From Arbacia lixula (Eukaryota; Echinodermata; Echinoidea; Arbacioida; Arbaciidae): 64,000 nt of DNA. A model generated the notes under the pieces. The model worked only from the letters and a program-made list of their open reading frames with translations, was not told where the DNA came from and ran no database searches. The DNA lies in assembly GCA_963669155.1 (NCBI GenBank), contig OZ022578.1, positions 6,885,387 to 6,949,386 on the forward strand, given 5' to 3'. This document shows positions 1 through 64,000 of this stretch, one piece after another. The translations under genes were made by a program, and so were the position numbers. The number at the start of each line of letters is the position of its first letter. Positions within the stretch are counted from its first letter, which is position 1.

Positions 1-3000
1 GGTCAGGCTGGGTAGAGGGCAGCTTGGCCAGCTCAGCCAGAGCTGCGTTGGTCAGCACCGAGTCCTCGTTCAGCAGGCCCAGAGCACACAGGCACACCAG
101 GCCCTGGCGGCATGGCATTAACAGCTGCGAACTGATGCACACACAAATATATTTTGTAAACGGTGTAATTTCTTCACAAATACCCTCAGCTCTCTTTTTT
201 AACTCTGCCACCATGTCAGTTTATGTTTGTCTATTTGTTTATATTTTGTATCTCTTTTATGGGTGGAAATCATAAATTCGCTTCATCTTGATCTGTTGTG
301 GAATATATGGAGATCAGCTTTTGCCAGAGTACAATTTGGATAAAGCATTATTACTTTGTTAATTTGGGAATTGTTTCCAGCATTCATGACCTAGTCCTCT
401 CAGAGCATTGACTTTAAATACCCTCAGTCTTTCTCCATGATTTGATCACTTTTAGCACCATATTTGGTCAAAATTATGTAATCACATAATTATGTAATTG
501 TTGCGTGAGCTCACTTTTAAGCAATATTTGGCCATTCTGTGGCAATGCTCATTAATCACACCTTGCCATTTGCTCTCTTCAGAATATGACCTCACATATT
601 GTCAGTCTTTCTCCATGTAATGCTCAATCTGTGCACCATCTTTGCATGAAATTGTAACATAAAATTTGTATTTATCGGAGAAGAGAACATTTTGTGACCA
701 TGTTTGGCAAATTTTGACATTGACTCTTTATTGACTCTTTTACCCACATTCTCATCAGTCTACCCCCACGTAGTGATCCATCTTTGGAACATGTTTGGTT
801 GAAACAGTAATTTCTACTCATTGATAAAGAGGCCCATTTTTGGCAAAGTTCATTGACCTTTGGCCTTTTGACTTGTAGAGGGATGGAGATGCAGGTACCC
901 AGTCTGAAGGAGATATGTTAGATAGCTCTCAAGATATTGTGTTAATGGTCCTGGGGTGTTTCACCAAGATGTGCGTAAGTTACACATGACTTTACACACG
1001 ACTGGTGACCTATTCTTGACGGCCAAATCAGATTCTTAATGGTTTTGATTCCCATCAGCTAAAATTAAAAAATCTGATCTTTGCAGATTAAACTTCTTGT
1101 TTATGATTTGTCAAATTTGATTAGGATTGTACGAAATGCACTCCCACTATGTTAAAACAGGATCAAATTGGAGTTTCTCATTTAGCAAAAGAACTGGGGA
1201 GTGTTTCACAAAGCTGTTCTTAAGCTAAGAACGACTTTATGGATGACTGGTGACCCTTTCTTGTGCTAAATCAGATTCTCATTGACTTTGATTCCCATCA
1301 GCTAAAGTTCAAACATGATGAATATAAATCAAAATTCTTGTTGTTTACAATTGTCTGGATACAAAATTCATGATTGTCAAATTTGATTAGGACTGTTGGA
1401 AATTCTTCCACTATGTTAAAAGAGGAACAAGTGTGGGATCTCAATCAGCACAAGAAAGGGTCATCAGTCGTCCGTAAAGTCGTTCTTAGCTTAAGAACAG
1501 CTTGGTGAAACAACCCCCTGGAATGAGAGGACAAACAGAAAGCTCCCATTGTGGCAGAGGCATACCCAATAAAGGAACTCCAAATTCATGACTAAGGTAA
1601 GAATGAGGAAGAATCTTGGTCTCACCTCTGGAAGAGATAGGTCTTGGCGTTATTGAGATCACCTGACTGATAGCATGCCATAGCCATGGCCGTCAGGATC
1701 TCAGACCGTTTGGTGTCAGATCTAGCCAGCTGTAGGGCCTGCTCATAGGCTGTAGGGAGAGGACACAAGAGGGCAGCAGTGTCTCAACCGAGTGTCAAAT
1801 GAGGGGTGCAATGCACTCATCAAATGTTAAGTTTTTTTAACATTTTTTTTTTTCAAATTGATTTATTAAGGTTATATTTTGATAAGGGTATCCCTTTCAG
1901 CTAAACAACTGATCTACCAAGGGGCCCTGTATGCAATGATAAAAAAAAGTACAATGCACATTTTTTTCAACACAATGGCACGATGAAATAAATACAAACA
2001 AAAATGAATGAATACATGAGCTAGTTCATAAATCAATGTCAGAGATATCTATCAACTACTTTCTTGAAAAATAAATAAATTCAAATAACATAAAAAAAAA
2101 ACATTGGTCTCAGCTGACACCAAGATACATTCAGTCTTAGAGATGACATCTAGAGTGTTTCAACTGAGTGTCAAATGTGGTGTGAGACTTCTGAACATTG
2201 GTTTCAACTGACATCGGGGCATGTTTATAGTCACAAAGAGGACATAGATGAAAGCAGCATCAAAGAAGGTCACATGTAGTGAGTGCATTCACAAAGATCG
2301 GCCACCTGAAGATTGTGCTACTAGTTATGACCATTATTTGTATAAATATCTTTCAGATCAAATATATCTACCAAAAATCTACTCCAATCAATAAAAAAAA
2401 TCCAAAATAGGGGAATATTTACGAACTTTGCAAAACAAAGAATGGCACAATAAATGGTTACAAAAAATAATCACCTAAGTATGCCTCTGGCCACTGTTTG
2501 TTACGGTAGAAAGCGAGCGCTAATGATAGGATGTCCTGAAAGTCAGCCAGAGGTCGCATGGATTGAAGAGTGTCTCTCGCTTCTTCCGCTTTACCCGCTG
2601 AGCTGAAAGGAGACAACAGAAATAAACAAAATTTTATTTCTATGCATCCACAACATAAGCAGATTTATTTTATTTTCAGGAAAAAATGAAAAAGGTCAAT
2701 TTGGGGCAATTTTTCACAAATTTCATTGACCTTTGACCTCAATCAGATTTGACCCCAATTTTACACATTTCATTGGTTTTATGCAACACACACATGTACC
2801 AAGTTTGAAGCAAATCTGGTTCACGTTTCTCAAGATATTGCCTGAACAGATTCGGGATGGACGGACGGACGGACAGACAATCCGAAAACATAATGCCTCC
2901 GGCCACTTCGTGGCGGAGGCATAATTAACAATCAACCAGGGATGCCAAACTTTTCCTTAAAACAAAATTCTACTCTAAATACTACAATATGTGAAAACTG

Positions 3001-6000
3001 TACTTTGTGAAAAATCCCAAGCACAAGAAAAACATATGCTTATCTCAAGAATTTTAAAACATACCGCTACATTAAAAAAAAATATTGAAAAAGAATCATG
3101 AATTACAATCTTGTGTGTTGTGATGAACAGAGAAAAATCGATTCACCTGAGAGCTCTTCCATGGTTTGACAGAGCAATGTTGGTTCGAGCCTGATCCCCC
3201 TGATCCTTCACTACGTTCAGGGCCCTGGCAGAGAAAGTATAATAAAGATAATTGTTATAATTACTTTTAACAATTTTTATTCAATGATAATGGTAATGAA
3301 AATAATAAACAAATTACTATGACAAAAATAATATTATAAACAACAAAGACAAATTTTACACATTTCATTGGTTTTATGCAACACACACATGTACCAAGTT
3401 TGAAGCAAATCTGGTTCACGTTTCTCAAGATATTGCCTGAACAGATTCGGGATGGACGGACGGACGGACAGACAATCCGAAAACATAATGCCTCCGGCCA
3501 CTTCGTGGCGGAGGCATAATTAACAATCAACCAGGGATGCCAAACTTTTCCTTAAAACAAAATTCTACTCTAAATACTACAATATGTGAAAACTGTACTT
3601 TGTGAAAAATCCCAAGCACAAGAAAAACATATGCTTATCTCAAGAATTTTAAAACATACCGCTACATTAAAAAAAAATATTGAAAAAGAATCATGAATTA
3701 CAATCTTGTGTGTTGTGATGAACAGAGAAAAATCGATTCACCTGAGAGCTCTTCCATGGTTTGACAGAGCAATGTTGGTTCGAGCCTGATCCCCCTGATC
3801 CTTCACTACGTTCAGGGCCCTGGCAGAGAAAGTATAATAAAGATAATTGTTATAATTACTTTTAACAATTTTTATTCAATGATAATGGTAATGAAAATAA
3901 TAAACAAATTACTATGACAAAAATAATATTATAAACAACAATGACAAAAATAGTAATTGAATAATCAATAATATTTGAATAAAAATGATAAACTACTAAC
4001 CATAGTAATGAGAACGGCAAAATAACAATAAATTAAATGCTAACTTTAATATTGTTCTTATTCTATAGCCATTATCTTGCTTGTGTCTTTTCATTCTTTC
4101 ATTACTCCATCCACAATCAATGTTGAGGTAGGCAAAAACATCGTCGTGAGTGATTGGTGGTATATTAGGTAACAACCCTTCCATTTTAATATTACGAGGT
4201 TTACGAGGGTCGAAATGACAGATTCTGTGCATTATTGTGTGAATTGAATACGTACCAAACTCTAACCGGAAGTATACGTCCCAGGAGCAATCGATCAGAT
4301 ATTGGTATCGCGAGGTGATATCACTTGATATCGGCTATATGCGAATTCCATGAAGGGTGAAATGAAGCCACACCTCTTTGGTTACTGCAGTTCCGTGGCA
4401 AATGTTGATATCCTAACTGGACTAGGGGTTCACAAAGCCTAAACATCTAACCATGAGCAACGGGTTAAGCAGATGGAGAGACTCACTGTTTGTATGCCTC
4501 CACTGCAGCTCGGTGAAGACCCTGTCTCTCCAGCAGGATGCCATGAAGGGTGTGGGCTTCAGCGCTGGTTTGCACTTGGGCTGGAGAAAGGAGAAGGGCA
4601 GAAGTGAGAAGATGAGAGTAAAAGTAAGAGTAAAACAGGGTCCACAGAGGAGAAAGAGGCTGGAAAGACAGATGGAGGGACAGAGGGAGGGGGAAAGAGA
4701 AAGGGAGGGAGGGAGAGAGGGAGGGAGGGAGGGAGGGAGGGAGGGAGGGAGGGAGGGAGGGAGAGAGGGAGGGAGGGAGGGAGAGAGGGATGCAGGGATG
4801 GAGGGACAGAGGAAGGGACAGAGGGAGGGACAGACTGAGGGGGAAAGAGAGAGGGATGGAGGGAGGGAGAGAGGGAGGGAGAGAGGGATTGAGGGAGAGA
4901 GGGAGGGAGAGAGGGAGGGAGAGAGGGAGGGAGGGAGAGAGGGAGGGAGGAGGGAGGGACAGACGGAGGGACAGATGGAGGGGGAAAGAGAGAGGGATGG
5001 AGGGAGAGGGAGTGGGAGGGAGAGAGGGATTGAGAGGAGGGAGGGAGAGAGGGAGTGATGGAGGGAGAGGGAGAGGGAGAGGGAGAAGGAAGGAATGAGG
5101 GGGAGAGAGGGAGGAGAGGGAGACTAGAGGAATTGATAGAAAAGCTGAGAATGAGGGGTAGATGTGAAGAGGGAGGAGGAGGAGGGAGAGAAAGGATGGC
5201 TTGATCTGATCTCTTCATACCTGCCACTTTGCCGATGGCAGCCTCAGCAGTAGGCACAGCCCCCATCTTAGTGATGTTATAGCGATACAGCTCAGAATCT
5301 TTTTTGAGGTTTGGATCCAGCAGAGCGTCACACACCATGTCAGCATAGCCTAATCCTCCTTCCACCTGTAACAGCAATCACATTTGGTACACACATGAGA
5401 TGCCAACCTTTCCCATTGTGTTTGCCATCGGTGCAAGGAACCCCTCTTCTAGTCAAGAAAGTTCCACAACAGTCAACGTCTGAAACATCTCATATGAACT
5501 CTCCATCTTACAGTGCAGTAGCAAATATAAGACAAATTTCCATGGGAAGGTGGATTATCTGGAAAGTGTCGATGGTGATGCGATCATTTACCCTCACGTA
5601 CTAATATAACCGGAAGTACCCAGGTCACCACTTCACAAGCCCCAATTCCGAAAAGTGTTAGAGTGCCACGCACAGTGATATTTCATAGTTATTTGGGACA
5701 TGAGGAATTGTTGAACGATTGTAAAGCAGCATTTCTTGAGCTAGTTAGTCAAATATCTTACATGTGTAGCCACCCCGGTGGTGTGTCTATACAGGTCAAT
5801 GGCCTCTTCAAATCCTGCTGTCTCCGCAATCAGACTCTGTACACACAACAAAAATAGCGAAAACAAGAAGAAACCTTCATCAAATCTGTGATTATGCCAT
5901 GTCCATCCCTACATGTATTTCAACTAATTGTATTATATTGATGGCACAGGACAAATCCTTGATTTCAATGAAAGTAAATAAAAGAAGACACATTCACAAA

Positions 6001-9000
6001 ATTGTGAGTAAGCCATGTCCATACCTTAATGTCTTACAACTAAATCCACTTGATGCATTAAGATTGTCAACAAGGCCACGAACAAAGCATTATTATCAAC
6101 ATATAATGCCACATCGCTGATGGTGTGCAATGCATTACTGCATGCAATACACACAAGTTGAATGCCAGTACTAGTAACTCTGGAATCCCTGACAGACCTG
6201 TGCATCTAGCCTGCTAAAGATAGCAGGGGGTGTTTAACCAAGCCGTTCGTAAGTTACGAACGACTTTACGAATGACTGGTGATCCCTTCTTGTGCTAAAT
6301 GTTCATTTGTTCATTGAGAATCTGATTTAGCACAAGAAGGGATCACCAGTCGTTCGTAAAGTCGTTCGTAACTTACGAACAGCTTGGTGAAACACCCCAC
6401 AGGATGGATTTAAATTCATGCTTGCTCTGTGCTGCGAGAAAAAACACAAATTACTGGCTTTAAACTAAAGTATTGCTTTCAATATCATCTGCACCATCCT
6501 ACATTAACAGGGTTGCATTTGATATAATATGAATAATCCAGGATCCATTGTCATCACGCGCCCAGCTCAAAGGACACACACAACACAACATAAAACAATC
6601 ACAAAATGTCAGGAAAAGAACCAGAATGACTGCGGAAAGAGATGGAGGAGAGGTAAGAAGGGAGGTACTCTACCTGACCAATCCAGCACTGGACATAGCT
6701 TGGTTCCAGGGACTGAGCCACTGAGAAGGCCTTGTTGGCTAGCTGTAGGTTCCCCTGCGAGAAGTACAGCGTCCCTAGGTTTGTCCAGGCCACCACGTTC
6801 TGAGGACGAGGAACAAGCAAAAAATACATGCAGTGCTTGGCCACTTTCTCACAGGAGCAGTTTGGCCACCTGCAGTTGCATCCAATAGATTTCTTCCAGT
6901 ACAGTCAAAAACAGTGCTGAGTATCAAGTAAAGAATAATTTAATATATAACACAGATAACAGAACCAGTCTCTACATGTAATGTGCTTTTGTTAGAAGTA
7001 ACAGCAAAAGATGTAGCTAAGGCAAAAGGGAAAGAGGGAAATAGGAAATAAGAGAGAGACAATAGAGGCACTATTAAAAAAGCATGTTGAAACAGCAACA
7101 CAATCCACGCAAATGAGATGAAACTACCACTGACTTATTCACAGTTTGAGCAAGCGAGTTTCTAACTCTGACTTAGAATAGTCAAGTGTTTAACATCATT
7201 ATAGATACCTCGGGAAGCTATTGCAAAGTTCAAGTATAGCATATCAGTTCTTGACATAATGAAGGATTATTACATTATCATACTAATGTCTATGTACAGT
7301 TCTGTCAATGTCACAGAGACAGAAGGTCAGCATAGAGCAAAAGAGAGAAACAGACACACATAGAAAGATGAATGATGAATTGTAAGAACATACCTTAGCT
7401 TCCAACTGGATGGACTTGATGAAGGCATGCTGAGCGAGGCCTGGATCAGCTATAGCTGTAGAAAATAGAAACAAAATCATTCATGTACAGTGAGTGATCT
7501 GCAGTCCTTGCGTATTTCTGCTCAATGCGCATTAGCGAAGGATGGATGCGCGATGTGTGTTGTGTATTTATGCATCAGTATAAACAACAGCAATTTTTTT
7601 TCAGAAGAAAACTTGGCAAAAATTGGACATATTTGATAATTTATTGTCATTCAAAATATCCCTGTTTTGCAACTTGGGTTCATACTTCCATGATTTTCCT
7701 GTCGATCGCAGAAAAGGAGGAACTTGCAGGGTAAGGAGAGTACACGTATAAGCTGAGTTACATGGTACACTATGTACAGTACAGACGAAATAATACTCGG
7801 TGCTTGGATCTATAATTTCTCATCCATTTCTCATGTTGTTTGCTGAGCAACTCTTTTCAGAGAGAATTCAAGAACATTCTTGTGTCTTGATCCTGAGAAT
7901 CTGCCTGTCATTCATGTAATATTGTGTTATCTATATTTTATTGTAAACATGTGCAATTGGCTACTGAGTATGAGGCTTTTGGGGCTGTAGTTAAATTGAA
8001 TTAAATACAATTTATCTGACACAGAATGAATGATTGTGTAGATAGTTTGTAGAAGAGCAGTGAAAAAGTTCACATGGGCATAGGACAATTTATCCCTAAT
8101 GCAAAAAATGACCACCCGCAGACAACTTATTAGTGCTTATGAAAAAAAAAAAATGATGGTTTAATGCACGTGATATAAGGCTAAAAAAAGAGAAGCCCCT
8201 ACAATCGTTTTTCCCTGGGAGAGAGTCAGGGTTGAAGGCGAGTTTATTCCATCATACCTGGTGAAGCAGCTACCACACCCAGGGCTGTCCAATGCACATG
8301 ATTCATCTTGTCTAGGGCGATAGCCTTCTTCAGGAACTAGAATTCAAATGACAGGTAATCATAAAGAACACTTTGTGAACTAGACTTTTACAAAAGGACC
8401 ATTTTGATACTAAAATGTCTTCTAATCACTTAAGTTTTACAAGAATTATAAACACAATTGTGTGCTTGAGTATGAAAACAATTTCTCATTCTTCCATCCA
8501 TTCAATGTTGTTCAAAGGTGCGCAGAGAGGAACTATGAGAGTTATTTTAAATTTCCTATCATACAAATTGATATTGCACAGGCAAATTAATATAACTCGT
8601 GCAAATGAAGTGGCAAAAGGAGGAAACACTAGATTCCCTAACCTTCTCTGAGAAGTTATTTTCTTCTCCCTTGACACCACACCCCACCTCCCCGCCCCCC
8701 CCCCCACACACACACACACACACTCCTATTTCTTTTTCTTTCTGTCACTATAGGTTAGCAAGTCCCTCCTTTGGTCCATCTGTCTCTCTGGATCTGTTTT
8801 TGTATGTTCATCTCTCTCTGCCTATCTCTCAATCTCTGTCTTATGCTCATTGCTTTACAAACAATTCTCCCTATCGCATATACTCTCCGAATCTGAACGC
8901 GTGTGGCGCTCTGATCTTTTTACCTTTAATACTTGGGAGATGAACGTTCGGTTCACGAATATTCTATAGCCATCGTCTTGCTTGTGTCTTTTCATTCTTT

Positions 9001-10926
9001 CATTAGTCCATCCACAATTAATGGTGAGGTAGGCAAAAACATCGCCGTGAGTGATTGGTGGTATTTTTTTCAAGTCCTTCGTCCATGTAACAACCATTCC
9101 ATTTTAATATTAAGAGGTTTACGAGGGTCGAAATTACAGATTCTCTGCGTTATTGCGTGAACAAAATGTGAACAAATTTGGTTGAAAAGCTGATAGTGCC
9201 GCTATAATACTGCCCTACTCTGACAAAAGGAAGCAACTAACAAATGAGACTTTTCTTGTAAATCAGCAAAATGTGTCTGTCACTTGCATTGGTAGCAGTG
9301 CAACACCACACCATATTACATTGAATATCTCGCAGCGAGATGAATATTTCTTGTCCAGATTTTGCCTGTATGTAGGGAATGCTGGGTACAATCTAAGAGT
9401 ACCAATAACCCAGATTTGAGTGATTTGTCACTTGATTCCTTTTGTCAGAGTAGGGCAGAATAGTGCCGTACTGCTATATTTTATAGTGATTTGCGATGTC
9501 AGGAATTCACAAGACAATGCACCCACCTGCAGGGCCTTCGCTGCAGTCTTGCCATCTTGGCTCCATTGGTACTGGCGGTAGTAGTTGATACCAAGATCAT
9601 GCCACAGGGAGGAACAGTCCTTCCGTCTCTGAACGGCCCTGCTGTAACATCTGTTCACAGATAATATGATCAGTTTTCAAAAGAAACCCTATTCTAGACC
9701 ATTCCGAATCATCTCTTTTGTGACCATTCAGTAGCTTGCATGAGCATCGTTGTAGAACATCCCAACTATAACATCTCTTCAAATAAACCATGATAAGAGT
9801 TTTTGAAAGACCACTCTTTTAAGACCATTCTGTATCTTGGACTTTTAGCATTGGTGTAGAACACCCATGCTATAACTTCTCTTCACATCAAACACGATTA
9901 AAGTTTTCAAGAGACCACTCTTTTAAGACTATTCAGTAGCTTGGGTGATCACCATCGTAGAACAGATACACATCCAAACATTTTCAGCACAGACCAAATG
10001 AAACAACTCCCTAAAATGTTATATGAAGAAAACTCTAAAGAACTCTACAGTGTATATTTCTATGAGAAGCTATCACCTCACATTTTCATTGGTAAAGTTT
10101 TTACTTAATAGATGAACATAACTGCATCTTTTTGTGATTACTTTAATCATTGTCAAATATATTTTTCTCCCAAATACATGGATATTTTAAATGGTATGAT
10201 TTGTACATTTGGTGACTTGTGCACCACCTCCCCTCCAATTGTTTGTCGTGGCAAAAAAAAAAATAATTATAGTAATAATGTGTTTTTTAAGTTCTTTCCT
10301 AGTAAGAAGCACCAGTACTAAAGTATGAAGTACTACCCAAAGCGCTTGATTATTACGCTGGCTTTTATAGCTAAGCAGCCAAGTATAAAGCGCTTGAAGC
10401 TAGTTGATCTAATTAGATCAGGAATACTATATTCCTGCCAGGTACCCATTTACTACACCTGGATTGAGAGGGACAAACATGAGTAAAACACCTTGTCAAA
10501 GGGTGTATGCACCAGGATGGGCTCGAACCCAGGATCTCCATGCAAGAGTCAAGAGCTCTCACCACTACACCACAGTGCCCTCACACAATCTCCCCCAGCC
10601 TTCTTACCTGCCTCCAAGCGTCAAGAGTTCACCCTTTCCGAGGGTCTGCTGCGAGTCCTTGTCACCAGACAGCAGAGCTCCTGCCACTGAGATCCTGGGA
10701 GTGGAACATGGGTGACCAGAATATCAATGGGTGAGCGGAATATCCCAACCCATCAAAAAACAAACACAAGGTCACCATAACAATGCCAACAATTTGACTG
10801 CTTGAGCGTACCCTCAATATCTTACTCCGCCTCGTTTGCTGACTTTCATGTGGAATGTATATGTTTGTGCCTGTGTGTGTGCATGTATGCGTATGTGTGT
10901 GTGCATGTGTGTGTGCGCCTGCTTGT

Positions 10927-11002
<76 letters not shown>

Positions 11003-11304
11003 ATGTGTGTGAGTGCATGTGTGTGTGTGTGTGTGCACCTGTGTGTATGCACCTTTGATGTGAATGGGGCTCTTCCAAAAGAAGGAACCATAAAGGTTTG
11101 GTTCCCCTCGTGCCACCGTGCGCTTGGAGAAGGGTGCATGCATCCCTAACAGCTTACAGACACACACACAGACATAAACAGACATACAGACATACACACA
11201 GACAGACACACACAGACACACACAGACAGACACAGACGCACAGCTCACCTGATGATGTCATCATGAGGGGCCAGTAGAGTGCAGGCATCCCCGAGCAACT
11301 TCTA

Positions 11305-11349
<45 letters not shown>

Positions 11350-11572
11350 ACAGACAGACACAGACGCACAACTCACCCGATGATGTCATCATAGAAGGGC
11401 CAGTAGGGTGCAGGCATTACCTAGCAGCTTCTAGACACACACACACACACACACAGACATACACAAATACACTCAGACATACACACATACACTCAGACAG
11501 ACGCATAGCTCACCTGATGATGTCATCATGGAGAGGGGCCAGTAGGGTGCAGGCATCCCCTAGCAGCTTCTA

Positions 11573-11612
<40 letters not shown>

Positions 11613-11745
11613 TACACACATACACTCAGACAGACACAGACGCACAGCTCACCTGATGATGTCATCGTGGAGAGGGGCCAGTAGGGTGCAGGCATCCCCA
11701 AGCAGCTTCCACACACCACACAGGTCAGGCCGCAAGATGGCCGCC
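1..11745 (-). CDS. SKIC3 (TTC37): SKIC3 exons 21-34 (superhelical core, partial)
   Basis: Exons in order: 11745-11653, 10694-10608, 9650-9527, 8336-8258, 7455-7394, 6799-6674, 5836-5762, 5365-5221, 4580-4487, 3819-3742 and its duplicate 3224-3147, 2602-2475, 1749-1626, 131-1 (runs off the window). For exon 22 the acceptor was placed at 10694, not at the nearer AG at 10686, because only that choice joins phase 2 to phase 2 and gives RISVAGALLSGDK. For the last exon the acceptor at 131 was chosen over 124, since 124 would create a stop. These exons hold the best-conserved part of the protein: WHDLGINYYRQ, WTALGVVAA, AQHAFIKSIQLEA, NVVAWTNLGTLYFSQGN and SLEPSYVQCWIGQ. Confidence 0.94.
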
Positions 11746-13229
11746 CTGAAACATGAATAGGCACATGAAATCAAACGATGTGTGCAAGTGAGAGGATGAA
11801 CAGTGAACAATAATAGTGAGCACAATGACCAGCATCTTTAATGCTCCATCTAATGTTGTGGGACATTTCAGTACAGATAGTGAAGTGTTCTTTTCCAATT
11901 CCTCGTTTACCCTTAAATAAATAGAGAACAAGAAAACAGGTACATATACAAATGGAAAGAGGGACTAATGAAGACATTGAGAGATGAATGAAGAGGATAA
12001 AAAGAAAATGTGAATATTCTACTTTTAAAGATTGTATTACAAATACATGTAAGAGACCAGAATCTGCAATGACCAGAATAGTACATCACACCGGTTACTG
12101 GTTTCACTGCGTTTTGTACTAAAAAGCGCTTGGGGGGAGGGGGTGGTGTCACAAAGATGAGCATAAGTTACGCACGACTTTACGCATGACTGGTGACCTG
12201 TTCATGTGCTAAATGAGATACCCCCATTTGTATTATTAAGGGAGTGACTTTCCTACCATCCTTACCAAATTTGACACATTATAATCTTTGTACTGAGACG
12301 CTTCTTAAAGACAAGAATTTCAATCTACAAAGATCAGATTTCAATTTAAGCTGATGGGAATCAAACTGAATGAGAGTCTGATTTGGCACACAAAAACAGG
12401 TCACCAGTCGTGCATAAAGTCCTGCTTAACTTATGCACATCTTAGGCGTGTTTATCAACTCTTTTTTGGGTAGAATTAAGGTTTCCAACGTGTTTAAATT
12501 TTTTCAAACGCGTTTAAACGAGTTGATAAACGCAAAGGTGTTTTGATTAGGGGGTTTAAAAAGCTGTTTTGAAACATGCAAATTTGTACGATCCTAAACG
12601 CGTTTAAAAAAGCGAGATAAACGCAAAGCTGTTTTGAAACACTTTTAAACCATGTGTTTTCGGTGACAAGGCCGGTTTTTTGTCTTGGGCGATCGAGTTG
12701 ATAAACGCACCGTTTTTTAAACGCGTTCGTAAAGGCCTTTGGAGTTGATAAACGCACCATTTTTTTAAACGCGTTTGGAAACGTGTGAGGAAACGCGTTC
12801 GTGAAGGCCTTTGGAAACGCGTGTAAATTTCTGAAAAGTTGATAAACACGGCCTATGACTTGTGGCAGAACTACTGCGTCCACACACCTGGCAAGGACTG
12901 TGATAACAAGCTGGATGTAGGAGACAGCTCTGGCTTGGTAGAACTCGTGCAAGGCTGCTTTGGCCATCAAGATGTAGGTCTCTCCTTGGCCTGGGCATAC
13001 AGATAGCAAAGCGATATGACACCTCATGTATCAAGTCAAGGGCCCTGTTTCATAAATCTTACCATTAATGCTAACTACCATGGTAACATCGCTTGACAGC
13101 CAATAAAATTCAAAGTTTCCATAGAAATTGCCATTGTTAGCAAAGTTACCATCACTGGTAAGTTTAATGCAACAACAGGCCAAGACGAACATTTGTGGAA
13201 TGAATGAACTTCCATTAGGGTAGTCTTTG

Positions 13230-13263
<34 letters not shown>

Positions 13264-13267
13264 TCTA

Positions 13268-13320
<53 letters not shown>

Positions 13321-14056
13321 GAGACCAATGAAAAATAAGGAAAGTAAATGATCAATAAATTAAATAAACACATAGATATGAATGTTACATTTTCAATACA
13401 TATGAATATGCATGGGACTATCTATCCCCCTCTTCGTTCGAAGTGGTAATTATCTCCTTCTATTTCATCTTCTCTGGCTCTTTCCCTGTGTTTCTCTCTC
13501 TTCTTCTTTTTTTCTTTTTCTTCTTCTTTCCCTTTTCTATCTTCTTTCCTTCTCCACATAAGCCTTTGCTTCTTCTCTATTACTTTCTTCTTTTCTCATT
13601 ATTTTCTTTCTCTATATTCTTCTTTTTCATTTCTTCTTCTTCTCCCTTCTTCTACTAGTAGGTGTGCACTCACCAGTCAAAGCTGGAACATAGTTTGGTG
13701 ACCTGCTCAGGATGTCTTGGTAGATAGCCACAGCTTCAGGGTATAACCCAAGGGTCTGTTTGATGTAACCAATCCTGCATCAAGACAAATTACATCAGTA
13801 AAGTAGGTGTCAAAGAAAACTCTTGACACTTTTGAAAAAATGATTGAAAATAAGCTTCAACTCAAATGGAGCTGACATTGACAAATCAGTAAGTCAAGGG
13901 TGATCAATTTTTTGACAATCAAGTTTCGTGACATTTCATCCATGATTATTATTGTAATAATCGTCAGAATATTAAATGAGATATCCATTTTTTGACAAAT
14001 TTGGACCTCAAAATTTGTGTATGAACATTCTGTGATGCTTTCTCCAGTGGCAGCCA

Positions 14057-14091
<35 letters not shown>

Positions 14092-17000
14092 AGGATATAT
14101 ATATATATATAATATATCAGTCAAGTTATGTATAGAAGCACACGCCTGCAGCTCTTGTCTCACACAATCAAAAGCAACAACTGACTGAGTGGAAAGTACA
14201 TGAAAGAGATGGGATCAAGTGAATATGGCTGGCTTACTTGAAAAGAGAGTATGTCGCATTTGGATCCATCTATGATGACGAGTACATGGAGACAGAGACA
14301 AAGAAAGAACGAGAGCATTAACTGCATCTATCCTTCAGACAATACATTCACCTCAATGGACTACTAATATATACAAATAAAATAAATCATATTCCCGCAA
14401 AAATCATCCATTTGACCAACAGTTATCTCTCATTCTCTTAACAATTCTCAATCTGTGCTTCATTGGTTGCTAATCACATTTTCCCTAGACTTTCAAATGG
14501 TGAACAAATCAGAAAATCTTTGGATTACATCTATTTTACTGTAACAAGTCATAAAAGTGACCAGGTCATAAATGAAATACTCCGATAGATTAATGTATAT
14601 TGTTGGATCAATGCTGTAAAGGTAGCAATTTGCAATAACATTCAAAGCATATCTTTCACGAATGTCACCACAAAGTCACAGAACAAATTGTATAGATACA
14701 AATGAAACTGTTATAAATAAGGATTTCCTTCACCACTATCCTACATTGATTAATGTTTCTTGTTAGTAACAATACATATATGATTTGAAGATTTAAGGGA
14801 AAGTCCACCCTGAAGTCACGTTGGTTTTAATACAAATCTAAAACATGTAAAAAACAGATTAGTGAAAGTTTGATGATTTTTATCTCTCCTTTTTTCTCCA
14901 TAAATTCTGTTTTTTAATGAAGGAATAAATCTTTTTTCACAGAGGTACAGTATGTGTGTAAAACCATGTGTCTAATGATAAATGCATAGGTCAAATGGTT
15001 TATAACCTTTTGAGAAAATTTAAATGTTAAAAAAATTGTACATAACATATGAAAGAGCGTTTGACAAAAATCAAAACTTTGAAAACTTATTACTTTCTTA
15101 TCCATTGAGGGATATTCATCAAAATCTTCACTCATGCATTTCTTTCATGTTTCTGCTTTTATCAAAATCAACTGCATTTCAGGGTGGACTTTCCCTGCAA
15201 TTACTATAAAGATCAATTTATGATGTTTCTCACCTCAATGACCCGACTGAACGCTCTCAGGGCAGCGTTATAGCTCCCTCTGCTCAAGTAAGCCTCGGCT
15301 AAACACTCCTGGCAATGCCTACACAGGGACAAGATGGATTAATCTCCAGCTAAACACTCCTGGCAATGCCTACACATGGACAAGATGGATTAATCTCCAG
15401 CTAAACACTCCTGGCAATGCCTACACAGGGACAAGATGGATTAATCTCAGCTAAACACTCCTGGCAATGCCTACACAGGGACAAGATAGATTAATCTCAG
15501 CTAAACACTCCTGGCAATGCCTACACAGGTGCAAGATGGATTAATCTCCAGCTAAACACTCCTGGCAATGCCTACACATGGACAAGATGGATTAATCTAC
15601 AGCTAAACACTCCTGGCAATGCCTACACAGGGACAAGATGGATTAATCTACAGCTAAACACTCCTTGCAATGCCTACACAGGGACAAGATGAATTAATCT
15701 ACAGCTAAACACTCCTGGCAATGCCTACACAGGGACAAGATGGATTAATCTACAGCTAAACACTCCTTGCAATGCCTACACAGGTACAAGATGCATTAAT
15801 CTACAGCTAAACACTCCTGGCAATGCCTACACAGGGACAAGATGGATTAATCTACAGCTAAACACTCCTTGCAATGCCTACACAGGGACAAGATGAATTA
15901 ATCTACAGCTAAACACTCCTGGCAATGCCTACACAGGGACAAGATGAATTAATCTACAGCTAAACACTCCTGGCAATGCCTACACAGGTACAAGATGCAT
16001 TAATCTACAGCTAAACACTCCTGGCAATGCCTACACAGGGACAAGATGGATTAATCTACAGCTTAACACTCCTTGCAATGCCTACACAGGGACAAGATGT
16101 ATTAATCTACAGCTAAACACTCCTGGCAATGCCTACACAGGGACAAGATGGATTAATCTACAGCTAAACACTCCTGGCAATGCATACACAGGGACAAGAT
16201 GAATTAATCTACAGCTAAACACTCCTGGCAATGCCTACACAGGGACAAGATGTATTAATCTACAGCTAAACACTCCTGGCAATGCCTACACAGGGACAAG
16301 ATGTATTAATCTACAGCTAAACACTCCTGGCAATGCCTACACATGGACAAGATGGATTAATCTACATCTAAACACTCCTGGCAATGCCTACACAGGGACA
16401 AGATGGATTAATCTACAGCTAAACACTCCTGGCAATGCATACACAGGGACAAGATGAATTAATCTACAGCTAAACACTCCTGGCAATGCCTACACAGGGA
16501 CAAGATGAATTAATCTACAGCTAAACACTCCTGGCAATGCCTACACAGGGACAAGATGCATTAATCTCAGCTAAACACTCCTGGCAATGCCTACACAGGG
16601 ACAAGATGGATTAATCTACAGCTAAACACTCCTGGCAATGCCTACACAGGTACAAGATGAATTAATCTACAGCTAAACACTCCTGGCAATGCCTACACAG
16701 GGACAAGATGGATTAATCTACAGCTAAACACTCCTGGCAATGCCTACACAGGTACAAGATGGATTAATCTAGAGCTAAACACTCCTGGCAGTGCCTACAC
16801 AGGGACAAGATGGATTAATCTACAGCTAAACACTCCTGGCAATGCCTACACAGGGACAAGATGGATTAATCTACAGCTAAACACTCCTGGCAATGCATAC
16901 ACAGGGACAAGATGAATTAATCTACAGCTAAACACTCCTGGCAATGCCTACACAGGGACAAGATGAATTAATCTACAGCTAAACACTCCTGGCAATGCCT

Positions 17001-20000
17001 ACACAGGGACAAGATAGATTAATCTACAGCTAAACACTCCTGGCAATGCCTACACAGGGACAAGATAGATTAATCTACAGCTAAACACTCCTGGCAATGC
17101 CTACACAGGGACAAGATGTATTAATCTACAGCTAAACACTCCTGGCAATGCCTACACATGGACAAGATGTATTAATCTACAGCTAAACACTCCTCGCAAT
17201 GCCTACACAGGGACAAGATGGATTAATCTACAGCTAAACACTCCTGGCAATGCCTACACAGGTACAAGATGAATTAATCTACAGCTAAACACTCCTGGCA
17301 ATGCCTACACAGGGACAAGATGGATTAATCTCCAGCTAAACACTCCTGGCAATGCCTACACAGGGACAAGATAGATTAATCTACAGCTAAACACTCCTGG
17401 CAATGCATACACAGGGACAAGATGGATTAATCTACAGCTAAACACTCCTGGCAATGCCTACACAGGGACAAGATAGATTAATCTACAGCTAAACACTCCT
17501 GGCAGTGCCTACACAGGTACAAGATGCATTAATCTCAGCTAAACACTCCTGGCAATGCCTACACAGGGACAAGATGGATTAATCTACAGCTAAACACTCC
17601 TGGCAATGCCTACACAGGTACAAGATGAATTAATCTACAGCTAAACACTCCTGGCAATGCCTACACAGGTACAAGATGAATTAATCTACAGCTAAACACT
17701 CCTGGCAGTGCCTACACAGGTACAAGATGCATTAATCTACAGCTAAACACTCCTGGCAATGCCTACACAGGTACAAGATGAATTAATCTACAGCTAAACA
17801 CTCCTGGCAGTGCCTACACAGGTACAAGATGCATTAATCTACAGCTAAACACTCCTGGCAATGCCTACACAGGTACAAGATGAATTAATCTACAGCTAAA
17901 CACTCCTGGCAATGCCTACACAGGAACAAGATGGATTAATCTACAGCTAAACACTCCTGGCAATGCCTACACAGGTACAAGATGAATTAATCTACAGCTA
18001 AACACTCCTGGCAATGCCTACACAGGGACAAGATGAATTAATCTACAGCTAAACACTCCTGGCAATGCCTACACAGGTACAGGATGGATTAATCTACAGC
18101 TAAACACTCCTGGCAATGCCTACACAGGGACAAGATAGATTAATCTACAGCTAAACACTCCTGACAATGCCTACACAGGTACAAGATAGATTAATCTACA
18201 GCTAAACACTCCTGGCAATGCCTACACAGGGACAAGATGAATTAATCTACAGCTAAACACTCCTGGCAATGCCTACACAGGGACAAGATAGATTAATCTA
18301 CAGCTAAACACTCCTGGCAATGCCTACACAGGTACAGGATGGATTAATCTACAGCTAAACACTCCTGGCAATGCCTACACAGGGACAAGATAGATTAATC
18401 TACAGCTAAACACTCCTGACAATGCCTACACAGGTACAAGATAGATTAATCTACAGCTAAACACTCCTGGCAATGCCTACACATGGACAAGATGAATTAA
18501 TCTACAGCTAAACACTCCTGACAATGCCTACACAGGGACAAGATGGATTAATCTACAGCTAAACACTCCTGGCAATGCCTACACAGGGACAAGATGAATT
18601 AATCCTTTGAGCCTCAGACCAACAGCTGCTCTACAGGACTTGTGTGTATCAACCCATTTACTACGGAAAATGGGTAGTCCCAGTTCCCAAGTTTCCTACT
18701 CAGAAACGGGAACCAGGTATACGCCATTTCCAGAAACGTACCAGCCTCAGCTTGTTTAAACTCTGCTTTAAGTACTTTTTGATTATATTTGAAAGTTGTT
18801 GATATGTGCAATCAGTAGTTCATATAGTTAAACAGTTCAATATTATATTTGTGGAACTTCTTTGGAGAAAAGCTGTTCAACAGGGATTTTACTAAACAAT
18901 GTACATCTATCTGTAAAGGAAGTTTTTGTACCACAGTACCTGTCGCATGCACTAGCAGCATGCTTTTAGCAACGTTGCAAAACATCTATTGGACACAGTT
19001 GCAGTGCTCGCAAGCAAACAGTTACAATCAATATTCACCCTTTATTCTTCAATAGTGTGCACACACACACACACACGGTTAACAGGTACATTGGCTGGGT
19101 AGTCCAAATAATTTGTTTCCGGCTGTGAGCACTTGTTTCAAATTTTGTAATATATGGGTCAATTGTGCAAAATTGCATCAATGGCACTTAGAACAGGTAG
19201 CACATATATAATGTATCAAAATATTAAGATAGAAACATGAAAGTAACAAGGTTTCATGCTTCAATTTTCATGACAGATGGGGTTTTTTTTAATGACTTTG
19301 AACTGTTTCAGGTGGATAATAATCAAGATTCTCCAACCCTCCAAACAAAGGCAATAGAGCTTGGTTTCACTTTCTGTCATGAGTTTGACTTCATTTTTTA
19401 CAGATGATGAAAGAGTAGACAGTAATTGCACTCTAAACAGAAAAGATGTCACAATGAGGAAAGCACATGCATGTACCAGTCCAAGAACATGGCACCAGCA
19501 ACTTGCGATTTTATATCATATTGATACGATATTCTCCAATGCCTCTCTCACATATTGGAGCTTGTGGATGAATCAGATTATCAGTGGTGGCTCATTGCTA
19601 CCATAAAGCCCTGTTGCATAAAACATAAACCATTAATGGTGACTCTGTCATTGATGGTAACTACCATGGTTATACTGCTTCACCGCCAATCAAATTCAAG
19701 GTTTCCATATTCAGGGTTGCATAGAAGTTACCTAACTATGTCATCTATGGTGACTATGGCTCAACAGCCACTCAAATTAAGGTTTCCATAGAAGTTACCA
19801 TTAATGGTAAGTTTTATGCAATGGGGCCCAGAACAGAAATTCTAATCACTTACTTGTCATCAGGATCCGCCCTGAGCACTGCTTGAAAGCTGGCAGAAAA
19901 AAAAATTAATATTGATATCATATACATTATATTCCACATACTAAGAATGTTGCTATATGATTGGTCAAGAGTTGATCACGTGATGAAGCATATTTTTCCC

Positions 20001-23000
20001 CATCTGATCACCTGAGAAGAAAAGTTTGTTACACTCTAGGTTATAGTACTTTTTGGTTCCGCTGATCTCTCTACTCCTAACACGCATGATCAATATTTTG
20101 AGTATGTGCGAAATAAAAGTGTGTTACACTCGGACTATCAAATGTAGCTTGGCGCACACAAATTAATTACAAATTTGTGGTTATAGCGCGCTGCGCGGGG
20201 TGTGGGTACGTATGTACACGTACATACACATACATACATACATGTACACATAGCCTATATACAGTTCGTGTTTACCCACAGTCGCGTTTCAATCAAAATG
20301 TCCCATTAATCACCACAACAGCAACATGATTCAGGTAAGTGAACTTCATCCTGTATTATACTGTAATTCGTAGCCCTTCCCCCCTCCGATAACCAGAACA
20401 TGGTCTAACGTTAGATTTGGGTTAGATTCTCAGTAGCCACACTGACCAGATCATGTAATTTCCTGCGGCTTGGGCAAATCAACAGAAATTCAAGTTGCAC
20501 CTCGGCCGCAACACCGTGAAAGTTCCCGTAGGGCGCTCAAACTCAAAAACGCAGCTGGAAAGAAATGTATCGCGTATTGCAACAAATTTCGTCACCAGGT
20601 AGAGAGCATGCACAGTAGTGCCAAGGAAGAAACCAAAAAGTAATATCATGTAGCCACACCGACATGCTTCTGTACATTAAATTGTCGTTTTTTTGTATAG
20701 ACAGTTGGTTTCAGATGTGGAATATCATTAACTACCCATTAACTACACCTTGGGTGAGCGGGACAAACATGAGCAAAACCCCTTATCAAAGGGTGTACGT
20801 ACTGGGCTGGGCTTGAACTTGGGATCTCTTTCACTGTCATTAACATCATCATCATGCCCACAGCCGCCACCATCACCACTATCACTATCACAATCCTCCC
20901 CCCAACCCCCAGCCCTCCCTGTAACCTCCCCACTCTATTACCTCTCCACTGCCTCTGTTGCCTTCCCCACCCCCAGCCCTCCCTGTAACCTCCCCACTCT
21001 ATTACCTCTCCACTGCCTCTGTTGCCTTCCCCACCCCCAGCCCTCCCTGTAACCTCCCCACTCTATTACCTCTCCACTGCCTCTGTTGCCTTCCCCACCC
21101 CCAGCCCTCCTTGTAACCTCCCCACTCTATTACCTCTCTACTGCCTCTGTTGCATTCCCCACCCCCAGCCCTCCCAGTAACCTCCCCACTCTATTACCTC
21201 TCCACTGCCTCTGTTGCCTTCCCCACCCCCAGCCCTCCCTGTAACCTCCCCACTCTATTACCACTCAATGCCTCTGTTGCCTTCCCCACCCCCAGCCCTC
21301 CTTGTAACCTCCCCACTCTATTACCTCTCTACTGCCTCTGTTGCCTTCCCCACCCCCAGCCCTCCCTGTAACCTCCCCACTCTATTACCTCTCTACTGCC
21401 TCTGTTGCCTTCCCCACCCCCAGCCCTCCCTGTAACCTCCCCACTCTATTACCTCTCCACTGCCTCTGTTGCCTTCCCCACCCCCAGCCCTCCCAGTAAC
21501 CTCCCCACTCTATTACCTCTTCACTGCCTCTGTTGCCTTCCCCACCCCCAGCCCTCCCTGTAACCTCCCCACTCTATTACCTCTCCACTGCCTCTGTTGC
21601 CTTCCCCGCCCCCAGCCTTCCCTGTAACCTCCCCACTCGATTACCTCTCCACTGCCTCTGTTGCATTCCCGACCCTCAGCTGGACCAGCCCCAGTCTAAG
21701 CCACGCCCACTTGGCCCCGCCCGCTGCCGCCTGAGTGGTCACAGCCATGTACACTGAGATGGCTTCCTCCTGCAGGTTTAGATTATGTTGAGTGAGAAAA
21801 GGCTTAAGGTTCTTTCAAATAACATTTCCTTGGATAGTTTTAATGATGAAAATACACCCACACAGAGTGATGGTCTTCATTTGTCCTAAAAATATCCTTT
21901 TTCAGGACAAGAATTTATTAAGGTACATCTTAATGATCGTTATCAAACTACTCAAATTGGCAACATAGCTACATGCATTTATTTCAGACTGCAAAATAAA
22001 ATCTAGTCTCTATCTTCATATTCCAATTAAATTTTTCTGGTATGTTGGCACCCAAAGCTGATACTATTGGTAGTTTAAAAGCTATTTCAAATCATTTCAA
22101 ACTTGATGTATTCATGAAGTGCCTTTATAGAATACAGTGTAAATAAATCATTAAAACATATCCATATGTACGAATATAAATAAGCATACATTGCGCTGCT
22201 TGAACACAGAAGTACAAAGCAGCCATCTTAAAGCTTGCAATATAGTTAAAAGAAGTCAACTTTTGCTCCCTAAAACATATCAGAGTAAGAAATCATAATT
22301 CAGAAGCAAACATTTTTAAAATAAAAGAAGAAGAAAGTTGATAATTGCTCTTATCTTTATTTCAAATCATACTCAATACGACAACATGAGCACTGGTGGC
22401 TGCTCTTTGAATATATTTGAGTATATTTCATGTCCAGATATTTTCGCTAATTGAGACATCCCCGATCATTTCACAAGCACTTCATTCTGCGCTCCAGATC
22501 CAACATACAGGCATACAATATTATACCATACAAATATACATATATATATATATGAATTAAGGTATCTAGCTAGAAATTATTGCAGTGGTTAAAAGTTACT
22601 GCACATATAAGCCACCCGTTTGTAGCACATTGTTGCTCACAAAGAGGGAGTGTATGCAGGAAGGAACAACCAATAAACAATCTGCAAAGCTTTCCTGTCT
22701 TTTAATTCTCACAGCGTGAGAATCACACAATTTAAATCAATCAAAGCACTGCAAAATATACCACATTTACAGTCGTAATTAGTGACTGACATCAAGTAGA
22801 GCAGAATGAACAGACAGATTAGAATATCTTGCTCTACAGTATTCTACCTTCTCATCCAGCAGGTCGCAGGCATCGCCCAGCGCTAGTGCAGCGCCCTCAC
22901 TGGTAGGATTCAGGTCGTACGCCTTCCTGTAACACCGCTTTGCTTTACTGGACAAGAGGTAAAGATAGAGATGGATAATGACAGCATCTCTGAAGGTTTT

Positions 23001-26000
23001 ACACACTTCCAACTGTTCAAGGCTATTTTAGGAAAATATTGCAGTGCATGTGAAAATTGTTCTTAAAAAACAAGAGTTGATTGATAACAATTACAAAAAA
23101 ACATGCTTTACATCTGTGTGTTTAATATCCATGACTCAGGGTGGTATGTTGCCTTTTTCTTCTTCTTCTCTTCAATAACTAAGGAAATACAACAACAGAC
23201 AATGAGTTTGATTAGATTTACATTTTAGTCATTCCTATAATAACATACCCAGTAAACAGACATGCAAGGAGGAAAGAAGGGATATGCAATATAAATTGTG
23301 AAGTAGTCCCATCGAAGGGGGCTTTAAAATGTGTAAATGGAGCCATTTTTAGGGGAAAATTTTTAAAAAAAGAGAAAAGTCAGAAGAGATCAAATAGCAA
23401 AGAAGGGAATATGCAATACCTGGTTTTTCAATTATAGTAACTTACCAACCATCAATGGTAAGTACCATGGCAACAGCCAATGAGCTCTCATCATTGCACC
23501 TGTTGCTATGGTAATTACCATTGATGGTAAGTTACAATAATTGAAAACCTATATGCAATGTGGCCCAGTAGTTTTGAAGTCTAAGAGAGGGAGGCTAGAA
23601 GTGGGAAATAGACAAATTCTTTGAGAAAACAGAATGGTCAGAAGAGGTCAAAGAGCAAAGAGAGGATATGTGATTCTAGTAACGAAACACAACTCTGATA
23701 CTCACACTGTGTCTTTGCCCACTTGCATGTAATGGTGACCAAGATACAGAAACGTCTCAGAGTAATTTTGATCTAGCTTGGCCGACTAGAAATATGTAAA
23801 GAGACATAAATGTAACAATCAATGATGCTCCGTCTTCAGAAAGGCAGGTTTCATTTTATTCTTTTAAGCGTAACAGCAGAGGGCTCTTTCTTAATAAAAT
23901 GGTAAAAAAAACCTACTTATTTTCTTTACTCTAAATAGCATATTCTAATATAAACAAGTATCACATTAAAAAATTCAGACTGCGCACAATGTGGTTGAAG
24001 GTAAAAGTAATATTTGACTTCTTCTGCATCGGCCAAACAAAACACTGCTCCATGACATTATTTTTACCTTGTATTCGTCATCCTTCTTGCTTGGATACTG
24101 TAAATGTCTTTCCCTTTTTAATCTTCTTCCCTCTGTTTATCTCTGTTGAAGTAAACCTTGTATTTATCTTTCAATGTTAATTTGATGCCAGTCTTATTTA
24201 TATATGCCTCAATGCACCGTCACTTTTTATATTGTAGAATGGTTTGTAATTTAGCTTTAGAGCCGCAATGACTGTTTCAATAAAGACACCATTATTAGAT
24301 ATATATCACTGGTTCAAACATGGCATTTAATAAAGAGGTACGTTTGAGATTCTACCTTGAGGAAGGAAGACAGGCATTTTGCTTTATCCTTTACAGCCTG
24401 GCCCCCCATGGCCCAGAAGACTCTGCCCAGCCAGTAGTGATAGAGGGCAGCCTCCTCCATGGCAAGAGCTGCTTGTAATCTACAGGATTCAAACAACATT
24501 ATTTATATTCCAGTAAACCCCACAAAAAAAACTCAGGTGTGAGTGGTCATGTACCTTTAATTGCTTCACTATGGTACATAAATGTGTGATCTTTATAATG
24601 ATGTATCGTTTGTAATGCTTACGCAATCTTGAAATGCACAGACATTCAAAAACGAAATGTTGCAAAATCATGTGTTATCCATTTGTTTTGCACATGAAAT
24701 GAGTGTGAATGATATTGATGCGGCACTGTGTGAATATTTATTGTTACGTTGACACTATTCAAAACACATTTCATCTTCATAAAAAATGGAACCTTCATTG
24801 CTATAACCAATGCACTTTGCAACATTTCATTTGTGACTTTGCCCCATATTTGTGAATACAGCACAGTCCATGATTGTATAATCGTAACGAATGGCACACC
24901 TATGTAAAGAGAAATAATCAAGCTTTCTAAGGATACCATAGTGACGAATGATGATAAAGCAAGATATATTACCCCTCAACTTGAGTTGCAGAACATTTTT
25001 TATGAGTTTATTTATTCATAATGTTTTACCCAAGATGCCCATTCAAAAAGAATCCGTCTCCCATGAGCCCCTTGGAATAAATCTTCAAACAGAAATTTAT
25101 AATATCATTCAAAATAACAAAAATGTCACAACATCAGAAACACTACAGCAAAGCTTCAGGCTTGATACATACAAGACTTAAATGTGTGTTCAAATGAGAA
25201 GGTAATTTCACACTTGGTTACTAATACATTATATCCAAAGTGTTACACACTGTGTCGAGTACTGCATGACACAAGAACTGTTGGTAATATGCAAAAAATA
25301 CACATACAAACAATAAAATAAGACAAAAAGTCTAAAAAGTCTAAAAAGTCTAAAAACCTTGATTAATAAGAGCTTATAATGTCTGCCTTACTTCTCCTGT
25401 GCTTCTGTTAGCTTGCCCTGGTGGAACATCAGCCAACCAGCTAGTGCTGTCATCTGGCTCGACTCCCTGCATTCGGCGGGAATCTCCTCAAAACTCTGAT
25501 AATCAAAGTTAGAAAAAGCTATTTTTAATCACAATAAATGAAAAAGGGCAATTTTGGGCAACTTTTCACAAAGTTCACTGACCTTTAACCTCAATCAGAC
25601 TTGCCCCCTATTTTACACACTTCATTGGTTTCATGCAATACACACATGTGCCAAGTTTTAAGCAAATCTGTTTAACGGCTCTGAAGATATTGCCTAAACA
25701 GATTCGGGACTGACAGATGGACTTACGGTGTACGGATGGACGGACAACACAAAAACATAATGCCTCCGGCCACTTCGTGGAGATTCATTTAAAATGCAAA
25801 CAAAAGGCATTTCTGGACATTTCTTTATGTTTTTCTGTATGTCTGTATGTTTTTCTTCAATGTCACAAAGTCTCAGACAGGTTATCTGTAGTATACAGGG
25901 TTCAGGTAATCTCGAGCCTCCAAGAATCAAGTTCGGAACAAAAAAGATCAGGTACTTCCAAAATACATACAAGGCATTATTAACACAAACTGCTTTTAAG

Positions 26001-29000
26001 TTGGTTGACATGCTGCAATCATTAAAAATCTTTCTCCATCAGATCAAAAAATAAATCTATGCCGTTTCATAACTGCATGTATGTTTAAGATGGCAATCAA
26101 TAAATCTCATTGTTCTGTCATCTTCCTTAGTTCATTAATTTTACTACTGAAAACTTTTGTTCCGAGGGGAAAAAACGTGATACTAAGGCGTCCTCTTTTG
26201 TTTGACTACAAACCTGTTGGGCACTGGAGATGTCGCCTGCTAATAGATGCGCCCTAGTAAGCAGCTCACACATCACAGGCCGGTCAGTTGTATCCAGGAG
26301 CAGCTGATAAAGAGAAAAGTGAAACCTGCTTTAGCAATCACCTGTACAGAAAGACCGCATTTTGTGTTTCATATAAAAACTAATTCTGATTGAAACTTGG
26401 TGTCAAGTTACACACTCACTCACTCACTAACTTGATCAGCACTTGCCGATCAATCACTATTCTTCGCCACACCTCCCGATCTGTCATCAGGGTCGCAAGC
26501 TCCTGAGTGTTGGTAGCACCGGTGCCTGTATGTAAAGACCACCTTCTGATATAGACCACAACTCTTGTCTTCCTTAAAGATAGCCCATCCCTTTTACAAG
26601 CTTCTGCAAACTTCATGAAAGTTTGCACAGATTTAGCACATATCTTTGGGATACCAACTGTGAAATTTTAAGGTCAGAGGTACTATAACTCCCATAGAAT
26701 AAATGAAAATCTAACTATTTTTCACTGAGATTTGACTATTTTCGTGGTACAAAAAAAGAAAGCAAGATCAATTATCTAGATTATTATCTAGGGAAAGATT
26801 ATATAGCCACTCTCTCTCAAATGATGACAAAGTCAGGGAACTTTCAGAATTAGCTCTGCAAAAGGGACGGGTTACCTTTAGTATTTACGGGGCGTTTAAA
26901 TACACAGTGTAGGTTTCACTGTAGCTGGATAAGAGGACCTGATTGTACACCAACACATATCTTTGACTTTGTGGTCTTGAGTAGGTTTCTACATTGCCAC
27001 CTTCCATAAGCATTCAAACGATGTAGAAATAGTTATGTACACAATATGTGCAGCATCTCCACTCACTGGGTATGCTGAAATTCATATCCTGAAAGCTGTT
27101 ATGTTCACAAGGGTTTTATTTTCGTGAATTTTTGGAGTCGCTGGAAGGTCGTGAGTGTAACAACACACAGAAATATCGCCACTTAATCTTTAATCTTGTA
27201 CATGGAAAACATGCATGGAGAAGAGTTACTGTTGTGCATATCAAGTTTATGCAGCAATTACCGTATCAGCTGTGACTCACGAAAACAACAACACGTGCGA
27301 ACATCTGTGACTGTGCCATTCGCAAAAATATCTGTACACAAAAAAAATTGGCTTATACGGTACACGTTTGACAAGTATTTATGTTGACTTTACTCCGTGG
27401 GTAGTATAGTATCCCTGCGCCCGTGCCCAATTCCTGTGTTGGGATCAAGCTCACCTGCTGGAAAAGTTCCACAGCTCTGAGCCCATACTCCATGAGGCCA
27501 GACTCCAGCCAAGCCCTGCCTTGCAGGCTAAGGAAGGCTTCTCTCAGCTTCATGTCTGCCTGCAGGGCCGGGTGGCTGTAAGTCTTCAGAAGACTCAGGC
27601 CTGCAGACAGGAAGAAATAATCAACAGTAAGAATAATTATAATATAACGTATAGAAGTATAATGATATTAACAATTACAATAATGATAATAATTATAATG
27701 ATAATAACAATCATAATAATAATACAAGTTACAATGTTAATGACAAATATAATTTTAACAAATATTATAATAACAACAATAATAATACAATTCATAATTA
27801 TGATAACAAACATAATAACAATGATAATAACAACAACATTGATAATAATAATGATAATAGAAAAGCCATCAGGGGAAGCTTTAAATGAACTATAAAGGAT
27901 TGATAGCAAATAATATGGCATAGCTCAAATGCTGACAATTTGCTGTTTTCATAATAATTTCACTTGTTGTAGAGTTACAGCAGAGGCAAAGATTTGCAAA
28001 ATCCAACATGTTTCTAGTTAAGGACCTGGGGCCATATTCATGAAACTTTACTAGGCCTAGTTAGTTACTTAAGTGCATTCATCTACATGCATTTTAGTAA
28101 CTAACGAGGCTAGTAAGGTTTCATGAATATGGCCCCTGGGGCCGTATTCCATAAACATCTAAGAATTTTTGCTCAAGTCTAAGCAATTTGTCTTAGCCTT
28201 TTTCTTGTCTAAGAAATTCGTCCTAACGGTATTCCATAAACTTAAGCAATATTTCTTAGGTCAGACGATTTGGCTAAGCCAAAATCTTAAAATTCTTTGA
28301 CGTCATGAGAAAATTGGTGACATCACGCAACTTTCATCATACTTGTACTCCCACGAACAGCTCCCCGCGGTGAAAAGTCAATGCATTTTACGTGTTAAAG
28401 CAAAAATCGCACCAGCATTGAGTGTACCGTTAAAGCAATGCGTACCTTGTCTGTGGGCTCAATAGGATAGTTCCGATTTGCCATGGGGCAATGTCATCAT
28501 AGATGAGATCAGTGATGTTAAACATACCGTGCCGACATTTCACCAGTACGAACGCCAGTTGCGAAACAGAGAAATTTGGGACAAAATTTTGCAATTGTCA
28601 AATATGTGTATGATGGGTGGGCCATTCTCGCCGCACTAACGATTTGAGACGAAAACGAATACGTATTTCGATATACTCTTTCACTAAATCACACATACTT
28701 TCATGCTTTATATTTTCAAAATCATATTACAGAGACATTTTGAGTAAACACTTACGAATAATTGTATTTTCAGTGCAAAACTGTGAGCCTGTCAATATTT
28801 GTCGACGATAAAGTTGTGGCCCTTAAACGCCGCACCGTTTACGTGCATTGTCAATGGGCTTTTCTTGATCGATTATGTGTTCGATTTCATGGTGACTTGG
28901 TGATTTGAATAAAAAAGAAAAAAAAAAGAAATTTGTAGTTTGCTTGCTCATGTGATTTACGTATGAAGTAGACTATTGATAGAAGAATTCTATTTTCTTT

Positions 29001-32000
29001 AAGGCTACCCTAGATGTTAAATGGAACGAGGTCCGAAAAAAAGAGACTGCAATAATACGAGAGTCTTCATTTCGATCGCATTTTCTCGGAACGCGCATGA
29101 TGTAGTGCCAAAGGCATGCGCATCACGATCAAACTGACTTCTCCGCTCGGCTACCGAAGCGATCGCGGTGCGGGTGCGCGGCAGGAATTTCGGAGAAAAC
29201 GGATTTTCTGGTCGGCAAATAATTTTGACATTTACCGAATAATGTGATTTTTTGTAGCTTAAAATTTCAAAAGACGATAATTTGATGAAACCTGCATTTT
29301 TTGACTCGTAATTGCGTAGCTTGACAGAAACTGTTGTGCCGACGGAGATTCTATAGTCTCACGCGTGATACGCTTACCATTTCGTTCTAATACGCATTTT
29401 TGCTAGTGCGTCGATTAAGGGCCCCGCGGTGAGAATGGGCCACTAGCCAGACACATTTTGCCTAATGCTCTGTTGACACTTTCACGATTTTTGGTCCCGC
29501 ACTGCCCCGCATTGAATGCGTGCCAGTGCGTGAAGAGCGAAAAAAATTTTTCAACATGTTGAAAAAATTTTTTCGCTCTTCACGCACTGGCACGCATTCA
29601 ATGCGGGGCAGTGCGGGACCAAAAATCGTGAAAGTGTCAACAGAGCATAAGTTTTCTTCCGTTAATCTTGCATCTTGTTTACTAATGGCTATGCGTAAAA
29701 TAAATCGCGCATCCAACCTTTGACAATAAAATTAACGCGCAATAAGCAGAAATACGCGGTCATGCTGGTGATGGTGCAAGCGCGCGGTGGATGAAGCTGC
29801 CATAATGCGCGCAGCCACGCTGCCAATCCAAATTTAAGACAACCCACAGCTGTCTTAAAGTTAGGGCAAAATTCTTAGCCATTTGTAGTTTATAGAATAC
29901 TAAGTGCACAATTTTAAGAAAAGTTACTTAGCCATACATCCTAAATCTGTCTAAGCTAAGCAAAAAATCTTAGCCGAATTCTAAGACAAAACTCTTAGCC
30001 AAACTTTTATGGAATACGCGATTTGGCTAAGAATTTTGTCTTAGACAGAAGATAAGACAAATTGCTTAGATTTTTTGACTTAAGCATTCTTATCTTGTTT
30101 ATGGAATACGGCCCCTGGTCTTGTATTTCAATAACATTGATAAATGCAATTATCCTGCATAACATCTACGTATTAAAAACCTAGTCACATGGTTTAGTAA
30201 AAGAAGATAAGTGAATGTTGGGTTCCAGTGGCCTTAAAAAATATGAATAACCAGAATGTCTTTGTAGTAATACAAAGACAAGACAAAACAAGAGACAAAG
30301 AAATGTTTTCTCCATATCTACCTTGCTTTGTTGATTGCTCTACTGCTTTATTATCATGAAGATACAGTTGGCACCGAGCCAAGACGAGCCAACAGATTGG
30401 AAGAAAGTTGAGTTTCTTGGAGGCTACAAGGGAGAAAGGGAGGAAAGTCAAACAGTACAGCTCTGAGGTAACATACTTCCATTTTGTCTGTGCCAGTAAA
30501 ATTTAGAGCACCAGCATTCTACCCATCATTCTGTACAGAAGGAGAAGGGTACATTCAGTGAACATGACTGATGGTCGTTTCTTATAAATCCCCACTTGAT
30601 GATCACTACAACAAACATAAATTTGATGGCATATGTTCCATTCAGTTTTATTTTCACCGTATATTTTGAAATAAGAAGAAATAACAAGAACATGTATTGG
30701 AGAAATTGTGTCTACATTCCATCAGAAGATTTGAGGCATATTCTCCAAGAAGCAGTTAAGAGGATTGTGAGAGTGACAATCTAATTATCATTTCAAATGG
30801 CTGGGTATGTAGTATGATAACTACGTACGTAGGATCGTTGAGGCGTGAGGGCACAGGGACATGTATGTTTACATGAGGGGAAGGGTGGAGGAGAGCGGGC
30901 GAGGAGACTTTCCCGACAGCACTCACTGTTATCATAATCAAGTAACACCATGGCCCTGTTGCATACAACTTACCATTGATGGTAACTTTGCTTCCAATGT
31001 CAACTTCTATGGAAACCTTCAGATTGGCTGTTGTGCGATGTTCCCATGGTAATTACCATTGATGACAGAGTTAACATTAATGGTAAGTTACATGCAACTG
31101 GGCCCATATCACATAGATGTATGAGAGATATATCCATGGTGTATGTAAATATACCAATTGTGAAACGCCACTGCTCCAGAGTCTGACGGAATGAATCAAA
31201 CATAAGCTAATCTGCTCACAGCTCTATGCACAAGATATTATATCACATTGATGGTTTTCAACATGCAGGGATACTGCATACAGCATGAAGAGAGGAATCT
31301 GTTCCATAGTAAGTACATTTACCATTCAGTGCATCCTCCTTGGCAGCCTTGATGTCGCAATTGGCCAGTTTGATTTGGGCCTGACCAATCAGAGCCCATC
31401 CATTCTCAGGGTCTAACTCAGACAGGTCATCGTAGACTGACCAGGTGGTAGACTCTGGTGATGCTGTGAATGAACACAAACAGTCATCAATCTCTGTCAC
31501 TCTTATCCTCTCAATGTCACATTGAGGCACATTTGAAATACACCCAAACCATAGAGATAGGCATTCTGGTAAGTATGCAAGCAATCAAAGCTAATGAATA
31601 GAAGTAGTAGATATTACATGACTACAAGATTACAAGATTACAAGACACAGCAATGTCATGATCTAGTATAATTTCAGTAAATTTGTCGTTTTCATGTGTG
31701 ATCCCGCAATCAAAGAAAATGGAACCCATTATCACAGCAGAACGTTTTTGCAGTGATTATTATTCCTGTACCGTAATCTCCTTCACTACAACACATTATC
31801 TTTACATTTTATTCAAGATTTGCCCCACATTCTACACATTTACATGTAGTTTAACCATTTTTAAATTGCCATGGAAACAGCCACTGGTGCCTCTCTTGGA
31901 CTAGAGCTCATGATTTGCACATATTCAGATTCTCTAATTTATTTGTCAGATTTTTATTGAAACATCATCAATCTGCTCATTTGATGATATTAAAATGAAA

Positions 32001-35000
32001 TTTTTATTAGGGAATTGTCTTGTTTTGACAGTATTTCCAGGTACCTATCAAAAAGAGGTGCATCACCCTGTTCCAAAAGAGCAAAGTGACAAGGATGTAT
32101 TGAAAGAAAACATCATTTGTAATAAGCCTGAGTCATATCGATTTTTTCAGAAACCGGTGTTCGATGGCTTTGCGCCGATCGAACATCGATGCATCGACGG
32201 CACATTAACAAATTGTGTACAACGGATAGCGGAGTGCGAACGCCAGCGGTCGTGTACATTTTGCGTATTACATGACGTCATTCAGCCACTGCCAAGAGCC
32301 AATTTATGAATGAAAATATAGTAAGCATGCGCAGTGCAATCCTTCCATTTCCCCACACAGTATTCCACCAAAATAAGTGTGCAATTCTCTATCACCTCGT
32401 ATCAAAATCGACCTAGAATTTCACTTTCCTTTATTTTATATGAGTTATGAAAGGTATTTTCGGAGAATCTATTTTCTCACCGATATCGCACATGTAAGCG
32501 AATTTCAATAACTTCTTGCTTTTCCGTCAAAATCTTAAGAATTAGCGTCAATATGGCATCGTGTAAGTTGTAACGTGTAACGTGCACAAAGTCAATTGGC
32601 TTCCGGGTTTCGGACAACGTGACCAGATATCGTTATCGCTATCGATTAGCGACCACGTGGTCATGACATGATCTACGCGATGCACCAATCAGCGGTCTCC
32701 GAATCGCTGTACGAAGACGCTCTACCAGTCTGTTGGCAGCGTGTATGCAAATGAGCCTTAATGAGCGAACTTACGCACAATCGCCACTGTGCTGTTTCCG
32801 GGTTTTCACAACACACGATGCTATCCGTTGTACACAGTCTACAGACAAGTGTTCGTTGTGGCATTGCGCGGTATATAGTAGTGAACGAAAAGAAGCCAAG
32901 TATGTAGTAGCTGCTTGATCATCGAGCGACCAGTTCGTTCTCTTGATGTGCTACCTTCAAAACTCACAAAAGAGAGTAGGAACCAAGTAAGCAAATTAAA
33001 CTAATTAAAAAATATTAAGATAAATTGTGTATAACAGGACTATCAAACAAAAGATTTTGTGCTTTCTAGTCAATTTGGTAATTTCGTCGATGCATCGAAT
33101 TCATCAAAACGAAATCGGAGTTCGACTTCTTCGATCGAACACCGGCTTAATAATCGATTCGACTCAGGCCTAATTTGTAATATCTATATTCAACTCACCA
33201 TATGTCTCATTCAAAGCAATCTCAGCTAGCTTTTCCAAAGGGTAAATGTTTGAGGGAAACTTTTGGTGCATCTTGGAAGCACACTCCTTCACCTCAGCGA
33301 TGTCAACACTCTTGGCCTGCCATGAAGGAAGGAGAGAATACATGTGTCAACCACATTTATGGGCAAGGTTGTGGGAGAACTTCTAAATTTGTCAACTTTC
33401 AATTGTGTTATCTAGTCCATACTGAACAACATTTTCCATCAAGACACAAGACACAATTATTAGCCAAAAAAATGAAAAAGTCCATTACGGTACCTGATTG
33501 ATAAACGTACATACAAAATCAGAATAAAACGAACATGAAATTTTTATTGAAGCAAGAACATCAAGCCTGTTTAAAAGTAATATTTCAATTTTGCGCAAGT
33601 TACCTTGAGTAAGTGGTCGATATAACCCACAAAGAGCTGCTCCTTCTCTTCCACTTCCTCTTGAGAAAGTTCTAGAAGGGCAATGTAAGCTGTTGTTTTC
33701 TGGAGAATAATAAACACAAACATGGGATGGGAACAATTCATTAGGTATTAGGTTGATAGGTTTGCTTGTCGTTATTATATTTTCAAGTCACAAGAGCTCC
33801 AAATCTGTATTTGCATACTTACAGACCATACATCTTTCCACACATCATAAATAACTGAACGCAATCGATGATTGCCCAGAAGTGATGACGGTAATGATGG
33901 TGATGACGATAATGGCAATGATGGTGATTATGGTGGAAATGACAGTGGTTAATGACGATGGTCATGATGGTCATAATGATGATCATGATGATGGTGATAA
34001 TGGTGATAATGGTGATGATGGTGATTATGATGATCGTGATAATGGTGATAATGGTGATAATGGCAATGATGGTGATTATGGTGGAAATGACAGTGGTTAA
34101 TGACGATGGTCATGATGGTCATAATGATGATCATGATGGTGATAATGGTGATAATGGTGATGATGGTGATAATGGTGATGATGGTGATTAGGATGATCGT
34201 GATGATGATGATGGTGATGGCAACGATGGTGATCATGATGATGATGATGATGATGGTGGTGATGGCAATGATGGTGATCATGATGATGATGATGATGACG
34301 TGATCTTAATGTTCATCAATTAACAAAGGCCGCCAGGCTAGGCAGTACAAGCACCAGATATGCAAGATTCTTACCAGAGCTGTGCTTTGCTCATCTAGAT
34401 CCCGATGCTGTGATAGAAGTTTTATGATGGTCAACCATCTCTCAACGTTGCTTCCATCATCACAAGGTGACTGGATCAGCGAGTGGAGAAGGGTGGATGC
34501 CTACGGGCAGGGTTTAGAAAAAAGGAGACATAGATCTGCATTTCGACAAATAACAAAACTGGAAGTCCCGTACATAAAGTGATTAAACAAGGTGGTTCGC
34601 AAACCACGAGTCTCACCTGATTTCGCAATCGATAAACAGTGCTAAGTTTTTTTTTCAAATATTTAAAATGGTGCCGAGATGACCTTTGACCTCATCATCC
34701 TCATCAACACACGTGGTATTACCCAAGGAACATTTGTACCAAGTGTGATCACAATTGATGCAGAAATAAAGAAATGAGAGCAAGTCAAACAAAAACTTTG
34801 AGAAAAATTGTGCACACGGCCTCATATCATTTGACCTTTTGACCTCTAGATGACCTTTGACCCCATCATCCTCATGACGGCACATGACCATTTGTACCAA
34901 GTTTGATCACAATTGATGCAGAGATAAAGAAATGAGAGCAAAAACTTTAACATTTTTGTAACAGACCAACAGACTAACAGGAAAAGTGATTACTAGGTCT

Positions 35001-37588
35001 CTGCCGAACTTTGTTCAGGCGAGACAAAAAACAAGCTATTGAATCATTTGACATAAGTAAGGCAATTATGATGGGTTTGGGGACTTCTTTAGGATTTCAT
35101 GTTTGCCTGAATAAGGAACAGTATCAACAATGCAATGTGCTTCAATTACCTTTCCTTACAGCTGCTTGTTTCTTCAAGTCACTTTGTGCCTCAATCTTGT
35201 AGCATATTTTTGGTTACATATTTTTCAACGCACCATTATGTTTTTGCATGAACTTCTCATTCCTGATTTTGAGTCTCAATTGTGGATTGTGATATTAAAC
35301 TTAATACTACAATTATTACTACTACCAACAGGTGTTTCACCAAGCTATGCATAAGCTTTGAGATATTTTATGCACGACTGGTGACCTGCTTTTGTGCTTA
35401 GTGAGATTTGTACCTGTTTTACATGGTGGGAGTTCATTTCCAACAATCTTCACCAAATTTGGCAAATCATAAACTTTGTAGTCAGATGCTCGTTAATAGC
35501 AAGAATTTAATTTACAAAGATCTGATTTCACCTTTAGCTGATTTGAGAATCTGATTTAGCACAAGAACAGGTCACCGGTCATGCATTTGTATCTTACGAA
35601 CATCTTGGTGAAACACCTCTCGGTACCATTCGGCACACTCCGTACCTCCACAGGTCTGTCCAGTTTCTGATACAAGCCTGCAAGCTTCTCTTTGATCTGT
35701 CTCTCTTTAGTCTCATCTCCGAGAAGTTTGATGAGCTGATGATAGACGTCGACTAAGCGCTCCCTGTCTGCTGGGGTGTCATACTTCTCATGCAGGGCAC
35801 AGGAACCCTGCCGAAGGTTGGACGAAAGAAACCTTTTTCATAACATATTTAAATTCATGGATGGTATAATAAACCATGTATGCCAGATTTTTCAGACAGA
35901 TAATTGTTTTCAATGCAGGCTTCATGATGTCATGGTTTGTGGGCAGGGAATTTCCCAAACCATGAGACTTAAGTCACATGGCGTACAATGTGTTATTTTT
36001 CAGTTTGAGGATGCATTTGTAAACTACACAATGTTCAGAGTGTGTCGAGCAAACTATCAAGGAACACAACGTTACATTCACCTGTCTTCAGTGAATGCAC
36101 TTTTACATCTTCTATGTTGTGTGGAAAAGCTTTGTACTTACCATGAGCAACACATTTCTTTGAATTTGCATATATTGAAAACAGTCAATTGCAAAAAGAG
36201 AAGTTCAGGTAAAACACTTTTGAGGAATGATCGCATGGAAGCATCTTTACCTGCTTTTATAGCAAATTCAATTGTCTAAATTCTGTACATTGTATAGACA
36301 TAAATATCGTTTGCACTTGCTGGCAATGGGTAAGAATCATACACATGAAACACTAAAATACAAAAAGCACTGGAAACAGGCATGACATTGTGGTATTTCT
36401 CTCCATACCCATTCTGTCTTCTTGAGATGTGCATACAATGTGCATTACAACATTGCCCCTTCCTATTTAGCTAATTTAGTTTCCTCATATCGACTTTCTA
36501 GAACTCTTTGATCAAGCCCAAAAGCATTATTTACTGTTCCTCTAATCTTAACCAAATTATACAGTGAGTGTCTCTTTACACTTCCCTCAGCAGCTTTATG
36601 GAATGCAATTCCTGATTCAGTGAAACACCAAAATGATTAAGATAAATTTAGATTTTCTCTTAAAGGGTATTTATTCAGTAACTAGTATATCCATATATAC
36701 TTATAAACTCAGTGACCAACACCCTATGCACAACCTCGCTTTTAAGTTACTTCATTCTTACTATAATTTTCTAACTCCATCTGAGCAGATAGGAATATGC
36801 TTTCTAGCCATGTGTTATGCGCTATAAGAGAAACAAGCATTTCTATTGTATTATTTTGTGAAGAGACTGACCTGCCACGCTAGGAGTTGTGTTGGGTCGA
36901 CCTGAATGGCTTGCCGGTACGCCTGGTCTGCCTGCTCTCTCAGCCCAGGCAGCTCCGTGGCACACTTTCCAACATACACTAGGGCATGATAATGGTCTGG
37001 ATCGAGGTCCAGTACAGCCTGGTATCGCGTTCCCACACAGAAAAAGAGCAATCAGATTACCCCCATAACAGAGAAAAAATACACAGGGGTTCTGGGCAAT
37101 TTTGCCCCCGAAATGCTTAAAAGAGCCCCCGAAATTCCCACGGACACAATGTTAAATTGAAGCCAAATGGTCAATGGGTTAGAAAAGGAGCCCCCGAAAA
37201 TTTTGAATTATTTTTTTCCCTGCCCCACAACAGGATTCTTAATGTGAGCTAGATTTGACAACTTTCAATTGTGTTATAAATATTGAAACATTTGATGAAA
37301 TTATTTCATTTGATGAGATTTCTTTCATTGGGTCAATTACCATACTTAAATGAAGGCCGTTAACCTACAAATTGATGGGGGGTTTTTTAATCCAAAGGAG
37401 GGCACAGAGATGGCAGTGAGGGCGGGAGGAATGCTGGCAGACACCCCCACCACGAATCTAAACTTTTTTTACACGTTCCATACCTTGGAGAAGTCTAGGG
37501 CTTGCTGGAAATCCTTTCCTCTGATGGCCTCTTTGGCTTTCTTGAAGACAGCCTTCAGCTCTTTGCTTCCACTCTGACCCGCTGCCAT
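1..37588 (-). CDS. SKIC3 (TTC37): SKIC3/TTC37, SKI complex TPR scaffold (C-terminus beyond left edge)
   Basis: The spliced minus-strand exons give a TPR protein colinear with vertebrate TTC37/SKIC3 from its first residues to about residue 1140 of roughly 1560. By family knowledge SKIC3 is the scaffold of the cytosolic SKI complex (with SKIC2 helicase and SKIC8), which feeds mRNA to the exosome for 3'-5' and nonstop decay. The start is the ATG at 37588-37586, giving MAAGQSGSKELKAVF, aligned with the family N-terminus. I count 34 exons (including one duplicated exon), about 3.53 kb of coding sequence, with AG/GT borders and matching phases at every joint. Diagnostic stretches are LLAWQ (exon 2), DLGINYYRQ, LAQHAFIKSIQ and WTNLG. 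The frame upstream of the ATG stays open to a possible 3' splice site at 37621, so a 5' UTR intron or an upstream start is possible. The introns hold the repeats listed separately. Confidence 0.95.
953..1517. mobile_element. Two adjacent foldback elements, family A
   Basis: One element (1197-1517) has terminal inverted repeats reading GTGTTTCACAAAGCTGTTC at the left and the complement of it at the right. A second copy at 953-1196 keeps only its left end. Other members are at 6227-6398, 12145-12447 and 35331-35618, all sharing the word GACTGGTGA inside the repeat arm and a CAGATTCTCATT-like interior. There is no ORF. They are non-autonomous MITE-like elements whose transposase source I cannot name. 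Confidence 0.75.
2705..2924 (+). repeat. Dispersed repeat with hairpin end (copy 1)
   Basis: The element begins near a TTGACCTTTGACCTC segment, has a GGACGGACGGACGG stretch, and ends in a hairpin: TGCCTCCG-GCCAC, loop TTC, GTGGC-CGGAGGCA with small imperfections. A partial copy (3352-3519) was carried along by the 595-bp duplication, and a diverged copy lies at 25555-25782. It has no coding capacity that I recognise. Confidence 0.75.
2757..3946. repeat. 595-bp tandem segmental duplication
   Basis: Unit 1 is 2757-3351 and unit 2 is 3352 to about 3946, with no net length difference and no substitution that I noticed until the far end. Each unit holds the 3' part of a dispersed hairpin-ended repeat, spacer, and one 78-bp exon of SKIC3. 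The near-identity suggests a very recent event or an assembly duplication. Confidence 0.9.
3147..3819 (-). CDS. SKIC3 (TTC37): Duplicated in-frame 78-bp SKIC3 exon pair
   Basis: Two apparently identical 78-bp exons (3742-3819 and 3147-3224) lie 595 bp apart, each with its own acceptor and donor. Each encodes 26 residues starting ALNVVKDQGDQART. Because 78 is divisible by 3 and both edges have the same phase, including both keeps frame and adds a 26-residue repeat within one TPR helix pair; including one gives the ancestral protein. The vertebrate protein has a single copy of this segment. Confidence 0.85.
4061..4241 (-). repeat. Dispersed coding-like repeat, copy 1 (unknown element)
   Basis: A minus-strand frame reads PPITHDDVFAYLN then ERMKRHKQDNGYRI. 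The same segment occurs at 8877-9161, so this is a dispersed element, not a host exon. The DVFAYL...K..DGYR pattern recalls an N-terminal domain of invertebrate transposon-associated SWIM-type proteins, but that is only a resemblance from memory. It lies inside a SKIC3 intron. Confidence 0.5.
4670..5130 (+). repeat. GGGA/GGAG purine-rich microsatellite tract
   Basis: About 460 bp of GGGAGGGAGGGAGG interrupted by GAGAGGGA units fills most of the SKIC3 intron between exons 4487-4580 and 5221-5365. The long open frames across it on both strands (Arg/Glu/Gly or Pro/Ser/Leu repeats) are compositional. In the SKIC3 sense strand the tract is C/T-rich; the opposite strand has many G-triplets and could form quadruplexes. 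Confidence 0.9.
6227..6398. mobile_element. Foldback element, family A (almost complete hairpin)
   Basis: Arms GGGTGTTTAACCAAGC and its complement are followed inward by CGTTCGTAAGTTACGAACG and a matching right arm, leaving only a short loop near TTCATTTGTTCATT. RNA from this region could fold into a hairpin of nearly 170 nt. It lies in the SKIC3 intron between exons at 5762 and 6674. Confidence 0.8.
8877..9161 (-). repeat. Dispersed coding-like repeat, copy 2 (unknown element)
   Basis: This is the homologue of 4061-4241, with the same peptide words (PPITHGDVFAYL, KRHKQDDGYRIF) and about 20 more residues on the C-terminal side before a stop. It lies in the SKIC3 intron between exons 8258 and 9650. 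Divergence between copies is moderate, suggesting old, separately decaying insertions. Confidence 0.5.
9210..9458. mobile_element. Foldback element with CTGACAAAAGGA termini
   Basis: TGCCCTACTCTGACAAAAGG at 9210-9230 is the reverse complement of CCTTTTGTCAGAGTAGGGCA at about 9438-9457. The 200-bp interior has no ORF. This is a single copy in the window. Confidence 0.7.
10322..10580 (-). mobile_element. tRNA-derived SINE
   Basis: On the minus strand the head reads GGCACTGTGGTGTAGTGG with an A-box-like TAGTGGTGAGA, and about 35 nt later a B box GGTTCGAGCCC. The body that follows has no tRNA anticodon arm or acceptor closure. This is the usual layout of a Pol III SINE with a tRNA-like 5' end. 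A truncated relative is at 20731-20832. Confidence 0.8.
10880..11040. repeat. (GT)n microsatellite
   Basis: Nearly pure GT/TG dinucleotide with GCATGTGTGTG interruptions, in a SKIC3 intron. Open frames through it are artefacts. Confidence 0.95.
11247..11745. repeat. Exon-edge minisatellite (4 units, CA spacers)
   Basis: Units starting near 11247, 11372, 11509 and 11646 each carry AGCTCACCTGATGATGTCAT plus GGGGCCAGTAG and GTGCAGGCATC, separated by (CA)n. The last unit is the real SKIC3 exon 11653-11745 with its splice donor. The three upstream units are copies of the 3' half of that exon with the donor, truncated at AGCAGCTTCTAG. A weaker trace lies near 11123-11158. Confidence 0.9.
12145..12447. 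mobile_element. Foldback element, family A
   Basis: Left arm starts GGTGTCACAAAGATGAGC and the right arm ends in TGCACATCTTAGGCGTG, with the family words ACTGGTGACCTGTTC and CAGGTCACCAGTCGTGC in inverted positions. It abuts the next foldback element. Confidence 0.65.
12446..12853. mobile_element. Foldback element with AAACGCG-rich interior
   Basis: It is bounded by inverted copies of GTGTTTATCAACT (left) and AGTTGATAAACAC (right). The interior repeats short words (TTTAAACGCG, GTTGATAAACGCACC, AAAGGCCTTTGG) several times. It ends 34 bp from the SKIC3 exon at 12888-12990, so it sits right beside that exon's splice donor. Confidence 0.7.
12888..25495 (-). CDS. SKIC3 (TTC37): SKIC3 exons 11-20 (central TPRs)
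   Basis: Exons in order: 25495-25392, 24479-24356, 23785-23706, 22947-22848, 21769-21645, 19889-19854 (only 36 bp), 15318-15234, 14269-14238 (only 32 bp), 13774-13674, 12990-12888. Joined codons keep frame throughout; for example VESFQAVLRADPDDKHCQECLAEAYL, shown here in pieces, spans exons 5-7 of this list (VESFQAVLRADPDD then KHCQECLAEAYL). TPR signatures include CYRKAYDLNP, KWAWLRLGL and AEAYLSRGSYNAALRAF. Two of these exons (21645 edge and 15318 edge) run directly into minisatellites made of copies of their own splice junctions. Two exons under 40 bp are easy for gene predictors to miss. Confidence 0.92.
13041..13182. mobile_element. Foldback element, family B
   Basis: Terminal GGCCCTGTTTCATAAA and inverted partner AACAACAGGCC, with ACTTACCATTAATGGTAA-like words at both ends and a CATGGTAAC centre. 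Relatives are at 19607-19829, 23423-23549, 30952-31105, 51025-51124 and 52281-52448. There is no ORF. Confidence 0.75.
13208..13320. repeat. (TC)n microsatellite
   Basis: CTCTCTCT tract with TATC interruptions. A T/C-rich stretch follows at 13440-13655 and on the minus strand forms a purine-rich segment beside the exon at 13674-13774. Confidence 0.9.
14796..15195. mobile_element. Foldback element, family C
   Basis: AGGGAAAGTCCACCCTGAAG at the left end is matched by TTTCAGGGTGGACTTTCCCT at the right end. The interior is A/T rich with no coding capacity. Related copies are at 57927-58403 and 62168-62653, plus a fragment near 46350-46480. It ends 39 bp from the SKIC3 exon 15234-15318, on the donor side. 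Confidence 0.8.
15290..18603. repeat. 51-bp minisatellite made of a SKIC3 3' splice site (~65 units)
   Basis: Period 51 bp, key word GCTAAACACTCCTGGCAATG then CCTACACAGGGACAAGAT and GGATTAATCTA; a few units are 1-2 bp shorter. The first unit overlaps SKIC3 exon 15234-15318. On the minus strand every unit reads CTTGTCCCTGTGTAG followed by GCATTGCCAGGAGTG, which is the polypyrimidine/AG acceptor and the first 20-odd bases of that exon. About 65 units by position arithmetic. Units differ by recurring point variants (GGG/GGT/TGG at the centre, TGG/TGA/TGC/TGT at the end). Not coding: stops occur in each unit. Confidence 0.95.
19607..19829. mobile_element. Foldback element, family B
   Basis: Starts GCCCTGTTGCATAAAAC and ends GTTTTATGCAATGGGGCCC. 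The interior has repeated ACCATTAATGGT / AAGGTTTCCATA words, some of them duplicated, making this a longer member. It is 24 bp from the 36-bp SKIC3 exon at 19854-19889. Confidence 0.75.
20731..20832 (-). mobile_element. Truncated SINE copy
   Basis: Shares the body words ACCCATTAACTACACC, GGGACAAACATGAG and the B-box region (minus strand GTTCAAGCCC) with 10322-10580, but lacks the A-box head. It lies next to the 64-bp minisatellite. Confidence 0.65.
20905..21670. repeat. 64-bp minisatellite made of a SKIC3 5' splice site (12 units)
   Basis: Unit of 64 bp: TAACCTCCCCACTCTATTAC, CTCTCCACTGCCTCTGTTG, CCTTCCCCACCCCCAGCC. The last unit (near 21625-21670) is the genuine end of SKIC3 exon 21645-21769. 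On the minus strand each unit contains GCAGTGGAGAG followed by GTAATAGAGTGGGG, the exon end plus donor. The Pro/Ser-rich open frames across it are artefacts of the repeat. Confidence 0.93.
23423..23549. mobile_element. Foldback element, family B (variant ends)
   Basis: GGTTTTTCAATTATAGTAAC at the left and GTTACAATAATTGAAAACC at the right, with ACTTACCAACCATCAATGGT and its inverse within. The ends differ from the GGCCCTG type, defining a subfamily shared with 51025-51124. Confidence 0.75.
25555..25782 (+). repeat. Dispersed repeat with hairpin end (diverged copy)
   Basis: Same order of blocks as 2705-2924 (GACCTTTAACCTCAATCAGA, CACACATGTGCCAAG, GATTCGGGA, GGATGGACGGAC, then the GCCTCCGGCCACTTCGTGG hairpin end). 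Substitutions are scattered throughout, and the last few hairpin bases differ. It lies in the SKIC3 intron between exons at 25392 and 26303. Confidence 0.7.
26214..37588 (-). CDS. SKIC3 (TTC37): SKIC3 exons 1-10 (N-terminal TPR arm)
   Basis: Coding exons in transcript order: 37588-37484, 37018-36872, 35807-35646, 34500-34375, 33699-33604, 33316-33199, 31463-31323, 30423-30322, 27600-27455, 26303-26214. Exons 1-5 are phase 0. Later joints are phase 1 (AB-type joints at 33199, 31323 and 30322), returning to phase 0 at 27455. The first two exons carry the N-terminal TPR pair (KAKEAIRGKDFQQAL, then YVGKCATEL to LLAWQ). Family knowledge places this arm as the flexible N-terminal part of SKIC3. Divergence from vertebrates is high in exons 4-9, so those boundaries rest on splice signals plus weak colinearity. 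Confidence 0.88.
27620..27880. repeat. ATAATAACAAT-type low-complexity tract
   Basis: About 250 bp of AATAAT/GATAATAAC repeats in the SKIC3 intron next to the exon 27455-27600. The Ile/Met/Thr open frames are compositional. Confidence 0.9.
28028..28135. mobile_element. Short foldback element
   Basis: GGGGCCATATTCATGAAAC at the left, GTTTCATGAATATGGCCCC at the right, with CTAGTTAGTTACT / AGTAACTAACGAGGCTAG next. It is separated by only TGG from the larger element 28138-30115. Confidence 0.8.
28138..30115. mobile_element. ~2-kb foldback element with TTAGCC/CTAAG arms
   Basis: Ends are GGGGCCGTATTCCATAAAC and GTTTATGGAATACGGCCCC, both flanked by TGG. The arms extend inward with many CTTAG / CTAAG words (TAAGCAATTTGTCTTAG, left; CTAAGAATTTTGTCTTAG, right) and contain secondary copies of the end motif (TATTCCATAAACTTAAGC at about 28230; TTTATGGAATACGCG at about 30007). 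The interior has no convincing ORF, but includes a 184-bp palindrome. It occupies most of the SKIC3 intron between 27600 and 30322. Confidence 0.75.
29465..29648. repeat. 184-bp near-perfect palindrome
   Basis: Symmetric about 29556.5 (centre AACATGTT). Arms include GCACTGCCCCGCATTGAATG and GTGCGTGAAGAGCGAAAA with their exact complements. I found one mismatch, in the A/T run next to the centre. There is essentially no loop. Open frames on both strands read the same peptide, as a palindrome requires. Confidence 0.95.
30952..31105. mobile_element. Foldback element, family B
   Basis: Starts GGCCCTGTTGCATACAACTT and ends AAGTTACATGCAACTGGGCCC. It has the family CCATGGTAATTACCATTGATG centre. It lies in the SKIC3 intron between exons 30322 and 31463. 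Confidence 0.8.
32123..33172. mobile_element. hAT-like non-autonomous DNA element with 8-bp TSD
   Basis: Ends TAAGCCTGAGTC (left) and GACTCAGGCCTA (right) are imperfect inverted repeats, followed inward by matching CGATT...ACCGG(T/C)...GATCGAAC words. Both ends are flanked by the direct repeat ATTTGTAA (32115-32122 and 33173-33180). An 8-bp duplication is typical of hAT and some other superfamilies. No transposase is evident in 1050 bp. It lies in the SKIC3 intron, and the right flank is only 18 bp from exon 33199-33316, on that exon's donor side. Confidence 0.8.
33876..34300. repeat. GATGGTGATAATGG low-complexity array
   Basis: Tandem GATGGTGAT / AATGGTGAT units with two embedded direct copies of a longer unit (starting GGAAATGACAGTGGTTAATG at about 33938 and 34084). 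It lies in the SKIC3 intron between exons 33604 and 34500. Asp/Gly/Asn, Met/Ile and His-rich frames are artefacts. Confidence 0.95.
34680..35030 (+). repeat. Diverged dispersed repeat (ACCAAGTTTGATCACAATTG)
   Basis: Two tandem halves share TGACCTTTGACC(T/C)CATCATCCTCAT, TTTGTACCAAG and GATCACAATTGATGCAGA. The 3' side ends CAACAGACTAACAG and CTCTGCCGAACTTTG. It looks like an old transposon or SINE remnant, with no protein signal. Confidence 0.5.
35331..35618. mobile_element. Foldback element, family A
   Basis: Left arm GGTGTTTCACCAAGCTATGC and right arm CATCTTGGTGAAACACC with ACTGGTGACCTG and CAGGTCACCGGTC inside. It lies about 30 bp downstream (in plus coordinates before) of the SKIC3 exon at 35646-35807, close to that exon's splice donor. 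Confidence 0.75.
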
Positions 37589-37740
37589 GGTAACGTCACT
37601 GTGTTGTACTTCATCCACATCTTGAAAAGAGAACAGATCATGCTATTGCTGAGGAATAGCTTTATACAATGTGTGCGATACAAAATGTCTGTTTATCTGA
37701 CTTTTTATTTTGTTTTTTTCAGATGGTTGATACAGATGTA

Positions 37741-37962
37741 CACTACAGCTCAAAGGAATTGGCAAAGGGAAAGGGAAAGGGAAGAAAGGGAAGGAGCCGC
37801 AGTTTTAAACCGCGGTATATTTTCTCCAGTTCAGCATGAAACACGATTCTTTAGCCTAAAAACCATCATGTTTCATGCTGAATAAGACAAAATTTAGTGC
37901 GGTTTAAAACTGCGGCTCCTTCCCTTTCCCTTTCCCTATGCCAATTACTTTGAGCTGCAGTG
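37741..37962. mobile_element. 222-bp foldback element, TA target duplication
   Basis: Left arm CACTACAGCTCAAAGGAATT and right arm ending AATTACTTTGAGCTGCAGTG, both preceded/followed by TA (37739-37740, 37963-37964). The arms continue through GGCAAAGGGAAAGGGAAAGG and GGAGCCGCAGTTTTAAACCG, so nearly the whole element folds. TA duplication and the CACTGCAG-type end fit a Tc1/mariner-derived MITE. It lies about 150 bp upstream of the SKIC3 start codon, in the promoter/5' UTR region. Confidence 0.85.
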
Positions 37963-38995
37963 TATCTTAGTTGTGACAGAAGGAGCTAGCTGTTTTAAAC
38001 TTTGTACATGTTCAAATTTGGTGGTTCTCATATGTCACTCTGTTTTTGCTCTTATCATCCTTCTTCGGGCAGAATCTTACCAGTTTCTAGAAATATATGG
38101 CGGTTGGGCAGGCAAACACCTCCATCCTGCCACGGAATGCAGCATGTTCTATGGAGTGCAAACTGAATACATATTTCAGACATTTTTCTGCCATTTTGTT
38201 TGTTAATATGAAAACGCTAATGCTAATGCATATATGAATACCGGTAAGTAATTTCACGCATGCGCACATTTTTTTTCCCGCTCGTTTGCCGTGTGCTATT
38301 TTTTTTTTCCTCGAACCGATTGACAATTTAAATATTCACAGCCAACAACCCGTCGAACAATCTGATTGGTCAAATTTATGTCAGACTCTAGTAAATTAAG
38401 AATGTCTGCGATAAACGTGTGATCGGTGGAAAGTACCGGTAAGCCTTTTCACCTTTTGATTTTTTCGGGGGTTATTTTAGTCCTAGAATTTCTTAATTTA
38501 TAATATAGATCTAATTTTCATTGAATTTGAAGTAGATTTGTTGCATCATAGCTTGAAAGATGTTAAAATTTTACTTTTTTAGACGAAGTAGCTATGATAT
38601 TTATCTCAAAATCCGTTTTCCCATAGACTTTGCACTAATCGGGTAACTTTCTACCTATGCGTGGGAACCTTGTATTTGCTTGTACGTTGTAAAAAACCTG
38701 CCATTATGCGTTCGGTGTGGATGTACCGTCTCTACTCGGGGGTATGTCCAAAAATGTCATTTTGATTTAAGAATGCCCCGAATGAGACGATTATCCTGTC
38801 TATAACCGTGCTTCCTCATACTCATAGCTAAAAATAAAGTTATGTTGTGTGATGGTGAATGTACCAAAACAACATCATTCATGGACACACGTACACACGC
38901 ACCACAAAGTCACAAACTAATGATTCTACATTCTACACATGTTTGTACGAAGCCCCAAACCGGACATTTTTGACAACGAAAAAAAAAAAAAAATA

Positions 38996-39190
38996 CTATG
39001 TACGTACGTAGTATTATTACGTACGTACGTAGTAATATTTCGTACGTACGTAGTATTATCACGTACGTTCGTAGTATTATCACGTGCGTACGTAGTATTT
39101 ATTACGTACGTACGTAGTATTTATTACGTACGTACGTAGTATTTATTACGTACGTACGTAGTATTATTACGTACGTACGTAGTATTACCA
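38996..39190. repeat. Subterminal ACGTACGTACGTAGTATT array (left)
   Basis: About nine units of roughly 20-22 bp, each with a self-complementary TACGTACGTA core and AGTATTATT/ATTTATT spacers. Confidence 0.9.
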
Positions 39191-40116
39191 GGTACCGCGC
39201 GCCGCGGCCATGCCGAGTGGATGTCGATCCTCTTCGAATGGGCGACAATGTCTTTAAAACCGATCTTATAACCATTTTTTATAAACATCTTAATAGGAAC
39301 TAACTTTTAGGGGATTAAACACGCCCAAGAAGCCTTCATGTAAATCGTTTGAACAGCACCGCGGCGTAATATAGTGAGGATTCTGACATTTGCAACTCCG
39401 CATTCATTCATTCATTCATTATCTTAAATTGTCCTCAACGGAAATTCACTTTGTTGGCATGAACTACATATTATATATATATACATGTATATATATATAT
39501 AGGTGAAGACAAACAAATTAAATGAAACGCCGGAGAAGAAAAATTATTCGAATTTTCGGTCATAGACCTTCATCAAGAATGAATGACTGAACAATTTACA
39601 CAAAAACATGATTGCGTACAACGAGCGTATTTTAAACTGAAACTAGGGGCGCTTATTACAATTTGTTACGTAGTACAAGATAGGCGTAAAACTAGGTAAA
39701 CCAAATTATAGAGTAAAATCCACATATCGACATGATGTAAAGTTCCTGCACAAAAAAAAAAAAGTGAAAATAAATCAAAATTAGGCGGTAGACTCATTAG
39801 GGATCCTGCAAAAAACAATCACAAGTAGTTACGTAAAGTTGCATATACTACATTACAGTAAACAAAATCCACTGGCCGACATTAGGTAAAATTCCTAGAG
39901 AAAATTCAAAATCAATAATAAGACAAAGAGTCAAAAGAGAGAGAAGAATATATCAGATATAAAAACGTTCACAATTCAGAGTCGGAGAATGAAAAGAAGA
40001 AGAAAGAGAAGAAGATGAAAGAAAGGGAAAAGAAACGTGAGAAAGGGATAAACAAAAAAGAGAAAAAAAAGAAGAAGAGAAAAAAAGAACCACTGTGGAG
40101 GAGCGCAGAGAGAAGA

Positions 40117-40157
<41 letters not shown>

Positions 40158-40176
40158 GGAAACAAATACATGTATA

Positions 40177-41320
40177 TCAGTGAGGAATAGATACAGGAAA
40201 GCTCCTGAATGAGACGTTCATTCCAATCGGTTGAAGGGTCCCCATCTGAAAGATCAGTCGTTCTTCCAGTATCTTCCGCTGCCCTTCACTAGTACATGCT
40301 GCCATTACTTGCACCTTCAGGTCATCAGTTGAATGGACACCCTGGTTGAAATGGGTAGCAACAGGCAGTCCGGGAGTCCGCAGCTTGATAGAACGCAGAT
40401 GCTCAGTTATCCTATCGGCCAGTCTGCGCTTTGTCTCCCCGATGTAAAGATGGTCGCATCTGTCGCAGCGGATGACGTAGATGACGTGCGTGGTGGTACA
40501 AGTGTAATTACCACGAACTCTCCAACTGCCCTTAGGTCCCTGGATCTGAGTAGAAGACGAGATGTGAGCACAGGTCTTGCAACGGGGCCTCCTGCAAGGT
40601 GATGTACCGGGATGTGTAGGATTCGAAGTAGCAAGGGACGAGCGCACTAAAGTATCACGGAGGTTCTTGTCCCTCCGGAATGCCGGCATGATGGGGTTGG
40701 TGCCAAACACGCGGCGTGTAGTCTCGTCAGCTTGAATGATGTGGTTGTTCTCCTTGACGATATTGGCGATGCGGCGTGAAGTCTGGTTGTACGTCAGAAC
40801 CAGAGGGATGCCAGGATTAGATGACTTTTCCCGGGGTTGAAGAGCCTGGGAACGGCTGGTCTTGGCAGCTTTCTCGAGAGCATTATTTGTCACGTGAGAA
40901 GGGTATCCTCTGATGGAAAAAAAGTTTTCCATCTGTGTGGCTCTCCGAGTGAAGGTGGGCGTGTCACTGCAAATCCGGCGGAGCCTCAGGAACTGTGAGT
41001 ACGGGATAGCTTTCTTGCAAGAGGGAGGATGTGAGGACTTAAAATTCAGATATGAATGAGAGTCTGTGGGCTTGTAGAAAACGTCGGTGCTGATACCAAC
41101 AGGAGTGATGTTGACTGTGATATCCAAGAAGTTAACGCTATGATCAGAGACACTGTGTGTGTACTTCAAGGACGGGTGAAAGTTATTGGCGTAACTGAAG
41201 AAAGTCTCGAGTTGCTCAGTGGAGCACGTGCAAGCGCCGATGAAATCATCGATGTACCGCTTCATGAGGACAGGCTTAGGTCCAGGGAACTTGCTGATCA
41301 TTTGCTCTTCGATGAAACCC
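40177..41320 (-). pseudogene. Penelope-like RT fragment plus GIY-YIG endonuclease (longer copy)
   Basis: From GFIEEQMISKF the frame reads PVLMKRYIDDFIGA, the YIDD being RT motif C, then VNFLDITVNITPVG and YKPTDSHSYL (thumb region), a linker CRRPRCKTCAHI resembling the zinc-binding linker of this family, and a GIY-YIG nuclease signature HVIYVIRCDRCDHLYIGETK with the catalytic Arg region RRLADRITEH. RT motifs upstream of C are missing, so this copy is 5'-truncated. The open frame continues upstream to 41463, but that part is the antisense of the other arm and is not real coding sequence. Confidence 0.88.
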
Positions 41321-42123
41321 GCCGGATTTGCAGTGACACGCCGACCTTCACTCGGAGAGCCACACAGATGGAAAACTTTTTTTCCATCAGAGGATACCCT
41401 TCTCACGTGACAAATAATGCTCTCGAGAAAGCTGCCAAGACCAGCCGTTCCCAGGCTCTTCAACCCCGGGAAAAGTCATCTAATCCTGGCATCCCTCTGG
41501 TTCTGACGTACAACCAGACTTCACGCCGCATCGCCAATATCGTCAAGGAGAACAACCACATCATTCAAGCTGACGAGACTACACGCCGCGTGTTTGGCAC
41601 CAACCCCATCATGCCGGCATTCCGGAGGGACAAGAACCTCCGTGATACTTTAGTGCGCTCGTCCCTTGCTACTTCGAATCCTACACATCCCGGTACATCA
41701 CCTTGCAGGAGGCCCCGTTGCAAGACCTGTGCTCACATCTCGTCTTCTACTCAGATCCAGGGACCTAAGGGCAGTTGGAGAGTTCGTGGTAATTACACTT
41801 GTACCACCACGCACGTCATCTACGTCATCCGCTGCGACAGATGCGACCATCTTTACATCGGGGAGACAAAGCGCAGACTGGCCGATAGGATAACTGAGCA
41901 TCTGCGTTCTATCAAGCTGCGGACTCCCGGACTGCCTGTTGCTACCCATTTCAACCAGGGTGTCCATTCAACTGATGACCTGAAGGTGCAAGTAATGGCA
42001 GCATGTACTAGTGAAGGGCAGCGGAAGATACTGGAAGAACGACTGATCTTTCAGATGGGGACCCTTCAACCGATTGGAATGAACGTCTCATTCAGGAGCT
42101 TTCCTGTATCTATTCCTCACTGA
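41320..42123 (+). pseudogene. Penelope-like GIY-YIG endonuclease (shorter copy)
   Basis: Starts at RRICSDTPTFTRRATQ within the RT thumb and is identical in its roughly 267 residues to the minus-strand copy, including CKTC and the LYIGETKRRL motif, ending VSIPH. There is no start codon of its own; the open frame upstream to 41056 is antisense of the loop. Truncated on arrival or by the inversion event. Confidence 0.87.
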
Positions 42124-42142
42124 TATACATGTATTTGTTTCC

Positions 42143-42183
<41 letters not shown>

Positions 42184-42345
42184 TCTTCTCTCTGCGCTCC
42201 TCCACAGTGGTTCTTTTTTTCTCTTCTTCTTTTTTTTCTCTTTTTTGTTTATCCCTTTCTCACGTTTCTTTTCCCTTTCTTTCATCTTCTTCTCTTTCTT
42301 CTTCTTTTCATTCTCCGACTCTGAATTGTGAACGTTTTTATATCT
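42120..42345 (+). repeat. (CT)n and T/C-rich 3' UTR of the Penelope-like copy
   Basis: A CTCTCTCT run of about 30 bp followed by TTCTTC-rich sequence. The mirrored copy is at 39955-40180 as GA/AAG-rich sequence, with the same run length as far as I can count. Confidence 0.85.
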
Positions 42346-42858
42346 GATATATTCTTCTCTCTCTTTTGACTCTTTGTCTTATTATTGATTTTGAATTTTC
42401 TCTAGGAATTTTACCTAATGTCGGCCAGTGGATTTTGTTTACTGTAATGTAGTATATGCAACTTTACGTAACTACTTGTGATTGTTTTTTGCAGGATCCC
42501 TAATGAGTCTACCGCCTAATTTTGATTTATTTTCACTTTTTTTTTTTTGTGCAGGAACTTTACATCATGTCGATATGTGGATTTTACTCTATAATTTGGT
42601 TTACCTAGTTTTACGCCTATCTTGTACTACGTAACAATTTGTAATAAGCGCCCCTAGTTTCAGTTTAAAATACGCTCGTTGTACGCAATCATGTTTTTGT
42701 GTAAATTGTTCAGTCATTCATTCTTGATGAAGGTCTATGACCGAAAATTCGAATAATTTTTCTTCTCCGGCGTTTCATTTAATTTGTTTGTCTTCACCTA
42801 GTAATCAGCGCCATCGCATCCTCTATTCTTCTTATATATATATATATATATATACCAG

Positions 42859-43114
42859 AACAGCACGGAGCTGTCGAAATTCATCTGGGACCTGAAACGA
42901 CACGACACGCCCTATTGCATCAAGTGGTCCATTGCAAGCCATGCTCATGCTTACTCAAACCTTACAAAGAGATGCGACCTAGCTGTGCCTAACGGAAAAG
43001 CTGCTGATTATGAACAGTAATAAGGAAACACTGCTGAACAAGCGGCCAGAACTCATTTCAAAATGCCGCCATCAAATTAAGTTTAAGTTGTATAATCTTA
43101 AAGATGCTCTGTAA
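42859..43114 (+). pseudogene. Remnant of another GIY-YIG retroelement C-terminus
   Basis: The frame reads NSTELSKFIWDLKRHD, then WSIASHAHAYSNLTKRCDLA, then after stops and a frameshift LLNKRPELISKCRH and a TAA. The words STELSKFIWDLK and LLNKRPELISKCRH match, from memory, the C-terminal tail of a different group of GIY-YIG containing Penelope-like polyproteins. It begins right at the (TA)n tract next to the inverted pair, so the pair may have inserted into or beside it. Confidence 0.65.
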
Positions 43115-44371
43115 ACACACAGTGACACTTTATCTTAATTTCATCATAATTTTCAATTCTGTGGAATTTTCGAATAATCGAAAAACCATTACGGAGTATC
43201 GATTATTATCTATTATTTGAAAAGAAACACTTAGCGTAAACTGTTTATGGTATCCTGCGCCCACTTTGTGCCTGACATAGTAACTTATGCCAGTCCCTCC
43301 GAAGATGGATAATTTCCAATATACTTGAACAAGTTATGAAGACGCGATTTGCATCTTATTTGTATAGATTAGATGGAATTTTACGAGTATTATTTGTGCA
43401 AAAAAAAATGCACAAGCGCCGCATGAAGAGTGGTATTGTCATAGGTCTATATATAGTGATAAAAAATCAATTTAGCATAAACTTATGACCGCAAGGGGAC
43501 TAATGCGATGAAAGATGAAAGGGGGTAAACAACCTCGTAATCCTATTCATTAATGGCTGCGTTCGTCTTGTGATTACTTTTTTTTTTCCAGAAGCACGTA
43601 GAATCAAACAAAGTTGTATGGCTTTAGCATACGTACGGAGGCTTACATTTCCCCCATTCTTTACACATCAATCAAAATGATTGTGAACGTCACGTTTGCT
43701 TCGTGACTTGTCCCACGCGCCCGTCTTATTAAAAGCTGCGGTTGATTTAAATCCATCGGAATTCCAATGCCATATCTCTAATGGACAGATTTATTACGAT
43801 CTTTACTTATGTATAACTTGAATACAACCGAGAGATCCAACTTCGGCGCGATTGACTTAGATGGCGCCCTTCACAATTCATGCTACAGACATACTACAGT
43901 TAACGAACTGAAGACTATACATTACTATGCAAAAATTACAAGTTGAGCAAGTCTGCGTGAAGTTGGGGCCGCCGCGAGGGGGTTGAGGTTGCTTGCGTGT
44001 GACGAAATCGCATTGCTCATTCCCCCAAAACACACACACCAACAACAACATCAACAACAAAACAAGAAAAAAAAACAAGAAAGAAAGACAAAAGAAAGAA
44101 AAAAGCTAGAAGAAGAAGAAGAAGAAGAAGAAGAAGAAGAAGAAGAAGAAGAAGAAGACAAAGAAGACGAAGAAGAAGAAGAATGATGGCGAGACTAATC
44201 TTTTCAGTCTAAAGGTGGAGTTGTGATTGTGTTGTTTTGCAATATAAGGCTAAAGAAGGACTATTATAAATCAACATCTATCTTGATGACTTTCTTTCTT
44301 GAACATCCTGTACATGATGTTAGGCCTAATCATGATTTCGAGAAGAAAAACAAATCTCCACTCTATACACC
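43115..44371. other. No recognisable feature, except GAA microsatellite
   Basis: About 1.25 kb inside the 6.65-kb element. The only obvious pattern is (GAA)n at 44108-44180. I see no coding signal on either strand. Confidence 0.6.
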
Positions 44372-45194
44372 ATGCTGTTTACATGAAGTCTTCTCTGGCG
44401 TGTTTAATCCCCTTAAAATTTAGTTCCTTAAAATGTATCTTTAAAAAATGGTTATAATATCGATTTTGAAGACAGGGTAGCCTATTCAAAGAAGTCATGA
44501 AACTCGATCGGCATGGATCAAAAGTATATATACCTTAACCATAATATCACCGTCGTATAGCTTCATGAACCATTATTGAAAAGTGAAAAACTCTCCATGT
44601 TTTTTTAAACGCCCCGACCATAGTAGACAAACTCTACATTATCTTAGTCCTTCTTATCTTTAGTCCTTCTCATAGCTGACTTTCGACTAGGGATAGTCTG
44701 AATAACATTTACTGTAATTTAGGATGACGTAGGTATAGGTCCATTTTCTGTGAAATCATCATGCATCCAAGAAACTGACCTTCTGTATGAATTTCACTAT
44801 AATTATTTACTTCAAAGTTGAGACAGAAGGAGTATTTAGAGAGCTCATCAGAGAGTTCGATGCAGTACGTTATTTCAGGAGTTATTTTCCGGGTTATTTC
44901 AGGATCGAGATTCATTCATCCGGGAGTCATCAGAGTTGTTCGAGTATTATACTACAACGTACATACCTCGAGTCCACGAGTCCTATAGCTCCTTCAAGTT
45001 CAACTCAGAATCAAGCAATCTATAGAATTTATTATGTAGTCGATCCCACACACAACAACCCAACAATTGACAATCGTATGGTCCCTGCATGGACAATTTT
45101 GGACGACCCGTCGAGCAAAATTAACCCCTAGCTCGAAATCTAACGATCACTATAAGTTTTTTTACTGGTGAAAAATCAGAGAAAGAGAACAGAC

Positions 45195-45229
45195 GAACAG
45201 AGAGAGAGAGAGAGAGAGAGGGGGGGGGA

Positions 45230-45309
<80 letters not shown>

Positions 45310-45352
45310 CTGGAGAGGGATGGAGAGGCCGGGGGGGGGGGGGGGGGGGGGC
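45195..45352. repeat. (GA)n tract ending in a run of 20 or so G
   Basis: GAGAGA stretches interrupted by G8-G10 runs and closed by a run of about 20 G just before the right ACGT array. Very likely error-prone to sequence. Confidence 0.9.
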
Positions 45353-45371
45353 TTGTCTTAATACATGTATA

Positions 45372-45547
45372 CTACGTACGTACGTGATAATACTAGTTAC
45401 TACGTACGTACGTGATAATACTACGTACGTACGTGATAATACTAGTTACTACGTACGTACGTGATAATACCACGTACGTACGTGATAATACCACGTACGT
45501 ACGTGATAATACCACGTACGTACATGATAATACTACGTACGTACGTA
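45372..45547. repeat. Subterminal ACGTACGTACGTGATAATAC array (right)
   Basis: About eight units, the inverted counterpart of the left array, with spacer GATAATAC in place of AGTATTATT. Confidence 0.9.
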
Positions 45548-46499
45548 ATTTTTTTTTTTTTTTTCGTTGTCGAAAATGTCCGGTTTGGGGCTTCGTATGT
45601 TTGCACAAGTAACACACACAAATCCCATTAACGGGATAAAGCAGCAGTTCATCTGCATGGTCACTCACTGTACGATGTACCAAGTGTTAGGATTGCAAGG
45701 AGATTTGCACTACTGTAGCCTTCTTACATTGTTATGAGCATCCGTGTGGCAGACTATGCTCATTTTGTCAAGCCGGCGATGAATTTAACATGGCATAAAT
45801 AAAAGTTAAAGCTACAACTTAGTCTTTAATAGGCGCAGTTACGTTAGGTAACTTAGTCACTCCGCTACGCCTATTATTTGAGGGGGTCGCGCTGTGAGTG
45901 CGACCGGCCAGCTACGGCGCACACGCTGTCTGTCATCCTGTACCCCCCATATCTTGTCGCCCCAACCTTTTCATTCACTCATTCTGAATATTGCGGCTTC
46001 GAAGGTAGAACTGATGTTCAATTTAAATTATCCCACAGCAAAACAGCAAGAGAAGCTTAATAAAAGTTACATCTTACCGAGAAAAACACGATGAAATGAC
46101 GTGACACTGCGTGAACGTGGACGTGGTTGGCAGCAAACTAGGCCGGGGAGCGGGAACGGAGTATACTATGTACTAGGCTGTACTGTGACTGTGAAGTTCA
46201 TGGACACGTACAACCCAGTCTGTTAACAACTATGTCTGGTAACACAGACTATGCACCAATCCCAGCCTTGGAAAGGGAAGGGGAGGGTGGGATAAGGGCG
46301 TAGTCTGTTTACCAGACTTAGACTAGTTGTCATTATGTATCAAATGCACAGGTTAAGGACTCATATCTTTTCGAGAAAATACACATTTAAAAACAAATTG
46401 TACAAATATGGGAGAGCACCTAGCTCACACGTGACGTTATAAAATCAAAACTTTAAAAGATCATTACTTTCTCTATATCCGTTCCCAAGCAGGTCGAAA

Positions 46500-47880
46500 T
46501 TCCCATAGAAACCAGTAGAGAGCGTCTACTGCATTCCACTGTTATTTTGTTTATATATAAACCAGTAGTCTACTGGTCTGATGAGGAACTGCAAAATCAA
46601 ACCAGTAGAAGTGTCTAGGTATTGGACACCAGCAGAAACCAGTAGAAACCATAAGAGACCAATGAATTCAACTGGTATTGGAGACCAGTAGAATGAATAG
46701 AAACCAATGAGACCTATAATGGTTTGAAAAGGAGTGTGAAAAATACAAAGTCAAACCAGTAGAAACCATTAGAGACCAGTGAATTCTACTGGTATTGGAG
46801 ACCTGTAGAAACCAATAGAAACCAGTGAGACCTTCGTGAATATTCATGAGCATTCACGTGTCACAATTTCAAGTTTTAAACATAAAATAGTGAATGTCAC
46901 CTACTTAAGTGAAGAAAATAATGATCACAGCAACGAAAAATGATCTTCTTATGTAAGTTGAACTAACCAATATCTTATGAACCTTACCAATAACCGTACC
47001 AATGTATGAAAGTGTGTGAAGGTAAGAGTCGGAAGTATGATGGGTATAGGATAGGGTAGGAATAAGTAAAGGGTAGAATAGGATTAAGACCATTTAGGAA
47101 TATGCCATGATTTGGATTGTCCTAAGATATAAGTAGATCAATGTTAGATCAATATTTTTAACGTTGGTTTAACATTTTGATTCCTACTGGTCTCCTAATG
47201 GTTCCAGTAGGTATTCTACTGGTATTATACTTGTGTTCTACTGGTCTTCTATCGGATCCAGTAGAGATTCCTACATGGTTTGTACTGGTATTCTATATGG
47301 TATTTGTCTAATGGTTTCTACTGGAAATCATTTCACTTTCCATATTCAAACCAGTAGAAAATGTCCAGTAGAAACCAGTAGGAATCTCTACTGGACCCAG
47401 TAAAGATTCTTACTGCAGGTTTCTACTGGTATTCTACTGGTCATCTATTGGTCTTCTATTGGATCCAGTAGAGATTCTAACTGGTTTCTACTGGTATTCT
47501 ACTGGTATTCTACTGGTATTCTACTGGTACTTTTCTAATGGTTTCTACTGGAAATCATTTAACTTTCCATATTCACACCAGTAGAAAATATCCAGTAGAA
47601 ACCAGTAGGAATCTCTACTGGACCCAGTAAAGATTCTTTCTGGTTTCTACTGGTATTCTACTGGTCATCTATTGGTCTTCTATTGGATCCAGTAGAGATT
47701 CTTACTGGTTTCTACTGGTATTCTACCGGTATTCTACTGGTATAATATTTTTCTAATGGTTTCTACTGGAAATCATTTCACTTTCCATATTCAAACCAGT
47801 AGAAAATGTCCAGTAGAAACCAGTAGAAATTCTAATGGTTTTTCTCTACTGTTTTCTACTGGTTTTTCATCCTGGGTTGA
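46500..47880. repeat. CCAGTAGAAACC-word array with 220-bp higher-order units
   Basis: The word ACCAGTAGAAACC or its complement GGTTTCTACTGGT recurs dozens of times. The left part (46500-46830) is mostly in one orientation. The right part (47185-47870) has both, organised in three units of 218-227 bp (marker GGAAATCATTTCACTTTCC at about 47323, 47550, 47768). The spacer 46840-47180 is unrelated. The edges CCCATAGAAACCAGTAGAG and TACTGGTTTTTCATCCTGGG may be terminal inverted ends. Confidence 0.8.
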
Positions 47881-50460
47881 TGAATGTCCTTCAAACCTTC
47901 ACTAATATAGTTTTTCATGGGTCTCCTTTCATTGAAACCAACATGATGTCAGGGTGATCCATTTATTAACCCTTTTTTATCGGACTGTTTTAATTTTCAA
48001 CCGTAAACTGCATAGGCCGACATCTATAAAGTATTGTTACGGGTGCTACTTTTGTACATAGTGCAGGTTTCTCTATTTGAAGACGTATAGACATGCATAT
48101 TACACGATGTCGACAGGAGTTGTAGTTTCAGACGTTTATTTCGGTAGTCATTTCGATGGTCATTTCGATACTCATTTTGATGGCGTAACATAGTGTAACA
48201 ACATGGCTTACAGTTGAACTCAAACTCTCAAAGCCAGACTGGCTTGTCTCCTTCTCTCCTACTCTGTTCTGTTCCTACTCTATTCTGTCTTATCCAAAGC
48301 TAGACTGCCTCTACTTATACATGCTGGTGTACCTTATCAACTATATATTTCTAAGTACAAAGTAATGCAGTTTTGTAGTGGAATCATAGTTTACGCAGAA
48401 AAGAGTTAATTGTATTGAAGTCAGTCTTCTCCTTGAAGTCTTAACTTTCTCTTGATTGAACTTCAAACAAGAACCTTACCAAAAGCATCTCGTTTCCAAA
48501 GAAACGAGAATTACATCTCTGGAAGAAGTCCTTGGTCTTTCCCCCATAACAAATCGTAGATGTCAATCCCAATAGTGTTGAGCGGTCAGGAGAATGTTGG
48601 AAGAAGAGAGAAAATGGTTTATTGCTGGGTCATAAAATGTACTCCGCTCCCATGGACAAGCTTTAGCTGTTACGTAGAAGAGGTCATACTCAGTTTCATG
48701 CCTTTCCGAATAGAGAGTAGGGACTTATGCAGAAAGTATAGGTCAATGATGACGTCACCATTAAATGTCCAAGAACTTTGTCAATGTAAATGTTGAGTTG
48801 AGCTCGAGGTTATCTAAGAAAGAGGGGGTGTTTGGGAGAATTTGGGCTTACTATAAACATGGGAATAAAGGGAACTCGGGGACCGTAACAATATGCTTCT
48901 ATGTGATGATTGTGTAAATGGTGGCATCCAAGGCTGTTGTTTTCTCGCAAATTGCTATTTATTTAATGGAATTTAACGCACATACATGTATATGAATACC
49001 CCACACTACCCCCTCCCCCACTGCAATAAAAAAAAAGGGGGGTGGCGGGCAGACCCGTGCCGTAAAGAAACAAAAGAAGCACATAAGGGAGTTCACCAGG
49101 TACCCAACTACTCACACCCAGCTTTAGGCCATGGCCTGAGAGTGAAGTAACCAGTAATTTACTTTCGCACAATGTTCACAGTGCACAATCTCTATAAATA
49201 GCTTGTCATCATTATTATACAAAATGATCATAGTTACCGATTGACAGGATAGATTACACTTTAATCATATTATTTGGTTCAATAGTATGGCTAGGAAGTG
49301 GGACATCCGTTTTATTTCCTAGTATTGTGTTTGTGATAACATTCTAAATTTGATTTAACCCATGTTTGCGAGAAAAAAAAACGCGAATTGAAGCATGATC
49401 GAAATGATGACATGAAAAATACATTATGAATATTCATAGCCATGCACGTGTATCTATTGGTGAAGTACATTCATGTTCAATGTTCGCAATAACTCGGTAC
49501 TAAATATCGATAGTACCCGATTAACGACAATATTATGTGCCGCCCTCTTTTGCCAGCTACATGCAAGCTGCTGACTTTACCAATATGAGGATCACACCAA
49601 ATCTGCACTTTATTTAACACGAGCTGTAGTTATTATTTTATTACTGTTCTATCATAATATCATTAGAGTAGTTAAATTAGAACTGGTATGACTGGTATGT
49701 GTATACTCATAAAAGCAAGAACGAGAGGCAAAGTGAGATTTTGCAAATTTCAAAAATTCACTTTTCTTTTTGCCTGATTTGAATCAAACTTGGGTAATTA
49801 CGTTTGTTTATTTATTTGCTTTATATGACAATTTGTTCGGAGAAGAGCGAACACGAAAGTCAATCTCCTTTAAAAGCAAATGTTTCCTCACCTCTTACTT
49901 TCACAAAGAAAAGTCGTGCGAATCTTTGAGGTCAGACGCACTCCCACATGCTGCTATAGGAGTGACCCGATTCCGCTCAGGACATCGACATTGCCATCAA
50001 CGGAAACATCGACGAGACATACCATTGCTACGACGCAAATGAACGTTTGGGACGAGCGTTGTGTTGTAGAATCGGCTGCGAAAGAACTTCCCGAAGTTGC
50101 TCGAACAGAGCCGAAATCTAACGAACGAGACCGGTGCGACTGAGTTTCAAAATGAAAAAAAAAGTGAGTTCGTTCTTTTAAGAATCACTCCCCTTCCCTC
50201 CCTCCCTCCCTCCCTCCCTCCCTCCCTCCTCTCTCTTTCTCTCTCTCTCTCTCTCTTACCACCTCTTTCTTTCACTCTCTTCCATTCTACCAGTGTTTCT
50301 TCCACTGTCTGTCATTTAAATAACAAAAACATTGCATAGAATAGAATGTAGCAAATGTAGCACAGTCTAGGGCAGTGTCTTGCCTAGCACATCAAATTAC
50401 CTTTCTAGAGTATAGTGTTGGTTAGCACAGAGGGAGTTAACTCTTTGTATGCCAAACTCA
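47881..50460. other. Intergenic, no gene recognised
   Basis: About 2.6 kb with a CCCT microsatellite (50192-50232), short repeats of CATTTCGATGG (about 48147-48185) and of a GGCAGTGTCTTGCCTAGC-like segment at 50370 and 50485, and several short open frames without family resemblance. I see no supported exon. Confidence 0.5.
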
Positions 50461-50512
50461 TAGTTGTACACAAAGTCTATAGGGCGGTGTCTCGCCTATA
50501 GCGCAGAAGGAG

Positions 50513-50783
50513 TTACGTCCAGGAGCGCGCAGCCTCCACCATGTTGGATAATTTGTTTCGAAGAAGGTCCCTCGGGAGGAAGCCAAAACCGCAATCGGGT
50601 GCGACCACGAGACAATTAGGGGATGAGAGGCGTGCTCGAGCACGGCCTGGAGTCGAGATCGGATCTCGTCCAGGGTCTCGACACGGCTTTGGGAGACCAT
50701 GACGGAGCCGAGGACGGAGGAGGTGTTCTTGTAGCGATCGAAAAGAGCGACGTCGTTGTGACGATGTGCATCGTCAAGCGAGA
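50513..50783 (-). pseudogene. MetE-like (cobalamin-independent methionine synthase family) terminal exon, frameshifted
   Basis: After a good acceptor (CTCTCCATAG at 50784) the frame reads LDDAHRHNDVALFDRYKNTS, VLGSVMVSQSRVETLDEI and RSRLQAVLEHASHP, then shifts frame to LVVAPDCGFGFLPRDLL and LSNMVEAARSW, ending in TAA at 50515-50513. The APDCGFG motif (zinc-ligand Cys) and the V.S.RVET..EIR order are typical of the C-terminal barrel of MetE-like/UROD-MetE proteins. The frame break between HP and NCLVV means pseudogene or sequencing error. I found no convincing upstream exons in 50.8-52 kb. Confidence 0.72.
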
Positions 50784-51024
50784 CTATGGAGAGAAAAAGA
50801 CAAATAAAAGCCAGATGTTCATGTGGATAGTGAGCTAGCTAGTTAGATAATTTAGGTAGGTAGACAGAAGGATAGTCAAACAAACATACACGTATGGCTG
50901 CAATTATATAGACATGCAGACAGTATATAATCATGTAGTTTTCCCTAAATGTGTACTTAACATGCTTCATATGAGGTTGCTATGGTAACCTGGGTCGAAT
51001 CCTGCCTGTGCCAAAATGCATATA

Positions 51025-51124
51025 GGTTTTCAAATATTGTAACTTACCATCAGTGGCAACTATCATGGCAACGGGTGCAATAATGAGAGCCCATTGGCTG
51101 GTAGCTGTACAATAATTGAAATCC
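51025..51124. mobile_element. Foldback element, family B (variant ends)
   Basis: GGTTTTCAAATATTGTAACT at the left and ACAATAATTGAAATCC at the right, with ATCATGGCAACGGG and an ATGAGAGCCCATTGGCTGG interior shared in inverse with 23423-23549. Confidence 0.7.
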
Positions 51125-51297
51125 TACATCACCTATACATGCAACATGGCCCTGGTCTACTTCATCGGCCACCATGAAGTAAGCGTTCTTGACGGCTATC
51201 CGATCCTGGATAGAAACAACATGTTTTATTCACTACTTTGTTTTCATGTTGTGTTTTACATAACACCCACACCCACACACACACTCACACACACACC

Positions 51298-52018
51298 GTA
51301 CCGTTTCGCGTATTGCGATCGGAGCTTTAACAAAAGATGAAGTATTAAAATCACCCACAACAATATGGTATTGCAAATAAAAGTGGTCAGTAATGAGGTC
51401 ATTCCATTTCAAAAGGAAACACCCACTTATTTCCCTGAGGTTTTTAGCGCTGATTGTCGTTATCCATCGAAGCGACAAGGGTAAAATGAGATTACGTGTG
51501 TTACTAAAAATACGAGGGTGAATTATCATGGCTAGTGATTGAGGAAGTATCGTAGAAATGAGGGAAAGTATCAAATTATCAACAAAACGACTACAAACCT
51601 CTCTTAATTCCTTTCTTGAGGTATTACCTTGAGGCATTCAGTCCCAGTTCGCAACCTCTACACCACGACACCTCCACATCCCGTATACCATTTTGCGTAT
51701 TGCGATCGGAGCTTTAACGAAATATGAAGTATTGAAACCACCAACAAAAATATGGTATTGTAAACACAAGTAGTCAATAATGAGGACGACAACAATGATT
51801 CCATTTCAAGGGGAAACTCCCAGTTATTTCCCTGAGGTTTTTTTAGCGCTGATTGTCGTTGTTCATCGGAGCGACAAGGGTAAACTGAGATAACGTGTGC
51901 TACTAAAAATACGAGCGTGTGATATCTTGGCCAGTGATTGAGGAATAATCGTAGAAATGAGGGGAAAGTATCAAATTATCAACAAAACGACTACAAACCT
52001 CGCTTAATTCCTTTCTTC
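51298..52018 (-). repeat. Tandem ~388-bp repeat of a possible LINE endonuclease fragment
   Basis: Copies at 51298-51632 and 51686-52018 share ACCGTTTCGCGTATTGCG / TATTGCGATCGGAGC to GACTACAAACCTC at about 90 percent by eye. The minus strand of the first reads HIVVGDFNTSS, and VGDFNT resembles the catalytic GDFN motif of LINE-type endonucleases. The frame is weakly conserved in the second copy. The second copy ends about 40 bp before the start codon of the EGF/FN3 gene. Confidence 0.45.
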
Positions 52019-52059
52019 GTTAATAACAAGAAGGTTATTAGTGCTACGGTGATCAGAAA

Positions 52060-52116
52060 ATGGCGAGCCGACAATGTACGGGAGTGTTATTTTTGTTCGC
52101 ATTAGCATGGACTACT
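52060..52116 (+). CDS. Signal-peptide exon of the EGF/FN3 gene
   Basis: ATG in the context CAGAAAATGG, 19 codons, hydrophobic core VLFLFALAW, then donor GTGAGT. No other start codon upstream in frame was supported. Linkage to the exon at 53406 rests on phase and on a secreted-type architecture, not on transcript data. Confidence 0.7.
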
Positions 52117-55100
52117 GTGAGTACATTCTTACTGGATATTGTGTTTGTGTAACGTAGGACGGGAGGTACGAGGGAGTATTCAAGCTATAAAAGAATGAAA
52201 TGTTGTAAAATTCACGTGCTGCGTATGCTGGGAGCCGTGATTTCTCACGACCGTGAATATAATAATCGTTTCAGACGCCATGGCCCTGTTGTGTTGCATA
52301 TTACCTATCTATTTTTGGTAGCTTTGGTACCAATGGAAATTTCTACGGAAACCTCGAGTTTTATCGGATGACCAACGATTTTACCATGGTAATTACCATT
52401 GGTGGCAGAGTTACCATTAATGGTAAGTTGTATGCAACGGGACCCTGGAATACTGTTGTATAGTTGTATAGACTTTATAATATGCAGGTAGATACAATCA
52501 TCATATAGACTTTTATGTAGGCCTGTACAGGTAGATACATAGTGGTTGTGTATATAATGTAGGCCTATGTATGTATGTGTGCGTGTTTGTGTGTGTTTGT
52601 GTGTGTATGTGTGTGTGTGTATGTGTGTGTGTGTGTGTGTATGTGTGTGTGTGTGTGTTTGTGTGTGTGTGCATGTGTGTGTGTGTGCGTGTGTGTGTGC
52701 GTGTGTGTGCGTGTGTGTGTGTGACGTAGGATTATGAATATCGATGCTGTTTCAAAATTGTATTATTTGCCATTAAATCCAACATATTCATTTAACCTTT
52801 CACGTAACCTTTCATACATAAGACGAAGCAATACGAAGATGTGGTTTATCTTTATATTCTTAGTGTTAACTAATCATTTTGCTTTCAGCAGGTACCCAAT
52901 AATCGTGTACCTAAAATGGACACGACACTAATCGTAATATATCATGCACGTCCAGTTGCTCACCGCCGAATGTTGATTATTAACATGGGGCACTGTTACA
53001 ACAAAGAGAGAGGGTGTATATGGTATGATCAATTTGAAGTAAACAGAAAGTGTTTGTGCCAAAGTGTACAGCTTTCAGTAGCACATAATATTTCTATGCA
53101 ATTTTGCATGTGTTGAGTTGGAACCGCATAGTGATTCCAGTTTGGCAGAGTTGTTCCACTTTGAAGCAGTAGTGCCAACGATATTTTGTGGCAAGCTGAG
53201 GGTTTTTTGTTTGTTTGTTCTCTAATGAACCCACCATAAAAACGATAAGGGCGTGATATATGCTCTAGGATATTCTTCTTTTTAGATTTATCTGGAAAGG
53301 GGCGGAAAGTTAGGGGCTTTAGTATAAGAGCCTGTGGGGAAATAAATCAGTTCCTTTATTCCTTCAGTATCATGGGATGTTCAATCAATCGTCAACATAT
53401 TTCAGAACGGACAAACTCTACCTGATGACGTAACAATCAACAACGTATTGGTGACGGGTGTCACCTCACATAGCATCGATATATCCTGGGTCGTGTCGTC
53501 TCCAGGGGCCGAGAACGTCAGTGCATCGGTCTTCCAGCAAACGGGGCAACTTGCAGCGGGTTATCCGATCAGCATTTTCGAGGATCGCTCCACTGCGACG
53601 CTGGGCAACCTGTTTCCTAATTCATCCTATGAGATCGTTGTGGCTGCATGGTACGCAGATGTGCAGATCTCGTCGAGCTCGATTCTGGGGCAGACGGCAG
53701 GTTTGTGTTGGGCGGGAGGGTATAGTAGTGGAGTAAGTTGGGGAAGTGGATACTCTGCGCGTGTTTGTGAGTGTGTGAATGTGTATGCGTGTGAGCAGGT
53801 GTATGTGTGTATGTATGTGTGTGTGTGTGTGTGTGTGTGCGTGTCTGTGTGTGTGTGTGTGCGTGTCTGTGTCTGTGTCTGTGTCTGTATCTGTGTATGT
53901 GTATGTGTCTGTGTTTGAGGGAAGATATGTTAAGACAGGAATAAAAGGCCCCGACAGATAAGGCCTAGAAGCGCTCAGAATAGCACTTGATGATAGTAAT
54001 AAAACTTGACATTTGGCACTTTTATAGATTAAGTCATAGAAGTCATGCCACGCAGTACTGGATATTACTTTTAGGAAACTCTTGAGGATACTAGTCCCAT
54101 TATATATATCAAACAAAGTTTCCCACCACTAACGTTTTTTCTACTGATTCTGCTCACTTGCTCTGCTCTTCGGAAATAGCCTACCAACTTTAAAGAAATT
54201 GTAAACATCTGGTACAGAAATTGAGGTGTGTGATCATTTCTTTTTAAAGAACACGGTCAGATATCTCCTTACAAAATAAACGATTTTATTCATTTCAGAA
54301 TGTTTCTTTCGTTATAACCAATGCTTAGGCCTTCATTAAGCTCATTGGCATGTATACAAATATTTAATTTATTTTTGCCAAAAACATGTATTTAATAAGC
54401 ACTTCTATGTGTTTTCACGTCATTATTCTACAGAATCACTGATCTCACTCACCGTTCTTAGCTCCAGTACCGTAGAGGTCCTTTATTTGGTGCCCACTGG
54501 TTACTCGTCATCAGCCCTGTACTACATTGAAGTAGGGGTACAAGGCGGGGAATCTGTCAGCGCTGTCTCGCAACCACGTGATGGGACGTCTGGGACAGCC
54601 ACCCTGATGGGGTTTCATACCCTTGACCCAGGGTCTCTACTCTTTGCGGTACTCGCTCTCAACAGTATACAACACGACACCTTGAATGAAATTGTCTTTC
54701 GAATCGGTGGGTTTTGAACTTTCTTCGGCGATGACATTGAATAAATTAAGTGAATCAAGCTGTTTGTGCAACTGACCTGTGTGCCGTTTCACAATTAAGA
54801 TCAGTAACGAATGTAATTTGTGGTAAATGTATAAGAATTGGAATATGAACATTTGAGTTGTTTCCAGGTACTCGACGAAAATGGAGAGACATGTGCGACT
54901 CTGCACTTTGTTATACATAAAGTGCAAAACGGCTACTCACAGCAAGCGTTATTGTTCTAGTTTTCTGAATTTATCCAGGGAAGTGTTATAGGAAGGAGTA
55001 GAAACTCGAGCATAATACATTCAAACATCTGTATGGGTTCTAAAGCGTGCTCATGAATGTCAAAAGAATTCCATAATCATGACAATGCTTTGATGTTCCA

Positions 55101-58100
55101 TGTGCCGAGCCGACATTTAGCTGAAGTCAACTTGAAAAGAAATTTCTTTCATTTCCCGCTTGTCTGTAGACGTTTTGTTTTTGACAAATTCGTTTGCAAA
55201 CTATAAGGAAGTTAACGGCAGATAATGACACATCCTAATACTCTGCTTTTGTTTCAAAAAGTACTGAGGAATCATTAAAAATCAGTCATATAAGCTATTT
55301 GTATTAATTAAAAAAATTGACTAATTTCTTCACTTTCCGACAATTTGTGCATTTGGGAGATTCAACCACCCTCAAAATGATATATTAAGCTGTGTGTTAT
55401 CATTAATGGCGTTTGTGTGTGTTTTCGTGAAGCAGAGATATTTTACTTGAAAAACTTGTTTATTTGTGTTTGCTGATACCTGTTGTGCTCATGGAAGTAT
55501 TAAAGTCATTAACATAACGGGACAAGCGAAATGAGACTGTACATTTCTTTTGTTCTCTCTGAGAAACCGTTGCCACACAATCATTTCCATAATTGTTCAA
55601 ACACCTGAACAGCACCTGTTGAGAACACCATAACTTTTCAGCGGCTTCGCACATGGGTTCAAAGAAAGAAAGTTGCTTCCTATCCTTCCATAACACATCC
55701 CTGATTTATCATAACAGAAATTAGAGAAATGATCTGCAAATTTCTTCCCAATAATGAAGATATTTTATTACAAATTACATGTATATACCATCTAGAAAAC
55801 AACCATTTATCAGTTGATATTTATTTGGTTACTTTTCGTGCCCTTTCCAGCGCCCAGCCCACCAAGAAACGTACAGATAGGACCTGGAAACTACACTGGC
55901 TCTGTTGTCATGACCTTCGATCCTCCACTTGTCGGGCAGTACGATGGCATCCAAATTGTCTACAACAACACTGTACATATCGTAGATACGGCCGCAACTT
56001 TAGCAGTTATTGATGGACTAAATGTTCTCGACGATTGGGTGAACTTCACCCTCATTAATCCATATGACTTTCAAGTGGCCTCCTTTGTAGGAATCGGTGG
56101 AACCCATTCAAAAAGTGACGATAGCAGTGTCTCATTAGTACCAGGTTTGTTTTTGCATATTTTCAATAGCCCTTTTGTCTGCATATAAACTGTATGCTTG
56201 ATTAGATCATACGTATAACTCAAATGCTAGAAAATAAATAACCTCAATTTAACAGTCCTGTTATGTAATATGTTCAAATCAAAATGAAGTTTGAAAAGAC
56301 TATGATACTATCCTTTCAAACACGAGGTGGCGACAGCGTGTGCGTTACAAGATTTGTTGTCCAAAGTTTAAGATGTTATCAAGAAAAGCTGAGAGATATG
56401 CTCTTCAAAATTCAAACAGGTGCGAAATATACTTGATTAAGATTCACAGCTCAATCTTTTACGGAATGGTGGGTTCCTAGTCAAATATTGTTTAAGATTG
56501 ACCTGTGCCTATGGCTACATCGCTCAGAGCAGTCAATATTTGTGTACCAGTCTGGGGTACGGTTAACCCGGGATCTTTATCCATGGATTCAAGCACATTA
56601 AGTGCCTACACTGATTTTGTTGCCATAACATCAAAGCTTCAAACACAATATTGAAGAAAAAGTACGTGGCTATCGAAAAGTCGCAACAATAGGGCGAAAG
56701 GGCCTCATTATAGCAAGTTTTGGTGGAATAAATTATAGCGACGATGTTAGAACTGTAATTTATTCATGCGGCTTCAAACTGATTTCTCAGTTGAAATAGG
56801 TGCCAACCAGAAGGAAATACTAAACAGTGTATCATCAGTTGCAGTTTTGCCTTTCTGGTTTTCAGATGAAATATATTTACCTATTTCTGTTCATTGAGAA
56901 TATGCAGTATGCCTATTGTTATTAATATGTAGGGAATAAACTTGGGAAAGTAAATGGAACCACCAAGCAGTGAGAAAATAAGAAGAAAATGGAAAATGTG
57001 TTATTGGTTTTATCAGATCCATGCAATACAATCTGCACACCCGTTCATACATTGCAACCCTTTGACTTTTTACACACATACAGGTTTCGTAACAGGATCA
57101 GCTAGTTGTGATTCATCACCATGTTGGCATGGGTCCTGTTTGGAGGGATTTTGGGTCACGTGGGATTGTAAGTATAGTTTGGTATTAACAACAGTGATAA
57201 CAAAATACCGTTACATTCCTAACACTTTCTACTCGGCTCAACACACCAACGAAGAGAAATAGCGCAACTTTAACGAGTTACTTCATATAGTCTGAAGACT
57301 CTTTGATTATCTGAAAAAGTTAGGACATGTTTCCATGTCAACATGAACCAAGGCGAAAGACTGAAATGTGGTCGAAGAGTACAGTAAATAGAAACCAGCA
57401 CCCTTCTCCTCAAACGAAACATCTTTCTTTTGGTACACTTGAATGGACCTTCATTGCTTAAACATAATGCCGTTAGACAACCCGGGCATATAACGTATTC
57501 CCTTCATTTTATTCCTCTTTCTTCTTGCATGTCTTTCAGACGACTGGACACTGGCAAATCAGGGAGAATGTCTCAACAATGGAACATGTATATATACTTC
57601 TACCCAAGCCTCTTACATCCAATGTTTCTGTGAACCAGGCTTCACAGGGGAAGCTTGCGAAATTAGTAAGTAGAAAGCAGCTCTGGTTTAACATAAAAAT
57701 GATTGCATCTGAACACACTTTTCATGGCTGTCTGGGTTGTTCGGGAGCATACATTCCATTGTAATCAAAGAATAGACTTGTGATTTAGGGATTCAATGTA
57801 CTTACACTATCTTTGGAAGATGATGTTGACACTAGGAGAGAATGAAAAGAAGTGTCTTGTGCTCTCTTATATTGAACATGAAATGGGAAAGAATACACCA
57901 GTAACACTTTACATAATCTAAAGAATCAGTCCACCCCGAAGTTAAGTTTGTTTTTGTTTTAACAAAAGCAGAAACAGGACAAAAACACATTAGTGCACGT
58001 TTTAAGACAGTCCGTCAAAGGATACCAAAGTTATGATCTTTTAAAATCGCAATGTTGTGACGTCACGTGCGAGATGCTCTCCCGTATGTTGAGTACTGTA

Positions 58101-61100
58101 TGATTCCATGAAATGCTATCTGTCCAATTTTGATAAAGGAATAAAAATTGTCATAGAAGTATGAGTGTTAATGATATATCAAATGTACGGGTAAAATTAT
58201 GCATAGCTTTTGAGAGAACTATTTTTTTCCAAAATAAGTAGTGCCAAACATATGGGAGAGCATCTCGCCAGTGACGTCACAAAATTAAAATTACAAACAA
58301 TCGTAACATTCTTATTCTTTGACGGATTTTCATCAATCCTTCACTACCATGTTTCTGTAATGTTTCGGCTTTTATTGAAACAAACTTAATTTCAAGGTGG
58401 ACTATATAGTTAGGTACAGTTACACACACACCATTTGAAGCCTCTCGGAGAAAAATATCTTGCTGTTTTTCCAAGTGCATTTGCATCCCCCTTTCCATTT
58501 CAGGCTACCTAACTTTGAGTGAAGATTTGATGTTTGAAAAACTACCAGTGATGTTGATGTCAATCATGAATCCTTGCTTCAATGGAGTGACCAGTTCTGA
58601 TAGAATAGACAAGTCAAGTGTTATACATATGTTTTACTCATATTCTGTTAACTTACATTATTTATCTCCACCAGCTTATATGACTATAACTGTGTGTACC
58701 GTTTAACCATTTCTCTTGTTGTTTGAAGATTTGTCTTTTTCATAGTTTCATATTGTTGTGCTTTGCTAGGAATCAATCCCTGCAGCAGTGACTCTTGTAA
58801 GAATGGAGGCACGTGCATCGAGGAGATATCAGCCTATTCGTGCGCCTGTGCAGCTGGTTACACAGGAGATGTATGTGACATGAGCTTACAAGGTGTAAGA
58901 GATGTAAGCATTGTGAACGCCACTTCCCACAGTATGTTTATCACCTGGACTTCGACTGGCACTTGGGATTATTTCGACGTGAGCGTCAATGAGGAAGAAG
59001 GGAGCGTCGCTCCTGGATATCCAGTAAACACCAGCTCTATGTCTGTGGCTCTGGATCATCTATTTCCAAGTACGAATTATGTGGTCACCATCACACCATG
59101 GAGCTCAACGAGCACACTAAGAGGGCAATCCGGAGCCGTATCAGGTACAACTCCAGGTAATGATGATTATGTCCATAGAAGCACATCAGAGGTTACTCTG
59201 TTCAATCAAAGTCACATCATTTCCATATAGAGCACTTGCAAACATATATGCTTTTTGGTTGTATACGTAACACTGATAAAAGGCAAATATGGGAGATATA
59301 CAATAATGATTAAACTGTGAAAGTGGCAAAATTGTTTACTGTATAACGTTTATTGCTATGCATGACTCAATGCTTCTAGTATTTAAAGTGTGCCCTTTTA
59401 GTGAGAGTTGACGTGACAGAAACTTCCCCCATTTACACTCATTCTACTCCACCAGATTCCTTCATAACCATCGATGTATTGGATGCAAGCATCATCCGAG
59501 TAACATTCATTTTGCCACCTGGTTTTTCGGCTGGAGAACTCTTGTTCATCACGGCAGGGCAAGAAGGGGACTTCCAGAGCTCCGTGTATCAGCTAGGCGG
59601 GTATTCGGGTGTAGAGGTATTCACTGGTATAGCACTCTGGCCTGGTGCTCTCTTGTTTGCAAGTCTGGCTCCAGACACAAACCGAAGCAAAATCATCGGT
59701 GAAGCAGTGTTTAGAATTGGTAAGTGCAAGTGGATTTCTATCTCTTTTACAATCAATGAAATGTGAAGGGGTTAAGTTAATACGACTGTGATTAAGAATC
59801 AGTCGTCTGCACGGGACCTCATTTTGTGATGAATTCTTAAAAGATGGTATATATTATGCTTGAACCATCAGTAAGTTATTGCCACGCATGTCTGACATGA
59901 GCACAGAAATCAATGTTACATCATCGATGGTGCACACTATGCTCGTTTTCACCCAGGATCAACACATATGATATGAGTTTCGTGCGAGTCCTATAACTCT
60001 AATCTAGCTTATTACTAAAAATGTAAACATCTTCCCAGTCCGTGCCTCAAACTCTTTCACACTTCTTTGATTTGTTGAATATATTCCAGCTCCCAGCCCA
60101 CCAAGAAATGTACAGATAGGACCTGGAAACTACACTGGCTCTGTTGTTATGACCTTCGATCCTCCACTTGTCGGGCAGTACGATGGCATCCAAATTATCT
60201 ACAACAACAGTGTACATATCGTTGATACGGCCGCAACTTCAGCAGTTATTGATGGACTAAGCGTTCTTGGTGACTTTTGGTCGCACACCACCGTCATTGA
60301 TCCATATGACTTCCAAGTGGCCTCCTTTGTAGGAATCGGTGGAACCCATTCAAAAAGTGACGATAGCAGTGTCTCATTAGTACCAGGTTTGTTTGTGCAT
60401 ATTTTCAATAGTCCTTTTGTCTGTATATACACTGTATGCTTGATGAGATCATACGTATAACTCAATTGCTAGACAATATATAACCTCAAGTTAACAGTCC
60501 TGTGATGTGATATGTTCAGATCAAAATGAAGTTTCCAAATACTATGATACTATCCTTTTAAACACGAGGTGGCGACAGCGTGTGCTCTACAAGTTTTCTT
60601 GTCCAAAGTTTAAGATGTTATAAAGGAAGGCTGAGAGTATTATGCTCTTCAAAACTCAAACAGGTACGAAATATACTTGATAAAGATTTACAGCTCAATC
60701 ATTTACGGAATGGTGGGTCCCTAGTCAAATATTGTTTAAGATTGACCTGTGCCTATGGCTACATCGCTCAGAGCAGTCAATATTTGTGTACCAGTCTGGG
60801 GAACGGTTAACTCGAGATCTTTTTCCATGGATTCATGCACATTAAGTGCCTACACTGATTTTCTTGCCATGACATCAGAGCTTCAAACATAAAATTGAAG
60901 AAAGGTACGTGGCTATCAAAAAGTCGCAACAATAGGGCGAAAGGGTCTCATTATAGCAAACTTTGGTGGAATAAATTATAGCGACGATGTTAGAACTGTA
61001 ATTTATTCATGCCGAATCAAATTGATTTCTTAGTTGAAATAGGCGCCAACCAGAAAGCAATACTAAGGAGTGTATCATCAGTTGCCGTTTTGCTTTTCTG

Positions 61101-64000
61101 CTTCTCAGATGAAATATACTTACCTATTTCTGTTCAGTGAGAATATGCAGAATGCCTATTGTAATTAATATGTAGGGGATAAACTTGTAAAAGTAAATGG
61201 ATCCACCAAGCAGTGAGAAAATAAGAAGAAAATGGAAAATGTGTTATTGGTTTTATCAGATCCATGCAATACAATCTGCACACCCGTTCATACATTGCAA
61301 CCCTTTGACTTTTTACACACATACAGGTTTCGTAACAGGATCAGCTAGTTGTGATTCATCACCATGCTGGCATGGGTCCTGTTTGGAGGGATTTTGGGTC
61401 ACGTGGGATTGTAAGTATAGTATGGTATTAACAACAGTGATAACAAAATACCGTTACATTCCTAACACTTTCTACTCGGCTCAACACACCTTCGTCTTTT
61501 GAATGCAACGAAGAGAAATAGCGCAACTTTAACGAGTTACTTCATATAGTCTGAAGACTCTTTGATTATCTGAAAAAGTTAGGACATGTTGCCATGTCAA
61601 CATAAACCAAGGCAAAAGAATGAAATGTGGTCGGAGAGTACAGTAAATAGAAACCAACACCCTTCTCCTCAAACGAAACATCTTTCTTTTGGTACACTTC
61701 AATGGACCTTCATTGCTTAAACATAATGCCGTTAGACAACCCGGCCATATAACGTATTCCTTTCATTTTATTCCTCTTTCTTCTTGCATGTCTTTCAGAC
61801 GACTGGTCACTGTCAAATCAGGGAGAATGTCTCAACAATGGAACATGTATATATACTTCAACCCAAGCCTCTACCATCCAATGTTTCTGTGAACCGGGCT
61901 TCACAGGGGAAGCTTGCGAAATTAGTAAGTAGAAAGCAGCTCTTGCATCTGAACACACTTTTCATGGCTGCCTGGGTTGTTCGGGAGCATACATTCCATT
62001 GTAAACAAATAATAGACTTGTGATTTTAGGGATTCAATCTACTTACACTATCTTTGGAAGATGATGTTGACACTAGGAGAGAATGAAAAGAAGTGTCTTG
62101 TGCTCGCTTATATTGAACATGAAATGGGAAAGAATACACCAATAACACTTTACATAATCTAAAGAACCAGTCCACCCCAAAGTTAAGTTTGTTTTTGTTT
62201 TAACAAAAGCAGAAACAGGACAAAAACACATTATTAGTGCATGTTTAACGAAAGTCCGTCAAAGGATACCAAAGTTATGATCTTTTCAAATCTAAATGTT
62301 GTGACGTCACGTGCGAGATGTTCTCCCGTATGTTGTGTGCTGTCTGATTCCATGAAATGCTATCTGTCTAATTTTGATAAAGGAATGATATTGTCATAGA
62401 AGTATCTGTGTTAAAGGTATATCAAATGTACAGGTCAAATTATGCATAGCCTTTTGAGAAAACCGGCTCTTTCCAAAATAAGTACATGTGGTACCAAACA
62501 TATGGGACAGCATCTCGCCCGTGACGTCACAAAATCGTAATTACAAACAATCATAACTTTCTTATTCTTTGACAGATTTTCACCAACCCTTCACTACCAT
62601 GTTCCTGTCATGTTTCGGCTTTTTTTAAAACAAACTTAATTTCAAGGTGGACTATCTATTTAGGTACAGTTGCACACACACCATTTGAAGCCTCTCGGAA
62701 AAAAACATCTTGCTGTTTTTCCTAGTGCATGTGCATTCCCCCTTTCCATTTCAGGCTACCTAACTTTGAGTGAAGATTTGATGTTTGAAAAACTATCAGT
62801 GATGTTGATGTCAATCATGAATCCTTGCTTCAATTGAGTAGCCAGTTCTGATAGAATAGAGTCAATTTCGTGAATTATTAAGTAAACAGTGGGTGCAAAC
62901 GTCAAGTGTTCTACAAATGTTTTACTCATATTCTGCTAACTGACATTATTTATCTCCACCAGCTCATATGACTATAACTGTGTGTACCGTGTAACCATTT
63001 CTCTTGTTGTTTGAAGATTTGTCTTTTTCATAGTTTCATATTGTTGTGCTTTGCTAGGAATCAATCCCTGCAGCAGTGACTCTTGTAAGAATGGAGGCAC
63101 GTGCATCGAGGAGATATCAGCCTATTCGTGCGCCTGTGCAGCTGGTTACACAGGAGATGTATGTGACATGAGCTTACAAGGTGTAAGAGATGTAAGCATT
63201 GTGAACGCCACTTCCCACAGTATGTTTATTACCTGGACCTCGACTGGCACTTGGGATTATTTCGACGTGAGCGTCAATGAGGAAGAAGGGAGCGTCGCTC
63301 CTGGATACCCAGTAAATACCAGCTCTATGTCTGTGGCTCTGGATCATCTATTTCCAAGTACGAATTATGTGGTCACCATCACACCATGGAGCTCAACAAG
63401 CACACTTAGAGGGCAGTCCGGATCCGTATCAGCTACAACTCCAGGTAATGATGATTATGCCCATACAAGCACATCAGAGATTACTCTTTTTAATCAAAGT
63501 CACATCATTTTCATATAAGGCACTTGCAAACATATATGCTACTTGGACTTATACGTAACACTTATAAAAGGCAAATATGGGAGATATACAATAATGATTA
63601 AACTGTGAAAGTGGCAAAATTGTTTACTGTATAACGTTTATTGCTATGCATGACTCAATGCTTCTAGTATTTAAAGTGTGCCCTTTTAGTGAGAGTTGAC
63701 GTGACAGAAACTTCCCCCATTTACACTCATTCTACTCCACCAGATTCCTTCATAACCATCGATGTATTGGATGCAAGCATCATCCGAGTAACGTTCATTT
63801 TGCCACCTGGTTTTTCGGCTGGAGAACTCTTGTTCATCACGGCAGGGCAAGAAGGGGACTTCCAGAGCTCCGTGTATCAGCTAGGCGGGTATTCGGGTGT
63901 AGAGGTATTCACTGGTATAGCACTCTGGCCTGGTGCTCTCTTGTTTGCAAGTCTGGCTCCAGACACAAACCGAAGCAAAATCATCGGTGAAGCAGTGTTT
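52060..64000 (+). CDS. Secreted/cell-surface EGF and fibronectin-III modular protein (3' end beyond window)
   Basis: Thirteen exons: 52060-52116, 53406-53700, 54434-54706, 55851-56144, 57084-57167, 57540-57665, 58770-59156, 59402-59719, 60090-60386, 61327-61410, 61799-61924, 63058-63444, 63690-64000 (partial). Exon 1 gives MASRQCTGVLFLFALAWTT, a signal peptide. Exon 1 ends in phase 0 and all later introns are phase 1, the hallmark of shuffled extracellular modules. EGF repeats have six-cysteine spacing (PCSSDSC, GGTC, YSCAC, GYTGDVC) and the FN3 domains carry SPPRNVQIGPG and related patterns. The specific family is not recognised; a matrix, adhesion or receptor-ectodomain role is inferred. 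For exon 2 the acceptor at 53405 was chosen over the stronger one near 53370, because only it keeps frame from exon 1. Confidence 0.85.
52281..52448. mobile_element. Foldback element, family B
   Basis: Starts TGGCCCTGTTGTGTTGCATA and ends TTGTATGCAACGGGACCCTGG with ACCATTAATGGTAAG inside. It lies in the first intron of the EGF/FN3 gene. Confidence 0.75.
52570..52725. repeat. (GT)n microsatellite
   Basis: GTGTGT with TATG, TTTG and GCGTG interruptions, first intron of the EGF/FN3 gene. A similar tract is at 53760-53920 right after exon 2. Confidence 0.95.
53406..54706 (+). CDS. Exons 2-3: diverged FN3 plus unrecognised module
   Basis: Exon 2 (53406-53700) has DDVTINNVLVTGVTSHSIDI then LGNLFPNSSYEIVVAAW, an FN3 domain that aligns with the FN3 part of exon 7 (VRDVSIVNATSHSMFITW, LDHLFPSTNYVVTITPW). 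Exon 3 (54434-54706) reads SLISLTVLSSSTVEVLYLVP and ends LLFAVLALNS...EIVFRIG, matching exons 8 and 13. So exons 2-3 are an older, diverged copy of the exon 7-8 pair without the EGF. Confidence 0.82.
55851..59719 (+). CDS. Exons 4-8: first copy of the five-exon cassette
   Basis: Exon 4 (294 bp) is an FN3-like domain starting APSPPRNVQIGPGNYTGSVV. Exons 5 and 6 (84 and 126 bp) contribute SCDSSPCWHGSC and GECLNNGTC, QCFCEPGFTGEAC, eight cysteines in an EGF-like but non-standard pair. Exon 7 (387 bp) is a full EGF followed by FN3. Exon 8 (318 bp) is the unrecognised module ending GEAVFRIG. All are multiples of 3 with phase 1 borders, about 403 residues per cassette. Confidence 0.88.
57927..58403. 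mobile_element. Foldback element, family C (intron 6, cassette 1)
   Basis: Ends AGTCCACCCCGAAGTTAAGT and ACTTAATTTCAAGGTGGACT, with inner inverted words GTGACGTCACGTGCGAGATG and GGAGAGCATCTCGCCAGTGA. Confidence 0.75.
60090..64000 (+). CDS. Exons 9-13: second copy of the cassette (cut by window edge)
   Basis: Exons 60090-60386, 61327-61410, 61799-61924, 63058-63444 and 63690 onward repeat exons 4-8 at an offset growing from 4239 to 4288 bp. Introns are also homologous, including a family C foldback element in each, so this is a segmental duplication. Exon 9 differs most (LGDFWSHTTVIDP against LDDWVNFTLINP); exon 12 differs from exon 7 at only a few residues. The last exon is expected to end near 64007, just outside. 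Confidence 0.88.
62168..62653. mobile_element. Foldback element, family C (intron 11, cassette 2)
   Basis: Duplicate of 57927-58403 carried by the cassette duplication, with scattered substitutions and small indels. Confidence 0.75.

Follow-up and report, generated by a model that had tools for sequence, protein, structure and literature searches.

The window, by which we mean the whole stretch of 64,000 nucleotides of Arbacia lixula DNA that was analysed, carries on its reverse strand a gene whose protein match is human SKIC3 (E=3.3e-214). The gene model is phase-consistent, with GT at 33/33 donors, AG at 33/33 acceptors and no stops. Exons make up only 3,547 of its 37,588 bp, the doubled exon being entered twice, and the first-pass annotation was therefore correct in describing SKIC3 as over 90 percent intron; the 66–68 junctions in 37.6 kb amount to about one per 550 bp. 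The gene also contains a 595-bp duplication whose halves are 99.8% identical, and the gene adjoining it has a 4.24-kb tandem duplication that starts at an acceptor.

Repeat decomposition, the protein match and the phase-consistent model bear out the earlier observation of three arrays with unrelated units, all of them in SKIC3, and place a junction inside each (Table 1). Contrary to what had been stated, none of these arrays has its beginning precisely on a junction: their units straddle the border and include 70 (A1), 21 (A2) and 36 (A3) nt of exon.

Table 1. SKIC3, its junction-spanning arrays and the exons they copy, in window coordinates.
Feature	Position	Strand	Description
SKIC3 (TTC37)	1..37588	-	33 different coding exons, one doubled; 1,156 aa; runs past window base 1
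Array A1	11178..11722	-	4 full copies (~129–145 bp): ~61–70 nt of the E20 3' end, donor, intronic (GT)n
A1, fifth copy	~11128–11188	-	truncated, without donor
SKIC3 exon E20	11653..11745	-	donor within A1 (last exon base 11653); phase-consistent gene model
Array A2	15298..18604	-	65 copies of 51 bp (4 of them 50 bp)
SKIC3 exon E16	15234..15318	-	acceptor within A2 (border exon base 15318); phase-consistent gene model
Array A3	20901..21680	-	12 copies of 64 bp (one of 63 bp)
SKIC3 exon E14	21645..21769	-	donor within A3 (border exon base 21645); phase-consistent gene model

The A2 unit consists of a branch-point-like ATTAAT, a pyrimidine tract, the AG and the first part of exon E16; the A3 unit runs from the 3' end of E14 through the donor GAG|GTAAT into G-rich intron. 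At the unit edge of A1 the exon's own GTGTGGTGTGTGG lies opposite the intronic (GT)n tract, and the A3 unit is flanked by an imperfect repeat of ~13–16 bp (CCC[G/C]ACCC[T/C]CAGC, + strand); at the edges of the A2 unit we saw no microhomology, the copies being linked by a TACA/TCCA-like filler. A2 has 31 distinct unit types among its 65 copies, without a clear gradient along the array in distance to the exon-linked copy; A1 copies differ among themselves by substitutions and indels; and the exon-linked copy of A3 has private differences. When the A1 unit was searched against the genome, the 3 strongest of the 99 matches listed were A1's own copies, and the remaining matches among those listed covered AC-rich parts only (query about 1–49 or 99–180). 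In the gene model each array sits inside one intron and no extra intron is required.

For comparison we sampled two dynein genes of the same genome, each covered in part. Dynein A, a heavy-chain gene on another contig, contains 4 copies of ~91 bp across an acceptor, an independent case which rules out a phenomenon specific to SKIC3. Its break lies at a CTGA common to exon and intron, and it resembles A2 in combining the acceptor with a short exon piece (~20–24 nt in both); as in A1, A2 and A3, the tandem unit holds both intron and exon from the two sides of the junction. Dynein B, of which 30 kb were sampled, lacks arrays whose unit is 25 bp or longer and contributes nothing to the counts below. 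Elsewhere, 20 stretches of 10 kb with unannotated exons (16 elsewhere in the genome and 4 beside the window) yielded 20 arrays in 200 kb. A candidate stop-free array at matches to myosin (open frames of up to 1,629 aa) was discarded: the 2.4 kb there holds many stops and no TRF array with a unit of at least 20 bp.

Chance was modelled as the random placement of a unit-sized seed duplication and not as the intron fraction. A random unit of 51–136 bp meets a SKIC3 junction in 9–21% of placements. Three of the 6 SKIC3 minisatellites span a junction, against 0.86, 0.69 and 0.52 expected for a minimum overlap of 1, 10 and 20 bp on each side (P 0.038, 0.020 and 0.0075, a post hoc comparison). These three are the most amplified arrays of the gene and, among its 4 longest non-simple arrays, 3 are junction-spanning (P 0.002–0.012). 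Pooled with dynein A the count is 4/14, where 2.63, 2.14 and 1.62 would be expected under the same rules (P 0.26, 0.15 and 0.061); the dynein exon list is approximate, drawn partly from ORF-to-ORF matches between both dyneins and partly by eye from open frames, and five dynein A arrays of 20–25 bp units were excluded. Three kinds of row are not among the 6 in SKIC3: the 595-bp duplication, whose unit is hit by a junction; arrays resembling simple sequence (units of 34 bp at 10862, 20 at 13491, 34 at 13569, 34 at 14061 and 36 at 27661); and the remaining TRF rows whose units are short or of low complexity. When the 595-bp, the 36-bp and the 34-bp (13569) arrays are added, SKIC3 gives 4/9 (P 0.017–0.039) and the pool 5/17 (P 0.11–0.22). 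The pooled counts thus give no firm excess over chance. The expectation that minisatellites should rarely strike junctions three times was overstated, given the frequency with which a unit meets a junction and the pooled P values, although there may be an excess.

These counts bear on the idea that transcription or splicing biases the birth of duplications towards junctions, through R-loops where the non-template strand is G-rich, through GT-rich sequence flanking donors or through pausing, so that junction arrays would exceed chance. The SKIC3 count speaks for it, as do the G-rich coding strand of A3, the GT tract of A1 and the acceptor at which the neighbouring 4.24-kb duplication begins, whereas the pooled counts do not, and A2 is neither G-rich nor GT-rich. 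The motif tests across the genome are mixed. Arrays of the donor motif gave 26 matches versus 34 for the backward control; arrays of the acceptor motif gave 327 raw matches versus 53, the control being counted in matches and not in independent arrays. The acceptor motif by itself is more frequent than its backward control (96 versus 35 in 336 kb), and the excess of its arrays, in raw matches, is greater than this frequency predicts, so there may be a modest enrichment on the acceptor side. A mechanism linked to transcription or splicing, which the first-pass annotation had suggested, can therefore draw on the raw acceptor excess, but neither the pooled counts nor the donor motif requires it, and we consider it unlikely. 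The narrower claim, that tandem-duplication seeds in A. lixula strike 3' splice sites above chance, draws on the short exon pieces of both acceptor arrays and on the acceptor-motif excess, and is likewise doubtful; if true, the birth step would be tied to that site or its sequence.

Within the copies, splice sites are lost about as fast as neutrality predicts, which argues against selection retaining many of them, be it for redundancy or to regulate productive splicing by way of unproductive sites that lead to decay. The splice dinucleotide is intact in 81/85 copies of A1, A2, A3 and the dynein array, exon-attached ones counted; all four losses are in A2 (AG intact in 61/65), and the donor GT is intact in 4/4 full copies of A1 and 12/12 of A3. 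The 4 broken dinucleotides compare with ~5.4 expected under neutrality, a loss like that of other positions, and 2 of the 3 intronic exon pieces of A1 have deletions of 2 or 3 bases. In favour of selection, apart from the many intact dinucleotides, the E14 donor scores below 10 of its 11 copies in a home-made matrix, and exon-derived columns of A2 have on average fewer deviating copies than intron-derived ones (0.67 versus 2.67 per column), with a similar share of variable columns (5/21 versus 9/30). Moreover, each alternative site that we tested would bring a stop: use of a later donor is predicted to produce one directly after E14 and likewise after E20, and splicing to an acceptor one or two repeat units ahead of E16 is predicted to introduce a TAA. 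Given the near-neutral decay, selection on splice-site redundancy, another of the earlier proposals, is nonetheless very improbable. A reverse-transcribed origin of the junction copies, from spliced intermediates as also proposed there or from lariats, is contradicted: every complete copy keeps exon and intron contiguous and in genomic order, no exon-exon joins were seen in the copies, and we give this route practically no weight. Nor do we think, save at a very small probability, that the arrays or their copy numbers are products of the assembly. Long arrays are difficult to assemble, and the nearly identical 595-bp duplication could be a merged haplotype, but A2 has its many distinct unit types, and substitutions and indels separate the copies of A1.

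The arrays are probably minisatellites of the mirage type, arising by random tandem duplication, mostly at microhomology, and tolerated in the intron; chance was among the three options of the first-pass annotation, and the pooled counts are in line with it. A short tandem duplication would be born at no particular place, most often between a pair of short stretches that resemble each other, and where its unit happened to straddle an exon-intron border the working splice site would stay on the exon-attached copy. Further copies would all land in the intron, and the change would be nearly neutral because the exon-attached copy would still splice. The array could then grow and homogenise by slippage or unequal exchange, its exonic edge remaining pinned. 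This mutational route, the use of the exon-proximal site and the near-neutrality are what the sequences suggest to us. In favour of this reading are the similar sequences at the unit edges of A1, A3 and the dynein array, the near-neutral loss of splice dinucleotides, the stops predicted for the alternative sites, the pooled hit rate and the dynein case. Against chance duplication stand the excess in SKIC3 alone, the pooled P of 0.061 at the strictest overlap rule, the excess of the acceptor motif, the lower average deviation of the exon columns of A2 and the lack of visible microhomology at its edges.

Junction-copying arrays are of a kind already published in amphioxus, and here they recur in one genome. 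The amphioxus mirages are minisatellite-like tandem duplications of the intron-exon boundary, at both 5' and 3' boundaries, with units reported as 150–160 bp in globins and 10–72 bp in Adh3 (Canestro et al. 2002); undisturbed regular splicing, an unstable length, also in somatic cells, and array edges kept out of homogenisation are further marks by which a mirage would be recognised. Our arrays share with them the boundary-spanning tandem unit, on donor and acceptor sides and of similar size, and the presence of AG or GT in many but not all copies. They differ in that three lie in one gene, with up to 65 copies, plus one in a dynein gene; regular splicing is here predicted from the open, phase-consistent gene model. 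Other systems are more distant: (i) human IFI6 (6-16, G1P3) is described as having a minisatellite with multiple splice donors (Turri et al. 1995, as related in PMC2572611, PMC2915984 and PMC4526556), in which, as here, tandem units at an exon's donor carry donor sites, but two downstream units are reported as used donors, whereas here the alternative sites tested would lead to a predicted stop. (ii) In intron gain by tandem duplication splice signals are also duplicated, as in the account of novel Drosophila introns (PMC2891723) and in a potato case whose duplication crosses a junction; in the cases described one duplication created a new intron, whereas the many copies here were added to an intron that already existed. 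(iii) CeRep25B of C. elegans, a minisatellite with intronic motifs that is over-represented near alternative splicing regions (PMC4039745), is likewise tied to splicing, but the abstract of that report describes no junction copy.

Junction-copying minisatellites thus recur in A. lixula, with three in SKIC3 and one in dynein, and with as many as 65 acceptor copies in succession. They do not demand a new mechanism, and they supply ready loci for tests of splice-site choice: such arrays naturally put to the test how one of many near-identical sites is singled out by the spliceosome, and they are raw material from which introns could be gained and cryptic splicing could arise.

Exon candidates for SKIC3 (TTC37), which lies on the minus strand of the window, were taken from open frames and bounded by GT/AG dinucleotides and phase, and the whole model was then checked. 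It has 34 exon copies, representing 33 different coding exons with one present twice; donors are GT in 33/33 and acceptors AG in 33/33, and with the doubled exon used once the translation is 1,156 aa with 0 stops, collinear from exon E2 on (1,121 aa) with residues 36-1154 of a solved SKIC3 chain (E=3.3e-214). Exons occupy 3,547 of 37,588 bp, with a junction about every 550 bp. A 595-bp tandem duplication (99.8% identity) doubles a complete phase-neutral exon of 78 nt (26 codons); the frame stays open with both copies included. The duplication is either recent or an effect of merged haplotypes. Most of the intron between two SKIC3 exons is taken up by an (AGGG)n/(CCCT)n tract, which lies some 100 bp away from the donor at 5221.

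Coordinates of junction arrays and other features (window positions unless a contig of the host assembly, G000, or a dynein piece is named)
Feature	Position	Source
A1, array at the donor of SKIC3 exon E20	11178-11722	TRF
A2, array at the acceptor of exon E16	15298-18604	TRF
A3, array at the donor of exon E14	20901-21680	TRF
595-bp tandem duplication	2757-3948	
(AGGG)n/(CCCT)n tract	4702-5122	
Dispersed repeat near A1	10443-10538	
Dispersed repeat near A3	20733-20828	
Inverted repeat	39500-42800	
Plus-strand gene	55845-64000	
Left boundary of 4.24-kb duplication	55845 and 60084	
68-bp array	G000:C6:15112217-15112905	
Listed myosin frame	G000:C15:19562915-19567669	
Dynein A/B dispersed repeat	L029-L032 joined, ~23.7-25.0 kb; L033 1-704	

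In coding orientation, A2 comprises 65 copies of ATTAAT, pyrimidines and TGTAG/GCATTGCCAGGAGTGTTTAGC (slash, junction), the final copy being the genuine E16 acceptor with the first 21 nt of E16. A3 has 12 copies around GAG/GTAAT, of 64 bp (one 63), beginning with the genuine E14 donor, and A1 has 4 full copies around CAG/GTGAGC (one CGG/GTGAGT), beginning with the E20 donor, plus a stub that ends within the exon part. According to the first-pass annotation, each array starts exactly at a junction and copies it; each does copy one, but none starts there, as the units straddle the junction and reach 21 (A2), 36 (A3) and 70 nt (A1) into the exon. The structure agrees with the definition of the amphioxus "mirages", tandem repeats spanning an exon-intron boundary. 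Junction-copying arrays are real, recurrent and of a known kind; searches of the open-licence literature, made without the host name, found no report of such arrays for this host.

A1 and A3 each have a copy of one dispersed repeat nearby, at a distance of about 600 bp for A1 and about 70 bp for A3; the two copies are 82% alike. Outside SKIC3, a near-perfect inverted repeat (1,482-bp arms, 99.87%) carries a 432-aa minus-strand open frame, which looks like a reverse transcriptase, judging by its YIDD motif. The plus-strand gene, with one EGF exon and weakly FN3-like exons, holds a tandem duplication of 4.24 kb. On the left, the duplication begins within a TTCCAG acceptor; the exon there is weakly FN3-like (Pfam E 0.064, below the cut-off), the upstream introns are unrelated, and the copies are 92% alike from the exon onward and 97% from 58613 on.

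Three junction arrays in one gene had been expected to be rare by chance. Units were placed randomly in SKIC3, not wholly within one exon, with at least 1, 10 or 20 bp required on each side of the junction; between 4.9% (27-bp unit) and 21.9% (148-bp unit) of placements meet one. Three of the six SKIC3 minisatellites do so, against 0.86/0.69/0.52 expected (P=0.038/0.020/0.0075). P becomes 0.024/0.012/0.004 with the 595-bp duplication included (4/7), 0.012/0.007/0.002 for the long arrays only (3/4), and 0.002/0.0009/0.0002 for the three junction arrays alone, all hitting; these values are post hoc and partly condition on the hits. Controls came from the same genome (607 Mb, 590 contigs), where 81 AAA_6 matches fall at about 18 places by hand count; segments of two dynein heavy-chain genes served, 40 kb of dynein A and 30 kb of dynein B. 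Dynein A has 13 arrays, 8 with units of at least 30 bp; TRF reports one of these 8 as 182 x 1.9, but it resolves to 4 copies (91/91/92 bp) that all carry TGCAG/ACCGTGTGCC. The acceptor is intact in 4/4, and the exonic part covers about 20-24 nt of a conserved AAA1-region exon. The 30 kb of dynein B contain no array with a unit of at least 25 bp. Dynein A by itself gives 1/8 against 1.8/1.4/1.1 expected, so the control gene is at the chance rate; pooled with SKIC3, 4/14 against 2.63/2.14/1.62 (P=0.26/0.15/0.061) is nonsignificant under all three rules, the strictest coming close.

Array density is uneven: counting units of at least 20 bp, SKIC3 (37.6 kb) has 11 arrays and dynein A (40 kb) has 13, against 20 across 200 kb sampled from other parts of the genome. 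One dispersed repeat occurs both within an intron of dynein A and at the beginning of the dynein B piece; for much of the repeat's length its open frames in the two places are about 90% alike, and a 161-bp tandem array adjoins it in dynein A. A 1,629-aa open frame is listed for several myosin matches on contig C15; contrary to this, 2.4 kb read there has many stops in all three plus frames.

Genome-wide, three consensus motifs in tandem were compared with the backward pattern. Consensus donors gave 6 matches against 21 backward at units of 21-51 bp and 20 against 13 at 52-82 bp, where 12 of the 20 belong to a single dispersed family present at 5 places and the rest come from three further places; as the single motif and its backward form are about equally frequent (7 vs 6 in 336 kb), donor-motif arrays with units of 21-82 bp show no excess. 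On contig C6, a 68-bp tandem array is a candidate for a further junction array, as every unit listed carries a consensus donor (ACAGGTGAGT). Three acceptor-like TTTYCAGR motifs gave 327 matches against 53, a ratio of 6.2 that compares raw matches, since collapsing into places was done for the acceptor side only; the single motif gives 96 against 35 in 336 kb (2.7), so the raw ratio is the higher one. The 100 matches listed of the 327 fall into 26 places (hand count), and at several of these the base unit measures 20-35 bp. This result leans towards a reading in which duplication seeds strike 3' splice sites above chance, a modest acceptor-side bias that we regard as unlikely.

Selection on splice-site redundancy had also been proposed. 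A2 shows 94 deviations over 51 columns x 64 intronic copies, and deviations per site are 0.024 in A3, 0.074 in A1 and 0.068 in the dynein array; at these rates about 3.69 (A2) + 0.58 (A3) + 0.59 (A1) + 0.54 (dynein) = 5.4 broken splice dinucleotides are expected, against 4 observed, all within A2, where 39 of the 50 pairs of adjacent columns show no more deviations than the AG pair does. The lower mean deviation of exon-derived A2 columns (0.67 vs 2.67 copies per column for intron-derived ones) counts against an absence of constraint; the share of variable columns is similar (5/21 vs 9/30). The copies show no firm sign of constraint, and selection finds no clear footing here. As to birth, at the A1 edges the exon's GTGTGGTGTGTGG resembles intronic (GT)n, both A3 edges have an imperfect CCC-ACCC-CAGC, and CTGA is present at both dynein breaks; the A2 edges revealed no common word, and short filler joins the copies. 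Slippage or microhomology-mediated duplication yields edge similarity of this kind, and we infer that the edges fit such events. The junction arrays are probably best explained by random tandem duplication and tolerance: a duplication would by chance straddle a junction, and the change would then be tolerated.

Sites were scored with a matrix built from SKIC3's other junctions (31 donors, 4.3 to 12.1; 32 acceptors, 2.3 to 16.9). A1 donors score 9.35-10.75, A3 donors 5.8 in 10/11 copies vs 4.38 for the genuine E14 donor, and A2 acceptors 4.1-8.0 in 59/65 copies vs 6.3 for the genuine one. In the model sequence, a stop follows immediately when E14 or E20 is extended beyond its donor, and an acceptor one or two A2 units upstream of E16 puts TAA into the message; a third extension also has stops, though its register is off by one base owing to a 50-bp unit. 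Since the copies score comparably to SKIC3's own sites and the alternatives meet stops, splicing would have to prefer the exon-proximal site for reasons outside the site itself, or else waste messages.
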